Virus record (IMG/VR): IMGVR_UViG_3300028920_000062 | Location: 1 to 64,000 of that record | Strand: one strand, 5' to 3' | Origin: a virus | Length of the DNA: 64,000 bases | In this document: piece by piece, positions 1 through 64,000 of the stretch | Numbering within the stretch: position 1 is the first letter of the stretch | How the letters are laid out: each line of letters starts with the position of its first letter | Position numbers and translations under genes: made by a program | Notes under the pieces: generated by a model | What the model was told of the DNA's origin: nothing | Database searches by the model: none | Seen by the model: the letters and a program-made list of their open reading frames with translations, nothing else

Positions 1-106
1 GGACGATCTATCTAGAGAGATGGACGCATTTCAAAAGGGGGACGAACCTCAGCAGCCTGGACTCTCTCCTCAGAGCATTATCGACGCTGAGTTCGAAGAT
101 GAGTAA
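1..106 (+). CDS. C-terminal end of an unknown upstream gene (partial)
   Basis: An open frame enters from the left edge and ends at TAA 104-106, giving the last 34 residues of a protein. The tail is polar and acidic and ends in DAEFEDE; nothing in it identifies a function. Its stop codon overlaps the ATG of the next gene (TAATG), so the two are probably translationally coupled and belong to one operon. The 5' part lies outside the window. Confidence 0.6.
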   Translation, partial: DDLSREMDAFQKGDEPQQPGLSPQSIIDAEFEDE

Positions 107-3100
107 TGCGACACCGCGACCGGAAGTTCGTTAATGGAGAGTGGCTTTTTCAAGACAAGGAAGGAAATTGGAAACCAGGCAGGAAGGCAGGGAAGTTTGC
201 TTCCAAGAATGTAGGCCCCTCCCGTTCTCACATTCCCTGGGCTGATCCATCTGGTCCTGGTGAGCTATGGGCCCTCAGAATATCCAAAGCGATTGAGAAG
301 AATCCTGGAGCGGTCAAAAACCGCGCTCTCAGAGAACAGGCATTGGCTTATGCTGCTGTTGGGGGCTCTTTTGAAGCCACTGCTCCATTTGAATATTCAT
401 TTGAAACCGGTAAGAAGCTAAGGACTCGAGCGATTCCTTCTGAGAGGGAGGTTGCTCGGAGTCTTCGTCAGGGTCGGTATGAGCTATCTGGTTGGGCTAA
501 GAGGGTTATCAAGATGTCCTTGGGCCCCGAGGAGGCTCAATTTCTGCGAAGCCCCGAAAAATTTGATATTACCCCCTCATTTCTGGAGAGATGGGATAAG
601 GCTGCTAGAGCAAACAAGATCGTAAGGTCGGCAAAATTTCACAAATTATCGATGGAGACAATTCTGTTTCGAGCAGAAAGGGCAGGCGTTCTCTCTGAAG
701 TCCAAGAGATGCTTGGCACTAAGTCCCGCGAGGCTACCGCCTTAAAAAAGAGTATTCGCGGCGGAAAACCGTTTTTTGAGACTGCTATCAAATTTGCTCG
801 AGCAAAACCGTGGGCTGCCGCAGGTATTGGAATTGGAGTTGGAATTGCTGCTGCTCTTGCGATCAAGCCTCTTTCTTGGTTTTCTGGACGCGATGACGAC
901 TACAATACGATTGAGGGGCTTCCACACGGCGGCTTGGCCGGGCAGATGCGCTCTCAATTTACTGATTTCGGTAGTGGCTATCGTTCTTCAGATGATGGAT
1001 ATACGACATTAGACAAAATCGGAGGAGCGCTCATTTTTGCTAATGCCATAACAGCTCTTCCTAATATGGCCAGTAATCTAAAAATGGCTAGAGGCTATCA
1101 AAAAGGTTATATGACCTTTTACCATGGTACTCCTAACGCCAATGCCACAAAGCTTCTTTCGCAGGGACTAATTCCTGGGAATGAAGCCCAAAGACTTGCA
1201 GAAGAAGCTGAACTACAAGAAATTTTACGTCGCGCGAATCAAGAAAGAGCAAAGCAATTTAAGCTCTGGTTTGCAGCCCAAGAAGAAAGACTCGGTGGGT
1301 TTTCTGGTGAGGCTAAAACTCAATATGCCCAACATATCAAAAAACAAATTTCAAGTTTTAGGAAGAGCTGGCAAGAAGAGAAAGAGTTAATTATTAAAGG
1401 TTTTCGGCACAACAAAAATATGCACAAACCTTTTATTCCCGATGTTGCTCAAAAAGCAGCAATGCAAGATAAGGTAGGTCGCATATTTTTCTCTGCTCAT
1501 CCTTGGATTTCTAAATCTCATGCTGCAATGCAGGCTAATAAGGGACTTGGTCCTCTTGCGGCAAATATGAGGAAAATGGGGGGATTTTTAGGATATTTCC
1601 ATTCTTCTGTATGGAAGGCCCATGGATCTGGAAAGATTTTTGAATTTGCTCTTCCAATGAGTGAAGTAACTGCCCAAGTTAGTTTGGCTCCGCAATCCGA
1701 GGCCCTTTTGACTTCTTTAAAAATTCCTAAAGGAATTGCAAGCCGCTATGCGAAATTCACTTCCCTTTTTGCACAAACAAGCTTTGCGGCAGCAATTCCA
1801 ACTCTAGACCTTTCGAAAACAGGATCAGTAACTCCTGAAAAATTTTCTCGAGTTATTCCTGTAGAAGAAGGAAAGATTCTTTGGAATAAAGCTGAAAAAC
1901 TTGGTGCTTCGACAATTAAAGCCACTCCAAATTATTGGAAAGCAGCAGGAAGATTAGGAATGGCTCTTGTTCCATTGGCTACTATGGCCTTTGGACTTTC
2001 AGTCTTTTCGGGGAAGGATGATAGTTTCAATACTATTGAAGGACTGTCTGATCAAGGTATAGCCTCGAATTTACGACAGGACTTTGGTTCCGGCTGGCTT
2101 GGTCTTTGGGCAAGGGAAGACAGGAAAAGAGGAGGTTATCACAGGAGGAGAGGTCATACCCGCCGTGGCTACTGGTACAAGGGTCGTTGGGTAGAGAAGA
2201 AGTGGATCAAGAGTCATTTCGTCAAGCAGAATGAGAATGCCTTCGGCGCTCTGGCCGATAGAGGTGTTGCTGGCGAAACAAGGAAAGAGAACACTGATTT
2301 TGGTTCTGGGTTCAGATATCTGGACTTTGGAGGCCTGATTTCTGAGCAGACCGCTGATCAGAAGGTCACAGAGAACGAATGGAGGAAGATGCTGCGCACT
2401 GTGCGTATTGCACAGGACCAGGAGATCCTTCTTCAGATTCTGGATCGGGACGAAGCAAGAAGGTCGTTCAATAAGCAGCTGAGATGGCGTGACCAAGCAA
2501 AGTCCTCGAGAATAAAGAGATATTTGACAGAGCGTGAGTCGCTTGGAGCCTTCGGCTCGTTTACACCAGGAGCTAATGTTCTACAGGTTGGTGGCCTGGT
2601 TGACCCGCGAGATGTTGTTGCACAAGGATTCCTTCCTGTTGCTGCCGTAGGCAGTGATTCTCGGGAGCGAGCTATTGGCGAGATTCTGTATAACTGGCTA
2701 GACCCTAAGCGCGTTGAAGAAACTATTCTTCACGAAGGTCTTCACTCAATCTGGTCCAACGATATGGACCCGGTCCATAAGGCTAGATTTATTTCAGAAG
2801 CAGAAGAACAGCTGGGTGGGTGGTTTAAGAGCAGAGGGCCTGATGTAGAAGCTCTTGCCGGAAAGGCTCCTATCTATGCACAAGTGGTCCGAGCTGCCGA
2901 GGATACAAACAAACCTAAGTATGTTGAGTGGGTTGCAAATGAGATGTTTGCTCATCGTGGAGCGGCTCTTGCCTATTCTAATCTGGGTTATACGCTTGGG
3001 GAGAATCCTGCCCTAGATCGTATTGTAGGGGAGTATGTGCAACCAGGCCCTAGGAGGACCGTAGGAGCTCGCTTTGAAAATTTTGATCCCTCGGTCGCAC

Positions 3101-6100
3101 TGCAGGAGTATTTCGGACGCACAGAGTATTCTCGTGCGTTAGGAGAGCAAAAGGGAACCTTACTTCCGAAAGGGACGGGAGTGCAATTTTCGCGGGGCGG
3201 TGGTCTACCTACTGCTCTCATGGGCGTTCCAATTGACCCAGAGATTCTCGAGTTTCGAAGGAGGATGGATCAGCCAGGAGAGCGCTCTCGCATTCGCAGG
3301 CTAATTGAAGAGAGATCTGCCGAGTATCAGAAAACCTTGGGCTCTCTTGATAGTTCTGATTTCCTTCGCGGGGATATTGGGACGATAGAGGCCATCAATC
3401 GCAGACGCTCTGATCTCAAGGCAGTCAATTTAGACAGGTTCCAGATGGAGGTTGAGGACGCTGATACGATTGTCCTCAAGCGCCGTGGAATCATTCCTAG
3501 CATTAAATCTTTCTTCGGTTATGGCGATACCTATGTTCGCTTAGCAGGTATTGACGCACCTGAAGTAGAGGCTCATAAGGGTGATCCTCTTGCCCCATTC
3601 CGTATTTGGCAGGACCAGCCTGCTGGAACTAAGGCTACTTGGGCCCTAAAGAGAATGCTGGCCGAGCAGGATGAAGTTAAGTTAGTTATTTCTCAGGATC
3701 AAAAGACTTATGGTCGCTATCTCGGTGTTCTAGCTAATGAAGAGGGTACAAATATTAATATGGAGCTCCTTAGAGGAGGAGCTGTATCTGCACTACCATT
3801 TGGTCCAAGAAAGACAGATATTCTGCTTAGAGAGCAGGCTAGGGCAGCAGAAGAGACTGCGCGGGTCCACAGAAGGGGAATGTGGAGTTATGCTCGCTAC
3901 CAGGCTACTCATATCGCAGAACGCTATATCGGCAGGAATATTACTCACAATACCCTCACAAGACTAGATAAGCTCTCTGGAAATCTAACCTTGGGGGCAT
4001 ATGGTTCTTTCCTTAATAGCTTTGGGGCCCAACAAAGGGAGCTAACTTTTGAGGAGATTGCTCAAGCTAGAAGAATAGGGAAAGCTCTTAGAAAAACACA
4101 TGGTCCTCCTCCCATGGCTGGAGCCCAGACCTTTTCTGGCAAGGATGATGCCCATCTTCAGATAGAAGGGTTGAGTCACCAAGGTATTGCCTGGCAGTTG
4201 CGTCAAGCAATGACGGACTTTGGTTCTGGTTTCAAGGGCGCTCTTATTTCTCAGATTCCTAAGGCCTTGGGAGGAGTATCTGCTTGGAAGGGTCGTCATA
4301 CCGTGGCGGCTGGCGCTGCTGCTTTGGGGATGATAGGAGGAGTAGGAGCTCTTACTGGCGGATGGAGCTCTGAAAACGCTGAAGGCGACCAAGAGGCGTC
4401 TTGGGGTAAGCGCATAGCCACTGGTGCCGGCCTAATGGTTGGTGGGGTTGGTTTGGCTATTGGAGTACCTGCTGCAGCTGTGGCCAGATCTGCTTATAAA
4501 GCTGTTGCGTCTACATTAGGGAAGGAAAAGGCTCGCCAAGTTGCAAAAAATGCATTTGTCACCCAGCTTAAGGTTGGGGGCCGCTCTATCCTTGAGTTTC
4601 CAAAAACTGCTTTTAGAATTCATACTGACAAAGAAATAGTTGCACAAATGAGGCAAGCCGGAGCTGAAAGAGGACTTACCGGTATTCACTCTACTGCTCT
4701 TGGCCGAGGACTTGCTGTTCCAGCTAAATATATAGGAGAAAAGGCCGAAGGTGCTATTGAGCATACGGCTAGTTGGTTAGGCAAAAATTGGATACCTAAG
4801 CTAAAGGAGGGGGATCCAGCAGCCATTGCTCTAGCCGGCATGTCTGTTTTTGATGCTTATCATGCTGCCCATAGTGCATATGAAGGTGATATTGGCGGTG
4901 TAGCAGGAAGCTTAGCTAAGTTTGCTGGGGCTAAGTATGCCTATATGGGATGGCATCATAGGAAACCTATTGGTGAGTGGATTAAGAAGCAAAAGCTTGC
5001 AGATTATGCGGTCTATGCCACTGCAGGTATGCAGGCACTAGGGACTATGCGCAATGCTGCTCTCGAGGCTGCCCAGTACCATTTGGCCTATACAAGAACC
5101 GGGGTATCGGTTGGTCAGTATTATTCTATTGGAGCAGAGAAGTACGGAGAGACTTTCCTTCGTATGGCTAATCAGGCTAAGGATGATTATGCAAGAGCTC
5201 TCGGGCAACTTGATGACAAAACTATTCAAGCAATAATGGCTGATTCTCGTATTAAGGGATTGACTCAAGAATTTGGGAAGATATCTAGCGAGGCAAAGAA
5301 AACAGCAGAAGCTGCTAATAGGTTAACTAAGGAACAGTTTGTAGAGAACCTCAGAAAAGCACAGGGCCGAGCAGCCGAGGTTGGGCCAGATATTGAGCAA
5401 AAGACCTGGCTTGGCTCTAAGGCCGCTGAGCGTTTTGTTAACCAAGATATAGAACAGGCGTGGGGAGTTTTTGAGCAAACAAGAAAAGCCGCACAAAGGG
5501 CTAGTGAGGCAGCTGGAGTAATTAGTCCTGAAACAGATGCGGTTTTTTCTAGGATTAAGAACCTAGGGAAAGATTTTAATTTTGAAGATCTTTCAGAAGT
5601 AATTCCAAAAAGAGGTTCTGCTGTCAATGCATTTGATGGGATGCGTCACGGAGGACTTGCTGGGGAACTAAGGAAACAAAATACTGATTTTGGTTCAGTT
5701 GTAGATTTAGCTAAGGCTGCTAATCGGGCTCAGGAATTATATTTCCGTGGATTCAAGGAAATCTTTAAAAAGAGTGGACTAGACGTTTCTGCGATGGAAT
5801 TCAGCTCCAGTGTATCGTTACGTGGAGGGGGAACGATGCTCCAGGTGTTTGCTCGCGATCCTGGCGGCAAAACACTTATGCAGGCAGACCGGCTTTTATC
5901 CGAAGAGTCTGTAGAACTTTTTTCTGTTTTTCTTGCGAAGGATTTGCGGGGGAAGGGTATCGGTAGGCATTTTTATGATATTGAGCCCAGGCTTCTGCGG
6001 CAAGCGGGGTATGAGGCAGGAACTGTTGTCACTTCGCCAGCTGTTATCAATCCAGTTACTGCTAGATGGCAAATGAAGCAATACGGCGCTCAAATTGCTG

Positions 6101-7362
6101 CGTCAGAAGGGTATAGCGCAGAAAGATCTGCCGAATTAACCCGTCAGATTCTCGAGAAGAAGATAACTCACGAGACAATGCCTATGGCAGGTTTAGCTCT
6201 TGAAGGGAAACTGCCTGCTGCTCCTAAATTTTCTTCAACCCAGCCAAAGTGGTCTCAACTAACTGATGTTCCACAGCAGGTTCGAGCTACTGACGTAGAT
6301 GTAGAATCTGCCATTGCTAATCTTTCTAAGACTCAGGCTGGTTGGAGACAAATGGATGAATCCAGAAAGTTGTTGTCTAATCCTGTCAGGATCAAAGGGC
6401 TTAGAAAAAACTTTGCCGTAGATAGAGTGCCAGAGGCAGTTCCTACTCGTGGTTCCGCTTCAAATTCATTTGACGGAATGGGTCATACTGGTCTTGCAAG
6501 TCATTCTAGAAAGAAGAATACCGACTTTGGATCTCGATGGAATGCCCTTAAAGGTCTGGTCCGGGCTGGCGAAACATTTGAAAAGATGGTTGCCGGTAGT
6601 GAGTTTAAGGCTGCTCTTAGTGCAGCCAAACAGATAAAGCATATTAAGAAAGGTCCTGGTGGCGGGTTCTATTCAGATATTTTTATCATGGAAGGAACCT
6701 TCAGAGATCAGCAATTCAAGTTTGTTCGGAAGGTCGGCCACTTAGGAGAGCACGAAGCTAAGGCGCAAATGGCCGGCGCGCACGAAATGCTTCCTGATGT
6801 CTATTCTTTCAAGACTACTGCAGGGAAGGCCATAGAGACAGATAGGGTTAGGCTTCAGCAGGGTGTTATGGAGATGGAGTATTTCGAGGGGAAGACCTTA
6901 TCTGAGCTTCAGGCAGCTAAGGCCATTTCTGGTTCAGAGGTCAACAAGATTAGAGGTCAAGCACAGGAGCTTTATCAGAAAACTGTGCCAGGTTGGCAGA
7001 ATCCTGACATTCATCCTGGCAACATTATGATGGTTCCTACAGGTCAGAAAGGAACATATAATCTCGGCCTTATAGACCTAGGACTAGCTACTCCTACTGC
7101 CTCTACAGGAGCGCGGGTTGCAGAAGCCGCTGCTCGTATAAAAACAGTTGAGCTTCCTCTTCACCCCACAAAGGGTCCACAAAAGCAGGAAAGCTTACTG
7201 GAAAGTATGGTGCCTAAGTCTGAAAAGCAGAGAAGGTTATTAGAGAAGGTAGCAAGGCAGAAGGCCCAACAAGCTTTAGCTCAAAAGGCCACACAAAGAG
7301 CGACATCAGAAGCCGCTTTGCGTGGTGGAAAAGGACACAAAGCATTTAAAAGTAAAGGATAG
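106..7362 (+). CDS. Giant modular virion-type protein: ART-like, metallopeptidase, SNase, GNAT and kinase-like domains separated by six repeats
   Basis: 2418 residues. Order: basic N-terminus; hydrophobic segment 236-254; repeat 1 (259-292); ART-like domain about 336-600 (YHGT 339-342, FFSAHPW about 461-467, EE 587-588); hydrophobic segment 614-633; repeat 2 (634-664); Arg-rich stretch; repeat 3 (708-737); zincin-type peptidase (HEGLH 876-880, possible third ligand E946 in NEMFA); SNase domain about 1112-1265 with D1118/D1120, R1145, D1150, E1153 and R1204 matching the nuclease active site; repeat 4 (1343-1376); hydrophobic segments 1399-1419 and 1437-1459; repeat 5 (1836-1865); GNAT domain about 1900-2040 (RGKGIGRHF at 1948-1956); repeat 6 (2115-2145); kinase-like domain about 2186-2340 (DIHPGN 2301-2306, DLG 2324-2326). 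The start overlaps the previous stop. It resembles the polyvalent multi-enzyme proteins known from phages and conjugative elements, which are delivered with DNA. Delivery, and cleavage at the repeats, are inferences. Domain calls are by eye: SNase strongest, ART weakest. Confidence 0.85.
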   Translation: MRHRDRKFVNGEWLFQDKEGNWKPGRKAGKFASKNVGPSRSHIPWADPSGPGELWALRISKAIEKNPGAVKNRALREQALAYAAVGGSFEATAPFEYSFETGKKLRTRAIPSEREVARSLRQGRYELSGWAKRVIKMSLGPEEAQFLRSPEKFDITPSFLERWDKAARANKIVRSAKFHKLSMETILFRAERAGVLSEVQEMLGTKSREATALKKSIRGGKPFFETAIKFARAKPWAAAGIGIGVGIAAALAIKPLSWFSGRDDDYNTIEGLPHGGLAGQMRSQFTDFGSGYRSSDDGYTTLDKIGGALIFANAITALPNMASNLKMARGYQKGYMTFYHGTPNANATKLLSQGLIPGNEAQRLAEEAELQEILRRANQERAKQFKLWFAAQEERLGGFSGEAKTQYAQHIKKQISSFRKSWQEEKELIIKGFRHNKNMHKPFIPDVAQKAAMQDKVGRIFFSAHPWISKSHAAMQANKGLGPLAANMRKMGGFLGYFHSSVWKAHGSGKIFEFALPMSEVTAQVSLAPQSEALLTSLKIPKGIASRYAKFTSLFAQTSFAAAIPTLDLSKTGSVTPEKFSRVIPVEEGKILWNKAEKLGASTIKATPNYWKAAGRLGMALVPLATMAFGLSVFSGKDDSFNTIEGLSDQGIASNLRQDFGSGWLGLWAREDRKRGGYHRRRGHTRRGYWYKGRWVEKKWIKSHFVKQNENAFGALADRGVAGETRKENTDFGSGFRYLDFGGLISEQTADQKVTENEWRKMLRTVRIAQDQEILLQILDRDEARRSFNKQLRWRDQAKSSRIKRYLTERESLGAFGSFTPGANVLQVGGLVDPRDVVAQGFLPVAAVGSDSRERAIGEILYNWLDPKRVEETILHEGLHSIWSNDMDPVHKARFISEAEEQLGGWFKSRGPDVEALAGKAPIYAQVVRAAEDTNKPKYVEWVANEMFAHRGAALAYSNLGYTLGENPALDRIVGEYVQPGPRRTVGARFENFDPSVALQEYFGRTEYSRALGEQKGTLLPKGTGVQFSRGGGLPTALMGVPIDPEILEFRRRMDQPGERSRIRRLIEERSAEYQKTLGSLDSSDFLRGDIGTIEAINRRRSDLKAVNLDRFQMEVEDADTIVLKRRGIIPSIKSFFGYGDTYVRLAGIDAPEVEAHKGDPLAPFRIWQDQPAGTKATWALKRMLAEQDEVKLVISQDQKTYGRYLGVLANEEGTNINMELLRGGAVSALPFGPRKTDILLREQARAAEETARVHRRGMWSYARYQATHIAERYIGRNITHNTLTRLDKLSGNLTLGAYGSFLNSFGAQQRELTFEEIAQARRIGKALRKTHGPPPMAGAQTFSGKDDAHLQIEGLSHQGIAWQLRQAMTDFGSGFKGALISQIPKALGGVSAWKGRHTVAAGAAALGMIGGVGALTGGWSSENAEGDQEASWGKRIATGAGLMVGGVGLAIGVPAAAVARSAYKAVASTLGKEKARQVAKNAFVTQLKVGGRSILEFPKTAFRIHTDKEIVAQMRQAGAERGLTGIHSTALGRGLAVPAKYIGEKAEGAIEHTASWLGKNWIPKLKEGDPAAIALAGMSVFDAYHAAHSAYEGDIGGVAGSLAKFAGAKYAYMGWHHRKPIGEWIKKQKLADYAVYATAGMQALGTMRNAALEAAQYHLAYTRTGVSVGQYYSIGAEKYGETFLRMANQAKDDYARALGQLDDKTIQAIMADSRIKGLTQEFGKISSEAKKTAEAANRLTKEQFVENLRKAQGRAAEVGPDIEQKTWLGSKAAERFVNQDIEQAWGVFEQTRKAAQRASEAAGVISPETDAVFSRIKNLGKDFNFEDLSEVIPKRGSAVNAFDGMRHGGLAGELRKQNTDFGSVVDLAKAANRAQELYFRGFKEIFKKSGLDVSAMEFSSSVSLRGGGTMLQVFARDPGGKTLMQADRLLSEESVELFSVFLAKDLRGKGIGRHFYDIEPRLLRQAGYEAGTVVTSPAVINPVTARWQMKQYGAQIAASEGYSAERSAELTRQILEKKITHETMPMAGLALEGKLPAAPKFSSTQPKWSQLTDVPQQVRATDVDVESAIANLSKTQAGWRQMDESRKLLSNPVRIKGLRKNFAVDRVPEAVPTRGSASNSFDGMGHTGLASHSRKKNTDFGSRWNALKGLVRAGETFEKMVAGSEFKAALSAAKQIKHIKKGPGGGFYSDIFIMEGTFRDQQFKFVRKVGHLGEHEAKAQMAGAHEMLPDVYSFKTTAGKAIETDRVRLQQGVMEMEYFEGKTLSELQAAKAISGSEVNKIRGQAQELYQKTVPGWQNPDIHPGNIMMVPTGQKGTYNLGLIDLGLATPTASTGARVAEAAARIKTVELPLHPTKGPQKQESLLESMVPKSEKQRRLLEKVARQKAQQALAQKATQRATSEAALRGGKGHKAFKSKG
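880..981 (+). repeat. Interdomain protein repeat, copy 1
   Basis: Encodes residues 259-292 of the 2418-residue protein, directly after a hydrophobic segment. It starts FSGRDDDYNTIEGL and ends TDFGSGY. With copies 2-6 it defines a pattern FSG(K/R)DD..NTIEGL..(G)G.A...R...TDFGSG. Conservation is at protein level, not DNA level. Confidence 0.9.
2005..2097 (+). repeat. Interdomain protein repeat, copy 2
   Basis: Residues 634-664, again directly after a hydrophobic segment (614-633). It reads FSGKDDSFNTIEGL, then QGIAS, and ends DFGSGW. It is three residues shorter than copy 1 before DFGSG. Confidence 0.9.
2227..2316 (+). repeat. Interdomain protein repeat, copy 3 (degenerate N-half)
   Basis: Residues 708-737. 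The N-terminal half is reduced to NAFGALADRGVAG and lacks the SGKDD and IEG elements. The C-terminal half, RKENTDFGSGF, is well conserved. It follows an Arg/Lys/Trp-rich stretch and precedes the metallopeptidase region. Confidence 0.8.
4132..4233 (+). repeat. Interdomain protein repeat, copy 4
   Basis: Residues 1343-1376, between the SNase domain and a pair of hydrophobic segments. It reads FSGKDDAHLQIEGL, then HQGIAW, and ends TDFGSGF. Full-length type like copies 1 and 2. Confidence 0.9.
5611..5700 (+). repeat. Interdomain protein repeat, copy 5 (FDGM subtype)
   Basis: Residues 1836-1865, just before the GNAT domain. It reads RGSAVNAFDGMRHGG and ends NTDFGS. Similarity to copy 6 extends about 20 residues further upstream (RIK.L.K.F, then IP.RGSA), so copies 5 and 6 form a subtype. 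Confidence 0.88.
6448..6540 (+). repeat. Interdomain protein repeat, copy 6 (FDGM subtype)
   Basis: Residues 2115-2145, just before the kinase-like domain. It reads RGSASNSFDGMGHTG and ends KKNTDFGSRW. It is the closest relative of copy 5, including flanking sequence, which suggests a recent duplication of the linker. Confidence 0.88.
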
Positions 7363-7379
7363 TATTGTAGGATAAGGTT

Positions 7380-8312
7380 ATGGGAATACTTGGAACATTA
7401 GGAAGGGGAGCCTTTGGTTTAGTCAAAGGAGCAACTACAGGTGGCTTCGCAGCGCGAACTGCTATTGGTGCAGGTATAGGTGGTGTCGCTGGTGCGATTC
7501 AGGGTGACTATGCTAATCCGAATGCTCGGATTGAAAGCATAATTAAAGGGGCAGCTCTTGGAGCAACTGTTGGTGGCGCCCTTGGTTTAAATAAGAGTAT
7601 TGGTCGGATGATGGCTCCTCGAGCACTTCGAAAAAAAGCCGAGTCTGTAATTGGGAAACATGCCTTTGAAAAACAATGGTCTCATGTTCCTGCCTGGGGG
7701 AAAGATACGGCCTGGCGAGCTGAGCGCCAATCTGCTTTTCGTGAGGAATTTGCTAAGAAAGCTTCGGCTGAAGCTTGGAAGTATACTCCTACCTCTATGT
7801 TAGCTAAAAGCATCTTTAAGAACCCTATGGGTGCTGCCGGAGAAGGGTTTTTGGCCCGAAATAAACGCATAGGTCAAGAGCGACTAAGAAGCTATCTGGG
7901 AGATACTCTGGGAGCAGAAACATTTGTTCAAAGTCGTGGTGATATTGCTGCTAGGTATTCTCCTCTTGGTAGAGCTGCGGCTGCTCCTACACAAATGCTG
8001 TCTTCTATAGTTAACCATCCTTATCTAGCACTTGGTGGAGTTGGTATTGCAGCAGCGACATATGCTGGGGTAACGTCTCCTGCTTCTCCTACTCTGAGTG
8101 GCGATGTTGAGCGCGCACAAAAGGGACTTAATGCTACTACTAAAGTAAACTATAATACTCAGGCCATGGCAGCTCATACTCTCAGGGAGTCTGGAGTTGC
8201 CCCTATGGGAGCTATGGGAACAGTTCCACAAATGATGGGACCGATGCAACAAGCGTTTCAAAAGAGTACTTCTGGTGTAGTGCAAGGACTACATAGAGGG
8301 AGGCATGGTTAA
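7380..8312 (+). CDS. Glycine-rich membrane-type protein (310 aa), probable inner virion protein
   Basis: Not recognised as a named family. The N-terminal 70 residues form a glycine-zipper hairpin (AIGAGIGGVAGAIQGD, then GAALGATVGGALG) able to insert in or pack against a membrane. A second hydrophobic stretch lies near residue 220 (LALGGVGIAAATYAGV). The C-terminus is Met/Pro/Gly-rich and contains NYNTQAMA, echoing the end of the 1532-residue protein at 43579 (NYAMNTQNLA). The start has a GGATAAGG ribosome site and follows the giant protein by 17 bases. Its N-terminus parallels that of the gene at 9129. A role in genome ejection or as an ejected pore protein is inferred. Confidence 0.7.
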   Translation: MGILGTLGRGAFGLVKGATTGGFAARTAIGAGIGGVAGAIQGDYANPNARIESIIKGAALGATVGGALGLNKSIGRMMAPRALRKKAESVIGKHAFEKQWSHVPAWGKDTAWRAERQSAFREEFAKKASAEAWKYTPTSMLAKSIFKNPMGAAGEGFLARNKRIGQERLRSYLGDTLGAETFVQSRGDIAARYSPLGRAAAAPTQMLSSIVNHPYLALGGVGIAAATYAGVTSPASPTLSGDVERAQKGLNATTKVNYNTQAMAAHTLRESGVAPMGAMGTVPQMMGPMQQAFQKSTSGVVQGLHRGRHG

Positions 8313-9124
8313 TGGCTAGTGATAGAGGTATCTTTGCTCAGGCAAAAACTGGAGTGCAAAATGCTGGAGGTAAGTTAAGAGATTTTTCAGATCTAGCCAA
8401 GGCTGGTGCTCATAATACTGCTGCGGCTTGGCATGGCATGGGAAGAACTGCAGCGGGTGGAGCATTTCGTTCTGGCGTTGCTGAAACTTTTGGATTTGTT
8501 TATGGCGGTCCTAACAATAGTGATTATAGGGGTTTTCTTGGAATAAAGGACCACGACTTTAAGGGCAATTTCAGAAAGGCTCGAAATGTTCGTAGAGCTG
8601 CAATGAAATGGAAAGCTAGCCCTAACGCCTCTTTTTTACGAAAACAGGCTGTTGGTATGAAATATGCCATGAGGTCTGCTCCTGGTCGAGCTCTAAAGTC
8701 TGCGGTGGGTAGTATGGCAGGTAAGGCGATTTTTCCTGCCTTTACAGCTGTTAGTATGTATTCTGCTTACCAAGAAGGCGGTGTTGGTGCTGCACTGAAA
8801 GCTGGAGCTACAGAGGCTGCGGTCTGGGGTGGTCTGAAGCTGGCTGGAGCTATAATTGGTTCAACAACCACAGCCGCTATTGGTGGTGTTGCCGCACTGG
8901 GGTTTGGCTACCATGCTTTGGGAACAGCAGCTAAATCGTATCGAAAGGGTTTGCAAAATCTTGAGATGGGAGCTCCAGTGAAAGATCCTTATGGAACTAC
9001 TGCGACCCTCAGAGCTCGTTCGTTGCAGGCGTTGAATAGTTCGGCCGTTAACGGTAGAATGGCAATGGGGAATGAAGCGTTATTGATGCACGATAGCGCT
9101 TATAGTCCCGCCTTTGGGAGGTAA
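8312..9124 (+). CDS. Small hydrophobic, Ala/Gly-rich protein (270 aa), probable inner virion protein
   Basis: No family recognised. The start ATG overlaps the previous stop (TAATG) and is preceded by GGGAGG at about nine bases. Residues about 135-210 are strongly hydrophobic and Ala/Gly-rich (AAVWGGLKLAGAIIG, then TAAIGGVAALGFGYHALG), suggesting two or three membrane-type helices. The N-terminal half is basic and the C-terminus polar (RARSLQALNSSAVNGRMAMG). It is the middle of three consecutive glycine-rich genes behind the giant modular protein, so a shared role in the virion interior or at the host membrane is likely but inferred. Confidence 0.65.
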   Translation: MASDRGIFAQAKTGVQNAGGKLRDFSDLAKAGAHNTAAAWHGMGRTAAGGAFRSGVAETFGFVYGGPNNSDYRGFLGIKDHDFKGNFRKARNVRRAAMKWKASPNASFLRKQAVGMKYAMRSAPGRALKSAVGSMAGKAIFPAFTAVSMYSAYQEGGVGAALKAGATEAAVWGGLKLAGAIIGSTTTAAIGGVAALGFGYHALGTAAKSYRKGLQNLEMGAPVKDPYGTTATLRARSLQALNSSAVNGRMAMGNEALLMHDSAYSPAFGR

Positions 9125-9128
9125 GTAA

Positions 9129-9839
9129 ATGATTGCTGCACCACTTTTTAGAGGAGCTTTTTCTCGTGCTATTAGTAATACCGCTAAATCTGCCTGGGCA
9201 AATAGTGCGGTGAGAGGAGGTGTGTACGGTGCTGGAGCCGGTGGTCTGTGGGGAGCTATCTCTGATGACACATCTGTTATTGGTGGCGCTCTAATAGGGG
9301 CTGGACTCGGTGCTGGTGGAGCTAGATACGGCGGTAGCTTTAAAACCGGAGCACGTTCTTGGTGGAATACTGCGGCTGGACACTATGCTGGTGGATCAAG
9401 TGCTAGAACAGTTGCAGGGGCTCTTGGCAGAAGTTTCAAAAGCGGAGCTAGTCGTGCTGTAGATACAATGCGAAGCGATATTGCTTGGGCAGCAGGAAAA
9501 GTTGGCTCAATGTGGGAAGGGGGGTTTTCGAGAAGCGCCGTTAATGCAACAATGAATAATGCAAGAACTGCTGCCGCTAGTGCTGGTACTCGGGCAGCTG
9601 GCAAAGCCCGCGCCCAGGCAGCTGCATCTTCTGAAACAATTGCAAATACTGTTTGTGATTCAAACCAAGCATGCGCTGGCAGCAAAATAGCCTCTAATGT
9701 AACTAATAGCAATTGGCGAAGGAGCTCTGGAAGGCAACGTCGCCGCATGCAGCGCTCGGCAGCAAGAGCTGCATATAATATTCAAGGTGGAGACGCAGGG
9801 ATGATAAGCAGAGGGTATCTGCAAACCATGGGGCTATAG
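9129..9839 (+). CDS. Glycine-zipper protein (236 aa), probable inner virion protein
   Basis: The start follows a GGGAGGT ribosome site four bases after the previous stop. Residues about 25-60 (VYGAGAGGLWGAISDD, then IGGALIGAGLGAGGARYGG) form a glycine-zipper hairpin like that at the start of the gene at 7380, pointing to duplication. The rest is Ala/Ser/Arg-rich. The C-terminal part has a short two-Cys motif (CDSNQAC) followed by a very basic stretch (SSGRQRRRMQRSAARAA) that could bind DNA or membrane phospholipid. No enzyme signature is visible. Function unknown; association with the virion is inferred from the neighbours. Confidence 0.65.
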   Translation: MIAAPLFRGAFSRAISNTAKSAWANSAVRGGVYGAGAGGLWGAISDDTSVIGGALIGAGLGAGGARYGGSFKTGARSWWNTAAGHYAGGSSARTVAGALGRSFKSGASRAVDTMRSDIAWAAGKVGSMWEGGFSRSAVNATMNNARTAAASAGTRAAGKARAQAAASSETIANTVCDSNQACAGSKIASNVTNSNWRRSSGRQRRRMQRSAARAAYNIQGGDAGMISRGYLQTMGL

Positions 9840-9857
9840 TAGTCTCGAAAGACCATT

Positions 9858-11903
9858 ATGCCATTAGATCTCAATCAGTGTGACAAAGCGTGCATTAAGT
9901 GTATCAAGGGGTACAAAAAGAAGCACAAGCTGGTCGCTGGTCAATCCTTCGATATTTCTTGTGAGGGAATCCCAAGGTTCGGCGAACACATCAATATGCT
10001 TGGTTCCATTCCTGCGGACCAACAAAATACTGCTCTAAGTATTCTTGATCCTGTAACATGGGCTGCAGAAACTCTTGACTGGCATTGTCTGGATCCAGAT
10101 GGATCTGTATGGATGCGAAGAGATCCAGGAGAGTATACTAAGTGGAGAGAGCAGAATCCTGATGCTGACTTACTTGGCAACTCTCGCTACCACCGTCCGT
10201 ACCAGGCAGACATGCTTAGGTGTTCATCTCAGTTTAAAGCATTCCGCATAGGTAGACAGGCCGGAAAAACAGAGGCGATTGTTGTCTCGATGCTTTACCA
10301 CATGTTCGTTAAGCCCGGTATCCCGGAGGACGAAGGCTTCAAGATTGTTGTCATCGCTCCATACCAGGCACAAATTGATCTTATCTTTAGTAGGCTAGCT
10401 CAGCTAATCAGAAGCAACCCTGTTACCCAAAATTCCCTGCGCCGAAATGTAAAGGCTCCTGTATATACACTCGAGCTGTTCAATGGCTCCAGGGTTATGG
10501 GATTCACCGCTGGCACAAAGTCAGGTGGAAATGCAGACTCTGTTCGTGGTCAGCACGCACACATGCTAGTGTTCGATGAGGCTGATTACCTTTCTCCGAA
10601 GGATCTCGAGTCTGCTCTGTCGATCATTACCAACCATCCGAATGCTAGTGTATGGATGAGCTCTACTCCATCTGGTAAGCGAGAGAAGTTCTTCCAGGTA
10701 TGTAGTTCCAAAGAGTGGAAAGAGTTCCACTACACCTCTCGAGTCAACCCAATGTGGGATGACAAGAAGGAAGCGCTATTCAGAAGCACGCTCACTGACC
10801 TTGCGTTCCAGCACGAAATTCTTGCTGAGTTTGGAGAGCAGGAGGAGGGTGTGTTCCAGAACGTCCTGGTGCAGCTGGCTAAAGAAACCTATAGCTACGG
10901 TGATATTCCTCACATGAATACTTGGACCTACACTATTGGTGTAGATTGGAACGACACCAAGAATGGCACCTGTATCGTAGTGCTGGGCTTTGATCCCAAG
11001 AGACAAGTTTTTATTGTGGTAGACCGACATACCGTTTCCAGAGAGGGCTGGACTCAGACGCTTGCTATGCACAAAATTGTCGAGCTCAACAGGATATGGA
11101 GGCCCATTACTATCTATATCGACTCTGGCTTTGGTGGCACGCAGTGGGAGATGCTTAGGAAGTTCGGCTATGACTCACTAGCTGATCCGTCGAAGGGACC
11201 TGCTCACCCTGATTCTAGATTACGGGAGATTGTGAAGAAGTACGAATTTGGTAGCAGTGTTGAGGTGTATGACCTGTTTACAAAACAACCTATCAAGAAG
11301 CCGGCCAAATCGTTCTTGGTTGAGAGTACTGTGCGCAGGTTTGAGGCTCAGGATATCAAATTCTCAGATACTGACGAGGTTCTTGAGGCTCAGCTGCTTG
11401 GTTATATCGTAGACCGTGTTACTGCCACCGGTGTCCCTGTCTATAAGGCCAATGACGAGTCTTGTGGAGATCATGTCCTGGATGCATTGATGTGTGCTGT
11501 AATTGGCGTTACTATGGAGGTCTCTCCGCTGGGTAAGCCAAAGTACAGCAGTAAGATAACCCTGACGCCTTATTTTGGAGAAAAGGTGGATGCTGATATC
11601 TTTAGCGGTGATACAGTGCTTAACCACGAGAATCCTAGACGCAAAGAAGAGAAGGCTCGAGAAAAGGCTAGGCCGAATATGAAGAGAACGGACGGTGTTG
11701 AGAAGACCAGTCTTCTTGGGACCGAGAATAGTCTACCCGCACGCAATATGAATGATAGCCAGGTTAGGCCTTGGGACCATCCTGGATTCCTGAGAGATGA
11801 GCCAGCGCCTAGGGTACGTACGTTGAGTGAGGCGATCGATGAGGCTTACAAGAGGCAAGGTTTGCGCAGACCTACTAGAAAACCTCGCCGTAAGAATATA
11901 TAG
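9858..11903 (+). CDS. terL: Terminase large subunit (packaging ATPase-nuclease)
   Basis: 681 residues, a usual TerL size. It powers DNA packaging into the prohead through the portal and cuts the concatemer. ATPase: Walker A-like GRQAGKTE 132-139, Walker B LVFDE with D240/E241, then the coupling motif SSTPSG. RNase H-like nuclease: acidic residues at D363 (IGVDWND), D422 (YIDSGFGG) and D538/D542 (GDHVLDAL). The first 35 residues hold C8, C12, C15 and C35, a possible zinc-binding module not typical of TerL. The C-terminal ~110 residues are basic and low complexity. No small terminase gene is recognised beside it. The ribosome site is weak, but the start is well placed. Confidence 0.95.
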   Translation: MPLDLNQCDKACIKCIKGYKKKHKLVAGQSFDISCEGIPRFGEHINMLGSIPADQQNTALSILDPVTWAAETLDWHCLDPDGSVWMRRDPGEYTKWREQNPDADLLGNSRYHRPYQADMLRCSSQFKAFRIGRQAGKTEAIVVSMLYHMFVKPGIPEDEGFKIVVIAPYQAQIDLIFSRLAQLIRSNPVTQNSLRRNVKAPVYTLELFNGSRVMGFTAGTKSGGNADSVRGQHAHMLVFDEADYLSPKDLESALSIITNHPNASVWMSSTPSGKREKFFQVCSSKEWKEFHYTSRVNPMWDDKKEALFRSTLTDLAFQHEILAEFGEQEEGVFQNVLVQLAKETYSYGDIPHMNTWTYTIGVDWNDTKNGTCIVVLGFDPKRQVFIVVDRHTVSREGWTQTLAMHKIVELNRIWRPITIYIDSGFGGTQWEMLRKFGYDSLADPSKGPAHPDSRLREIVKKYEFGSSVEVYDLFTKQPIKKPAKSFLVESTVRRFEAQDIKFSDTDEVLEAQLLGYIVDRVTATGVPVYKANDESCGDHVLDALMCAVIGVTMEVSPLGKPKYSSKITLTPYFGEKVDADIFSGDTVLNHENPRRKEEKAREKARPNMKRTDGVEKTSLLGTENSLPARNMNDSQVRPWDHPGFLRDEPAPRVRTLSEAIDEAYKRQGLRRPTRKPRRKNI

Positions 11904-11921
11904 TGTATCCGAGGTACTATC

Positions 11922-12341
11922 ATGGCTCTGAATATCTACGAAGAAGCTAATCCTAGTTCTGCGTTTAGCAAAGATGCGACATTCTCTAATCCTTTTTCTG
12001 TGGCACTAAATGGAGCTTTGGGCGATGTCTATGAACAACGTTTGTACGTTCGTAATGACGATGTTGCTCGAGTCTATACAGATGTTACCGTTACACCTAT
12101 TGATGGCGGCGATAATATTGTAGATGGAACTAATGGCTTTAGCTGGAAGGTTATTGCCGGTGACCAGAAGCCGCTAGAAGAGCAATGGGATTTACAATCA
12201 CCTGGAAATAGTGCTAATGTTGGCAATCTAAGTGATACGAATACCTATCTGCCGTTCTGGATTCGCGTCCAGGTTCCAGAGGGAGCCGACGTCACTTCTT
12301 ATCAGGGCGTGCAACTAGAAATCGAAGCAACAGAATCCTAA
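11922..12341 (+). CDS. Small beta-rich structural protein (139 aa), unknown
   Basis: No family recognised with confidence. The sequence alternates hydrophobic and polar residues as in an Ig-like beta sandwich (QRLYVRNDDVARVYTDVTV, then FWIRVQVPEGADV, then QLEIEATES) and has no helices, cysteines or signal peptide. It sits between terminase and portal-module genes in a conserved head region, so a small head decoration or virion accessory role is plausible. The start is preceded by GAGGT. Confidence 0.6.
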   Translation: MALNIYEEANPSSAFSKDATFSNPFSVALNGALGDVYEQRLYVRNDDVARVYTDVTVTPIDGGDNIVDGTNGFSWKVIAGDQKPLEEQWDLQSPGNSANVGNLSDTNTYLPFWIRVQVPEGADVTSYQGVQLEIEATES

Positions 12342-12351
12342 GGAGAGCTAG

Positions 12352-15084
12352 ATGGCCAAGAGGCTGGATCAAACAAGTCGAAGCATTCTAGAGTTTCGAC
12401 CTAACATCGATTTTGTAGAACCAGATATTGAACAAGGCCCTATCCAACCTGTTGTTGATCCAACCAATCCAAAGGATGTCTTGGATAAAGCAGACGAGAT
12501 TCGCAAGTTGGCTAAGTCTGTGGACACTTTAGCTGCCGCGCTTCAAAATAAAGCAGATTTGCGTGCTAAAGATATGGTCATTAAGCTAGACCCCAATGTG
12601 GATGCGCCTGCTATCCAAGCAATGCGCCGAGCTCATCCCGGTTCAGATCCTACAAAAATTACTTATCCTCAATATGCTGCCTGCAAGGATCAGCAGCTCC
12701 AGAAGGGTCTAGACCTAGCTAATCAGGGGCTAATTTCTGCTGAGCAAATTGAGAAGGCGAGACAGAACCTAGATACTACTACAGGGTTTGATTCTTTGTT
12801 TAATAGTGAAGCTGCCAAGACCGGCGGTTTTCGTCCAGAGCTCAATACAAGGAACCAAATCATCCAGCCCATCAATATGGAGGAGTTTCAGCAAACACTC
12901 CTGGAAATGCTGGTTAATTTCTTGTGGAAGAGCTTTATTAAGCCAATCATTCCTCTTCCTGGCCTCCCTGATGAGATCGCAGGGAGCTCAGATCAAGACC
13001 CATCTCAGTATGCAAAGAGCATAGATAAGGTTTCAGATAATGCTGTAGATCAGGCTGAGAACTTTCCAAATGCAGATAAGGCCGTTCAGAAGGCGGCTGC
13101 AGATGCAGGCAATATGAAGGCCCCACCAGGTCCTACTGAGAACGCCATTAGAGATGCTACCAAGGCAGCCAGTGGAGATATCACTAAGAGTCCTAGAGCG
13201 GATGACACAGTTGACCCGTTGGCCCTCCAAGACTGTTTTGTGATTACTTCTACTTTTGAGCGTGGAGCAGCTTATTGTACTACCGAAGAGTCTGTTTTCG
13301 CTATGATGCGTCCTTCGCTTAATGGAATTCGAATTATGGCTGGCTCTCAGGAATCTAGATCGCTTGCAATCGATGCAATTAGAGACGGGACTCTTGCAAT
13401 CGACGTGGATGCTGATGAGCAGACCACTGGAGATGATCCAGGTGTAAACCTCAATGATTCAGCACACAATATTATCGAAGATGCAGGCGGAACAGGAGCA
13501 AAGCCGAAGAAGGCCTTAACAGACCATATTAAAGATTGGCTCAAAGACTGTTTCCCTTGCGACTTTAGAATTAACTCGGGGATCGGGTTTGCTGTGCAAT
13601 TCCAGAACAACCTCGAGGAAGCACTACTCCAGTATCTTCTCTGGTACCAACAGATGCTGGAGCAGGTTAAGGCATTAGCCAATCTCTTTACTTTGAATAC
13701 CAGGTTTGCTGAGATCTGTGCGATTATTGCGGCTATCAAAGACCTTGTCTGCTTGCCAGATCTTCGTCGTATTATCGCGATTCTCATGCTGTTGTTGATG
13801 AAGATTTCGTTCTCAATTAATGGCCTATTTAGTTTTATTCTCAATCTCGTTGCGCCCCTCATTCTTCCGTTCTTATCTGGTATTGTTGATACCTTTGAGA
13901 AGTTTCTTATGGCGATCGTAAAGCCTATCGAGTGCATCATCGATAGCTTTGTAAACATGATCGAGAAGTTAAACTATAATGCCATCTTTCAAAAGGGAAA
14001 CTTGAGAGACCTCGCTGTCAATGTGGGGCCACAAGGCAAAGACGTGAAATCCGAAGGAGTGAAGCTCAAGCTCGAAGCACCTCGTATTAAGCTTAATATG
14101 CCCGGTGAGGCACTGGACGTAGACGTTAAGCCTGAGTTCTTGAGCGTTAAGGAACGCCAAGTAGGTGGTGGCAACACCTATAAGGGTGCCGAATGGGGAA
14201 CTTCGTTTAATTTCCTCGAAGATGCTCCTTTGGTTGGCAGCACTATGGCAGAAGATGAACAGGCTGTTCGTGAAGCAAATGAAGAACTAGAGGCTATTAG
14301 GGCCAGAAGATCAGAAGTGGATTTTGAAGACGCAGAGGAGAGGCGAACCTATCTAGCTGAGCTCGAGGCTGCTAGGAAAAAGAGAAATGACGCCGTAGAT
14401 AAGCAAGATACTGTTCTTCCTCAGCGGCTCAGAGGGTTCTTGGAACAGTTTAAGCGCGACATGCGCTCTAGTATTATTGCTATCTCTAGGTATCTCAGGC
14501 AGGCTATTGATGCCGTAACTGCTCTTGTGGCGGCAGTTGTAGGCGAATTTAGAGCTTTGATGGCGGCATGGCTTGGAGACGGAGAGGCTGTTATCGCTCT
14601 CCAGTTTGAGAAGCTAGAGATTATCCAGCTCATTTCTATGATGATCTCTTTTGTCGCTTGGATTGTGGGTGGCTTTAAGTGTGACGATCCAACAGAGGAT
14701 GAACCCAACGCCACCAGCTTCCTTCCCAATAATTCAGAGGCTCGTATGATTCAGGTGAATGATGATGGTTCTGTCACTATTACTGAAAACCCAGCGATTA
14801 TAGACAAGGCTATTGAGAATCTAGCGGCGACGTATGGTCCTGTTCCTGCTGGTTCAGAGGCTCCTGGAGCCGAAGTGGTTGGAACTCCAGCAGATCGGTC
14901 TAGGCAGAGACTGAACTCTCTGGTAGAATTTACAGGCAATCCGACATTGGACACTGAAATTGCTAGAGTTGTCGATGCGATTACTACTCCGGCTACAGAA
15001 ACATTCAAGTGTCCTCTGCAGACCTCCGTGGCAGAAGCTGAGCGGGTCAATACATGGATGAGAGAGCTGAACGACGCTATATAA
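12352..15084 (+). CDS. Large head-region protein with strongly hydrophobic segments (910 aa), unknown
   Basis: Not recognised. Residues 1-200 are polar with a helical, Ala/Lys-rich part. A middle region has scattered Cys (DCFPCDF). Residues about 470-515 are very hydrophobic (IIAILMLLLMK, then FSFILNLVAPLILPFLSGIV), and a second block is at 757-775 (LISMMISFVAWIVGGF). Residues about 630-700 are highly charged and probably coiled coil. The gene lies between terminase and portal, behind a good AAGGAGAG ribosome site. Such long hydrophobic stretches are unusual in a capsid module. It could be an inner-head protein that later enters the host envelope, or a portal-associated protein; both are inference. 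Confidence 0.7.
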   Translation: MAKRLDQTSRSILEFRPNIDFVEPDIEQGPIQPVVDPTNPKDVLDKADEIRKLAKSVDTLAAALQNKADLRAKDMVIKLDPNVDAPAIQAMRRAHPGSDPTKITYPQYAACKDQQLQKGLDLANQGLISAEQIEKARQNLDTTTGFDSLFNSEAAKTGGFRPELNTRNQIIQPINMEEFQQTLLEMLVNFLWKSFIKPIIPLPGLPDEIAGSSDQDPSQYAKSIDKVSDNAVDQAENFPNADKAVQKAAADAGNMKAPPGPTENAIRDATKAASGDITKSPRADDTVDPLALQDCFVITSTFERGAAYCTTEESVFAMMRPSLNGIRIMAGSQESRSLAIDAIRDGTLAIDVDADEQTTGDDPGVNLNDSAHNIIEDAGGTGAKPKKALTDHIKDWLKDCFPCDFRINSGIGFAVQFQNNLEEALLQYLLWYQQMLEQVKALANLFTLNTRFAEICAIIAAIKDLVCLPDLRRIIAILMLLLMKISFSINGLFSFILNLVAPLILPFLSGIVDTFEKFLMAIVKPIECIIDSFVNMIEKLNYNAIFQKGNLRDLAVNVGPQGKDVKSEGVKLKLEAPRIKLNMPGEALDVDVKPEFLSVKERQVGGGNTYKGAEWGTSFNFLEDAPLVGSTMAEDEQAVREANEELEAIRARRSEVDFEDAEERRTYLAELEAARKKRNDAVDKQDTVLPQRLRGFLEQFKRDMRSSIIAISRYLRQAIDAVTALVAAVVGEFRALMAAWLGDGEAVIALQFEKLEIIQLISMMISFVAWIVGGFKCDDPTEDEPNATSFLPNNSEARMIQVNDDGSVTITENPAIIDKAIENLAATYGPVPAGSEAPGAEVVGTPADRSRQRLNSLVEFTGNPTLDTEIARVVDAITTPATETFKCPLQTSVAEAERVNTWMRELNDAI

Positions 15085-15097
15085 GGAGATCAGTCTC

Positions 15098-17863
15098 TTG
15101 AAGATTTTCGGCGTAGAAATATTCAAACGAGGACGGTTCTTGGTTAAGGACGCGGTCCCTGATGTTAAGGCTCCAGTTCCGCAGACTAAAAAGCCAGCTC
15201 TGATGCGCCTAGTTAAAGATCCCGTGATGCGGTATCGAACTACGCGCTCAGTTGGTAGAGGTGCCTTCAATCCCGCCGAGTACGACCTAGCTGAAATTGG
15301 CCGCATTGAGGATACAGACAGTTATGTAAGGCAGGCCTTCGACAAGAAGGTCGCCCTCATGTTCAAAGAAGGTTGGGATCTTACCGGTAAGAATCTTAAG
15401 ACTATTCGCTATACCAGGACTCGCTTTGCTCAGATAGCACGAGCATCTGGCATTCCTACCAGGGCCCTCTTTCGCTCTATTGGGTCTAGTCTTATTCGCA
15501 AATCAAATGCATTCATTGTCAAAGTACGCAATATAGATGCATCTGGTGGAGAAGTCAGAAGAGAGCCGGGTAAGGCTACTTCTGTGAAGCCAGTAGCTGG
15601 GTACTTCCCTGTCCCTGCCGAGACTATGTATTATCAGCTGAATGGGTCTCGGATTACCAAGTGGCGTCAGAAGATGCCTAATGGTGAATATAAAGACTAC
15701 ATGCCTCGAGATGTGATCCACATCTACTACGATCGCAAAGACGGTTTTGTTTTTGGCACACCTACCATAGTTCCCGTTATTGATGACATCAGGGCTCTTC
15801 GCAAGATCGAGGAGAACATCGAGATGCTCGTTTATCAGCATCTTTTTCCATTGTTCCAATATAAGGTCGGCACAGATGAGCGCCCAGCGGGTGTCACAGA
15901 GGATGGTCAGCTAGAGGTAGATATCGTCAGGAGAGAAATTCAATTCATGCCATCTGAGGGTGGTATCGTTACTCCGGAACGCCACGAGATCAAAGTGATC
16001 GGTGCTGAAGGCAGAGCCATCAGGGCTGAGGGATATCTCGAGCACTTCAAGAAGAGGGTACTCTCTGGACTATCGGTCTCTACCGTTGACATGGGTGAAG
16101 GCCACACAGCTAACCGTGCTACTGCTGACAATATGTCACGCAACCTAATTGACGCGGTGAAGGATTTCCAGCAGGTGCTGGAGACTTTTATTAACGAGTA
16201 CTTCATTAATGAGCTTCTTTTGGAGTCCACCTTCGGATCAGATGTTCTAGATGAAGAGAACCTCTGCTATATGAAGTTCAAAGAGATTGACGTGGACGCT
16301 CAGATTAAGAAAGAGAATCATTATGCAGACTTGTTTGACAAAGATGTTATAGATCACGACGAGGCCCGCAGAGGAACAGGTCGTGAACCGCTAGAAATTC
16401 CAACTCGTGACGAGATTGAGTCCGAAGAAGATACTGCTATAAAGTATCCGCAGTGGCACCGCATGAGATGGAAGCTGTTCAAGGAACCAGAACTTCTTAT
16501 TCAATCTCTTGACGAACCGTGGTCTGCGGCTGCTCGAGCTACTGCGAAGAATAGTCTTACTGAGCTCAGTCAAAAGGATATAGAAGAAGTAGGGAAAGAG
16601 AAGAATAAACAAGAGATTGAGCTGGAGAAGGAACGGTCTAAGGCTAAGGTGGCTGTTGCAAAACAAAAGCCTTCTGGTGGTAAACCAACAAATACTGGGA
16701 CCAGACCTTCTCGCCCCAAGAAGGTTCAGAATGGCTATTTAAACCAGGCTTATTTAAGGCTTACTCAAGATGTTGTATCTAGAGTTTCTGAAGAACAAAA
16801 GTTAGATCATGACTGGGCTGCTCAGATTATTCGAGCTGAGCTTGATACTACTATTCAGAGATTAATCGCAGAACAAGTTATGTCTTTCCGCAGTGGCTAC
16901 GCTGCGCAGTCAACCATTTCCCCCACATTTGCTAGTCAGGTTACTACGGCCAGAGGAATGTTCTCTGACCGAGCTAATCGTTATGTTACTAGACTAGCTA
17001 ACCATGTAGTCTCTTCATTGAAGCGAAAGGTAAATAACAACATTGAGCCTGCCGATATCACAAAAACTACCAGGGCTGTTCTTGAGTCGTTCGCCTATCG
17101 AACAGACTTTATTGAAGATGTCGAGATTCGAAAGGCCTATAACTTGGGAGCAGCATGGGGGCTAAGAAACCAAGAGATAGACCAGATATATAGTGTTGCC
17201 AGAAAAGGGGCTTGTGCCGTATGCAAATCACATCATGCGCAACCCATAGAGCTCGAGTACGTCGGCATGGACGATGTACCTCCTTATCACGCGTCTTGTA
17301 GCTGTGCCCTGACACAACATAAAGAGATGACCCAACTGCGGGATGCTACAGTGCAGGATGCGGAGGGCTCGTTGCCTCCTCCTAAGGGAGTGAAGATGAG
17401 TGAGGAGCCTGCGGACAAGCCTCTACCTGGCACTAACGGCATAGTAAAATGTCCGAAGTGTGGTAAAACAGCTATTAAGAAGAAAGATACTCCAGACGTC
17501 TATAATTGCAGAGCATGCAAGACTTCATTTCGGGTAGTTACTGACGTAGAGGATGCCGCTTCTCAGGTTGGTCCAAGGACTAAGCGAGCAGGTTTTTTGA
17601 AATGTGTTGCTAGGGCTAAGGCTAGACTGAGATCTCAGCATCCAGATTGGGACGAGGGTAGGATCGAGATCGCAGCAGAGACTGCATGTGATCATCACCT
17701 GCAAGATGAAGAAGAAACCAAAAGTTTGACCGATGGCGAAAAGATGGATCGTTGTGTATCAAAAGTAAAGGCTCGACTCAAGAAGAAGGATCCAGATATG
17801 AGTGAGGACAAGCTTACGTCCTCTGCCTTTGCTATCTGTAATAGTCAATTAAAGGGGAAGTAA
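15098..17863 (+). CDS. Portal protein fused to a MuF-like domain and a zinc ribbon
   Basis: 921 residues. Residues about 45-480 read as a portal protein: the dodecameric ring at the capsid vertex through which DNA passes. A charged linker follows. Residues about 545-745 match the MuF/SPP1 gp7 head-morphogenesis type, ending in CAVC (C706/C709) and HASCSCA (C734/C736). Next comes a zinc ribbon (CPKC 785-788, CRAC 804-807) and two tandem 33-residue Cys-containing repeats (836-868, 886-918). In many phages portal and MuF are separate genes. The start is TTG 15098: the AAGGAGAT site at 15083-15090 lies seven bases upstream and no in-frame ATG fits better. Portal call firm; MuF call good. Confidence 0.9.
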   Translation: MKIFGVEIFKRGRFLVKDAVPDVKAPVPQTKKPALMRLVKDPVMRYRTTRSVGRGAFNPAEYDLAEIGRIEDTDSYVRQAFDKKVALMFKEGWDLTGKNLKTIRYTRTRFAQIARASGIPTRALFRSIGSSLIRKSNAFIVKVRNIDASGGEVRREPGKATSVKPVAGYFPVPAETMYYQLNGSRITKWRQKMPNGEYKDYMPRDVIHIYYDRKDGFVFGTPTIVPVIDDIRALRKIEENIEMLVYQHLFPLFQYKVGTDERPAGVTEDGQLEVDIVRREIQFMPSEGGIVTPERHEIKVIGAEGRAIRAEGYLEHFKKRVLSGLSVSTVDMGEGHTANRATADNMSRNLIDAVKDFQQVLETFINEYFINELLLESTFGSDVLDEENLCYMKFKEIDVDAQIKKENHYADLFDKDVIDHDEARRGTGREPLEIPTRDEIESEEDTAIKYPQWHRMRWKLFKEPELLIQSLDEPWSAAARATAKNSLTELSQKDIEEVGKEKNKQEIELEKERSKAKVAVAKQKPSGGKPTNTGTRPSRPKKVQNGYLNQAYLRLTQDVVSRVSEEQKLDHDWAAQIIRAELDTTIQRLIAEQVMSFRSGYAAQSTISPTFASQVTTARGMFSDRANRYVTRLANHVVSSLKRKVNNNIEPADITKTTRAVLESFAYRTDFIEDVEIRKAYNLGAAWGLRNQEIDQIYSVARKGACAVCKSHHAQPIELEYVGMDDVPPYHASCSCALTQHKEMTQLRDATVQDAEGSLPPPKGVKMSEEPADKPLPGTNGIVKCPKCGKTAIKKKDTPDVYNCRACKTSFRVVTDVEDAASQVGPRTKRAGFLKCVARAKARLRSQHPDWDEGRIEIAAETACDHHLQDEEETKSLTDGEKMDRCVSKVKARLKKKDPDMSEDKLTSSAFAICNSQLKGK
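17603..17851 (+). repeat. Tandem duplicated 33-residue Cys motif at the portal C-terminus
   Basis: Two ungapped copies: residues 836-868 (nt 17603-17701) and 886-918 (nt 17753-17851). Both start CV, contain KARL, then PD, a conserved Cys at position 29 and a final Leu. About 12 of 33 positions are identical. A related Cys-bearing patch may exist in the next gene (ILACVSRKAKAMGC). Confidence 0.85.
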
Positions 17864-17864
17864 G

Positions 17865-20261
17865 GTGAGTGGCAACAAACTAAAATTCCGAGAAGCTGTC
17901 CGGTTTTCTCTTACCGATCAGGCCTTGGTAAAGGTCCAGGACGATTATGCTGGTGCCTTTAAGCCCCCTGCAGAGGGAGCTCAACATGAGAGCGGTCTAG
18001 GAACTACTGACCAGCAGCAAACATACAATGGTCTGCTAGTACGTATTGCTGCTACTCATGCAGGTATCATTACTCGTAACAATGGATTCTATCTGCCTGA
18101 TAAGATGAAGAAGGGCGCGGACTCGTTTACAAGTAATTACAGTAAACCCGTACTCCTTCACCATCAAGATAGCAACGACCCGGTGGGTCGTATTGTAGAA
18201 GCCCAGTATGTAGATACCTCAGGTATTGTCCAGGACGCTTATAACCTAGCTGAGGGCCTACGTGTCGTTGACAAGATGGGCAAAGAAAAGGGAGTTATTA
18301 CCGATACCTTGTTAAAGGACTTTGTTGAGGGGAAGATGCCGTTTGGTATGCAGATAGATACAGTCTGTAGTCTTCTCCGAGATAGTGTCCTTGAGGACGC
18401 GGGGTACCAGGGTTTGGGTTATATTTCAATTGTAGCCCAGATTTCTCACAGAGATGCGATTGAGAAGCTATTAGACGGTCGTTATTTAACTGGCTCTGTT
18501 GGTGCTACTACTGACAAAGCCGTATGTTCAATTTGTCGACAAGACTGGACGGATGCAGGGAAGTGCGAACATAAGCCAGGTGCTATTTATGACGGAGCCA
18601 AGTGCTTTATTATTGCTGGTGCTCTTGACTATGATGAGTACTCCTTTGTTAACGTTCCAGCTGATAGACATTCCAAGGTTTTAGAGCTACACTATAACGG
18701 CATTCAAGATAGTATTGAAATCGCTGAAGAATATTCGGGCAGAATCTATGAGGTACGTCTGGGATTTCCTCAGTACGATTCTGCTGCTAAGGAGGATGAA
18801 GGAATGGCCGAAGAGAAGAAAGATCCCAAGGAAACTAAGGATCAAGAGGCCACCATCAAGGATGAGGTAATTACCGATTCTGAAACTCCTGAGTCAGCTG
18901 CAGACAAGAGGACTGAGGAGAACAAGGATACCGAGCCTGAAGTTCAAGATACCACAGATACTCAGGAAGAAGAGGAAGTAATTCAGGACGAGGCCCAGGA
19001 AACCGACGTTGAGGACACCGACGTTGAGGACGCCAGTAAGAAGAAGAAGAAGAAGAAAAAGAAGAAGGGTGAATATGAAGAGGGTGACGAGGATATGGAT
19101 GACTCTGTCAAGCCAGATCCTGTTACTACTTTCATGGACACCACAGAACTTACTGATGAACTCAAAGATCAGTTCTACGATGAGGTGTTCTGGCCAGAGG
19201 TCGAAGCTGCATTTGAAGATGGCGAGTTTACTCTAGCACAAGCTGGAATTGCTAAGCTCGAGGAAGCTAAACTTGACTCTGAGAAGAGAAAGAAGCTTGC
19301 TAAGTCTACTTTCTGTGGCCCAGATCGTTCATTCCCTGTTCCAGATTGCGCACATGTGACTGCTGCTCGCAGGCTCATTAATCGCTATAAGGGAGAAGGG
19401 GACAAGAGCAAGATTCTTGCATGTGTATCACGCAAGGCTAAGGCAATGGGATGCAGCGTATCTTCTGAGAAGAAGAAGGACACTGTTGAAAAGCCTGCCG
19501 AAACCGTTCAGGAGGACCAACTCCAGCATGGTCGCGTAATGCATATGGTGATTGCTGCCCTTGAGGAAGCTCAGCATTTCTCACCGGACGCAGTCCTTGA
19601 TGAAAGCGAAGTTAAGATGCTTCAGAGCATTTTGAAGAGACTGGCAACTATGGTTGGCAAAGATGCATTTTCTAATGCAGCTGTTGCCGAACAGCTAGCC
19701 TCAAACCCAGAATGTGAGCAAGCTCTTACTGACGAAGTGGTCAAACTAGAGGATACAGTTGGTGATCTGAGAGACCAACTGGACGCACTCCGAAAGGAGT
19801 ACTCAAGTCTATTCTCAGATATGGAGATACTGCAAGATACTCTTACTGAGGCAACTGCCGCCAACAGAGCTTTTAAGGAAGAAAAGCTGTCTATGCTTAG
19901 AAGTCTCAGAGATGGCAAGGCCGAAGAAGAAGAAAACTTTACTGAGATGTCGGACTCAGACCTGCAAGCTGAGATCGACTCAGTGTTGAAGCAAGTTGAC
20001 ATGACTAAGATTGTTGATAAGCTTGGTGATGGAATGGCTAGGGAGCCACAGGGAACTGTGGATGGTCCCGAAATCATTCAGGACGATGGCGAAACCCAGA
20101 AGAGTTCTGTTTCTAATCTCGCAACTCCCGACGAACTGGTAAGGATTCAGGAGCATGTTCAAAAGCTTCTGTTTACCCCAGGTGGGCGCGAGAAGGCAGG
20201 AGCCTACGTCAGGCGTCTACAGGCGGAAGGAAAACTTCCGCTAGACAGCGAGACTAATTAA
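17865..20261 (+). CDS. Prohead serine protease fused to scaffold (798 aa)
   Basis: Residues about 1-300 resemble phage prohead proteases: PVLLHHQD with H99/H100 as candidate catalytic His, and LTGSVG with S211 as candidate nucleophile. An inserted zinc-finger-like cluster (C221, C224, C234, H236) follows. Residues 305-400 are an acidic low-complexity linker ending in ten lysines (392-401). A compact Cys-containing patch (CGPDRSFPVPDC, C484-C495) and a long coiled coil (about 620-690) follow, typical of scaffolds. A fused protease-scaffold is known in other phages (lambda C/Nu3 logic): it builds the prohead and then degrades it. The start is GTG 17865, one base after the portal stop, so coupling is likely. 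Confidence 0.82.
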   Translation: MSGNKLKFREAVRFSLTDQALVKVQDDYAGAFKPPAEGAQHESGLGTTDQQQTYNGLLVRIAATHAGIITRNNGFYLPDKMKKGADSFTSNYSKPVLLHHQDSNDPVGRIVEAQYVDTSGIVQDAYNLAEGLRVVDKMGKEKGVITDTLLKDFVEGKMPFGMQIDTVCSLLRDSVLEDAGYQGLGYISIVAQISHRDAIEKLLDGRYLTGSVGATTDKAVCSICRQDWTDAGKCEHKPGAIYDGAKCFIIAGALDYDEYSFVNVPADRHSKVLELHYNGIQDSIEIAEEYSGRIYEVRLGFPQYDSAAKEDEGMAEEKKDPKETKDQEATIKDEVITDSETPESAADKRTEENKDTEPEVQDTTDTQEEEEVIQDEAQETDVEDTDVEDASKKKKKKKKKKGEYEEGDEDMDDSVKPDPVTTFMDTTELTDELKDQFYDEVFWPEVEAAFEDGEFTLAQAGIAKLEEAKLDSEKRKKLAKSTFCGPDRSFPVPDCAHVTAARRLINRYKGEGDKSKILACVSRKAKAMGCSVSSEKKKDTVEKPAETVQEDQLQHGRVMHMVIAALEEAQHFSPDAVLDESEVKMLQSILKRLATMVGKDAFSNAAVAEQLASNPECEQALTDEVVKLEDTVGDLRDQLDALRKEYSSLFSDMEILQDTLTEATAANRAFKEEKLSMLRSLRDGKAEEEENFTEMSDSDLQAEIDSVLKQVDMTKIVDKLGDGMAREPQGTVDGPEIIQDDGETQKSSVSNLATPDELVRIQEHVQKLLFTPGGREKAGAYVRRLQAEGKLPLDSETN
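19038..19067 (+). repeat. AAG microsatellite encoding a ten-lysine run
   Basis: Ten Lys codons, nine AAG and one AAA, in the linker of the protease-scaffold gene between strongly acidic stretches. The tract could slip during replication or make ribosomes pause. The frame is intact here. Confidence 0.9.
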
Positions 20262-20275
20262 GGAGGAAGCATCAG

Positions 20276-21478
20276 ATGGCTTTCGATAGTCTGGGAAGAT
20301 ATAACCCGCAGCACAAGGCATGGGATCATGTAGGAAACATTATCCCTGTCGTTGAGCATTCTGAGGGTATCCGACCACACGGCGAATTCAGGCCAGCGCC
20401 ATGGCTTCCGGTCCAGTTCTACGATAAGTTTTTCGAAGACTGGTTTGTTGCAATGCCAGGAAAGATCTTGGCTTTCGACAATAACGGACACCTGGTTCCA
20501 GCTCAGTATGGAGTTGGCACTCCGACCATTACTTACACAGCTCAAGATGTTGAGGCTGGCGTAATTGATGTTCGTACTGGCGCACCCCTGTTGACCGCTG
20601 GAATTGGTACTTTTAACGTTTCGGCAGTAACTGCCTTTATGGGTCAGACTGGCGTAGCGCTGGCAGTATCCAAGCCTTGTGGCGTTGCCCCATATGCCTT
20701 TTGGCAGTGGGCTGGTGATGCAAGCGAGTATGATGATGGCTTCAACCCATCCGGGCTACGTCGTCACAACTACAGCCTGCAGCACCGAACTGCCATGCTT
20801 TGCGACTATGTTCTAGAGCTACCTTTGGTCCCAGCGACTGAGACCACTCCGGAGGCTCTTACACAGGCTAGCAATGCAGATAACGTCTCTACAATGACTG
20901 CAGTAACTAATAAGCCAGTTGCTAAGAACACTGTTCGTACCCCAATTACCTTCTCTGAAGGTGTGGGTGCACCTGGCGATGTAGCAACCAAGTTTGCAGT
21001 AGAGAAGGATGCAGCAGCAGATGTTGTTGCTGCAGGTGACTGGCACATTGATCTCGTTACTGGCGTTATCACTGTGTACAGCACAGGTGCAATTGGCGCT
21101 ACTGACTATGAGGTAGTTTATAGTCATTACGCATCAGCACCAGCATCAGTATCTAAGTTTGCCTCAGCTGTAGGTAATCTAGTTGCTGGTGACTTCGTCA
21201 AGTGTGACGCTAACTCTAACTACGAGGTTGCAACCTCTGAAGACTTCAAAGACATTGTCGGACAGGTCATCGAGGTTGAGGACGTCTGGGGTAAGGACGC
21301 ACTAGACAGAGTACGTACTGCTTATCCATCTCTCAGCACCAGCGCTGCTGGTTCTCTGCCTGGTTATGCCGGTCAGATGGATCAAATGCCAGGTTCTGCG
21401 AATGGCGGTGTGAGTGACAAGATTCACTTCGCCGGAGCAGCGAATCTAGTTGTAAGGATCAACCTGATCTCGAGATAA
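20276..21478 (+). CDS. Probable capsid decoration or accessory head protein (400 aa)
   Basis: Not matched to a named family. It lies between protease-scaffold and major capsid genes behind a strong AAGGAGGA site, the usual place of a decoration or vertex protein. The sequence is beta-rich and globular, with aromatic-rich N-terminal segments (PAPWLPVQFYDKFFEDWF) and a middle part with alternating beta strands (DWHIDLVTGVITVYSTG). No membrane segments or enzyme motifs are seen. High expression is expected from the ribosome site and from position upstream of the same terminator as the capsid gene. Confidence 0.65.
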   Translation: MAFDSLGRYNPQHKAWDHVGNIIPVVEHSEGIRPHGEFRPAPWLPVQFYDKFFEDWFVAMPGKILAFDNNGHLVPAQYGVGTPTITYTAQDVEAGVIDVRTGAPLLTAGIGTFNVSAVTAFMGQTGVALAVSKPCGVAPYAFWQWAGDASEYDDGFNPSGLRRHNYSLQHRTAMLCDYVLELPLVPATETTPEALTQASNADNVSTMTAVTNKPVAKNTVRTPITFSEGVGAPGDVATKFAVEKDAAADVVAAGDWHIDLVTGVITVYSTGAIGATDYEVVYSHYASAPASVSKFASAVGNLVAGDFVKCDANSNYEVATSEDFKDIVGQVIEVEDVWGKDALDRVRTAYPSLSTSAAGSLPGYAGQMDQMPGSANGGVSDKIHFAGAANLVVRINLISR

Positions 21479-21498
21479 GGCAAGGAGGTAACCGATAA

Positions 21499-22728
21499 AT
21501 GTCTCTCGAAATTAAAGATGCCAAACAACTCGAATATCTGTGGAAGAATAACGGAAGATTCGAGGATGGCCAGTTTTCAATCGAGGACGCCCTCTCGGTA
21601 CCCAATGCGCCCATGCTAATGCCTAAGGTGATTTCTAACATCGTGAAGGAAGCTGTAGAGCCCCTTCTAGTTGGAACTAGCCTGCTCCAGAGAATTAATT
21701 ATTCTTATGGACAGACTATCACTTTCCCGGCAGTGGGATCTCTGGTAGCAGCAGATATTGCTGAAGGAATGGAATACCCAGAGCGTAGCTTGCAGATGGG
21801 TGGAGCAACAGTGACAGCGAGCATCGGAAAGTCTGGTATTGCCGTTAAGGTAACAGACGAGATGATCCGATATTCGCAGTTTGATGTCATTGGTATGCAT
21901 CTACGTGCTGCAGGTCGTGCATTGGCCCGTCATAAGGAGATGAAAATCTTCGACTATATTAGAAGTATGGGCGTTCCGGTATTTGACAATGTGAATCCAA
22001 CTAAGTCGTTCAAGGGTGTAACCACTGGACGTAACTTGGCTGGTGCGGGAAATGGTTCTGTAACCATGGATGATATTTTTGATGCATATGCACAAATCAT
22101 CACACAGGGCTTCTTCCCTAACACACTGTTGATGCACCCTCTCACTTGGACTATGTTCGTGAAGGACGCAACCCTACGCTATTTTGTTCTGCAAAATGGT
22201 GGAGGAACCTTCTTTGCGACTTGGACAGGTAATCCTGCAGGACGTGCTCCTTGGGATAACAGTTCTCAGGGTGGACTAGGTGTTTCTGGTGGACAGTTGA
22301 TTACTCCTCCGAACTCAGCTTCGGGCGACCAACCGTCTCCACTAACAGATCATCCACAGACCCTGAACTCTGGTCCTCAGTTGCCAGGCTACATGAACAT
22401 TCCATTCCGTATCATTGTTAGCCCATTTGTACCATACGACCCACGTCGTAAGCTTACTGACATCTACATGTTTGATTCAAGCGAGCTTGGTGTTCTCATC
22501 GTTGATGAGGATGTCATGACCGAAGAGTTTGATGACCCACGCGTAGATATCCGTAAGATCAAGCTGCGTGAGCGCTATGGTATCGGCATTCTGAATGAAG
22601 GAAAGGCAATTGCCGTTCTGAAGAACGTACATGTTGTACCGAACGAGGTGGTACTCCCAGCACGTGCAAGTATTGGCGTAAGTGGTAGCATTGCAGCAAT
22701 CGACCCAACATCTAGCGTTCTTGGCTAA
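21499..22728 (+). CDS. Major capsid protein, HK97 fold
   Basis: 409 residues. It forms the icosahedral shell. HK97-type features: an N-terminal arm, a region rich in short strands with an E-loop (about 70-120, FPAVGSLVAADIAEGMEYP), a spine helix (MHLRAAGRALARHKEMKIFDYI), then P- and A-domain sequence (NTLLMHPLTWTMFV). SIE at 27-29 followed by DALS is a candidate prohead-protease site that would remove a 29-residue arm; it resembles the TIE/G found in the giant protein repeats, though this is inference. A strong AAGGAGGT site precedes the ATG, and a terminator follows, as expected of the most abundant virion protein. Confidence 0.9.
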   Translation: MSLEIKDAKQLEYLWKNNGRFEDGQFSIEDALSVPNAPMLMPKVISNIVKEAVEPLLVGTSLLQRINYSYGQTITFPAVGSLVAADIAEGMEYPERSLQMGGATVTASIGKSGIAVKVTDEMIRYSQFDVIGMHLRAAGRALARHKEMKIFDYIRSMGVPVFDNVNPTKSFKGVTTGRNLAGAGNGSVTMDDIFDAYAQIITQGFFPNTLLMHPLTWTMFVKDATLRYFVLQNGGGTFFATWTGNPAGRAPWDNSSQGGLGVSGGQLITPPNSASGDQPSPLTDHPQTLNSGPQLPGYMNIPFRIIVSPFVPYDPRRKLTDIYMFDSSELGVLIVDEDVMTEEFDDPRVDIRKIKLRERYGIGILNEGKAIAVLKNVHVVPNEVVLPARASIGVSGSIAAIDPTSSVLG

Positions 22729-22742
22729 TCCTAGCGGATTAG
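22725..22742 (+). other. Perfect 7-bp hairpin overlapping the capsid gene stop codon
   Basis: CTAATCC pairs with GGATTAG around the loop TAGC. The stop codon TAA (22726-22728) lies in the left arm. It stands 20 bases before the terminator hairpin and could protect the 3' end of the capsid mRNA. Confidence 0.6.
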
Positions 22743-22762
22743 AAGGCAAGTTAGTATAATGG

Positions 22763-22790
22763 AAGGGGAGGGCAACCTCCCCTTCTTTTT
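22763..22790 (+). terminator. Rho-independent terminator after the major capsid gene
   Basis: A 9-bp perfect stem (AAGGGGAGG with CCTCCCCTT) with a GCAA tetraloop, followed by CTTTTTT-type sequence. A near-identical element closes the tail tube gene at 35938. Confidence 0.92.
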
Positions 22791-22808
22791 ATCAGGAAAG
22801 GACGAAAC

Positions 22809-23453
22809 ATGAATATCCAAGTAGCACTAGCAAACAGAGATAGACAATCAATGCTGTTTTTAGGTGAGCCCTTGAACTTCACCTATGATACTCCAGGTCC
22901 TGTAGAGGTAGATCTGGACCAGCTAACTCCCACACAAAAGAATCAGCTCATGTATAACTGCAGAATCGGAGCTCTGGCCGTTTCTGACAAAGAAGCGCTT
23001 CTAGAGGCCTGTTCAGCTCTTCCAGCTGCTTCTCCCACATTTACTACAGGGCACGAGCAGCCTGTGGCTCAGACAGCTCCAAAAGATGCTGTGGACGATG
23101 CCAAGGAAGAGCTAAATAAGCTAAAAGAGCTTTTGGATGCCCACCATTCTACCGTAAAGAAGAATGTGGGGCTTCTAAGGCCAGCTCAAGTACGACAGCT
23201 ATTGGAGCTCGAGCAAGCAGGGAAAAAGAGAAAGTCTGTACTGAAGGTTCTTCAGGAGATTGTATCTAAGCATTCTGATAGTGTGACTAGCCAGTTTGTT
23301 CAAGGCGGTGATCTTATGGACGCGCCCAGGAATCAGGTTTTTCAGGAAGATTCCGGAGCGCGTTCGACACAAATCACTGACGTGGTAGAATCAGATGAAA
23401 AAGAAGTAACCCTAATTCCATCTGATGAGGAACTAAAAGTAGCCGATGTCTAA
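22809..23453 (+). CDS. Hypothetical protein after the capsid operon (214 aa)
   Basis: No family recognised. A short N-terminal domain (about 1-75) is followed by a Pro/Thr-rich linker, a charged helical region about 95-160 (KEELNKLKELLDAHH, then VRQLLELEQAGKKRKSVLKV) likely to be coiled coil, and an acidic tail. It is the first gene after the capsid terminator, preceded by GGAAAGGA, so it needs read-through or its own promoter, which is not evident. The stop overlaps the next start by eight bases. A small structural or assembly role is possible. Confidence 0.6.
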   Translation: MNIQVALANRDRQSMLFLGEPLNFTYDTPGPVEVDLDQLTPTQKNQLMYNCRIGALAVSDKEALLEACSALPAASPTFTTGHEQPVAQTAPKDAVDDAKEELNKLKELLDAHHSTVKKNVGLLRPAQVRQLLELEQAGKKRKSVLKVLQEIVSKHSDSVTSQFVQGGDLMDAPRNQVFQEDSGARSTQITDVVESDEKEVTLIPSDEELKVADV

Positions 23454-24192
23454 TCTAGTTGATATCATTGATGATCACTTTCCGCCTGTTGACGGGGTTA
23501 ATATTCCTCTGGGTAGTCAAATTACGATTACCTTTAGTACAGAGATGGACACTGATCGTCTCCAGGAAGATTTTTTTGTTGAGGGACCCGATACGGATCA
23601 ATTCGTTGGTCCGGGGCAAGCTGAGCTTAAATTTCCCCAGAACATTTCTCAGGGCGATCTAGACGACTTCTTGAGATCTCCAGGATATACAGGAATCGTA
23701 GAAGGCACCTTTGAGTTTGAAACAGTCTCAGGAGTCAGTACTAAGCTAATATTTACTCCCTCAAGACCTCTTGCTCCGACACATGACTATAAGGTCCACA
23801 TTTCGGACACATTGGATGCCAATGGCAACGATGTTACCGGTATGGTTTTTTGGGGATTTCAGACAGGAACTGGCTCTATTGAGGAGCTTCCAAGCACTAT
23901 TTCGACTTCTGTTCTTGCTGCTGCCCCGCAGGCACGAGCCCTAGCTACAGATCTTTCTGCGCTACAGGTAGTTGGAACTACCCCCAGTGATCACGATATC
24001 GAGCAGCCTACTGACCTAGCTGAGATTGTTGTAGAGTTTAATAAAGATATAGACCCAGCTTCCGTAGATGCTGATAGCATTGTTGTCCAAGCTCTACCAG
24101 CTACAGATCATCCAAAGGCTGATGTTAGCGCAGCAGGAGATCTAGCTAAGAGTGTAGAGGTGGTCGGCAATAAGCTAAAAATCAAGATCTAA
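23446..24192 (+). CDS. Protein with two bacterial Ig-like (Big_5/SbsA-type) domains, virion surface candidate
   Basis: 248 residues. Residues about 10-140 follow the Big_5 pattern: a conserved proline-glycine entry (PVDGVNIPLGSQITITFST), then FTPSRPLAPTHDYKVHIS and D.NGND near the end. A second start of the same fold appears about 175-248 (TPSDHDIEQPTDLAEIVVEF), but it ends early at KLKIKI and looks like half a domain. Such domains decorate phage capsids and tails and bind surfaces weakly. The start ATG lies inside the last codons of the previous gene. Confidence 0.65.
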   Translation: MSNLVDIIDDHFPPVDGVNIPLGSQITITFSTEMDTDRLQEDFFVEGPDTDQFVGPGQAELKFPQNISQGDLDDFLRSPGYTGIVEGTFEFETVSGVSTKLIFTPSRPLAPTHDYKVHISDTLDANGNDVTGMVFWGFQTGTGSIEELPSTISTSVLAAAPQARALATDLSALQVVGTTPSDHDIEQPTDLAEIVVEFNKDIDPASVDADSIVVQALPATDHPKADVSAAGDLAKSVEVVGNKLKIKI

Positions 24193-24202
24193 GGAGGCTA
24201 TA

Positions 24203-24544
24203 ATGGCTGGACCTACCAACACTCGGCAGATTGGCCAAGCTTGTCGAATTTATAAAAATGCCGACGCTAAGGTAATTGCGATGGATGCAATTGCAGTTAA
24301 TGTAGATACTCGTCGCATCACTATGGATACTTTCCATCATTCTGCCTCTATGAAATATCATCGTACCTTGTTCCATTTGGGCGTAGGAGATAGAACTGTA
24401 GCTTTGATCCAAATGATTGGAGACTATACGGATCTTTCAGAAGATTCTGGGAATTATCTAACTGCCACATGGGATAGTGCCGATAACACAAATGACATTA
24501 AGATTACCTTTAATACTTTGGCTAAATTAGGTGACACAGTCTAA
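24203..24544 (+). CDS. Small hypothetical protein (113 aa)
   Basis: Not recognised. The sequence looks beta-rich and globular (KVIAMDAIAVNVDTRRITMD, then FHLGVGDRTVALIQMIG) with no membrane segment. An AAGGAGGC site precedes the ATG, and the stop overlaps the next start (TAATG). It lies at the head of the fibre cluster, so it may be a small fibre-associated or chaperone protein; no direct evidence. Confidence 0.55.
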   Translation: MAGPTNTRQIGQACRIYKNADAKVIAMDAIAVNVDTRRITMDTFHHSASMKYHRTLFHLGVGDRTVALIQMIGDYTDLSEDSGNYLTATWDSADNTNDIKITFNTLAKLGDTV

Positions 24545-25050
24545 TGGCTATTAGCTGCAATGATATCCGAGACTGGATGATTATTTGTGAACTCTTGGGA
24601 GGATGTGGTTCTCAGGGCGGGACTGGAGATAATCTCATAGTTGATGGCGGAATGTTGTGGGTGTATGATGAAGTTCGTGGTAAGTGGCTGAGCTCAAGTC
24701 GAATTACTGCCATTTCTGGTCGCAAAGGTCGAGTAAAGAACGGATATCTTAGATTAATTGATGGTCAGACAAGCAATTTGACTGGCTATAGGATGACTCG
24801 AGCAGGTGTGCTTACCTCTTTGTCAGCCCAAACTAGAACCGATGAAACCTGGATATTAAGAGTGCGGAACAATGGAACAGATGTTACTAGCCTGAATGTT
24901 GTAGCAGCTTCAGGTGCACACAATAGATCCTTAAATATTAACGTAGAGGAAGGAGATCTGATTGAGTTTTATGCAGATACAACTGCCTTTCTTGGGATCA
25001 GAGATCCTTTCGTATGGGCAGAGATTGCATGGAGGAATGATAGTCTTTAA
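24544..25050 (+). CDS. Short fibre-knob protein (168 aa), paralogue of the next gene's C-terminus
   Basis: Residues about 35-165 align without large gaps with the last ~130 residues of the fibre at 25067. Shared landmarks are VYD..RGKWLS, then GYR/GIRM with one substitution, then SL.A(Q)T..(T/E)W.(L/F).VR, and a final IEFYAD/IQFYCN strand and A.WR end. It therefore appears to be a free-standing knob domain with a short Cys-bearing N-terminus (CELLGGCGSQGG). A receptor-binding or fibre-cap role is inferred. Confidence 0.7.
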   Translation: MAISCNDIRDWMIICELLGGCGSQGGTGDNLIVDGGMLWVYDEVRGKWLSSSRITAISGRKGRVKNGYLRLIDGQTSNLTGYRMTRAGVLTSLSAQTRTDETWILRVRNNGTDVTSLNVVAASGAHNRSLNINVEEGDLIEFYADTTAFLGIRDPFVWAEIAWRNDSL

Positions 25051-25066
25051 AGGAGGTTAGTATTTA

Positions 25067-26569
25067 ATGGCTGATCTATTGTATGTACGCGGTGCCTCTG
25101 CTGATGTTGCTGTCGATGATCTAGGCATAACTGTTGCCCAGGGCCCTTCTTGGACCCAGCTGATGGCTTCGTCTCCGGGCGATGCCGATGGTAGTTCTGG
25201 TCAGTTTACAGCGCGAGAGATCCGCGATTCTGCCGATCTAACCGCAGCTATTACTGGTGGAAGTCTCGAGTGGTCGAGGGATGGAGCGGTTGCCGAGTCA
25301 GGTGGCGACTATGTTGCAGACTATGTCCTCTTGCAGGATTTCACTGACGATATATTTGATATGTCAAATGGAGGACTTGTTCTTCCGCAGGACACCTCTC
25401 TTCCAGCCAGTGGAGTTAGCGGTCAAGCGTTCTGGGATACAGATGATACAAATCTGTATATTTGGGACGGATCACAATGGCAGACAATTGCTGTTGGTGA
25501 ACAGGATCATGGTGACTTGAGTGGTCTCGACGATGACGATCACCCACAGTATCTGCTTCTAGATGGTGATGGTACCAGAAATACTGTTTCTGGTGTCATT
25601 GATATGAGCAGCGGCGATGAGTTCATTTTGCCTCAGTCTACTGATGTATCATTGAACCTAACCGGTCACGAAGGTGCTCTAGCCTGGGATACAGATGACG
25701 AAGTTTTGTATGCTCATGACGGCACACAGTGGTTTGCAATTGCTCCTGCTTCAGGAATTATTACCGACCACGGTGGTCTTACTGGTTTAGGTGACGATGA
25801 CCATACGCAGTACTTGAATGAGACTCGTCACGATGCCTTGCCAGCCGATAACCCACATAGTGTGACGTTCACGCAGGCTGTAAGTGCTGATACTGGGACA
25901 GATATCACTGCTGCCGAAGCAGAGACTCTGACAGATGGTAGTAATGCAGACCTACTTCACGTTCATGATTATGCACCTTCTGTTCATACTCATGACCACG
26001 GAGCAGACCTTACAGGCCTAGAGGATGACGACCATCCGCAGTACACCGAATGGAACGACACTGAAACAGTTTCAGGTCTATGGACCTTTGATGGTCCTGC
26101 TGATTCTCCATCTTTTGTTCTTGATCCGGAGACAAGTGCTCCTTCTTCGAACCTAACTGATGGTGCTATCAGCTACATCAATGATGTTCTCTATGTTTAC
26201 GATGGTACTCGAGGAAAGTGGCTATCTGTAGACAGAGTGAGCTATACTGCGGCGAGAAATAAGCGTAATTCGTCAAATATCTATATGCGTGTATCTGATG
26301 GTGTTCCAACCAGTGTTACTGGAATCAGGATGTTGAGAGACGGAACTATTACTGGTATCTTCGCACAAACCGAAGGAGCCGAAAGTTGGACCTTTGAGGT
26401 GAGGCGAGCTGGTTCTGTTATCGCATCTCTGGTTATCAGTGCTGCAACTGGTGGACAGGATACAACCATTGACGTAGATGTAAGCCAAGGTGACGAAATC
26501 CAGTTCTATTGCAATGGAACTGGCATTGCCTATCCGGTGGGTGGCATTGAAGTTGCTTGGCGAGAATAA
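25067..26569 (+). CDS. Phage fibre protein with DHxxQY repeats and knob (500 aa)
   Basis: Residues about 1-90 are an adaptor domain shared with the gene at 26619 (VDDLGITV, then E(I/L)RDSA.LT.AI). Three repeats of the fibre motif G(L)..DDDH.QY follow (GLDDDDHPQYL, GLGDDDHTQYL, GLEDDDHPQYT), a collagen-like or beta-helical shaft signature common in phage fibres, together with two WDTDD....DG(S/T)QW segments. The C-terminal ~130 residues form the knob shared with the gene at 24544. It probably binds a surface receptor. Location between head and neck genes allows a head-fibre or collar role. AAGGAGG precedes the start. Confidence 0.8.
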   Translation: MADLLYVRGASADVAVDDLGITVAQGPSWTQLMASSPGDADGSSGQFTAREIRDSADLTAAITGGSLEWSRDGAVAESGGDYVADYVLLQDFTDDIFDMSNGGLVLPQDTSLPASGVSGQAFWDTDDTNLYIWDGSQWQTIAVGEQDHGDLSGLDDDDHPQYLLLDGDGTRNTVSGVIDMSSGDEFILPQSTDVSLNLTGHEGALAWDTDDEVLYAHDGTQWFAIAPASGIITDHGGLTGLGDDDHTQYLNETRHDALPADNPHSVTFTQAVSADTGTDITAAEAETLTDGSNADLLHVHDYAPSVHTHDHGADLTGLEDDDHPQYTEWNDTETVSGLWTFDGPADSPSFVLDPETSAPSSNLTDGAISYINDVLYVYDGTRGKWLSVDRVSYTAARNKRNSSNIYMRVSDGVPTSVTGIRMLRDGTITGIFAQTEGAESWTFEVRRAGSVIASLVISAATGGQDTTIDVDVSQGDEIQFYCNGTGIAYPVGGIEVAWRE

Positions 26570-26575
26570 TAAATA

Positions 26576-26604
26576 GGTAGAGGGCGGTTAATCCCGCCCC
26601 TACT
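26576..26604 (+). other. Intergenic hairpin after the fibre gene
   Basis: A GC-rich stem (GGGCGG with CCGCCC) extended by a further GTAG/CTAC-type pairing with one bulged A, loop of about six bases. No T-run follows, so it is not a convincing intrinsic terminator. It may protect RNA or attenuate transcription. Confidence 0.5.
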
Positions 26605-26618
26605 TACAAAGAGGACTT

Positions 26619-27344
26619 ATGGCACTCAGAGTAACTACAACTGGATCTGACGTAGTTCTGGACGACTTGGGGATTACCGTTGTCCATCCAACCAATAATC
26701 GTGATCTCCGCTTAGAGTTTACTTCTATTGAGCTCAGAGACTCTGCTAACCTTACTGACGCAATCCAACTAGGAGATCTGTTGGTAGATGATGGGACCTA
26801 TCCTATAGCTGCAGAAGATTATGACCCTGATGAGATGCTTCTCCAGGAACTGAACGTAACGTCTGATCAGAAAAATACAAGCAAAAACGAACTCTTGTCT
26901 GCTGGAGATATAGCCATTGTAGATGGTGAATTTCCTATTGATCTAAATAGTACAGCAGCTTCTACCCGTAATATTTATTCTCTTGATGGCAAATGGATTA
27001 CTTGGGGACTTGAAGCGGGCGATATTGTCGAGGTTGCGGGGAACGCAGCAGCAGGAACTTACACAGTAGAGTCCGTGACAGATCAGCAGAACTTCGTTGT
27101 AGCTGAAGGTGTTTTAGATAGCACTGGTGGGACAGTCACGATTTATCATCCCTCAGCTTCTACTAAAATCGGCGTGGATAGTTCTAGCCTAAACTATAGC
27201 TCTTCCAGTACGCTACAAGAGGTGCTGGAGGACTTGAATAATGTAGCAAGCTTTCAACCTAACAGGATGATTATGGAAACCGACGGAAAGCTGGTATATA
27301 TTGGAGATGGCGATATCTGTCTGACAGAGATATATATCCCATAA
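26619..27344 (+). CDS. Fibre-adaptor protein (241 aa)
   Basis: The N-terminal ~85 residues repeat the adaptor domain of the gene at 25067 (LDDLGITV, then ELRDSANLTDAI, then LLQEL), so both probably plug into the same virion site. The middle is beta-rich (GDIVEVAGNAAAGTYTVESV); the end is short (VYIGDGDICLTEIYIP) and lacks the knob. It may be a connector for the fibre encoded next. The start follows an AGAGGA site after an intergenic hairpin. Confidence 0.65.
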   Translation: MALRVTTTGSDVVLDDLGITVVHPTNNRDLRLEFTSIELRDSANLTDAIQLGDLLVDDGTYPIAAEDYDPDEMLLQELNVTSDQKNTSKNELLSAGDIAIVDGEFPIDLNSTAASTRNIYSLDGKWITWGLEAGDIVEVAGNAAAGTYTVESVTDQQNFVVAEGVLDSTGGTVTIYHPSASTKIGVDSSSLNYSSSSTLQEVLEDLNNVASFQPNRMIMETDGKLVYIGDGDICLTEIYIP

Positions 27345-27354
27345 GGAGTTAGTA

Positions 27355-28284
27355 ATGGCCCTTCACAAGACTCTACCTATTACTGAACTACATAGGATAC
27401 AGTCATTATCTTATGCCAATCAGTCTGCTCGAGAAGGGGCCTCTGGCCTTACTGCAGACGACGTAGGTCGAGTGGCTATCCAAACTGACGATAGTAGCTT
27501 TTATGTATTGGCTGATCACTCTCCCGTTACTTGGGTGCAAATTACTGGTTCTGACCTAGATGATACAGACGATCTGCCAGAAGGGTCAACTAATCTGTAT
27601 TATACAGAGGCGCGTGTATCTGCAAATAGCGACGTTGCGGCTAATACAGCTAAGGTTAGTGCGGACGGTTCAGTTACTACGCATAACGACGTTACTAGTG
27701 CGGGATCAGGGCAGATCATCACCTCGGCCGAGCGGTCGAATATCGGTCTCAATACAACACACCGAGGCTTAACCAATAACCCTCATAGTACAGACGTGGG
27801 AAACTTGGGCTCTGGCACTCTAGCTGAGCTCAATGCTGCAATCACTGATGCTACTCTTGATGATTCTAGTGATCCTAGAGATCCCAATGCTCATACCCAT
27901 ACCAAGTCTGAAGTCACAGATCTTTTTGATGAATATGGTTCTGACGAGACCTCTTCTACTTCAACTGCTGCTGGATTTGAACAGGCCTATAGGTTTACCA
28001 CTTCATCTTTGACTGCAGACACTTATGAGATTAGTTGGTATTGTGAGGCCAAGAACGATACTTTGAATGGAATTACTCGAGTACGTGTCCAGTTAGACGA
28101 CACAACTGATCTCGGATTTGCGGATATTGCAATTACCGTGAATACGACAGTAGACTTTCCTATGGCAGGTAGTATCCAGGTAGCTCTTGGTGCTGGTACG
28201 CACACAATAGATATAGATTTCTATCCGTTTACCGGCACCACCGCCGAAGTTAGACGCAAGAGAGTCGCTGTGAGGAGAATCTAA
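27355..28284 (+). CDS. Phage fibre protein (309 aa)
   Basis: Shaft motifs typical of phage fibres are visible: DDLPEGSTNLYYTEARV at about residues 73-89 and NPHSTDVGNLG at about 142, then HTHTKSEVTDL. The last ~110 residues are a beta-rich globular end (YRFTTSSLTADTYEISWYC onward). The N-terminus differs from both adaptor types seen in neighbouring fibres. AAGGAGT precedes the ATG, and the stop overlaps the next start. Receptor binding or a fibre segment is inferred. Confidence 0.72.
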   Translation: MALHKTLPITELHRIQSLSYANQSAREGASGLTADDVGRVAIQTDDSSFYVLADHSPVTWVQITGSDLDDTDDLPEGSTNLYYTEARVSANSDVAANTAKVSADGSVTTHNDVTSAGSGQIITSAERSNIGLNTTHRGLTNNPHSTDVGNLGSGTLAELNAAITDATLDDSSDPRDPNAHTHTKSEVTDLFDEYGSDETSSTSTAAGFEQAYRFTTSSLTADTYEISWYCEAKNDTLNGITRVRVQLDDTTDLGFADIAITVNTTVDFPMAGSIQVALGAGTHTIDIDFYPFTGTTAEVRRKRVAVRRI

Positions 28285-29945
28285 TGCCGACTATCAGCTA
28301 TACAATATCTTCAGACTTTACATCCCTGGTGGGAGACGATCCATATCTCAAAGAACTAGAGGAAGAGATTCGTGCCTCCTCAGAGAGTGGGCTAGTTAGC
28401 AAGTTTCTCTATACAGAGCTGACTCCACCTGCTTCTCCGACTACCTGTGTGGTCTATGTTTCGTCCGCTCTTTCTGGAGCCGAGGATACGGAGCTCGATT
28501 CTATTATTGCAGCACATGAGGGATATGTAACAATTCCCAATCCTCCAGGACCTCCAGGTGAACCGAGTGGCGTCGCCCAGCTCGACGAGAACGGTGAGGT
28601 CCCAGCAGAGCAGATATCAGAGGCGAGTGTCACGCAGCACGAGAGCGCCATCGACCACGACAACATCGCCAACAACGGGACCAACACGCACGCTCAGATC
28701 GATTCCCACGTTGGAAGCTCCAGCAACCCTCATGGTGTGACCGCAGCTCAGGCTGGGGCCGATCCATCCGGGACAGCGGCCTCTGCGGTTTCAAGCCACG
28801 AGGCGGCGGGTGACCCCCACAGCCAGTACCAGAAGGAGTCCGAGAAAGGGCAGGCGAACGGGTACGCGAGTCTTGATGGAGATGGTTTGGTTCCCGAGGA
28901 CCAGCTCCCCGAAGGAACAGGTGGCGGTCCTCTCGTCAAGATGTTCCAGGGCGTCGATGTCACCGGAAACATGCAGGTCACCAACACCGCGCAGGTCATC
29001 CCGTTGACCTTCGAGACCATCAAGGATGACTACTACGCTCATTCGACAACGGTGAACCCCGGCGAGATCGAGATCTTGGAGGAAGGCTGGTACCGCATCG
29101 TAGCCACCCTCTGCGTTGCTACGTTCGGGTCTGACGGAGGTACGCGAGGAAACCCGCAGCTCCACATCGACATCGATACCGGGTCTGGGTTCGTACAGCA
29201 GCCAGATAACCTTGGGGGCTATATCCGGGAGGACGGCTCTGAGTCGCTGTCTTGCACGATCACAGGCATCGGGATTTTCTACTTCGAGGAGGGGGACAAG
29301 TTCCGGCTCACCGTAGTGGACTCTGTCACCAATGAACCCGACGAGCAGACGGTCCCCTACAGCTCACGCTGCCTGGTGGAGTACATTGACCGGACTGGCG
29401 CGGCCTCTGGAGTCGTCAACAACCTGAAGGACATCGGCGACGTCAACGCACCAGCTCCTTCGGATGGTCAGGCTCTCGTCTTCGACAATGCCACCAGCAA
29501 GTGGGTGGCGGGTGATGTCGGAAGCTCTGGCCTCGGAGACCTCGAAGAGGTAATTGTCTCCTCCGAGCGAAGCACGTCCAGTACAAGTTGGACGGACGTG
29601 TCCAGTGTTTCGATCACGTTCACACCAGCAGCTGGTGAGCGAGTCCTCGTCCATGCTCAAGGGGTCGTTCAGAGTTCAGGCTCCGCTGGCACGCGCGCCG
29701 AAGTGGACATCGCACAGAACAACAGCGGCTCCTTCGTGCTGTTGGGCGGTACCCGTGGCTCTCTATGGATCGAGTCTTTCAACTCTGCTCAGGACTGGCC
29801 TTGGAGCATTACTCGGGTCATTGAGTTCAACAACGCGGTCTCGACCACCATCAAGCTCCAGTTCCGTTCGAGTGATGGTGCCGAGACTGTCGGGATGCTT
29901 GGTCAGCTCACCCCAATCGTCCTGCAAGTTCTTCGAGGAGTATAA
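28284..29945 (+). CDS. Mosaic fibre/adhesin with GC-rich foreign C-terminal part (553 aa)
   Basis: Residues about 1-85 form an adaptor domain shared with the next gene (SDF...L..EI.ASS, then a LS.....L...V.AH.G pattern). From codon ~88 (PPGPPGEPSGVAQLDENG) onward the G+C rises sharply and codons change to C/G-ending. The foreign part has fibre-shaft motifs (NPHGVTAAQ, DPHSQYQKESEKGQANGYA) and two beta-rich globular domains, the first resembling a C1q/TNF-like trimer fold (GWYRIVATLCVATF), by eye only. This looks like a native virion anchor with an imported receptor-binding part. Confidence 0.78.
   Translation: MPTISYTISSDFTSLVGDDPYLKELEEEIRASSESGLVSKFLYTELTPPASPTTCVVYVSSALSGAEDTELDSIIAAHEGYVTIPNPPGPPGEPSGVAQLDENGEVPAEQISEASVTQHESAIDHDNIANNGTNTHAQIDSHVGSSSNPHGVTAAQAGADPSGTAASAVSSHEAAGDPHSQYQKESEKGQANGYASLDGDGLVPEDQLPEGTGGGPLVKMFQGVDVTGNMQVTNTAQVIPLTFETIKDDYYAHSTTVNPGEIEILEEGWYRIVATLCVATFGSDGGTRGNPQLHIDIDTGSGFVQQPDNLGGYIREDGSESLSCTITGIGIFYFEEGDKFRLTVVDSVTNEPDEQTVPYSSRCLVEYIDRTGAASGVVNNLKDIGDVNAPAPSDGQALVFDNATSKWVAGDVGSSGLGDLEEVIVSSERSTSSTSWTDVSSVSITFTPAAGERVLVHAQGVVQSSGSAGTRAEVDIAQNNSGSFVLLGGTRGSLWIESFNSAQDWPWSITRVIEFNNAVSTTIKLQFRSSDGAETVGMLGQLTPIVLQVLRGV
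28546..29940. other. GC-rich foreign segment inside the fibre gene
   Basis: Roughly 1.4 kb with clearly higher G+C than both flanks (about 60 percent by eye against mid-40s), C/G-ending codons, and no CTCGAG site although that hexamer is common elsewhere in the window. Composition returns to the local norm exactly at the end of the gene. Confidence 0.8.
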
Positions 29946-29948
29946 ATA

Positions 29949-30596
29949 ATGGCAGTATCTAAATATTCTTTTTCTGTTTCAACTGACTTTCCGAACCAAA
30001 AAGCTAATATTGCTGGTTTGATTAAGGAGATCCAGGCTTCTTCTATTGTCACTGCGATTGATCATATTGATCTAAATGGTGACGACTGTGATGTTTGGTT
30101 CAAAGCTGAGCTTTCAGCTGGAGATGAAACTACTCTTGGAACAGTGGTGGTAGCTCATACTGGAGAGCTTGTTTCAACTCCAAAGACCGATGAGGGCGTC
30201 CAGTATGTAACAATTCTTCCAGGCAAAAGTGGAAGAATGTTGCTTATTGAAGGTCTCCAGTTTGATGCACCTGCTGACGCAGACACAAACGGAGACCTTG
30301 TCTTATCTGAGACCCGAGAGATTCAGGGCGCGGTTGTTGAGGTAGCTAATGCTGAAAAGGGAGACTATGTTGAGCTTCAAGTCGTAGCTCCAGATGGACC
30401 TCCATATGAGGGAGCTGTAGTGGGACAATTTGCCATTACAGTCTACATCCCACCGAGCGGCAAGATCGACCCCATTGTATCTGAGAGTACAGCTTCATTC
30501 CCAGCCGGGTTCAAATTCAGGCTCAAGTATCATGCTGTTGCCGGAGGATCTACTCGAGAGGTCTATGTTGCGTTTAGAATGAGGCATGATGTCTAA
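29949..30596 (+). CDS. Fibre-adaptor protein (215 aa)
   Basis: The N-terminal ~85 residues match the adaptor of the previous gene (STDFPN, then GLIKEIQASS, then AELSAGDETTLGTVVVAHTG). The remaining part is a beta-rich domain (EGLQFDAPADADTNGDLVL, then GAVVGQFAITVYIPPSG) without shaft motifs. It probably occupies the same attachment site or caps it. The ribosome site AGGAG lies inside the end of the previous gene, and composition is back to the window average. Confidence 0.65.
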   Translation: MAVSKYSFSVSTDFPNQKANIAGLIKEIQASSIVTAIDHIDLNGDDCDVWFKAELSAGDETTLGTVVVAHTGELVSTPKTDEGVQYVTILPGKSGRMLLIEGLQFDAPADADTNGDLVLSETREIQGAVVEVANAEKGDYVELQVVAPDGPPYEGAVVGQFAITVYIPPSGKIDPIVSESTASFPAGFKFRLKYHAVAGGSTREVYVAFRMRHDV

Positions 30597-31035
30597 TTTT
30601 AAGGCTATAGCAGACAATATCAGAACTGCTGATATTCTGTTAGTTAGAATGAAGGACACTTTGTTTGCTGCTCAGGGATTTTGGGAGCATGCCTATATTT
30701 GGAATGGAAAGAAGCTGGTCGGGGTACACGGAGAATGGAAACTAACTGGAATTATGAAGGATCCCGCAGATGTGGGCCTGTTCAGAGTCGTGTATAATTT
30801 GGATGAGGAAGAAAAGAAAGTGCTACATAAAGCTCTTAGGTATTGCGCTTTCTTTCGTCAATGGTGGCCGGCTAGGCTCTGGAGATGGTTAACTGGAAAA
30901 GATAAGGTATTTACTAATTCTGAGTTAATCGCTAGAGCTTTCAATAAGATAGATCGCAGATTCAACGATAATCCTGTTTGTGAGATGACACCCTCGGATT
31001 TTGATAAAAGCGGGATTACTGTTAGAATTGCTTAA
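30586..31035 (+). CDS. Permuted NlpC/P60-type (YiiX-like) protein with missing catalytic Cys (149 aa)
   Basis: The layout resembles permuted NlpC/P60 peptidase-like proteins: an early ADILLVRMKD strand, a His in a WEHAYIW setting (H35), and a late helix TNSELIARAFNKI. In active relatives this helix starts with the catalytic Cys (CSEL); here N111 stands in its place, so a hydrolase role is unlikely and a binding role more likely. C82 in RYCAFF is not in the expected position. The start ATGATG overlaps the previous stop. It sits between fibre and neck genes. The family assignment is by motif and moderate. Confidence 0.5.
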   Translation: MMSNFKAIADNIRTADILLVRMKDTLFAAQGFWEHAYIWNGKKLVGVHGEWKLTGIMKDPADVGLFRVVYNLDEEEKKVLHKALRYCAFFRQWWPARLWRWLTGKDKVFTNSELIARAFNKIDRRFNDNPVCEMTPSDFDKSGITVRIA

Positions 31036-31068
31036 CACAAGCTATAATCCCATCAGGAGGTAGGACCA

Positions 31069-32043
31069 GTGGCCACAAGAGGAGTACGCGCAGGCGAGAC
31101 AATTGGACTGAGAGCACGGTTCAAGGATGATCTTGGCGAAAATGCTGAGGCTTCTGATGTCTATGTCCATATCTTTGATCCTACTGTAGAAGACTACGAA
31201 GACCTTAATAATGCTGAGGTAGTTTCTGGTGTAGCAAACTATTTGGGCGAGGGAATCTTTGAGTATATTTTTACTCCTCCTGATATTGATGGCATTTGGC
31301 ATGACTTCTGGGAGGGAGAGCTGACCAGCCAAACCCTTTCTGGTCACTTTACTTTTGAGGTATCAGCCTCAGGACTTATCAATTCACTAACTTCTCAATT
31401 AGCCGATAACAATGTCGTCCATGTAGAGATTCCTTCGGGCATACAGCCTGTTACAGGTTCAGCCCTCGAGAGTCCCTATGAGTTTGACTTCATGACCATA
31501 ATCGACCCTGGCTACTCTAATGTACGCAAGGTGCGCCTAGAGATCGGTGCTTTTGTTAGCAATCTCTTTGATGACGTTATTCAGACTGCTATTCTTGAGG
31601 CATCTCTAGAAACTGATGTCATTACATTCTACACCGTAGACCAACAAACCGATGTATATCAGCATGCCAGACGGGAATATGTCACCTGTATGGCATCCGC
31701 TATCATGCTCAATAACATTGCGGCCGGTAGTCTTCGGAGCAAGACTCTAGCTGATCTTAGCGTAGAATACGACTCTTCGGCTCTACATAAGAACCTGGAT
31801 AGGCTAAGAGAATGCATGGCTCGGTGGGAACCACAAGTTATTGCAGGAGGTCTAGCCAAAAAGATTACCCAGCCTAAGGGCGTAATCAAAGGTGAGTATG
31901 ACCCAGATAGGCCTATCTTTAGTAGGCTCTGGCAGTCTCTAGATGACGGGACGGTATCTAGACGGATACCAGCTGCTAATACTCGAGAACGCCCTCCCTT
32001 CAAGCGCAGGTACAAGACTACCTATAAAAAGAGGTACTGGTAA
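31069..32043 (+). CDS. Probable head-tail connector/neck protein (324 aa)
   Basis: The start is GTG 31069 with AGGAGG at 31055-31060. Residues about 1-110 are an Ig-like beta domain (LRARFKDDLGENAEASDVYV, then GIFEYIFTPPDIDGIWHDFW). Residues about 195-270 are helical and resemble phage head-completion adaptors (SAIMLNNIAAGSLRSKTLAD, then SVEYDSSALHKNLDRLRE). The C-terminus is very basic (RPPFKRRYKTTYKKRYW). The order connector, neck, terminator, sheath fits the next three genes. It overlaps the next start. Confidence 0.65.
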   Translation: MATRGVRAGETIGLRARFKDDLGENAEASDVYVHIFDPTVEDYEDLNNAEVVSGVANYLGEGIFEYIFTPPDIDGIWHDFWEGELTSQTLSGHFTFEVSASGLINSLTSQLADNNVVHVEIPSGIQPVTGSALESPYEFDFMTIIDPGYSNVRKVRLEIGAFVSNLFDDVIQTAILEASLETDVITFYTVDQQTDVYQHARREYVTCMASAIMLNNIAAGSLRSKTLADLSVEYDSSALHKNLDRLRECMARWEPQVIAGGLAKKITQPKGVIKGEYDPDRPIFSRLWQSLDDGTVSRRIPAANTRERPPFKRRYKTTYKKRYW

Positions 32044-32627
32044 TGGGTCTTTGGGATCGTAGATCTACTCCCGATAGAACCTTCGGTCCTACAGCTAGGA
32101 CTGAGCCCGATATGCGCCAGGAGCTCAATAATATGTTCGATGGGACCTGGCAGGAAATTCCCAAGAAACAACCTGCACTTCTCCGAAAAATGAGAAGAGA
32201 TGATAATGGCAATAAGATCGCCTGTCCGTGTGTCGATAGCCTTACAGGAGAAGCAGACGTAGATACATTTTGTCCTATTTGCCATGGAGAAAGGTGGATC
32301 TGGGACGAGATATGGGTAGACGTGTATATGGTTGAGCTCGGCAGTGATGTTGGCAAGGCTATTAGGGAGCAGCTAATTGCTCCTGGACACATGAATATCC
32401 CGCTCATGGTTTTTTACATGCGCTCGAGTGTAGAAATTACAAAAGATGATAAGGTAGTAGAGGTAGTTAGAGATGAGGCTGGCGATCCTGTTCTTCCTTA
32501 CCGGAGATATAGGCTTTATCGTATCAATGCCCATATTGATTTGAGGGCAGATAATGGTAAACTTGAGTACTGGAAGCTTGATTGTTATGTCGAAGAACGT
32601 AAGTTTCTCAACGGGGTGGAAGGCTAA
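32043..32627 (+). CDS. Neck/connector protein with a Cys-rich zinc motif (194 aa)
   Basis: The motif CPC, then CPICHGERW (about residues 60-83) has four Cys in a CxC...CxxCxG arrangement that would bind one zinc. The C-terminal half is beta-rich (YRRYRLYRINAHIDLRAD). It overlaps its upstream neighbour by one base and is two bases from the next gene. Position before the tail-terminator candidate and the sheath suggests the head-tail joint; the family is not recognised. Confidence 0.6.
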   Translation: MGLWDRRSTPDRTFGPTARTEPDMRQELNNMFDGTWQEIPKKQPALLRKMRRDDNGNKIACPCVDSLTGEADVDTFCPICHGERWIWDEIWVDVYMVELGSDVGKAIREQLIAPGHMNIPLMVFYMRSSVEITKDDKVVEVVRDEAGDPVLPYRRYRLYRINAHIDLRADNGKLEYWKLDCYVEERKFLNGVEG

Positions 32628-32629
32628 CA

Positions 32630-33343
32630 ATGTCAACGCTTCAGGATATATTGAGTGAGGATCAGGTCAAAGAAGAATCTCGGATCAAGGTGCATCGGCA
32701 GTACACTGAAATCGTTTCCGAAATTCGTGGCTCACATCCTGGCTTAGATAGATCCAAAACGCTTGGTAAGGCTAAATCTCTTCTGGAATTCTACGACTTA
32801 GTAGACCAAGCGATAGAGATGTATGAGACTAGAGCCAGTATTCCTGAGCAGTATCGGGTTAATTTCACTCAAGAAGAACCTGATTTTGCTTCAGAAACAG
32901 AAACGATAACCTTTAGTTTAGTAAAGAGAGAGCCTGGTGCGTTTAGCCAGGGTGCGCCGTTTCAGGGTGACATAAGAAACTTAAGACCAATTTTTAGAGA
33001 AGAAGGAGAAGACCCTGAGAATCCCGGATATCGGCAGATCACCACTGGTTACTTGTATGACAATATTGTTCGGTTCACTTGTTGGGCTAGAACTAATAAG
33101 GTCGCTAACCAGCGGGCTCAATGGTTTGAAGATTTGATGGAGGAGTATGTTTGGTGGTTCACCATGCAGGGGTGCCAGCGAGCAATTTATTATGGGCAAG
33201 AAAAAGATGTCGTTACAGTGGTTAACGAAAACAAATGGTACGGACGCCCGATTAACTTCTTCGTGAGAACTGAGAAACTGAGAGTTTTGAAGGAAAAGAC
33301 ACTAGAGGAAATCTATATAAAACTGGCTGTTGAAAGAGAGTAG
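32630..33343 (+). CDS. Probable tail terminator/neck protein (237 aa)
   Basis: The helical N-terminus (about 1-70) is followed by a beta domain with TGYLYDNIVRFTCWARTNKV and a helix RAQWFEDLMEEYVWWF, a pattern seen in phage neck and tail-completion proteins where a domain samples the outer tube ring. No catalytic motifs are seen. It is directly upstream of the tail sheath, the expected place of a tail terminator. Functional call by position and pattern only. Confidence 0.6.
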   Translation: MSTLQDILSEDQVKEESRIKVHRQYTEIVSEIRGSHPGLDRSKTLGKAKSLLEFYDLVDQAIEMYETRASIPEQYRVNFTQEEPDFASETETITFSLVKREPGAFSQGAPFQGDIRNLRPIFREEGEDPENPGYRQITTGYLYDNIVRFTCWARTNKVANQRAQWFEDLMEEYVWWFTMQGCQRAIYYGQEKDVVTVVNENKWYGRPINFFVRTEKLRVLKEKTLEEIYIKLAVERE

Positions 33344-33366
33344 AAGCCTGTAAGGAGGATCCGTAA

Positions 33367-35268
33367 ATGGCTCATGATTACCTGCCAGGAATCTTCAAGG
33401 AAGAACAGGACGGCAATCTAACTATTTTGCCTGTCAACAACAATCCTGTTGTTCTGGTAATTGGTACAGCTAGTCAGGGTGATTCTGCTGTTGTACACTC
33501 AGTTGACCGCGTAGCGGACTCAGCTCGTGAGTATGGCAAAGATGGAACTCTAACTAGGGGACTATATGAAGCCTCTACCGCAGGTGCCCTCAATCTAAGA
33601 CTTTATAGGATCGGGGCTACTCCAGCTACCCTAGAAACTGACTTCGGTGCAACCATCGAAACAGTCTCAAGGGATGATTCGGCTGGAGAAGACTACCTGA
33701 TCTTTTGGGATGACTCGGCGCTACGCCTACGTTTGTGGCGTGTAGTGGATGAGGAGCTCGTGTATGACAACGATCCATCGACCCCTGATAACAGGGTAGA
33801 TCTGGGTGAGGTTGTTGTTACAGGAACTCTAGCAACCAATGGAGGAGCAGATTGGGGAGACCTCGCAGGTGGTAGCGGTGAAAAGACTCTAGCTGATCTT
33901 GACGGAGAAGCTGGATTTACTTACACCGCAGGCACAGATGGTCTGAACCTATCCAGAATGAAGATGTACGAGGAGCTTTTCAGTGCGTATCAGCTGCTCG
34001 AGGATCAAGAACTGGATGTAGTTCTTCCAATGAATGTGTACCTGGATGATCTTAACGTCATGGATATGAGCGAAGCGACTGTGTCAGGCCTTGGCCTGAC
34101 TAGCCTTTCTGATTATCCAACTGCTGGTTCTGCTACTGACGTTTTGGGTAAGGTCTATGTAGAAGAGGTGGATGGCGAGAATTTGTTCTGGTGGTGGTTC
34201 CCATCACAGCCAAATGCTTCCAGCCCAACCTTTACTGCTGCACAGATTTACCCATCTGGTTATGATGCAGACAAGAAGGCAGATGGAACTACAGATCTGG
34301 CTGCTTCTGACTTCCATGAAGTTAACTTTGCATACCAGTTGGCAAACTTCTGCTGGACACAATCTAGAGATAACACCGACATGACTGGTGTCATTGGTGT
34401 ACTTCCACCAACTTCCTTTACTTTGAAGGATATGGCACGTTGGGTTGGTCAGCTTCCAGAATTCGAAACAGATAGCAACGGCAATAGAGTCGTTGCTACT
34501 GGCGGAAATGGAACCGGTCTTCTCGGCAACAAGTTTATGTCAGGTCGCCTCTCTAGTGGTGGTGACTCTGGAACACCAGGCCTAGCTATCAACGGTGTTG
34601 ATGGTTTGGCAAATGGTGGTTTCATTGCAACAGATACCAACTGGCTAGATGGAACACACATTAAGGATCTGAATGATGCTCTTATCGATATCGGTAAGTA
34701 CATTAGCGTAGTGGCAACCTACCCTGTTATGTCTAATCCAAGCAGAGTATCTGCCTATACCGCTACTGGAGCATCTACATATGGTGGTTTTTATTCCGGG
34801 CTAGATGTTGACTCAGCACCGACCAACAAACTACTCGGACATATCCGACTCCCAGCTCGCATCAATACGTCTAAGCTAGACATGCTTGCTGGACAGCGTT
34901 ACGTCACATTCCACTCAAAGCCAAAGGGCATTGTTATTAGCGATGGACCAACAGCAGCGAGACCGAATAGTGACTATACGCGTCTGTCCACAGTGCGTCA
35001 GGTTAAGGCAACTGTTGATGAGATCAGGCGAGTAGGAGAACCATTCCTAGGTGAGAGTATGTCAGGTGCCCAGACAGCTGCGCTAGACACAGCTGTTGAC
35101 CAGGCAATGTCTAATTTGGTGAGACTTGGTGTGATTCAGAGGTACGAGTACCAACTGATTATCACTCCGCAGATGAAAGTTTTGGGTCAGGCAATTATCG
35201 AACTTAAGATAGTACCAGCGTTCGAGCTACGGCAGATTACTGTCCAAGTAGCTCTGGCGGCGGTATAA
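33367..35268 (+). CDS. Contractile tail sheath protein
   Basis: 633 residues, in the usual size range. It forms the contracting outer tube of the tail. The N-terminal motif DYLPGIFKEEQDG, then NNPVVLVIGTASQGDSAV, is typical of sheath proteins, and the C-terminal domain (TRLSTVRQVKATVDEIRR, then MKVLGQAIIELKIVPAFELRQITVQVAL) is the conserved sheath C-terminal fold. A central insertion forms the surface domain. A strong AAGGAGGA site precedes the ATG. This gene is the main evidence for myovirus morphology. Confidence 0.92.
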   Translation: MAHDYLPGIFKEEQDGNLTILPVNNNPVVLVIGTASQGDSAVVHSVDRVADSAREYGKDGTLTRGLYEASTAGALNLRLYRIGATPATLETDFGATIETVSRDDSAGEDYLIFWDDSALRLRLWRVVDEELVYDNDPSTPDNRVDLGEVVVTGTLATNGGADWGDLAGGSGEKTLADLDGEAGFTYTAGTDGLNLSRMKMYEELFSAYQLLEDQELDVVLPMNVYLDDLNVMDMSEATVSGLGLTSLSDYPTAGSATDVLGKVYVEEVDGENLFWWWFPSQPNASSPTFTAAQIYPSGYDADKKADGTTDLAASDFHEVNFAYQLANFCWTQSRDNTDMTGVIGVLPPTSFTLKDMARWVGQLPEFETDSNGNRVVATGGNGTGLLGNKFMSGRLSSGGDSGTPGLAINGVDGLANGGFIATDTNWLDGTHIKDLNDALIDIGKYISVVATYPVMSNPSRVSAYTATGASTYGGFYSGLDVDSAPTNKLLGHIRLPARINTSKLDMLAGQRYVTFHSKPKGIVISDGPTAARPNSDYTRLSTVRQVKATVDEIRRVGEPFLGESMSGAQTAALDTAVDQAMSNLVRLGVIQRYEYQLIITPQMKVLGQAIIELKIVPAFELRQITVQVALAAV

Positions 35269-35282
35269 GGAGGAACCGTTAA

Positions 35283-35927
35283 ATGGCTAGTCTTGCACGT
35301 TCATATAACAGCTTTTCTGGTGTTGACATCAAGGCTGTTCTTGCAAATAAGCCTATTGCAGAGATTCAGGCTATTTCTTACAGTATTACTCGTGAGAAGG
35401 CCCCTCTGTATACGATGGGTTCCGCAGATCCTCGCTCCTTCTCAAGAGGCAAGCGTGGTATTGCAGGTACCCTCATCTTCCTAGTGTTCGATAGACATGC
35501 CATGCTCGGAGCGTTCGGAATTTATTCAGACAATCCAACTAAGTTTATGTCGGATGTTGATGACTTTAGACCGAACGTAAACTTCACCGATCCAACCACT
35601 GTTCAGCCTTTGCAAACAGTAGCTGGCGATGAAGCTACTTCTGCTCTCATCGAGAGTCCCCTAACCGGTACTGTCGATGCTGACCAGACCGTTGTGGCCC
35701 CATGGTTCTCTGACCAAATCTTGCCATTTGATATTACTCTAGCTGCAGCGAACGAGTATGGCTCATTCGCCGTGATGAGAATCTACGGTGTTGAGCTTTT
35801 GAATGAAGGTTACGGTGTATCGATTGACGATATCGTCTCTGAGATGCAACACACCTACATTGCTCGTACGCTAGTTGGATGGCATCCTGTGGTTAGTCCT
35901 AAGACTGACCAATTGTTCCAAACATAA
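35283..35927 (+). CDS. Tail tube protein
   Basis: 214 residues, immediately downstream of the sheath with an AAGGAGGA site, as in most myoviruses. Tube-type features: an N-terminal SFSGVDIKAV strand, then ISYSITREKAPLYTMGSADP and SRGKRGIAGTLIFLVFDRHA, followed by C-terminal strands LPFDITLAAANEYGSFAVMRIYGVELLNEG. The same segments recur in the two following genes. A strong terminator follows, consistent with high expression of the major tube subunit. Confidence 0.9.
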   Translation: MASLARSYNSFSGVDIKAVLANKPIAEIQAISYSITREKAPLYTMGSADPRSFSRGKRGIAGTLIFLVFDRHAMLGAFGIYSDNPTKFMSDVDDFRPNVNFTDPTTVQPLQTVAGDEATSALIESPLTGTVDADQTVVAPWFSDQILPFDITLAAANEYGSFAVMRIYGVELLNEGYGVSIDDIVSEMQHTYIARTLVGWHPVVSPKTDQLFQT

Positions 35928-35937
35928 TAATAAGAAC

Positions 35938-35964
35938 GGGGAGGAGCAATCCTCCCCTTCTTTT
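35938..35964 (+). terminator. Rho-independent terminator after the tail tube gene
   Basis: An 8-bp perfect stem (GGGGAGGA with TCCTCCCC) with a GCAA tetraloop and TTCTTTT tail. Stem, loop and tail nearly match the terminator at 22763-22790. The ribosome site of the next gene starts right after the T-run. Confidence 0.92.
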
Positions 35965-35975
35965 AAGGAGATAAG

Positions 35976-37229
35976 ATGGGTCAAGGACGTGTTTACAGCG
36001 GCAATGCTAAACCTCAAGAAGCTACATACAGCCAGGATAGACCTGGGACAAACACGTCTGATGTAACGACTACCCTTGACCTGAATCCGGTCAATACCAC
36101 GCCAGCTCAACCGATCGCCGACCTCCCTGTCGGACCAGGTAATATCAATTGGCTGGGAAGCAGTTATTCTGGCGCTGATATTAAGGCCGTTGTACACACA
36201 TATAACAATGTTGGCGGACAGTTAGCTGCATTACGTGACCTCAAAATGCAAAAGATAGCCGCTGATGCTACTTCGAAAATGCTAGGCAACTATATTAATA
36301 AGGGGGCCAAAAGCTTTATACAGGCCAAAATAGCAAATGCTTCAAACCCCGATTTTACTTACGATAAGCAGGTAAACACTTGGCTTGCTATCGGTCTAGG
36401 AACGCCAGAAGGTTCTATACGTGGAGATAACAACTGGATTGCAGTCGAGGCAGATCTTGATCTTCCCGGCACTCTTCAGGCGAAGACGACAGCTCTACAC
36501 TATCTATATCTAGTTAACACTTCTAGAAGCATTGATCCCGTTATCCAGGCAATGATAATTGAAAAACAAGGTATAGATTCTTTCTTAGATAGTCTTGAGA
36601 AAAAGATTGCTTTTCTAAATATGTACCAAAATGAGGCAACCAATACTGTTGTTCTTGGTACACTACAAACTGTTTCTGTCCAGACCCACCGAGAGAAGTT
36701 CGGAGTCAGAGCTCTGGGAAGAAGCTATGTAAAGGGCTATACTCGAGGACCGCGTACTATTGCCGGGTCTATGGTATTTACTGTTTTTAATGAACATGCC
36801 CTTGGTCAGCTCATCCGAGCAATAGGAGACCCTGCATTAGTTGGTGAGAGCAAGTTAGATACTAATCTCAGTACTCTCATCCCAGACCAGCTTCCTCCGT
36901 TGGATATGACCCTAGTCTATGCAAATGAATATGGTGCTCTTTCTCGTCAGAGCATCTATGGTATAGAGTTTGTAAATGATGGCCAAACAATGTCCATTGA
37001 AGATCTTTTTACAGAAGAGGTCATGAACTTTGTTGCTCGAGATGTGGATATTATGACTTCAGTTGGTAGGCGTAAACTCTCTCAGGCTGAACGAGGCCTA
37101 TGGACCACAGATGAAGGTAAGCCGCTAGAAGGAACTCAGCTGCTTAGGAAGACTCTTTTTGGTGGTGGAAGCGCATATAAGGACTATCTGGTTAGACTTG
37201 GCGTAAGAAGAAGCTTCAGGGGTAGGTAA
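35976..37229 (+). CDS. Tail-tube paralogue with a large helical insertion (417 aa)
   Basis: The tube motifs are split: SSYSGADIKAVVH near residue 62-75 and, after an insertion of about 150 mostly helical residues, VSVQTHREKFGVRALGRSYV and TRGPRTIAGSMVFTVFNEHA from about 230, then LPPLDMTLVYANEYG. This equals the layout of the gene at 35283. The insertion (KMQKIAADATSKMLGN onward) and a proline-rich start suggest a specialised ring, perhaps at the tube end or a baseplate-tube adaptor. AAGGAGAT precedes the ATG. Confidence 0.75.
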   Translation: MGQGRVYSGNAKPQEATYSQDRPGTNTSDVTTTLDLNPVNTTPAQPIADLPVGPGNINWLGSSYSGADIKAVVHTYNNVGGQLAALRDLKMQKIAADATSKMLGNYINKGAKSFIQAKIANASNPDFTYDKQVNTWLAIGLGTPEGSIRGDNNWIAVEADLDLPGTLQAKTTALHYLYLVNTSRSIDPVIQAMIIEKQGIDSFLDSLEKKIAFLNMYQNEATNTVVLGTLQTVSVQTHREKFGVRALGRSYVKGYTRGPRTIAGSMVFTVFNEHALGQLIRAIGDPALVGESKLDTNLSTLIPDQLPPLDMTLVYANEYGALSRQSIYGIEFVNDGQTMSIEDLFTEEVMNFVARDVDIMTSVGRRKLSQAERGLWTTDEGKPLEGTQLLRKTLFGGGSAYKDYLVRLGVRRSFRGR

Positions 37230-38104
37230 TGGCAAACGAAGCAAGAATTATCCGCGAGGGAGTCTATAACAACGACTATTTCTCTGGCGCACAAGTTGCT
37301 ATCTATATCGGAGATGTCCTTGTTGACGAGGTTACTTCCATTAGTCTGGCGGTAGCTCAGAGCAAGGCCCCTCTCTATGGATATGCCTCTATGCTTTTTG
37401 ATGGAGTTTCAAGAGGAAATGTTATCGTTGAAGGTGAGTTCTCTATTAACTTCAAAGAAGCTGGATATCTTTGGCTAATTCTTAATCGCTACCGTGCAAT
37501 GGTTAAAGCTCAGAATGCCGGGATATTCCTTAACGAAAACTTGAGTCCCTTCTATCGAGGGAAGGGAACTGGAGAGTATACTCTAGAAAAGACTATTGAG
37601 CAATTGACCAATGGAAGTGTTCCTCTTAGCAAGAAATATCTAAATCAGATTAACGAGATAGCTGCAAGGGCTGCTCGAGAAGATGGGATTAAAAGTATTG
37701 GTCTTGGTCCTCAAGTTTCTCAAGGACGGAAGTTGTTGAATACCCAAGCCGGTTTGGCCGGATATTCTAGTGGGCAAAGAGCTACTGGTAGTACTGGGGA
37801 CGCTGAGTCCGTATTTGAAATTTTCGAGAACTATGTTTGGGGGAAAAACTCAGGTGGGGGCAGCAGCCAGGCTCTGGAGGCCTTGGGGATTAATGATGTC
37901 GCCGCTAATCGTCGTGCCGACGAACCTGCCCTAAATCCATTTGACATTTATATAGCCTTTGGAGACTATGTAGATGACGATCGAATCCATCATACTGTTC
38001 AGAGAATCTCTGACGTTCATCTGACAGGTCAATCAAAACAGATAGTTATTGACGGTCAGCCTATACAAGAAGCATATAGCTTCTTTGCCAGAGATTTGAT
38101 ATAA
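37229..38104 (+). CDS. Second tail-tube paralogue with insertion (291 aa)
   Basis: Tube-like segments recur: YFSGAQVAIYIGDV, then ISLAVAQSKAPLYGYASMLF, then SRGNVIVEGEFSINF, and at the end HTVQRISDVHLTGQSKQIV and PIQEAYSFFARDLI. Between about residues 110 and 230 is a polar, flexible insertion (LNTQAGLAGYSSGQRATGST). The start overlaps the stop of the previous gene. It is probably a tail completion or tube-baseplate adaptor subunit that binds one end of the tube. Confidence 0.7.
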   Translation: MANEARIIREGVYNNDYFSGAQVAIYIGDVLVDEVTSISLAVAQSKAPLYGYASMLFDGVSRGNVIVEGEFSINFKEAGYLWLILNRYRAMVKAQNAGIFLNENLSPFYRGKGTGEYTLEKTIEQLTNGSVPLSKKYLNQINEIAARAAREDGIKSIGLGPQVSQGRKLLNTQAGLAGYSSGQRATGSTGDAESVFEIFENYVWGKNSGGGSSQALEALGINDVAANRRADEPALNPFDIYIAFGDYVDDDRIHHTVQRISDVHLTGQSKQIVIDGQPIQEAYSFFARDLI

Positions 38105-38114
38105 ACTGACATAA

Positions 38115-38128
38115 GTGTTTGCAAACAC
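38115..38128. promoter_or_regulatory. Perfect 14-bp palindrome upstream of the chaperone gene
   Basis: GTGTTTGCAAACAC is exactly self-complementary with no spacer. It lies between the stop of the tube paralogue and the ribosome site of the next gene, in one of the few non-coding gaps. It may be a protein-binding operator; with no loop it makes a poor RNA hairpin. Confidence 0.45.
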
Positions 38129-38148
38129 CAAAAAGTAAGGAGAACTAT

Positions 38149-38580
38149 ATGTCTACAGAAGATGTAGTTCAGGAAGCCCCTGAGCAAGAAGTAGAAGAGA
38201 ATGCGGCAGATCCATCAAGAGAGATCGCCAATGCTTTGGCTAAATTTGCTGGAGCTCCGACAAAAGAAGTAATTGAAGGATGGAAACAAGAACATGGAGA
38301 TATTTTCTGTTCTGGTTTTTCAGAAAAGGAGTTGCTTATTTGGAGGCCTTTACGCAGGCAAGAATTTATAGAGCTTCAAACTAAGTTAGCTCAAGAGCAA
38401 GGGACTCAGATGGATCAAGAACAGGAGGTTGTGACAACTTGTGTTCTTTGGGCATCTGATGACGCCAGAAAGGCCCTGGTTCAGAAGGCAGGAAGCTACC
38501 CTACTATCCACGAACAAATCATGTTCAATTCTAACTTCGTTGATCCTCGAGTAGCATCAGCCCTGGTGATTAAACTCTAA
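38149..38580 (+). CDS. Tail assembly chaperone-like protein, first of two (143 aa)
   Basis: The start is placed at ATG 38149 with AAGGAG nine bases upstream, not at the earlier in-frame TTG 38119, which lacks a ribosome site and overlaps the palindrome. The protein has an acidic N-terminus, then a compact helical domain with a W.P(L)RR(Q)EF.EL pattern (IWRPLRRQEFIELQTKL) and a VTTCVLWASDDARKALVQKAG segment. A similar pattern is in the next gene. Position between tube genes and giant tail proteins fits G/GT-type chaperones. The stop overlaps the next ATG. Confidence 0.65.
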   Translation: MSTEDVVQEAPEQEVEENAADPSREIANALAKFAGAPTKEVIEGWKQEHGDIFCSGFSEKELLIWRPLRRQEFIELQTKLAQEQGTQMDQEQEVVTTCVLWASDDARKALVQKAGSYPTIHEQIMFNSNFVDPRVASALVIKL

Positions 38581-39530
38581 TGCTTGATATTCTCCGTCTC
38601 AGGGAACAGCACGGAGAATGTTTTGCAAGTAGGTTGCCCGATGGGCAGTTAATCCCGTGGAGAGCCCTGACAGTTGCAGAGTATGTTGAGTACGAACGCC
38701 TGCTGCAGTCAGGTGTCTACCCACGGGCACGTCTAGAAAACGAGATATTTGAGAAATGTGTATTAGATAGAACCCTAGTTGATGAGATAGGGAAAGTTAG
38801 GGCTGGTGTGGTTACAGCAGTAGCTGATGCTATTTTTGCCCACTCTGGCCCACAATCTGTAGAAGACTTGAATATGCTGCTTAATATAAGCAGGCATAAA
38901 GCTAGTCAGGTCGTGCATGATTTAACTACGATGATTTGCACAGCCTTTCCGTCCTACACTCCTGAAGTTCTCGAGAACTTAGACTATGTAACATTTATGT
39001 TACGTGTGGCCCAAGCAGAAAAGAGACTTATTCAGTCTGGCCTTCTGCAAGAGCCTCTGAGTTTTCAATCACCTAGCGATCCTCAAGAGGAAACAATTAA
39101 GCCTCCTCCTGCTCCTCGTCCAGAAGATCTTCCTGGTATATGGAACCAACAGCAAGCCCCTAGTCCTGTTATTCCTAAGGCTGATTTTTCTCATAATGGG
39201 AAACAGACTATTATCACTAAGGCTGAGATGGTCGAGCATCAGGCTGCCTATACAGGTCACGAGAATATCGATAGAATAGTGAACGAGAAGGATATGGTAG
39301 ACGAGACCGCTGGTTACTATAAAGAATACTTAGAACAGATTGAGGATGGTAAGCAGGTCAGAATTAAAACCGTTGAAGAGCGTAAGGCAGAGGCTGAGGC
39401 ACGAGCTAGGGAAAATGAACAGAAGTACAAGGAAGTCCTCAGAAAGAAGCAATCTGAAGACGAGAGGCTAGCCCAGCTTCTCAGGGAGCGTAAAGCCCAG
39501 CGAGCTGCCAAGCGCAAAAAGAAGAGGTAG
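38580..39530 (+). CDS. Tail assembly chaperone-like protein, second of two (316 aa)
   Basis: The first ~160 residues repeat the layout of the previous gene (GQLIPWRALTVAEYVEYERL, then EKCVLD, then GVVTAVADAIFAHSG). A proline-rich linker follows (IKPPPAPRPEDLPG), then a highly charged helical tail (KTVEERKAEAEARARENEQK) ending in a Lys/Arg cluster. Coupling is by TAATG overlap. No clear slippery heptamer was seen at the junction, so a stop-start overlap may replace the programmed frameshift used in many phages. Confidence 0.65.
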   Translation: MLDILRLREQHGECFASRLPDGQLIPWRALTVAEYVEYERLLQSGVYPRARLENEIFEKCVLDRTLVDEIGKVRAGVVTAVADAIFAHSGPQSVEDLNMLLNISRHKASQVVHDLTTMICTAFPSYTPEVLENLDYVTFMLRVAQAEKRLIQSGLLQEPLSFQSPSDPQEETIKPPPAPRPEDLPGIWNQQQAPSPVIPKADFSHNGKQTIITKAEMVEHQAAYTGHENIDRIVNEKDMVDETAGYYKEYLEQIEDGKQVRIKTVEERKAEAEARARENEQKYKEVLRKKQSEDERLAQLLRERKAQRAAKRKKKR

Positions 39531-39532
39531 CC

Positions 39533-42500
39533 GTGCCATATCCATTTACAGCCCAATATGGAGAGGGTGGCTTTGGTCTTGGGCCAGAGCATGGCAGGCG
39601 CTATTACGGCCCTTCTCTTACTCCTCCGCAAGACCAACCTCCGCTCTGGACCTCTGAAAGCCCAAGAGATTTTTACCAAGATACTTATGGCTCAAGCGGA
39701 TTCTTGTATGCGGGAATCGGCGCGGCAAGTTTAACTGCTCTTGGTCACCTTCCGGTAAATTTCTCAACAGGTGTACGGCCAGGTCCATGGAAGGGTATTC
39801 CACCACGAGCGTGGGCCCCCGGGCGCATGTTCGATTGGTATGCAGCTGCAGCTCGTACAGTAGAAGAATATTCTCCTGCTAAGATCTTTCGCACATTTCA
39901 GATATCTCCATTCCTGTCTCAGTTTGAGACTCCTGTCAGACAAGGTTTTACGATTACTCCTGCTCAGCTGGAAGGGAACTTTGTACAACAACAATACCTT
40001 GCTAACCTCATTGGTCCCGGTCGTGCTGGCCCTGATGGTGGGAGTGTATTGGGTAGAGTTGCCCGTGAGGGTGTTAGGCTCGAGGGCGGTAAGCTCTATT
40101 TTGCTAAGAGTGGTGAACTTGCTCTAGAGCATGCCAGCGCTATGCGTGTTGTCCCTGAGGCGCATAGTCGTCTGGGGGCTATGTGGGCTCGTATAGTCGG
40201 TCTATCCGATACAGAAGCCACAGACCTTGCTCGTTGGTTCTCTAGGGCTCATCCAGACCCTGCAGACATCACAGTACAGAACCCTCTGGTTGGAGGTATG
40301 CCAACCCAAATCATTGGCGCTCGCAGTAGAGCAGATTTTGTTTGGAAAAGCGCTCGTGCTTGGGGTGGGGAATTTATTGATCGATTCAATAGACTGCTAG
40401 AAGCTCCTTTCTCTATGGAGCCGTTCGAAACGGTATTCGGTGGGTTTCAGAAGTTTGTTAAGAGGAAGACTGCAGAGCTTGGTTTTAAAGGAGGAGATGG
40501 GTATACCTTACAGCTCGCTGTCGGGCGTGGAACCGGTCTGCGAATGCTTGGGAGCCTTGGCCTTAAGTATGGGGCTATCGTTCCTGCTGCCGCAATGGGG
40601 TACAAGACCCTAGATTGGCTAGCCAAAGAGTCTGAAACACTCGATGACACCATCTTTGAAGAAGGTCTAACTTATGCTGGAGCAACTGTTGCTGTAAAGG
40701 CAAACCTTCTTGCTTCTCAAGTTGCCTACGGATTAGGGCTTAACAAATATCGCGAGCTTCAGGAAGAAATAGCTCCAGGTAGCACAAGTTTACAAAAGCT
40801 TGCCGCCTTCCCTCTAATGGGAGGCTTGGCAGGCGTTGGAGTAGCATACGGGATTAAGATAGGAGCTCCTCCAGGTCTTCTTTCTGCTCTCCCAGAAGGA
40901 GGCATGCTTTCTCGCCAAATCTTTTTGGGAGAATCTGCTGGGGTTGCTCGAGAAGTAGTCGAAGAGCAAATCAAGCAGTTCGGTAAAGGCGAGGGTGTAT
41001 TTGGTTTTGTTGGCAGGCTTGGAAAGAAGCTTACCACAGAAGGGGGAATTTATTCTCAAGAGGGATTCCTAGGCAATGTCTGGCGTCGTATCGCCGAGCC
41101 TCATGTCAGCAGAACGGGAGATCTTAGCTTTAAGTTATTGGGCAAAGTCGGTCCTGCTAAATTATTTGGTGTAGCTGGGGCTCTGGCTGGAACCGCACTC
41201 ATTGCTCCGTTCCTTCCTGGAGCTCTGATTCCCGAGAAGTCTCCAGATGAACTCAGAGCTCTTTATAGTGGTGAGACAGAGGTCCCTATTCGTCGCGGCA
41301 GATGGTGGGAATTTGGCCGTTCTCCATATGAAGGTCGTCGAGTTTCATATTTTAGGCCTCATTGGTATGCGCGAATGCGGATGGATGCTCGAGACGAGAG
41401 TATCTGGGGCGACGAGGCATCAGAATTAAGCCCGGTAGAGAAGTGGCTAAAGTCAGAGTTTACCTATGATTTGGAAAAGAAGCACTACCGCAGTCGCCCA
41501 TATCCTGTTTCTGGACTGCCATTTGAAGATGTTCCTTTTATTGGTCCTTTTCTAGCTGGAACCATTGGACGACTGATTAAGCCTCCTGTTCTTATGCACA
41601 CAGAAGAGTGGATGGGAGAAAAGGGTGTATTAGCTGAACCTCCTAGGTTTGGCCAGCGTGTTGCTACCGAAGTGGGCGAAACCCCGGGTGGTATGCCTGA
41701 AACTCCATATGGAATTAGAGGCATTGTTGGCGAACAGATCTACAGATTACAAGAACTCGGCGGTCTCTATGGCTTCAGCATGATGACCATGCAGGAGAAG
41801 CTCAAGGGTACCCCCGATATCTTTGATCAGTTCAAACAACTCGAGTCATCCCGCAGAATGTATGGCTTTGAACGTCAGTACTGGGACCTTGAGCTTGGCG
41901 GTATGCTTGGCACTACTGAGGCGTTCCGTCGTTTATACCCTCACAGAAGACGTCAAATCCCGCTGTACAACCCGATTAGAAACTTGATGCCTGAATGGCT
42001 TCCAGGCCCCGGAGACAAATCTCCGGACTTCCTCCATGGTGACCCCTTTACAAAGGTCGCAGAGGGCGAGCTACGGCTTCCAGGACGTGGTTATGCGCAG
42101 CGTTTTCCAGAGCTCGAAGATGTTAGTCCAGAAGACTATCCGCTCATTCATCGCTTCAAAATCCTCGCTGATGTAGCTCCATACTCCTCTCGCTTTGGGG
42201 AACACCTCTCTATGGTGAGAAGAGCTCGAAAGCAAGCTGCTTGGGATAGCACCCAAGAAAAGATCTACAATCAGACCTTAGAGCAGCTAAAGGAAAGGAA
42301 GAAAGGTCAGGAGTTTGAGGAATATAAGTACCTCAATAATATGGGGGAAATTTTTGGAGAGGATATTTATTGGTCTGGAGAGGATTCTGCTGGTCTTCTC
42401 ACTCAATTGAATAAACTTAAGGCTCAGAAGCAGGAAGACCAAGGAGGAATATTTACTAGACTTTTTGGTGGATATTGGGAGCTGCTTTCTCACAATGCCG

Positions 42501-43579
42501 AGACTGCTTTAGACCAGGTAACTCCAGTCTCTCCTGGATCTAAGCTAGTTCATGTTAGAAGCCCAATTGAAGCGTATGAACGCTTGCAACTATATGGGAC
42601 TGAGAATGCATTCTGGAATCATCCTGTTAGAGACTTTTTTAGACCCACTTTTTGGCTGGGAGCTCGAGCAGCAGGTTATGAGGATGTCCCCGAACATATA
42701 GAAATGAGGAGAGAGATTGAGGCTACTTTCGACCGCCTGAAGTATGTCAAATTTGCTAGGCTATCTAATATAGCCAGACTAGAGAAGGACTGGACTGCCG
42801 TAAAGGAGTTTGAGGCCAAGAAGGACCAGACTATGTTTGGTCTTGATCCATATACTCGTAATTATACAAGTATTTTCAGGGCCTTGCCGCGCCGGGACCG
42901 TGATTACTTCAATGCGTTCTCAGAAGCTGAAACCGAGGAAGAGCGTCATCGGATTCTTGAGATAGTACCAGAAAACGAAAGATCTCTGTATGTTGCCAGA
43001 TGGAAAATGATGTTTGCCAACGAGGTGCGGGCGGCAAAAAAGGCAGGCGTGCTTAGTGAGAAACAAATTGAACAGGCAGATGTTAGGTTGGCACAAATTT
43101 ATGATGATGCAGACAGAGAAGGACTACCTGCCAGCAAAGACCTCTTAGCAGAGTACCTTGAGACTAGGTATCCCGGTGAAAGCTATGCGGATTGGTATCG
43201 CAGAGTCAAGCTTCTTGGAGGGCTAGAGTCTATTCCTGGACCTGACTGGGTAGGCTGGCATCCCTCTGTAGATCTTGAGGATATTAAGCTCAAGATGGTT
43301 ATGAACCTTGGTGAAGATATGCACGATTATGACTTGTGGCCATCTCGAGCTCAAACACTTATGAACAAGCCATATATAAATAATGAGGCCGTTACCGCGT
43401 TAACTGAGCCTGAAGAGCTTAGCAGATCGGAAATACATGATAGAATTAACAAATTGCTGTTAGTTGAGAAGATGCAACCTAGCGTTTTTAGTCGAGCAGT
43501 GTATGGACCAGAAACCGATAACTCTGTTGATTTTGAGATTGTTCAGGAACGCCCAGCTCGTAAAGGAAGTTTGTATTAA
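39533..43579 (+). CDS. Giant tail-region protein (1348 aa), unknown
   Basis: The start is GTG 39533 with AGAGG upstream. No family recognised. Hydrophobic Ala/Gly-rich stretches occur near residues 60-75, 340-355, 425-450 and 545-565 (FGVAGALAGTALIAPFLPG). A striking aromatic/basic patch follows (VPIRRGRWWEFGRSPYEG, then VSYFRPHWYARM, about 581-612). The C-terminal half is charged and helical, with an MHDYDLWPSRAQTLM segment near 1260. The gene directly follows the chaperone pair, where a tape measure is expected, but it lacks long coiled coils. It overlaps the 1532-residue gene and may act with it: tape measure, ejected channel protein or polymerase partner. Confidence 0.6.
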   Translation: MPYPFTAQYGEGGFGLGPEHGRRYYGPSLTPPQDQPPLWTSESPRDFYQDTYGSSGFLYAGIGAASLTALGHLPVNFSTGVRPGPWKGIPPRAWAPGRMFDWYAAAARTVEEYSPAKIFRTFQISPFLSQFETPVRQGFTITPAQLEGNFVQQQYLANLIGPGRAGPDGGSVLGRVAREGVRLEGGKLYFAKSGELALEHASAMRVVPEAHSRLGAMWARIVGLSDTEATDLARWFSRAHPDPADITVQNPLVGGMPTQIIGARSRADFVWKSARAWGGEFIDRFNRLLEAPFSMEPFETVFGGFQKFVKRKTAELGFKGGDGYTLQLAVGRGTGLRMLGSLGLKYGAIVPAAAMGYKTLDWLAKESETLDDTIFEEGLTYAGATVAVKANLLASQVAYGLGLNKYRELQEEIAPGSTSLQKLAAFPLMGGLAGVGVAYGIKIGAPPGLLSALPEGGMLSRQIFLGESAGVAREVVEEQIKQFGKGEGVFGFVGRLGKKLTTEGGIYSQEGFLGNVWRRIAEPHVSRTGDLSFKLLGKVGPAKLFGVAGALAGTALIAPFLPGALIPEKSPDELRALYSGETEVPIRRGRWWEFGRSPYEGRRVSYFRPHWYARMRMDARDESIWGDEASELSPVEKWLKSEFTYDLEKKHYRSRPYPVSGLPFEDVPFIGPFLAGTIGRLIKPPVLMHTEEWMGEKGVLAEPPRFGQRVATEVGETPGGMPETPYGIRGIVGEQIYRLQELGGLYGFSMMTMQEKLKGTPDIFDQFKQLESSRRMYGFERQYWDLELGGMLGTTEAFRRLYPHRRRQIPLYNPIRNLMPEWLPGPGDKSPDFLHGDPFTKVAEGELRLPGRGYAQRFPELEDVSPEDYPLIHRFKILADVAPYSSRFGEHLSMVRRARKQAAWDSTQEKIYNQTLEQLKERKKGQEFEEYKYLNNMGEIFGEDIYWSGEDSAGLLTQLNKLKAQKQEDQGGIFTRLFGGYWELLSHNAETALDQVTPVSPGSKLVHVRSPIEAYERLQLYGTENAFWNHPVRDFFRPTFWLGARAAGYEDVPEHIEMRREIEATFDRLKYVKFARLSNIARLEKDWTAVKEFEAKKDQTMFGLDPYTRNYTSIFRALPRRDRDYFNAFSEAETEEERHRILEIVPENERSLYVARWKMMFANEVRAAKKAGVLSEKQIEQADVRLAQIYDDADREGLPASKDLLAEYLETRYPGESYADWYRRVKLLGGLESIPGPDWVGWHPSVDLEDIKLKMVMNLGEDMHDYDLWPSRAQTLMNKPYINNEAVTALTEPEELSRSEIHDRINKLLLVEKMQPSVFSRAVYGPETDNSVDFEIVQERPARKGSLY

Positions 43580-46500
43580 TGGCTAAGGATCCGAAGGAGT
43601 TTGAAAGAGGAGAGAGCTTCTTCAAGAAGGCTCTTATTGGTACTCCAGCTGCTGTTGGCGCGGGTATTGGTATTCGTAGAATGGTCAAGGATCTTCAGGA
43701 AGCACAGGCGCGCGGCGCAGAGATTATGTATCGCAAGCCCCTGGCTTCTGTCGATGCTATAGCGCATGCAACTGGTATCTCTGAAGAGATGATTGGTCGC
43801 GCCACAGCTGCGCGGGAAGAACGCTTAGCTTTTATGTCTAGGAACTGGGATCGTTTCAAAACCCCTGAAGGTATGAGTGTCCTTAAGCGCTCGTGGCTAG
43901 ACGCCATGCGTTTTGCCGATCCTATATCACAAACTAAGCTTTTGAGCTTTACGGAACGCGTTAACCTTAGAGGCATGACAGAACCCACTGATGTTTTTAA
44001 CGCTATTCAGCGTACTCTAGAAGCAAATAATTCCTCTCTTATGGGAAGGGTATTTGAGCGTTTTGAGAGCAATGTTGTTGGATTTGAGAGGCATGTTCTT
44101 GCTGGTCTAGATCCCATGGATTTGGGGACGCCTTTTCAGTTTCGACCTGAAAGGGTAGCGGGCTTAGACCTTTTAGACCTGCCTAATGAACTAGGGTACA
44201 GAGCATCTAAGATTGCAGCCAGTCTGGATGCTAATGTGGGGGTTACTAGATATACCCGATCAGACGTATTCGGAAAGCAGTCTCCAGAGGTTTTTAAACT
44301 GTCATTTAACCAAAAAGGACAGACTCTTGTAGACCTCATGGTTCCTGTTACTCAACGCGGAGCTTTTTTTGAAGGTGAAGCCTTAAGAAGTAAATATGTT
44401 TCTACCAGCGTTATCGTAGGGAATGCTGAGGGTGGCCCCAAACTGATGTCCAGGGAGGAATATCTTCTTAGGCAGTTTGAAAGAGAGATTGTTCCCCAGA
44501 TCAAGTCAGGGCAACTAACAGAACCTTATGAAATTAATGCGGCTGTTAAGCAACTTAGAGCAGATATTCTGCATAAAATGGAGAATGTAAAAAATCTGCC
44601 TCCTGATTTAGAGGATGACGCAATTAAGGGATATCGTCTTAGCCGTAGTGAAGGCGTAGATATCAGGTGGGACCTTCCAGAAAGAGAACTAGAAGAACGA
44701 AGAAAAAAGATGTTACCTGGATACCATCCTACAACTCGACCAGCTACTCCTGAAGAAATTGCCTCTATAGCGAAACATCCTTCAATCGGAAAACTTTTTG
44801 GAGGTGTTTCTCCGGCAAATATCGCTGAAGGTCGCCGATCTTTTATGGACTGGAGTAAGATAGTTTCTGCTTCTCCTTTTGCCTATGATTGGGGTCGTCG
44901 CCCGGAACAGTTCTCAAGAGAGTTCGCCCTTAGCGAAGAAGCTGTTGCAGCAATTGAACGAGAGGGCTATAGGGAATCCGATATATTTGCGACTGGAAGA
45001 ATGCGAGACCTGTATAAGAAGGGAGGTCTTCCTCCACATCTTCGTGTTCTTTACCTTAATCCCGAGAAACATGCTTTGCTAATGGAGCAGCTAGGTATTG
45101 GTCGCGGTGAAGGTCTTATGAGGGAGGGTTTAAGGGAACTCCTTGAGCAGCGTGTATTTAAGTCTACGAATATTGTAGGCATGAATATGGAGACCTTGCA
45201 AAAAATTCAGGCTGGCGGGCAATTGCTAAAGGGACAGGTGCTTGGACAAATTGCTGAAACTGGTCTTCCTTTTGTAGTAGAAGATCCAGAATCTATTAAG
45301 GCAGCAGTAGGCCATTGGTCTGAAGGGGCAGGAGATTACGTCACTATTCATCAGGTAAACAGACATCGTCTTCTAAGTCATGAGAAATGGTTTAATGACC
45401 TTAAGATGTTGGCTCGCTTTACAGACGAGGAAGTAATGCAAGATGCCGCATCTAGGGCAGGTGTGAGTCGCCGTCTAGTTGGAGAGGGCTTCGATGTATT
45501 AACTCAAGTAGGCAAAGAGATTGTTAGGGGTCAAGGATTCGATGTTATTGCTAGTACAGAAGACTTGACCAAGAATCCAGGTTTGCTAACTAAGCAGATT
45601 GTATCCGGAATCCACGACACTTTGTCAATTCGAGAACTCGAGTCTAGGGGTATTAACTTTGACTTTGCCACTCTGGGGGTTCGTCCGTCTCCCAAGATTG
45701 ATAAATTTCTCGATCATCCCCTGACATTTCTTCGTATGTGGGACAGGATGTCTCAAACCCCAGAAGGTGCATTTGACCAGCAGGCATTTATTAAACGTGC
45801 CATGAAGTTCTCTGTTGAACATGCAGGTCTAAGTCCAGAGGAGTTTGGGTCAGCATTTGGTGTAATTCCAGAGGTTGAAAAGGAATGGCAGGCCCTTACA
45901 TCACAAACGCTAGCTGGTGCTGGCCTCAGAGACGTTAGTATTAAAGAATATATAAAGGCCATGGAAGAGGGAACTGCAATAGGAAGAGCACAGCTTTTCT
46001 GGGGTGGTCCAGCCCGTCTTCGAGGTGCTGGCGGTTTAGGTTCTATTGAGCCTCGTCTTTTTGAAATGCTGTCTGGAGGAGTCTACGGAGAAACAGGGAA
46101 AGAACTTGCAAAAGAATTTGCAGAACGTGCTGTTGGGACAGATCCTCAAAAAAGAGCACTTAGCGAAGCACTTGCCACAACAATGGCTTCTATAGGAGGT
46201 CAGATTAAACGAAAGAAAGGGGAGGCTATTTGGGATATCGCTGAGCAAAGTATAGCTGAAGATGATATTGCAAAACAATTTGAAACATTTCTAGAGAGTG
46301 GCGGTGGATGGATGCGGGCCAAAAAGGGAGCAAAAGAAGTTTTTGTTCCTGGGCTTGATAACCTTACTGCTATGCAACCTTTTACTACTGCTGGCGGAAA
46401 GGGAGTGCGCGGAGCAGTTCCGGATATTTTTTATAACATGCTTTATAAGGGAGCTGAGTTCGCCGAAGGATCCTTGGGGGAGAAGGCTTACGAGCGCCAT

Positions 46501-48177
46501 ATGAACGAGAGTTTAGCTGCTCTATGGAGGGAAGCAGCTCCCGCAGGAAAGGGCGGCGGCGCTTGGCAGCGTGGTAAAATTGCTGGTTCTAGATTCTTGG
46601 AAATTACCTCTATGGTTGATGGCCAGATGCCTGCACACGCAAACGAGGTGCTTGTGTCTACAGAGAAGATGAAAGATATGGTTAATGAGATGAGACAATT
46701 CATGCCTAAAGAAGAGTTTGAGAAGTTTGCTGCACAAGCTGAGACAGGCACGATGGAAGGCATAGTGGCTCGCCACCCATTTATTGGTCAGTATTCTGCT
46801 CAGCCTGTCACAATCAGAGCTATTAAAACTGCCAAGGGTACTAGCAAAAACATGATTGCTATTCAAGAAAGGGCTGCTCGAGTAACCTTTGGTTTTGCAG
46901 GAGAGAAGGCGCAAGAAAAGCTAATGCTGATGACCCCTCTTTTGGGTATGGCTGCTGATAAAGATGCTGATGAGGCTGCGCTTTTCTTGGTACGCTCTAA
47001 GAATGCAGACCGCCTGAAGGCGATGATGCAAGGAAAGGCCAACCAGTTTACTACTGCCTATGCACAACATCAAATGCGTCTTCAGCTCCTAAAGGCATCA
47101 AAAGCTGCAGGTGGAGCTGCCGGTTTGTCTCAGAGTGGCAAGATGGCAGCAGATGTTCTCAAATTGGGAGTTACTCAGTCTCATGTTCCTAAGCTGTCTG
47201 TAGAGCTCAGTATGGCAAGACAGGCTGTTGGTCATGCACTTACAGGCCAGACAGAGGCAGATGCTCGTTTCTTGTTGGAATGGTTAGAGCAGAACCCAAT
47301 TTCCGCAAAGCACATGAACGCCAGAGAGATTTCCGAGGGTGGATTAAGGCAGCTTGATACGATCACTAATGCGCTAAAAAAGAAAGATTCAGGTACTCTA
47401 ATTGAAGAGATAAATAAGATTGTTAAGGATAATGAGATAGCCAGAAGGTTTCTTAAAGAAGACATTATGATCCAAGATGCCGTAATGGCTGATGACGGAA
47501 CGAAGTTAAATATTAGCAAACGTTTGAAGGCGATTAATGTAGAGCAGACGGTCAGAAGCCTTATGGATGCGAGACATAAGTTTGAAAAGTCTGGCGAAGC
47601 TAAACTGGCTCGTATTATGGCAGGTAGAGGCCCTCGCATGAGGCCTGTACAGGATCTTCCTCGGTTTCTTAATGCCGTGCAACAGACCGGAAACAAGGCC
47701 TTTTCTGGAGTTGCTAAAGGTATGAACACTGCAGCTAATCTTCTCCAGGCGGCTGGACGAACTGCTATTAAGCATCATAAGCCTATAGGCCTAGGATTTG
47801 CTGGCTCTATTGCTCTAGCTATGACTCTTTCTTCTCCCAAGGATACTATTGGACCAGGAGCTAATTTAGACCCAGGAGATGTTGATATGAACCAGGGGCA
47901 GGCTGCTGGAAAAATGAAGCCTGCAGATCTGATGCCACCACCTCAGGCTATGGGTAGTCCTCAGGCTCCTGGCATGATGCATTCGCCTCGGGCAATGATT
48001 GGGCCTCCCGTTCAAAGCAATAGAACTAGGGTAGTAGCTAGAACTAATTATGCAATGAATACACAAAACTTAGCCTCGCGCATCAACCAGATGACTAATA
48101 ATAGAAGATCTGTTAATCTGAGCATCAGAGACAGAAGGTCTCCCGCTGACTTCTCTGGCGGAAATACGCTCTACTAA
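43579..48177 (+). CDS. Giant virion protein with RNA-polymerase-like (double-psi barrel) motifs (1532 aa)
   Basis: Residues 1065-1075 (RHPFIGQYSAQ) and 1120-1131 (PLLGMAADKDAD) recall the RNA polymerase beta-prime catalytic region, where R.P.....S.Q precedes a NADFDGD loop. D1127, D1129 and D1131 keep the metal-binding DxDxD spacing, though the glycine is replaced by Ala. Residues about 511-562 (GEGLMREGLRELLEQRVFKS, then GGQLLKGQVLGQIAETG) recall the beta-subunit barrel (ISERL...D.(Y/F).S, then V..GD.L..K). VPKLSVELSMARQAVGHAL and EQNPISAKH follow downstream. A hydrophobic segment (about 1400-1420) and a Met/Pro-rich tail with NYAMNTQNLA end the protein. It could be a single-chain polymerase carried in the virion. 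The alternative is a tape measure with chance similarity; its position favours that role. Bridge helix and trigger loop were not located. Confidence 0.5.
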   Translation: MAKDPKEFERGESFFKKALIGTPAAVGAGIGIRRMVKDLQEAQARGAEIMYRKPLASVDAIAHATGISEEMIGRATAAREERLAFMSRNWDRFKTPEGMSVLKRSWLDAMRFADPISQTKLLSFTERVNLRGMTEPTDVFNAIQRTLEANNSSLMGRVFERFESNVVGFERHVLAGLDPMDLGTPFQFRPERVAGLDLLDLPNELGYRASKIAASLDANVGVTRYTRSDVFGKQSPEVFKLSFNQKGQTLVDLMVPVTQRGAFFEGEALRSKYVSTSVIVGNAEGGPKLMSREEYLLRQFEREIVPQIKSGQLTEPYEINAAVKQLRADILHKMENVKNLPPDLEDDAIKGYRLSRSEGVDIRWDLPERELEERRKKMLPGYHPTTRPATPEEIASIAKHPSIGKLFGGVSPANIAEGRRSFMDWSKIVSASPFAYDWGRRPEQFSREFALSEEAVAAIEREGYRESDIFATGRMRDLYKKGGLPPHLRVLYLNPEKHALLMEQLGIGRGEGLMREGLRELLEQRVFKSTNIVGMNMETLQKIQAGGQLLKGQVLGQIAETGLPFVVEDPESIKAAVGHWSEGAGDYVTIHQVNRHRLLSHEKWFNDLKMLARFTDEEVMQDAASRAGVSRRLVGEGFDVLTQVGKEIVRGQGFDVIASTEDLTKNPGLLTKQIVSGIHDTLSIRELESRGINFDFATLGVRPSPKIDKFLDHPLTFLRMWDRMSQTPEGAFDQQAFIKRAMKFSVEHAGLSPEEFGSAFGVIPEVEKEWQALTSQTLAGAGLRDVSIKEYIKAMEEGTAIGRAQLFWGGPARLRGAGGLGSIEPRLFEMLSGGVYGETGKELAKEFAERAVGTDPQKRALSEALATTMASIGGQIKRKKGEAIWDIAEQSIAEDDIAKQFETFLESGGGWMRAKKGAKEVFVPGLDNLTAMQPFTTAGGKGVRGAVPDIFYNMLYKGAEFAEGSLGEKAYERHMNESLAALWREAAPAGKGGGAWQRGKIAGSRFLEITSMVDGQMPAHANEVLVSTEKMKDMVNEMRQFMPKEEFEKFAAQAETGTMEGIVARHPFIGQYSAQPVTIRAIKTAKGTSKNMIAIQERAARVTFGFAGEKAQEKLMLMTPLLGMAADKDADEAALFLVRSKNADRLKAMMQGKANQFTTAYAQHQMRLQLLKASKAAGGAAGLSQSGKMAADVLKLGVTQSHVPKLSVELSMARQAVGHALTGQTEADARFLLEWLEQNPISAKHMNAREISEGGLRQLDTITNALKKKDSGTLIEEINKIVKDNEIARRFLKEDIMIQDAVMADDGTKLNISKRLKAINVEQTVRSLMDARHKFEKSGEAKLARIMAGRGPRMRPVQDLPRFLNAVQQTGNKAFSGVAKGMNTAANLLQAAGRTAIKHHKPIGLGFAGSIALAMTLSSPKDTIGPGANLDPGDVDMNQGQAAGKMKPADLMPPPQAMGSPQAPGMMHSPRAMIGPPVQSNRTRVVARTNYAMNTQNLASRINQMTNNRRSVNLSIRDRRSPADFSGGNTLY

Positions 48178-48186
48178 TGAGGAACT

Positions 48187-51100
48187 ATGGCTACTGACAC
48201 AGGGTATTTTCAGATCAACGACCTCATATTTCAGGTCCCACCGGAAGCAATTAAAGTCAATAGAAGGGCTGTGAACAATTATTGGCAGACTCTACGTACA
48301 CGTTCGTCCATCAAGCTATCTTCGGGGTACTCTATCTTAGACATTGAAGTGTCGATGAAAGTCATTGCTGAGGGTAACGAGCTAGAAAAGCTTTCTTGCC
48401 TTGTTGCTCAGTTGCGCGTAACTCCGTTTTGTTGGATAAAAAACCAGTATATTAGGAACACTGTCTTGGGTGGGCAGACTAAACAGGCCATGGTTCTTGC
48501 TCTCAAACAACTGGAGATACGCAAGTCAGCTGGAGAAGATACCAACATTATTGAAGTTTATATGCTTTTCTCTTGGTTTAATTATCTGCCTTATATGAAG
48601 GACTGGCTTTATAAGGAAGATATTTTTGTTCCCAAACCCGTTGAAGATCCTCGCAAATCAAGGGCTTGGCGTATTATGTATGCTGCCGAGAAGATGAGAG
48701 GGCCTTATCAGGTTCCTCCAAGTCTTTACTCTAATGCAGTTTTAGATCTGCGGCAGTTTATGACTGTTACCAAAAAGAAGTTTAAGCAACTTAAACAAGA
48801 TGTAGCTTTTCTAAAAGAGTTTAGAGGACAAATAGAGGCATCTCTTCCAAAGAAAGGAACTTCTGAATTTCCCGGGGTAGTAGATAATATTATCCAGTCT
48901 CTTGTAAAAAGTGCAGGGAAAGAGAGAGTTCATCGTTCGTTATCCAGCGTTTTTGGGCATACGACAACTGCTGTAGGCGAAGTGGGAGTAGAAGAACTTC
49001 TCCATCTTATTGATGTCGATATTACTGCTAAAGGACAAGAGGTTGAATCCTATAACAAAGTATACGAAGCAACAACGCGGGGTTGGGAAGTTGCTAAATT
49101 AGCAGACGGAACGCCCATTGAGATTGTTGGTAAAGCTGATGCAACTATTGATGAGAAGAGTGATCTGTCTGGGGAAGATGATCAGATATTGATGGAGTCT
49201 AATCGTGTTCTGAATTTTGAGAAGGCAGGACTTATTATTACCGGTGTCTCTGTTAGCTTTGAGAACATTCTCGCAACTATGCCAGTTATTGGGCATCCAT
49301 ATCCCTCTTTTCAGCACATAGGAAGCATAGATGCCGTAGTGACACTGTCTTTTGTTACGACTTCTGAGAATTCTATACAGGCAATTTCTAATTTTTATAC
49401 AATCTGTCAAGATCAGTCTCGTAAGTTTAGGCAGGTTCCCGAGGGGATCAGGAACGTTGTTATCAGCAATGACATCGTTAATATGTGCGGTCTTCATGAG
49501 TTTCTTATTGAGGATTTAAGACAGGGAACTATGCCTGGCCAGCCGGGGACCTATTATGGCGAACTCGTATTGGTCAATAACCCGCTTGATGCCAAGACCA
49601 AGGAGGGTCTGGTGCTCTCTAGTGATTTTATTACAGACAATACTTTAAGACTAAAGGTTATAGAAATTTTAGACCAGTATGTAAAGTTTAATGATCAGGA
49701 TATCAGAACAGATATAGATAATGAGACGTCAGAATTCGGGAAGTTCGTGGGTGTTGCTGATAAATCAATAGAAGTCTTGGTCCGCAGTCCATACGATCAG
49801 GTTAAGCCTGGGGGCTCTGGGAAGCATATAGCAACTAACCAGGGGGTCCAGCGTAAGGCTACTGTAATTAGCCCATATGGTGAAGGACTGTCCAAAAAGG
49901 GTTTTGAGGATTTTCCTGCTACTAATGCGTATTATATAGATAGTGAGAACAATAAGAGAATTAGTTCTGGTGGTTATTATTCGTTCAATAATACTTTTGA
50001 TAATCGCCAGGCCGCTCTCAGGCATTTCGTTGTTCGCTATATGAATTCTTTAACCAAGGTGTTTTCTTCACTGTCATCTCTCTTCATCAAGGACTGGCAG
50101 GGACATAACCTTGGAATAACCAAAGGAATGGTTGACCATAATACCATTTCGCTTTTTACTTTGACAGATGATCAGGTACCCGGAATTGGCAGACTTCGCA
50201 AGGACTTAATTGCCACTGCAAGGAAATTCAGAAGAAGAGGAAAGTTTAACTTAAATCCGTCATCATCAACTGACACCGAAGGTATATCATCTCGAGGAGA
50301 AATGTATCAATTTCTTTTTGATTCTTGGAACGAAATGAAAGATCTTCCGCTTTCTGACCAGCGCCGAAAGCATTCGATAATACTTGAAAGATTAGACTTT
50401 TTTGCCGCAGAAGCCCTTAAGGAAAAGAAGTTCGGTGGTAACCCACATGCCATTAACAGTACCAGCTTTCTTCACTTTAGAGATGCTTTTATAGATAAGT
50501 ATCTCAAAGACTTTAGGAAAGAGATATTGGATCTTACTCGAGATATTCAGAAGTCTCAGGTATTTGACTTAGATATTTTTCAGCCAGTTAAGGATCTTTA
50601 TAAAGAGGCTGGTCTTCCCTCTAAGGGGAATAATTACCCGGACTTTCCTCTGACTCAGGTGATTGAGATTCTAAGACAACGAAGTGACTGGGATAAAATA
50701 AAGGCTAAGATCGAAGAGCGTAGAGATCTGGCTGGTCTTGCAGTATACAATGTTTCTCTTGAGGCTCTAATTAATCCTGACTTCTATCTATATAATAAGA
50801 CAACAGATTCTACTTCTGATCTAATTAGTCGTCAGCTTATTAATGAAGCTAAAGAGGCGATCAAATTAACACAAGGACAATTACAGGTAGACGCCGAAGC
50901 TGACTGGGTTACCAATACATACAACAGACATATTATTGGGACTACTCTTGCAGAACGAATAACAAATGATGTTAAGAATGGAACCAGCAATAAAGACAGA
51001 GTTGAGGAAATTCGAGCACGGAGAAAAGAGCTGGAAGAGACAGGAAAAAATCCAGAGCTTATTAATTATCTAAATCAGCGCGACAGGCTTTTGGAAGAAG

Positions 51101-54100
51101 GAGTTTTCCACATCGATGATCTTTCTGGCCCGCCGCTAGGTAATGCAATTTCAGAAAATGTAACCGAAGAGGGAGCTCTCGGTATCTCAATTAAAGCTAT
51201 TAATAATCTAAAAGATAAAGCAAATTTGACTATATCTGTTCGTGACGAACAGCAACTAGTTCCAGATCTAGAGCACTATGCTTTGGCTAAGCATCGCTTT
51301 GATATCTTGGGATCTCTCGATGAACAATCTGCGGCAGAATATAGGCCTCCACCTAATTTTGATCCAAACAAAGATCCTGTTTGGGCTTGGCCTACTTCTG
51401 AACCTGGGAATACAAGGATAACTCCAAATACCGGTTATTTTGGAAAGCCAAGAGAAAATATTGGTAAAGACAAAAATATAACTACTGGTCGACACCTCGG
51501 GATAGATATTATTAGTAAATTTGGTAAGGAAAGAACTAGACAATTGTTTGTCCGCGCCGCTGCTGACGGCAAGATCATTGAAGTTTCTAATAATTATGAA
51601 ATATATGGACATGAGTCGAAGTGGAGAGAGGGTCCTGCAGACTCTTGTGTCTATATCAAGGTGCAGCATGCCAACGGGTGGGTTACTTCCTATAAACATT
51701 TGCAGTGGGAACCTACAATTAAGAAATATTCTGATCTTTTCCATGGTCGTCTTGCAGGACAAGAAATTTGGGTCAGACAAGGAACAGTGCTAGGTAAAGT
51801 TGGAACTACTGGTCCTTCAACTGGGCCTCATCTTCATTTTGCAATGATAAAGACAAAGGGAAATCCGCCTGCTGGGGTAAACACCATAAATCACAAGAGA
51901 GGAATATATGTCGATCCAAACCAAATGCTTTCTGCTGGAGAGTTTGTTTCTCAAGGTCCTGTTTATGGAGTTGACCCTAATAACGAATCTTTGTTTACTA
52001 AAAGTGTAGAACAATTTGACAAGGAAATGCAAAGTGGACAAGGCTATAGCCTCATGCGAGCCTATCCTACCTTTCGCTTGTATTTTATTGAATCTGACCT
52101 TGAAGAACGCAAGATCTTTGGGTTCGATGACTTCTTCTCTTATAGTGCTGTACAGGATATCCAGGTTGTTCGGAGCAGAAAGATTGCTGCCGACCTAATG
52201 GTTATTAGCCTAACAAATACTTCTGGTGTGCTTACCAATAGAAAATTTAGGGGACAGGGTCGTGATAACCAGCATAGGGATTTTCAGGGGAAGATAGCCA
52301 AAGAGAATGTCAAAGATCTCTCTGCCAGAAATACAATTAGAGAAAACCCAATTGCTTCTCTTATGGTTCAGCCAGGCATACAGGTACAATTAAGGTTGGG
52401 ATATCACTCTAGCCCAGATGAGCTAGAGCGTGTTTTTAATGGTGTTATTACTGATGTAGATATGTCAGAAGACGAAGATATCGTTAATATTACATGTCAG
52501 AGCTTTGGTATCGAATTAACACAGAAGGTCTATGGTGAAGCTAAGAACTATGGTGGATGGCTCAAAGGATCTGGGAAAACTTCTGAAATCCTTGAAGATC
52601 TTATGTCTCAGCCAGAGATGGTTCACTTTGGGCGGTGGAATGCAGGAGAGCCATATAATGGCGCTTATGGTCTACTTCAAACTCGTTTTCAATTTCAACC
52701 GACCCCTCAAGACGATAACCTCTTTCCTCCAACCGGAAAAAAGGGATTCTATAGTTTGTTCGATAGTACCCCAAAATACATAATGTATAACACTACCGTG
52801 TGGGATACTTTTCAGGAAATGACTTTGCGTCATCCCGCATATATCACCTATCCAGTTCCTTATGACGGTAGAGAAGGTCCTCGTATGACTATGTTTTTCG
52901 GGGTTCCAAATCAATTATATTTTGCTCGAGATCCCACTTTGCGCGAAAAGGAAGCTATGGGCAGTATTAAGAATCTGGCTACAAAAACAAATTCTATCAT
53001 TGATGAAGTAAAGGATGGTCAGAAGTCGAATAAGGATATCTCAAAAAGCGCAATAGGAGCTGTAGCTGGGATTGGAACCCTAGCTCTTGCCCCCGCCTTG
53101 TTGCCTCTTGCTTCTCTTGGAATCCCTTTGTTAGCTGCTGGCGGAAAAGATGATCGCTTGAGAGAAATCTGGATTAACAGGTCTCTTCTTAGATATGCCA
53201 AAGATAGAGGCTTTATTAAGCCATTTAGAAATTATCACGTACTTACCAGCACCATGCATATCCTGAAGAACTCGATCTCTAGCAGCAGCTGGAATACATT
53301 TAATACTGTTACTTTGAATTACGAGGATGACGCAGCTGAGGTTGAAAAAGAGAAGAAGAGTTTAGTCTTTAATGAACGCGAAACGATGTCTATGAAGTGT
53401 GATGCGGGGCTTCCTGATGAAGAGATCAGAGAGCTCATGACGTCTTGGCCTAATTGCATTCAGGACGAAATGGCAAAGAGATATTCGGTTGCTTTACTTT
53501 GGAACTCTTTAAAAGAAGGATATTCTGGGAGTCTTGTAACTATTGGAAACCCTTCAATTAAACCTCATGACGTATGCTATGTGTTTGACGAATATAACGA
53601 TATGGTGGGTCCTATTGAGGTTGAACAAGTAGTCCATAGGTTTTCTCAGAATACTGGATTTGTTACAGAAATTACTCCCGATATGTGTATCCATATCAAT
53701 CAGGCAAGTACAATGGCTGTATCTGATGCAGTGGGGCTGGCAGTAGAGGGAGCAATGCAAGAAATGGGTCTGCAGCCTTTGGCTAGTGTTATTGGAGCTT
53801 CACGTGGCATTAAGCGTACTGCCGGCTTAGCAAGGATTGGTGGGTTAGACGCTGAAACGGGTATACTGGCTAGTGAAATGGCTGGCGCTGCAGCAAGGAC
53901 TGCTATGAGTATAGCTCTTGCTCCGTTTTCTGGACTTCTCTATGTTCCTAAACTAACGGGTGCGTTTATTATGCGTAAGTTAATTACTCGGTCACAGACT
54001 GCGCATCCGTTCCGGTATAGTCCTTTAGTGAAACAAGGCAAGCCAATGATTGGAGGATTCCCTTCTAGGTATGTGGATGGTAGCTTTATCCAGGGTATTG

Positions 54101-54210
54101 ATAGATATTTCAAGGAGAATGCGGAGTCTATCCCGCTGTATCTAGACCACTTGTATGATAAAATCGTGGTCAATGACTGGATTCATGTCCGAGGGAAGAT
54201 AGGAGGATAG
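48187..54210 (+). CDS. Baseplate hub protein with M23 peptidoglycan endopeptidase (2007 aa)
   Basis: The N-terminal ~170 residues resemble phage tail-hub entry domains (YFQINDLIFQVPPEAIKV). Residues about 1085-1245 are a complete LytM/M23 zinc peptidase: H1103 and D1107 (HLGID), H1171 (YKHL), and H1215/H1217 (GPHLHF). This cuts peptide cross-links of the cell wall during tail penetration. Residues about 1275-1480 are hub-like (VQLRLGYHSSPDELERVFNG, the gpD/gp27 type). A hydrophobic segment lies at about 1619-1652 and a hydrophobic C-terminal stretch at about 1890-1930. A GAGGA site precedes the ATG, two bases from the previous stop region. Peptidase call firm, hub call good. Confidence 0.88.
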   Translation: MATDTGYFQINDLIFQVPPEAIKVNRRAVNNYWQTLRTRSSIKLSSGYSILDIEVSMKVIAEGNELEKLSCLVAQLRVTPFCWIKNQYIRNTVLGGQTKQAMVLALKQLEIRKSAGEDTNIIEVYMLFSWFNYLPYMKDWLYKEDIFVPKPVEDPRKSRAWRIMYAAEKMRGPYQVPPSLYSNAVLDLRQFMTVTKKKFKQLKQDVAFLKEFRGQIEASLPKKGTSEFPGVVDNIIQSLVKSAGKERVHRSLSSVFGHTTTAVGEVGVEELLHLIDVDITAKGQEVESYNKVYEATTRGWEVAKLADGTPIEIVGKADATIDEKSDLSGEDDQILMESNRVLNFEKAGLIITGVSVSFENILATMPVIGHPYPSFQHIGSIDAVVTLSFVTTSENSIQAISNFYTICQDQSRKFRQVPEGIRNVVISNDIVNMCGLHEFLIEDLRQGTMPGQPGTYYGELVLVNNPLDAKTKEGLVLSSDFITDNTLRLKVIEILDQYVKFNDQDIRTDIDNETSEFGKFVGVADKSIEVLVRSPYDQVKPGGSGKHIATNQGVQRKATVISPYGEGLSKKGFEDFPATNAYYIDSENNKRISSGGYYSFNNTFDNRQAALRHFVVRYMNSLTKVFSSLSSLFIKDWQGHNLGITKGMVDHNTISLFTLTDDQVPGIGRLRKDLIATARKFRRRGKFNLNPSSSTDTEGISSRGEMYQFLFDSWNEMKDLPLSDQRRKHSIILERLDFFAAEALKEKKFGGNPHAINSTSFLHFRDAFIDKYLKDFRKEILDLTRDIQKSQVFDLDIFQPVKDLYKEAGLPSKGNNYPDFPLTQVIEILRQRSDWDKIKAKIEERRDLAGLAVYNVSLEALINPDFYLYNKTTDSTSDLISRQLINEAKEAIKLTQGQLQVDAEADWVTNTYNRHIIGTTLAERITNDVKNGTSNKDRVEEIRARRKELEETGKNPELINYLNQRDRLLEEGVFHIDDLSGPPLGNAISENVTEEGALGISIKAINNLKDKANLTISVRDEQQLVPDLEHYALAKHRFDILGSLDEQSAAEYRPPPNFDPNKDPVWAWPTSEPGNTRITPNTGYFGKPRENIGKDKNITTGRHLGIDIISKFGKERTRQLFVRAAADGKIIEVSNNYEIYGHESKWREGPADSCVYIKVQHANGWVTSYKHLQWEPTIKKYSDLFHGRLAGQEIWVRQGTVLGKVGTTGPSTGPHLHFAMIKTKGNPPAGVNTINHKRGIYVDPNQMLSAGEFVSQGPVYGVDPNNESLFTKSVEQFDKEMQSGQGYSLMRAYPTFRLYFIESDLEERKIFGFDDFFSYSAVQDIQVVRSRKIAADLMVISLTNTSGVLTNRKFRGQGRDNQHRDFQGKIAKENVKDLSARNTIRENPIASLMVQPGIQVQLRLGYHSSPDELERVFNGVITDVDMSEDEDIVNITCQSFGIELTQKVYGEAKNYGGWLKGSGKTSEILEDLMSQPEMVHFGRWNAGEPYNGAYGLLQTRFQFQPTPQDDNLFPPTGKKGFYSLFDSTPKYIMYNTTVWDTFQEMTLRHPAYITYPVPYDGREGPRMTMFFGVPNQLYFARDPTLREKEAMGSIKNLATKTNSIIDEVKDGQKSNKDISKSAIGAVAGIGTLALAPALLPLASLGIPLLAAGGKDDRLREIWINRSLLRYAKDRGFIKPFRNYHVLTSTMHILKNSISSSSWNTFNTVTLNYEDDAAEVEKEKKSLVFNERETMSMKCDAGLPDEEIRELMTSWPNCIQDEMAKRYSVALLWNSLKEGYSGSLVTIGNPSIKPHDVCYVFDEYNDMVGPIEVEQVVHRFSQNTGFVTEITPDMCIHINQASTMAVSDAVGLAVEGAMQEMGLQPLASVIGASRGIKRTAGLARIGGLDAETGILASEMAGAAARTAMSIALAPFSGLLYVPKLTGAFIMRKLITRSQTAHPFRYSPLVKQGKPMIGGFPSRYVDGSFIQGIDRYFKENAESIPLYLDHLYDKIVVNDWIHVRGKIGG

Positions 54211-54211
54211 C

Positions 54212-54685
54212 ATGTCATTACGGGGTAGAGCTGCTCGGACCAGTGGTGGTCTTCCGCAATTTAAAGAGACTTCTGGGCAGAAGCCCAGTCCTAAGTCAAT
54301 TGATCAGGCGGGTATTGATGGCACCACAAAGGTAGCTTGGGCTCCTGCCGATGCAGGGGATCGTATTTCATATGGAATTATTACTGATGTCAATTTTGCT
54401 AACTATCAAGTTAAGGTACGAGTTTTGGGAAATAGAAGACATGCTAAACTCGAAAATGAATGGCAATCCCTCATCACACAACAAGACGAAATCTTTCTTC
54501 GCTGGGGGCAGTTGAGAAAAGGTATGTATTGTCGCATACACTGGCGCGGCGCGATTGAGGCAAAATATGGATTTATTGAAATTATTGGTGATGAGGAAAC
54601 TAATCTTCTCAAACAGTCAGATAAAAAGAATGAGGTAAAAACGTTCCCTTATAAGTTTTTGGGTGGGGGACTAACCGCGTTTTAA
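54212..54685 (+). CDS. Baseplate spike protein, OB-fold type (157 aa)
   Basis: The start is one base after the hub stop. After a basic, disordered start (RGRAARTSGGLPQFKETSG), residues about 50-130 show five strands in OB-fold order (YGIITDVNFANYQVKVRVLG, then WQSLITQQDEIFLRWGQLRK, then KYGFIEIIGD), as in gpV/gp5-type spike bases. It would trimerise on the hub and carry the tip. No lysozyme domain is present; that activity sits in the hub M23 domain. Confidence 0.7.
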   Translation: MSLRGRAARTSGGLPQFKETSGQKPSPKSIDQAGIDGTTKVAWAPADAGDRISYGIITDVNFANYQVKVRVLGNRRHAKLENEWQSLITQQDEIFLRWGQLRKGMYCRIHWRGAIEAKYGFIEIIGDEETNLLKQSDKKNEVKTFPYKFLGGGLTAF

Positions 54686-54694
54686 GGAGAAATT

Positions 54695-55084
54695 ATGTCA
54701 TCAGCTATTGATCTAGAAGAGGGCATTGTCAGGGTCCCAGCTAAAAAGGATGGCGGGAAGTACAAGATCTGGACCGCCTCGAGAACTGCAGAAGGCGGCT
54801 TTATGGTTACTCCGGACTCGGTTGTTATGGCAGGAAGCCCAAAGAACTTCGTGGCTGCAGATGCATCTGGTGTCTATATCGGCGGCGGCGGTTCTATTTC
54901 TTTCAATACCACCTCAGAGAATATCCGCACAGGTGGACTGTTTGTCCAATTGAATGACTTTCTTAGGATGATTCCTTCTACTATTATGACGCCAATTCCT
55001 CCTATAATTCCATTTGCTCCTTTAGCTTTACCAGTAATGGTAGCAGCTAGTCTCCCATGGTTCTTGGGCCTTACGGTGATCTAA
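54695..55084 (+). CDS. Probable baseplate spike tip or central accessory protein (129 aa)
   Basis: Preceded by AAGGAGAA. The middle is glycine/beta-rich (FVAADASGVYIGGGGSISF) like a small spike or PAAR-type element, without its typical His/Cys ligands. The C-terminal ~35 residues are unusually hydrophobic and Pro-rich (STIMTPIPPIIPFAPLALPV onward), perhaps for membrane contact or insertion in a hub cavity. It is followed without gap by the gp25-like gene. Function inferred from position. Confidence 0.55.
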   Translation: MSSAIDLEEGIVRVPAKKDGGKYKIWTASRTAEGGFMVTPDSVVMAGSPKNFVAADASGVYIGGGGSISFNTTSENIRTGGLFVQLNDFLRMIPSTIMTPIPPIIPFAPLALPVMVAASLPWFLGLTVI

Positions 55085-55558
55085 ATGGCAAATTATGATA
55101 GCGTAGACCTTGATTTCACATGGGACGGCGACTACAGGGTGGCGGATGACGGTGATCTCATGGATACCACTGATGACTACACTAGGTCATTCGTGAATGA
55201 AATCACTACCGTTGTAAAGTCAGATCTGTTAGATTGGGAGCTTGATCCGACCATTGGTACCAATTTGTCTGATTTTGTAGGAGAAGCGAATACTAGAGAG
55301 AATGGAGAGGCGATTGAAGAAAGGGTTAGAATCAGCCTAGTAGATGCTGGGATTGTGGCCCCAGAGGATCTGTTCGTGAGGGTAGTTCCCCTTAGCATTC
55401 ACAGAATCATGATCAGCATCTCTGTGCTAACCTTGGCTACACCGAATAACCGGTTATCTGCCGGTGAGCCGATTGTAGTAACTTTGGTATTTGATACAAC
55501 TGAGGGCGGTATCTTTGTGCAGCCCATCTCCAAAATAAGAGAGGAACAGAACCTCTAA
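55085..55558 (+). CDS. Baseplate wedge protein, gp25/gpW-like
   Basis: 157 residues, normal for the family. Features: an early DFTWDGDYRVADDGDL, then a segment FVNEITTVVKSDLLDWELDPTIG cut here as FVNEITTVVKSDLLDWEL, then GTNLSDFVGE and helix GEAIEERVRISLVDAG, and a final beta pair around VRVVPLSIHRIMISISV. The protein links hub and sheath in the baseplate of contractile tails. The ATG follows the previous stop directly. Order with the next gene (gp25 before J/gp6) is classic. Confidence 0.82.
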   Translation: MANYDSVDLDFTWDGDYRVADDGDLMDTTDDYTRSFVNEITTVVKSDLLDWELDPTIGTNLSDFVGEANTRENGEAIEERVRISLVDAGIVAPEDLFVRVVPLSIHRIMISISVLTLATPNNRLSAGEPIVVTLVFDTTEGGIFVQPISKIREEQNL

Positions 55559-55568
55559 GGAGTGCCCA

Positions 55569-56792
55569 ATGCCTATTTTTGCCGAAAAAGAGAGTAAGAT
55601 TTTCGGTGATATTCTCTATGATATCGTAAACGAAACCAATATTACTCGCAGCTCTCCGGGTAGCAAAACAAGAGCTATGGCTCAAGCAATAAGTAAAAAG
55701 CTAGGGAGGCTGTGGGCTCAGTTTGACAATAATATTGTCTTAAGTTTTCTGGATGGAGCCGAAGGGAAATACCTTGATTATATCGGCGCAATGATGGGCG
55801 TCGCGCGCCTAGGAGAGCAAAGGGCTACGACTACATCTCAACAACGAGTAGTAAAGTTCTATGTAGATGTGGGCACTTTTGGAAACATTAATTCAAATAA
55901 CTCTATTCTACTTCCATCAGGTACAGTCCTTAGCACTGGACCAAATCAGAGCGGTATTAATTATCGGCTTCCTTATTCAGTAATTCTTCCTTCTGGGAGT
56001 ACCGAGGCATATGTGGCAGTAGAGGCTATTAGGGCAGGAACTACCTATAACTTAGGTGCGGGCCAGCTAAGGTATCATAATTTTACTGGTTATACGAATC
56101 AACTTAATGACTCTTTGAAGGTCACTAATGAATCTGAGATTACCAGCGGTAAGGAGATAGAAAATGATACCAATTATCGCTTTAGAATCTCTAGTCAAGT
56201 AGTAGCATCTGAAAGCGCTAATCTCACTGCTGTTCGCTTGGCTGCCTTAGTTGTTCCAGGTGTAGCTGACATTATCCTTATTCCGTTTAATAGAGGTATA
56301 GGCACCATTGATATTATTGTGCAGTCTACTCTTCCTCGTACGTCTGACACCTTGTTAGCCGCAGTAGCTGAGTCTGTATTCCGACAAACGGCACAAGGGG
56401 TTGTTCCCAACGTTATGGCTCCAGTTGATATTGGAATGTCGATGCGAGGCACTATAACTCTTCGAGAACGCATATCTAATAACGAACAAGCTTCCCTACT
56501 TAGAACTGTTGTTAATAATATTTCGGACTATATTAATAATTTAGACATAGGAGAAGAGTTCATAGTGAATGAGGCCGTAGAGCGTGTTATGGGAACCTCA
56601 GACATGATTAAGAATATCGGGTCTGCGACTAAACCTTTCGACAGGGTTTATATTCATCGACCAACGTTGCTCGAGGACAACAAGGTACGCGAAACGCTTC
56701 TTGGAGATTTTGACCCCGAGAATGACGAGAAACTGATTGTCGAAGATAGATATGCTGGAGCTAATCCAATTTCTTTTAGTGTGGCAACATAA
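55569..56792 (+). CDS. Baseplate J-like wedge protein
   Basis: 407 residues; size and pattern match the baseplate J/gp47 family. The N-terminal helix region (ESKIFGDILYDIVNETNITR) is followed by a core with GKYLDYIGAMMGVARLGEQR, then beta domain LPSGTVLSTG, then EAIRAGTTYNLGAGQL, and ENDTNYRFRISSQVVASESA with VPGVADIILIPF, typical of J proteins. The wedge ring holds fibres and triggers contraction. AAGGAGT precedes the ATG, and the stop overlaps the next start. Confidence 0.85.
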   Translation: MPIFAEKESKIFGDILYDIVNETNITRSSPGSKTRAMAQAISKKLGRLWAQFDNNIVLSFLDGAEGKYLDYIGAMMGVARLGEQRATTTSQQRVVKFYVDVGTFGNINSNNSILLPSGTVLSTGPNQSGINYRLPYSVILPSGSTEAYVAVEAIRAGTTYNLGAGQLRYHNFTGYTNQLNDSLKVTNESEITSGKEIENDTNYRFRISSQVVASESANLTAVRLAALVVPGVADIILIPFNRGIGTIDIIVQSTLPRTSDTLLAAVAESVFRQTAQGVVPNVMAPVDIGMSMRGTITLRERISNNEQASLLRTVVNNISDYINNLDIGEEFIVNEAVERVMGTSDMIKNIGSATKPFDRVYIHRPTLLEDNKVRETLLGDFDPENDEKLIVEDRYAGANPISFSVAT

Positions 56793-58393
56793 TGAAGAAG
56801 AGTGTAATTGCTCAAGAATTAGTCAATATATATCCACCTAATGCCAGGGTCCGAACTGATGATCAGTCAGTAGGCTATCAGTTTATGAATGCGTTTGCTA
56901 AGCCTATGGAAGACTTGGAAAAGCAGTTAAAAAAGGGGTTAGCTAATGCTCATCTTTTTTCTGCAAACCTAGATGAGATTGACTTAACTCACCGTGTAAT
57001 ACTTCCAGAGACATTTGATTTCGATGAAGATAATTCAGATATTGCTGGATCGACATATATCTCTCCAGCTGTGAGCGGCTATGTGGATAGCGAGTGGTAT
57101 TCTATTTCATTAGCCGAGAACAATGACGTAGAAAGTTTTTGGTATACATCTGTTCCAAACAGAGCAACTTTAGCGGAGACAGCATCTGGTGTTAACCACG
57201 AACTTCTTTCTTTTACTACTGATGGATCTATAGCGTCTGGACTATGGGAGCATCATCTGGGTGCTGGCGCTATCTATGTGACCGCAGAGGGTGATGCGAA
57301 GTACCTTGAGACAGTAGAAGATGAATTAAGAAGAGCCAAGGTCGCGCTTTGGGGTATTAACCGACAGGGGCAAGAAGACACAGAGACCATTATTTTTCCA
57401 TGGCCTATGAGACAAAGAAGCATTAAGGAATGGAAAGAACTAACCAAAGTAGAAACCTTTGATATAGAGGATGGTGTTCAGATTACGGTCAAGTCTGGTG
57501 ACTTTGGTGAAGATGATTATCAAGATTTCTGGGGGCTTAGGTATTCTAAAAACCGAAATAAGGTGGATGATTTTTGGGGACTGGGTTCTCTAGGAGACGC
57601 TTCTACTCTGGAAAGGATAGGGCATGTCTCTGACGAATGGCAACAATATGTTCTAGGATTCACCGAGAAGGAAGCCAAAGAAGCGTGGGAGCTTCTTGAT
57701 GAATCGGACTTGCCTGTCAGTGGTGTTGACTTAGCATTGCAACCCTTCTCTGACAATGCCTGGGTGGCTACAGCCTCTGGTCTCATTCATTGCTATAGTG
57801 CAGATAGTGAGATGGCAAGCGACCTAGATCTAATTAAAAGCAGAACTCCTGGCTCTCATGTTCAAATTGACATAGAGCCTAAGTGGCTATTGTTAGGAGA
57901 AGATATCGATTTTGTTCCCTGGCATGCTCGCCCGGTTCAAGAGATCGTTAAATACCGTATATGGTATCAGACTCCTAGTGGAACTCGCTACGGCTTACTA
58001 GACGGGTCTCCCGTAGCCTTTGATTCTAATTTCTGGGTAGTGGGAAGGCAGCTTAAAAGGACTATTGCCGATCTTCAGACCATTACAGCCAGTGAGCGAG
58101 GAGAGTATTTGTTGGCCCTTGAGGCTGTGTTTGATGATGAATCTGAGCACATAGAAAAGGTTTTGGTTACTGTAAACTATAAGAATCCTAAAGGAACTAT
58201 AGATATTAGCTCATTTGTAACGGATCCAATTATCGGAATCGATTTTGATTCAGACCAGGCAATGTGGGTACAAACAGCAGATAAGTACTACAAAATTGCG
58301 CTTCACACAGATATAATGCTCATAGATTATACGAACAAAATCCTATACTTTAAGGAACCTTATGACGAGGTAGCGGTGGAAACCAGTGGCTAG
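56792..58393 (+). CDS. Baseplate/tail-fibre connector protein (533 aa), unknown family
   Basis: The start overlaps the J-like gene stop. Residues about 1-60 are helical (SVGYQFMNAFAKPMEDLEKQ) as in wedge partners such as gpI/gp7. The rest is beta-rich with repeated YSKNR.K.DDFWGL-type segments (about 240-265) and segments that recall Ig or propeller repeats (WVATASGLIHCYSA, then AMWVQTADKYYKIAL). No catalytic motif. A second wedge or fibre-base role is inferred from neighbours. Confidence 0.6.
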   Translation: MKKSVIAQELVNIYPPNARVRTDDQSVGYQFMNAFAKPMEDLEKQLKKGLANAHLFSANLDEIDLTHRVILPETFDFDEDNSDIAGSTYISPAVSGYVDSEWYSISLAENNDVESFWYTSVPNRATLAETASGVNHELLSFTTDGSIASGLWEHHLGAGAIYVTAEGDAKYLETVEDELRRAKVALWGINRQGQEDTETIIFPWPMRQRSIKEWKELTKVETFDIEDGVQITVKSGDFGEDDYQDFWGLRYSKNRNKVDDFWGLGSLGDASTLERIGHVSDEWQQYVLGFTEKEAKEAWELLDESDLPVSGVDLALQPFSDNAWVATASGLIHCYSADSEMASDLDLIKSRTPGSHVQIDIEPKWLLLGEDIDFVPWHARPVQEIVKYRIWYQTPSGTRYGLLDGSPVAFDSNFWVVGRQLKRTIADLQTITASERGEYLLALEAVFDDESEHIEKVLVTVNYKNPKGTIDISSFVTDPIIGIDFDSDQAMWVQTADKYYKIALHTDIMLIDYTNKILYFKEPYDEVAVETSG

Positions 58394-59252
58394 GCAAACC
58401 TTTACTCCTGAACCACATGCTGTTTTTAATGAGTTTGATTCACAAGGATTGCTTCTCGGTCTTCCTAGGCTTAGGCTAGAGAGAAATGCCGATTATAAGT
58501 GGCGTCTTTTAGACGTATTTATTCATCGTGCTAGTTCTACTTACCAGGGCCTTATCTTTGGAATAACTCGAGAGTTAGGGCTGAATGTTATAGAGGCAGT
58601 TCGAATTGTTCCAGATCCATCTCTGGCTATGCCAGCAATAATCTTTGAAGATACACTATGTACTCTTTATAGTGACTATGAAAATAGAACAGTGGTTGAT
58701 GAATTTGATCGGTTTGATGTTGCCAGTGGTTGCTATACACTTTCTGAGCTAGTCGCCAATATTAATGCGACAGGGTCTTTTACAGCCACCCTGCTAGATG
58801 ATGCACGCGGAGAAGACAGGTCAATGACCATCTTTAATCAGACATCCATAGAGACCGTTACCGAAGAAGAACTTTCTGGAAAGGGTGCTCGAGTTAAGCT
58901 AGAGCAAGAGAACCTCATTCCTGGGACGATAGGCATCACTAGCAGTAACTTAACTGAGCGGGTTTATTCAGAACTTGAGCTCAATTCTCCTGGTAGATAC
59001 TACATTGACCTTGAGGCAGGATTAATCCTTACCACTACTGCTCCTGAACCTGGAGCAATTATTAGGTATCAGTGGCGCAATGACGACTTTGTAGTCGAGG
59101 CCAGCCCAGTTATTATCCACAATCTGCAGTCAGATAATTTCAAATCTAAGATGTTTGAACAAATAGATGGCAGCTATGGTAGGCCTACAAACCTAGGGGC
59201 TGATATTATCAATGAACTTTTGACGGTATTCCCGTCTAGCTGGGGGACATAA
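58386..59252 (+). CDS. Baseplate/fibre-associated protein (288 aa), unknown family
   Basis: The start is GTG 58386, inside the last codons of the previous gene. The N-terminal ~75 residues (NADYKWRLLDVFIHRASSTY, then QGLIFGITRELGL) are helical and resemble a tail-protein I-type binding segment. Two beta-rich parts follow (LCTLYSDYENRTVVDEF, then RYYIDLEAGLILTT), and a helical end. The stop overlaps the next ATG. A connector between baseplate and fibre is plausible; not proven. Confidence 0.58.
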   Translation: MARQTFTPEPHAVFNEFDSQGLLLGLPRLRLERNADYKWRLLDVFIHRASSTYQGLIFGITRELGLNVIEAVRIVPDPSLAMPAIIFEDTLCTLYSDYENRTVVDEFDRFDVASGCYTLSELVANINATGSFTATLLDDARGEDRSMTIFNQTSIETVTEEELSGKGARVKLEQENLIPGTIGITSSNLTERVYSELELNSPGRYYIDLEAGLILTTTAPEPGAIIRYQWRNDDFVVEASPVIIHNLQSDNFKSKMFEQIDGSYGRPTNLGADIINELLTVFPSSWGT

Positions 59253-61600
59253 TGGCTAATTATTCCATCGAAGTAGATGTTCTTCAGCATGTATTTACTA
59301 CGATTCAGGCAAGAGAGGTTGGTCATGAGTCTATTTATGTGGACACACCTCATCCTGCCACAAACAGTACTATCGGCGGCTGGGAATGGGATCGTTCCTT
59401 TTGGCCCTCAGAAGTACAATTTGACGCCCTCGAGCATGTTCCGGCTTTGTATGACGCTAGTACTTCAGGCCTAGATATTAGCTACTGGCAGGGTGGCATT
59501 GGCGATGGGGACGATTTGCTTCTTTTGGATATACAAGAGACAGTCTATTCTGGCGTTGATATCTGGACTCCAAAGATCTTTCATGGTTATTTCTATCCCG
59601 GTTATGAAGAGTGGTATCTTTATGGCGACGATTATCAAACTGAGTACTTCACTGCTAGCGGTATAGCCGCTGGCCGTCAGTATCTTGATATGGATCATAT
59701 TCCCAAGGGTGGGGTACCTCTTCAGGTTCGTAGATGGGAGTATAATTCTCTAACTGGTCAATACACAATTGCTCTAGACTTAGAGAAGGTGATTGAGTTT
59801 GAAGCTTCTGGAATGAACAACCTATTTATGGTTGATACAGACCAGATTCCCCCAAGAGTATGGCTAGATGATGACTACTCCGAAACAGTTGGACAGGCCC
59901 AATCTCCTGTTAGCGGTGTGGTTCCAGTCGGTGACCTCTCTACCATGGAAAGTCTCGGTATTTCAACCGGACAAACATATCAGGAATTCTTTAGTCGGTT
60001 TTCTCCAATTGATAGGAGCCAGCCCATAGAGCTATGGTCTCATATTGGAGGGACAGAGATGCGATTATGGGAAGTTATTCATCCGACTGATGAGTTTGTA
60101 GCAAGTGGTTACCAGGTAAAGGTTGATTACGATAGAGGAGCATTCAGTTTTGGAACAGTTGTCCCGGCACTAGGTCGAGCTCTAGTGCTTTACTACACTA
60201 AGGGTTTAGCCCTGACTTATGAGCCACAGTGGGGAAGAGACTACCTGCTTGCTCCTACCGCTGATATTAATCCTATTACTGCGGCCACTTATAGAGGTTT
60301 TGTACAGGCTGGCACTGTCCCCTCTGAGCCAGCTAGCATAAGCCTAGAGGCTGAGCTTCCAGGAACCTCTAATCCCTCCTATCTTATCGACCTTGGCAAC
60401 AACTTTGGTAGGATTATTGCGACGGTGCGAGATCCTTCGGGAAATTTGCTTGAAGGACAAGAGGTAGATTTCGAAATCAAGAGTCCGCAGATTGGTTACT
60501 TTGGAGGGACTAACCTTACTATTTCTGCCGTAACAAATGCTGAGGGGCAAGCTAAAGTTTTTTATAGCTCTCCTCGCACTATCCAAGATGTGGGTCAAGC
60601 TACTACAGAGGTGTCTCATGTAGGCAGTGATACGGTCATGTACGTGGACGGGGTCACAGATCCTGGAACACTCACAGGTCTGTTCTTCTATAAGGTCCAT
60701 GAGTACGACGAGGTTCTGGGAATAGCAGAAGCAGACATTTCTTCTTACTATACTGATTTCTTTACAGAAGAGCAGATTACTGGAGATACAGCTACAGAGG
60801 ATTGGGAAGGCACCCACCGAGCGATTAACAATATGCTTACTCCTGTTTCTTATACACCGGATGAGTTAATTGTAGGTAAAAAGACTATCCTCATGACTAG
60901 CAATAGAAGTACTGTGGTAGACCCACATACTGGCGATGTTAGAGCATCTTCTCCTTATCCAATAGGCCCATTGCAGCCAGATATTATTGAGGACGCAAGT
61001 ACTGGAGACACTCCAAGGCTAAAGATAACTTTCCAGAATATAGCATTACCATTAATTGGTACAAACGACACAAAGGCATACTTTGTTGTAGGAACCTCGA
61101 GAACTAGCCTTCAGGCCTCTACCACAAGTAGACGTACTAGAAAAACTATATATAGCAATGAGATTGGAATGTTGGTACAAATCCCCGATACGCTCAATGG
61201 GACCTATCAGGCAGATGAGCTCGGAGATGCCCCCTCGGGTCTCATGACTAGAGTAGCTGACGTAAGCTTACTTTCTGATGCTCAGGTTCTAACCACTTCT
61301 GGGCTTGATACATTCTATGAAGACTATCTGGAAGAAAGAGAATGGGCAGGACCAACGTCCGGATACGAGACTTACCCTGATTGGTTCAGAAGAACCAGAA
61401 GAGGAGATACAGTGGGGCTTGCACAAACAGGCTTCTCGATGGAAACTATACTATTGGATCCTGCACTAGACACTGTAGCTGGCGAGATCCCGCTAGGATT
61501 TAGGCTCAAATCCTCGGGCATTAGGTTGGCATCTGTGCTAGATCAGGTAACATACATTGACCCGAACGACCACCTGCCGAGTGGATATTTTCCGGTTTAA
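59252..61600 (+). CDS. Large baseplate/fibre protein with Ig-like domain (782 aa)
   Basis: The N-terminal 340 residues are aromatic, Asp/Tyr-rich and beta-rich, with GYEEWYLYGDDYQTEYF and similar stretches. Residues about 378-455 form a bacterial Ig-like domain of Big_1/invasin type (IIATVRDPSGNLLEGQEVDF, then ISAVTNAEGQAKVFYSSP). The last part is beta-rich and ends without a coiled shaft. It could be the structural arm holding the following fibre. No enzymatic motif seen. The ATG overlaps the previous stop. Confidence 0.62.
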   Translation: MANYSIEVDVLQHVFTTIQAREVGHESIYVDTPHPATNSTIGGWEWDRSFWPSEVQFDALEHVPALYDASTSGLDISYWQGGIGDGDDLLLLDIQETVYSGVDIWTPKIFHGYFYPGYEEWYLYGDDYQTEYFTASGIAAGRQYLDMDHIPKGGVPLQVRRWEYNSLTGQYTIALDLEKVIEFEASGMNNLFMVDTDQIPPRVWLDDDYSETVGQAQSPVSGVVPVGDLSTMESLGISTGQTYQEFFSRFSPIDRSQPIELWSHIGGTEMRLWEVIHPTDEFVASGYQVKVDYDRGAFSFGTVVPALGRALVLYYTKGLALTYEPQWGRDYLLAPTADINPITAATYRGFVQAGTVPSEPASISLEAELPGTSNPSYLIDLGNNFGRIIATVRDPSGNLLEGQEVDFEIKSPQIGYFGGTNLTISAVTNAEGQAKVFYSSPRTIQDVGQATTEVSHVGSDTVMYVDGVTDPGTLTGLFFYKVHEYDEVLGIAEADISSYYTDFFTEEQITGDTATEDWEGTHRAINNMLTPVSYTPDELIVGKKTILMTSNRSTVVDPHTGDVRASSPYPIGPLQPDIIEDASTGDTPRLKITFQNIALPLIGTNDTKAYFVVGTSRTSLQASTTSRRTRKTIYSNEIGMLVQIPDTLNGTYQADELGDAPSGLMTRVADVSLLSDAQVLTTSGLDTFYEDYLEEREWAGPTSGYETYPDWFRRTRRGDTVGLAQTGFSMETILLDPALDTVAGEIPLGFRLKSSGIRLASVLDQVTYIDPNDHLPSGYFPV

Positions 61601-61612
61601 TTTGGAGGAGTT

Positions 61613-64000
61613 ATGGCTGACAAGTTCCGGCGCGTTATTCCCTTGAAGATTACTATGGCTGATGGGGAGCAACCAACTGCGCAAAAGATTACTGCTATTG
61701 GAGAGCAGGTAAGAGTTGGAATGAGTATTGTCGAGAGAGCTCTCGGTGATCTCTGGAATCAATCAGGAGATTCAGTACTTCTGAACACTCCGCTTCAGAT
61801 TCCAAACCTGGCCCGCATCATCGGCCAGAACAAGGAGCTGAATCCCGCTCTGTTCCCTCCAGCTGAAGAGTTTCTCTATACCGAGTACCTCGGCAGCAAG
61901 TTTGAAGGACTAACCGAAGGCCATCTCCTATTTCCTCCAAAGGACAGTGGCTGGTATTATGTAGCTAGTTCGGCTGGTGTATTCTCTAGTGATGCTCAGC
62001 AGAAAACGACTGAGTCCGACGTTCAGTCAGCTGGAGATTGGTGGGTTGATACTACCACAGGTCGTTTCCGTGTATTCACGCCTCTGACCACATCTGACAT
62101 CCTGGCATACTATGTAGAGCCAGATGCTGATTGGCAGAGAACCAACGAGGTTCTACCAGGTATCATTCCCGACCCACGTCAGGCAGACTTTGAGTACCTG
62201 CGTGTGTCTGAGCCTGTGGCTGGCACATATTATATCCACTTACCGCCACGTCGTCCCCTCTCGCTAACTAGCAGAGAAGCTCCCTATCGCTATCCACCAA
62301 CAGGTGGTTCAGAGCAGACAGCTAATGAAGGGACTGGGACTTCAGCGCCATGGAAGTTCTGGCATGATAGCGGAGCGGCTTCAGCGGCTGAGCACTATCG
62401 CTATCAGTTCCCAAGGGAAATCCAGGATCAGTGGGGAAGCTACTCGAGTGGTGACCAGCTGCCTCTCGGATTCTTGTGGCTGTATGACACAGACACAGAA
62501 ACTGTTATCGAGGATGCGCTATTCTATTATCCTGCCACCGGTGGTGGTACTGCAGACCCATGGGTCCTGGAGGTTCGTTCAGACACGTTTGACTTTAGTG
62601 CTTTAGTCTCGGCCGATGAGACAGAGACCAGTTATGACAGTAAGTTGGTGCTGATGACTGCTGGAGCTCCTATCTCCAGGATCATTGCTAACCTAGTTGT
62701 GGCGAACGAGCTCCACAAACATGACGGCAGCTCTGTTTTGGATGCTCCTATTAGCCATGAGGACCTGATGGATATGGATCCTCCTACGGCTGCATATACC
62801 GAAGAGAGCCATGATTCGCAGTATCCTAGCTATCTTCCTCCGTGGGGCGGAAGCATGTGGGCTAAGGACAATCATATGTCTCTGCTTAGCCGTGCAGGCT
62901 CTCACGCGTCTACTCCGCGTGACCAGTACGACAATGCAATGCTGGGCGATCTAGTTCTGGCCAATGCAGATGAGACTGTCTCTGGCTTTGACTTCATCAA
63001 TTCAGCACTTCCTGACAACTCATTCAAGTTAGCTTTTGGCTCTAATGCTGGTTCTTATATCAGGGGTACTCCTGGTGGCCAGATTCAGCTTTACTCTATT
63101 GAAAACGATGTGCTCAAGCTAACTAATGATGAGACTGTAGAAGAGTGGGATTTCACTCTCCAGTCCACTTCTGATCCAGATGGCGCTCTGACGATTCATA
63201 GGTCTGCCAATAGTAAGAAATTTGCTCTTGGACAAGATGGAACTGTTTGGCTTGGAGAAGGTGCTCTTGGCGGTGAGGCTGCCGGCTTCTCTCCAACAGA
63301 TTCTGCTTTAATTATCAAGACAAGTGACAGACCGGCCATTACCACTTGGGACACCGGGTCTTCTACAATAGGAGCTAGTTGGGCAACTTATTTTAGTGGA
63401 GATACCTATCTATCTTGTGCCAATGATTTTGACGACAACAATCGAACCGGTAACTTCTGGATGAACATTGGTGGTCATTCGGGGGTAAGACTGCGCTATG
63501 GAAGTATTGGTAGTAGTCCACAGAATAAGGGAACTGTGGGTCTTGAGCTAGATTCTACTGGTCTAGTTTCAACAGCGGGAGACCTTGAGGTTGCTAGTGG
63601 ACTAAATGTTGTAGGACAGTCTGTACTTGGTGACGACGTAGGAGATATCTCTACTGCTATTGGTGATAGTGATGTTCGTCTTGAAGTGCGTGGTGATGTA
63701 AATGATGTCATCTCTTCTCGTGTACACAATGTTAATACAGGAGGCCTTGCCAGCGCGGCTCTTCAGCTGATGGTAGATGACGCTAGTCTTGCTGAGGTCT
63801 GGGCTGGTTCAAGTGCTTTTGAGGGTCTGGAAATTCGCTCAAATGTGCAGGGTGATCCCGTAACCCTTTGGACCGAAGAATCGGGTGGAGGAGACAAGAA
63901 GAGTCTACACCTCGCTTCAAATGGTGATGTTGGCTTCAACCTAGCTGCTACAACAACTCCATCATATAAGTTCCACGTGGTTCAGGAAGAAGATGGGACT
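61613..64000 (+). CDS. Large tail fibre protein (N-terminal 796 codons, cut by window end)
   Basis: An open frame runs from ATG 61613 to the end of the window without a stop. The start has GGAGGAG at 61604-61610. The first ~70 residues are a helical attachment part. A segment around residues 90-330 is beta-rich, with hinge-like stretches. Later parts carry typical fibre-shaft beta repeats (GSNAGSYIRGTPGGQIQLYS cut as GSYIRGTPGGQIQLYS, ANSKKFALGQDGTVWLGEG, LELDSTGLVSTAGDLEVASG). The end before the edge (TPSYKFHVVQEEDG) is a familiar fibre element near a chaperone or receptor-binding tip. It probably recognises the host. Confidence 0.8.
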   Translation, partial: MADKFRRVIPLKITMADGEQPTAQKITAIGEQVRVGMSIVERALGDLWNQSGDSVLLNTPLQIPNLARIIGQNKELNPALFPPAEEFLYTEYLGSKFEGLTEGHLLFPPKDSGWYYVASSAGVFSSDAQQKTTESDVQSAGDWWVDTTTGRFRVFTPLTTSDILAYYVEPDADWQRTNEVLPGIIPDPRQADFEYLRVSEPVAGTYYIHLPPRRPLSLTSREAPYRYPPTGGSEQTANEGTGTSAPWKFWHDSGAASAAEHYRYQFPREIQDQWGSYSSGDQLPLGFLWLYDTDTETVIEDALFYYPATGGGTADPWVLEVRSDTFDFSALVSADETETSYDSKLVLMTAGAPISRIIANLVVANELHKHDGSSVLDAPISHEDLMDMDPPTAAYTEESHDSQYPSYLPPWGGSMWAKDNHMSLLSRAGSHASTPRDQYDNAMLGDLVLANADETVSGFDFINSALPDNSFKLAFGSNAGSYIRGTPGGQIQLYSIENDVLKLTNDETVEEWDFTLQSTSDPDGALTIHRSANSKKFALGQDGTVWLGEGALGGEAAGFSPTDSALIIKTSDRPAITTWDTGSSTIGASWATYFSGDTYLSCANDFDDNNRTGNFWMNIGGHSGVRLRYGSIGSSPQNKGTVGLELDSTGLVSTAGDLEVASGLNVVGQSVLGDDVGDISTAIGDSDVRLEVRGDVNDVISSRVHNVNTGGLASAALQLMVDDASLAEVWAGSSAFEGLEIRSNVQGDPVTLWTEESGGGDKKSLHLASNGDVGFNLAATTTPSYKFHVVQEEDGT

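Follow-up and report, generated by a model that had tools for sequence, protein, structure and literature searches.

What is the role of a repeat that recurs between the modules of one giant phage protein, and what kind of protein is it? This question is raised by an open reading frame in the window analysed here, a 64,000-nucleotide stretch covering positions 1 to 64,000 of the viral record IMGVR_UViG_3300028920_000062. The parent record has 78,981 bases, and is linear and probably incomplete. The ORF (106..7362, plus strand, as are all features below) starts with an ATG that overlaps the upstream gene's stop codon in the sequence TAATG, and runs uninterrupted for 2418 codons. Multi-domain chains of this kind, called polyvalent proteins, are regarded as delivering the first strike of a phage. 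The original prediction described the chain as five enzyme domains separated by hydrophobic segments and six copies of one linker repeat.

The N-terminal module (aa 1–256, 106..873) has no enzyme assignment and ends in a glycine-zipper hydrophobic stretch, with a hydrophobicity of 1.82 directly ahead of linker 1. It belongs to a cluster (C1) with 16 other N-terminal segments and shows a DUF883_C-like zipper match below the cut-off (E=2e-4). Linker 1 (aa 257–295, 874..990, 71.0 bits with a model built from other phages) is followed by a tentative ART-like module (aa 319–630, 1060..1995), linker 2 (aa 632–667, 1999..2106, 45.2 bits) and linker 3 (aa 707–739, 2224..2322, 29.2 bits). A zincin-like metallopeptidase module, recognised by motif (aa 740–1012, 2323..3141), precedes the staphylococcal-nuclease (SNase) module (aa 1144–1261, 3535..3888). 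At the boundary of these two modules, residues ~1014–1033 (3145..3204) are probably a seventh, decayed linker copy, as a true linker occupies this site in L088 and other linker proteins. Linker 4 (aa 1341–1379, 4126..4242, 64.6 bits) and linker 5 (aa 1832–1864, 5599..5697, 35.5 bits) enclose a Gly-rich/hydrophobic module (aa 1380–1831, 4243..5598), which matched only itself in the family search. The GNAT acetyltransferase module (aa 1869–2030, 5710..6195) is followed by linker 6 (aa 2111–2148, 6436..6549, 37.2 bits), a module of predicted protein-kinase-like fold (aa 2149–2330, 6550..7095), and a basic C-terminal tag (aa 2388–2414, 7267..7347, leave-one-out E=4e-4).

The motifs expected from the original prediction are all in place: HEGLH at residue 876, the SNase residues DAPE at 1150 and YGR at 1202, RGKGIG at 1948, DIHPGN at 2301 and DLG at 2324; YHGT lies at 339. 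The five enzyme assignments built on them fared differently. The SNase module matches PF00565 at E=1.6e-15 with both DAPE and YGR present, and its assignment by sequence is firm. The kinase assignment, which comes from modelling, is also firm: the AF2 model has a pLDDT of about 90 and a Foldseek match to PknB (E=1.1e-7), aligning over about 170–180 columns of PDB kinases that are about 265 aa long, and its relatives form a cluster of 22 linker-bounded segments, many called protein-kinase-like by Pfam. The GNAT assignment is likely. A four-sequence profile of this module with those of L074, L105 and L082, which share its R-G-K-G-I-G loop, matched a PDB acetyltransferase at E=0.004. The other two modules remain at the level of motifs. 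In the zincin-like module, HEGLH and a downstream WVANE with the putative glutamate ligand are invariant across three proteins, and no zincin was matched in Pfam or PDB, so the metallopeptidase assignment is weak. The ART-like assignment is tentative: the YHGT and FFS motifs are kept in L073/L104, and the profile match to Tpt1/KptA is very weak (E=2.4). The AF2 model of the ART/zincin region has a mean pLDDT of 35 and is unusable as fold evidence either way, so no fold is claimed for this part; structure prediction thus agreed with the proposed enzyme fold for the kinase, partially for GNAT, and was uninformative for ART and zincin. Hydrophobic segments were likewise found at only some of the module boundaries. 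Among the linkers of the window, membrane-like stretches lie directly ahead of linkers 1 and 2 only, and the module at aa 1380–1831 is itself hydrophobic. About half of all linker proteins carry such a stretch ahead of their first linker.

The linker is about 38 residues long, with the consensus FSGKDDxYNTIEGLxHxGxAxxxRxxxTDFGSG[WY]. All aligned copies have FGS, and the G, A and R positions are near-invariant. To avoid circularity, the linker model was trained on 81 linkers of other phages, with the window and its close kin left out. This independent model recovered all six linkers of the window chain with 29–71 bits (i-E 1e-11 to 1e-24), while the top score in 500 shuffled versions of the protein was 4.2 bits, which confirms the six repeat copies. 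At the DNA level, the linker pattern occurs twice in the window versus zero expected. Pattern scans of IMG/VR located the linker on dozens of contigs, which are metagenomic fragments. When the profile was run over whole records, 47 ORFs on 46 viral records carried the linker; all copies of a record sit in one ORF, save for one record with two such ORFs, and none was found in other head proteins of the 46 records. The Pfam and PHROGs searches returned no family for the linker, and tblastn with the whole protein and a short consensus query did not find it in the 50,697 phage records and 72,556 plasmid records searched. A sample of 791 genomes from two bacterial phyla did not contain it either, which is a weak negative because this search had no positive control. 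Searches of open-access papers returned nothing relevant on the motif or on linkers in polyvalent proteins. In the C-terminal AF2 model, where the alignment is thin, linkers 5 and 6 are mostly of low confidence and the kinase is well folded, which is compatible with an exposed linear element.

Comparison of the chains suggests that the linkers mark the limits of exchangeable units. When 42 non-redundant linker proteins were cut at their linkers, 143 segments with a length of 40 aa or more were obtained. Single-linkage clustering (E<1e-4), which may merge or split families, gave 17 multi-member module clusters, whose order and number vary between chains. Linkers sit between modules, so that n modules are joined by n-1 linkers and none lies at a chain end; the median linker-to-linker spacing is 233 aa. 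In 49% of the cases, protein similarity broke off at a linker in both partners, versus 3.9% with shifted linker positions. Because linkers resemble each other, the test was repeated with linkers masked, and similarity still ended at linkers in 40% versus 8%. On the TerL tree, the SNase module requires 7 changes, the kinase 8, and GNAT 4 in 4 carriers. These sequence comparisons show that modules have been gained, lost and exchanged at linkers, in agreement with the proposal that the repeat bounds modular cassettes.

The nearest relative of the window shows such exchanges in DNA. L002 (= L081), with a TerL 91% identical, shares about 78% DNA similarity with nt 2080–4229 of the window. Both ends of this homology fall inside the D-F-G-S-G core of a linker, linker 2 at 2080 and linker 4 at 4229, and beyond both breakpoints the similarity drops to about 30%. 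The L002 chain has no ART, hydrophobic or GNAT module, and its linker halves are joined directly across the gaps. The upstream gene is similar as far as the start codon (nt 108), and similarity returns just past the stop codon (nt 7364), so the ORF is a hypervariable island within a genome that is otherwise similar. The L002-type arrangement was found on two records (L002 and L003), which makes an assembly error unlikely for it; the arrangement of the window is on one contig.

These breakpoints in linker cores, together with the rapid module turnover on the TerL tree and two nearly identical linkers in one protein (L092), would fit a DNA recombination handle for module swaps that has no specific protein role. 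The codon data disfavour a pure handle, and this explanation is very unlikely. At identical linker residues, codon identity was barely above that expected from each gene's usage, both between proteins (0.40 versus 0.37) and within proteins (0.46 versus 0.42). Linker DNA is only about 50% identical, and the serine of FGS is encoded by both TCN and AGY. The near-expected codon match and the two serine codon types indicate that selection acts mainly on the peptide, and the sequences show the linker to be conserved at the protein level.

The genome surroundings place the chain among the packaging genes. In 41 of the 47 linker ORFs, a terminase gene lies 1.2–3.6 kb downstream on the same strand, and the gene order is linker ORF, small glycine-zipper-type genes, terminase, then portal and protease. 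L077, L085, L091, L095, L109 and L113 show none of these neighbours within the stretch covered. In the window, three small glycine-zipper-type genes (7380..9839) follow the polyvalent gene; the middle one does so in 41 of 47 cases and the other two in a subset. The terminase large subunit (9858..11903) matches phrog_2 (E=2e-37) and is 34% identical to that of Moorella phage MTATph1. The product of 17865..20261, a predicted prohead protease/scaffold, has 43% identity over 87 aa to KLEB27-3 gp014, which is annotated as prohead protease. The window also encodes a major capsid protein and a tail sheath, so it belongs to a contractile-tailed phage. Consistently with the predicted position at the edge of a head module, comparison of the sequences shows the polyvalent locus to be syntenic with packaging genes. 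Leave-one-out testing, which started from a simple regular expression, detected the basic tag, about 27 residues long, in 25 of 41 chains, always at most 40 residues from the end; some linker chains have no detectable tag. No significant match to the tag was found in any other ORF of the stretches, including those for virion proteins.

By its sequence the gene belongs with those for phage polyvalent proteins. Its product may be a head-packaged and co-injected modular effector chain whose linkers could be cut by a phage protease, and this complete account is held with somewhat less than even confidence. The enzyme modules would act against host or defence targets, travelling inside the head and entering the cell together with the DNA. 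They would be carried on a fixed scaffold in which modules and linkers alternate, usually with the C-terminal tag last. Polyvalent proteins are known for late-gene location and injection, and P1 DdrB and DarA are processed and packaged (PMC5512222); P1 DarB carries a capsid-targeting sequence (PMC9024508). By analogy with the P1 Dar proteins and N4 virion RNA polymerase (vRNAP), it is quite probable that the chain enters the head, to which the C-terminal tag may direct it, and is injected. A phage protease might recognise the linker and split the chain there into separate effectors, with the predicted prohead protease at 17865..20261 as the first candidate. A processing site is the single most likely linker role, although it falls short of an even chance, and a docking role is close behind. 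The packaged and processed reading is supported by the synteny, the linker-bounded shuffling, the ends of protein similarity at linkers, the DNA breakpoints, the placing of linkers between modules and never at a chain end, the protein-level conservation, the mostly low model confidence of linkers 5 and 6, the encoded prohead protease and the single tag per chain. The widest version, in which the linker serves as a polyprotein code, so that modules carried by the tag are injected and freed by the protease while phages swap linker-bounded cassettes, is rather doubtful.

Several observations argue against cutting by the prohead protease. The linker is in no other head protein, although capsid and scaffold cuts would also be expected; a constraint over 38 residues is long for a cut site, and prohead proteases usually recognise far shorter motifs, A-X-E for example (PMC10052503). 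Linker similarity is only a little higher inside one protein than from protein to protein (0.54 versus 0.51, p=0.0085), so there is little to suggest that linkers co-evolve with a protease particular to each phage. A long motif with invariant residues spread along it would suit a docking or assembly element, each copy of which would bind a head-internal partner, such as a glycine-zipper protein or scaffold, with the chain packed and threaded out intact. The conserved small-protein neighbour that follows the gene and the unprocessed packaging of N4 vRNAP (PMC5512222) point in the same direction. However, this docking role is not likely: the AF2 model gave no confident structure for the linker, and a per-module tag would not require linkers to be absent from chain ends. 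A mechanical spacer between folded modules, one that helps a very long chain to unfold and pass stepwise through the tail, is less probable again. It would account for the regular spacing and for the hydrophobic stretch ahead of the first linker in about half of the proteins, but leaves the invariant FGS and the near-invariant G, A and R positions unexplained. As for the protease itself, the HEGLH in the window chain, and the auto-processing by MPTase domains proposed for polyvalent proteins (PMC5512222), raise the idea of self-cutting, with the zincin module cleaving the linkers of the chain to which it belongs. Only 3 non-redundant linker proteins have this zincin, and about 10 have an HExxH of any kind. 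The module is too rare to account for the linker in general, and self-cutting has very little in its favour.

One conserved linker at nearly every boundary defines the limits of the modules and, if linkers are processing or docking sites, predicts the sites of cuts or binding. The linker can also serve as a search key for new injected effectors, since the 17 shared module families include several with no recognised relative. To speak of an undescribed system, as the original prediction does, goes too far: polyvalent proteins with these domain types have been in the literature since 2017 (Iyer et al., PMC5512222); the shared linker and C-terminal tag appear not to have been described before.

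Among isolated phages, the large myoviruses 0305phi8-36, KLEB27-3, ME3 and MTATph1 have a related terminase, and KLEB27-3 also has the protease and the same gene order. The TerL of the window is 30–34% identical to those of 0305phi8-36/KLEB27-3/ME3-type isolates, which lie outside or beside the linker group on long branches of the tree, and none of the records of the phage collection yielded a linker-bearing protein. In the phiKZ-like phage SPN3US, the prohead protease gp245 processes packaged and ejected head proteins, cutting after the short A-X-E and mostly removing N-terminal propeptides (PMC10052503). DarA, DarB and DdrB of P1, a temperate phage, are head-packaged antirestriction proteins, some of which are processed. 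DarB has an N-terminal packaging signal and the chain here a C-terminal tag, and linker-bounded modules are not reported in the parts of the P1 Dar literature consulted. N4 vRNAP is also a giant chain of several domains, one of them an MPTase, that is packaged and injected, and its C-terminal region is needed for packaging. In contrast, it is packaged unprocessed and built around an RNA polymerase, and no such inter-module linker is described for it in PMC5512222. The closest likeness is to the polyvalent proteins of PMC5512222, which are likewise giant chains of disparate enzymes beside late genes with mosaic evolution. The chain here combines disparate activities (SNase and kinase firmly, GNAT probably) and its gene lies among late and virion genes in most of the records. 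Kinase and GNAT domain types are probably common to both, and ART and MPTase types, recognised here by motif only, may be as well; the kinases characteristic of the class lack the C-terminal subdomain, and the kinase alignment here likewise spans only part of the PDB kinases. PMC5512222 does not name a linker or linker repeat as a feature, whereas here one linker family occupies nearly every module boundary, and most of the linker chains share a C-terminal tag.

Linker-bearing proteins also occur outside the terminase context, where they form a second group (L077, L085, L091, L095, L109 and L113). Both kinds of linker protein, with and without the terminase context, are present on a single viral record, G016. 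Most of the six have in common a long C-terminal region of 525–1600 residues, and searches of this region against Pfam and PHROG gave no match from L091 or L109. The linker protein of L113 (L113:5058-12287) matches intein-splicing and LAGLIDADG models at aa ~1306-1738. The portal gene of L004 (L004:21093-22913) also seems to contain an intein-like insert, as read from the translation only (CFDNQTQILTDSGW...).

Nucleases are also found among the modules of the linker family. The relative L071 carries two of them (aa 164-393 and 828-970), a DnaQ/PolB-type exonuclease close to the N-terminus and a Cas4-like PD-(D/E)XK nuclease. A variant of the linker, HPGSEGxGAQSxRxHSEFGSGW, is the predominant form in L071, is present alongside the usual linker in L092, and also exists in L114.

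In the window, the small Gly-zipper protein (7380-8312) ends in ...GLHRGRHG, which vaguely resembles the C-terminal tag of the polyvalent chain, and its score against the tag profile was not significant. The virion/tail protein of 2007 residues (48187-54210) has endolysin and metallo-endopeptidase matches, and phrog_8809 is matched by both this protein and the SNase module of the polyvalent chain.
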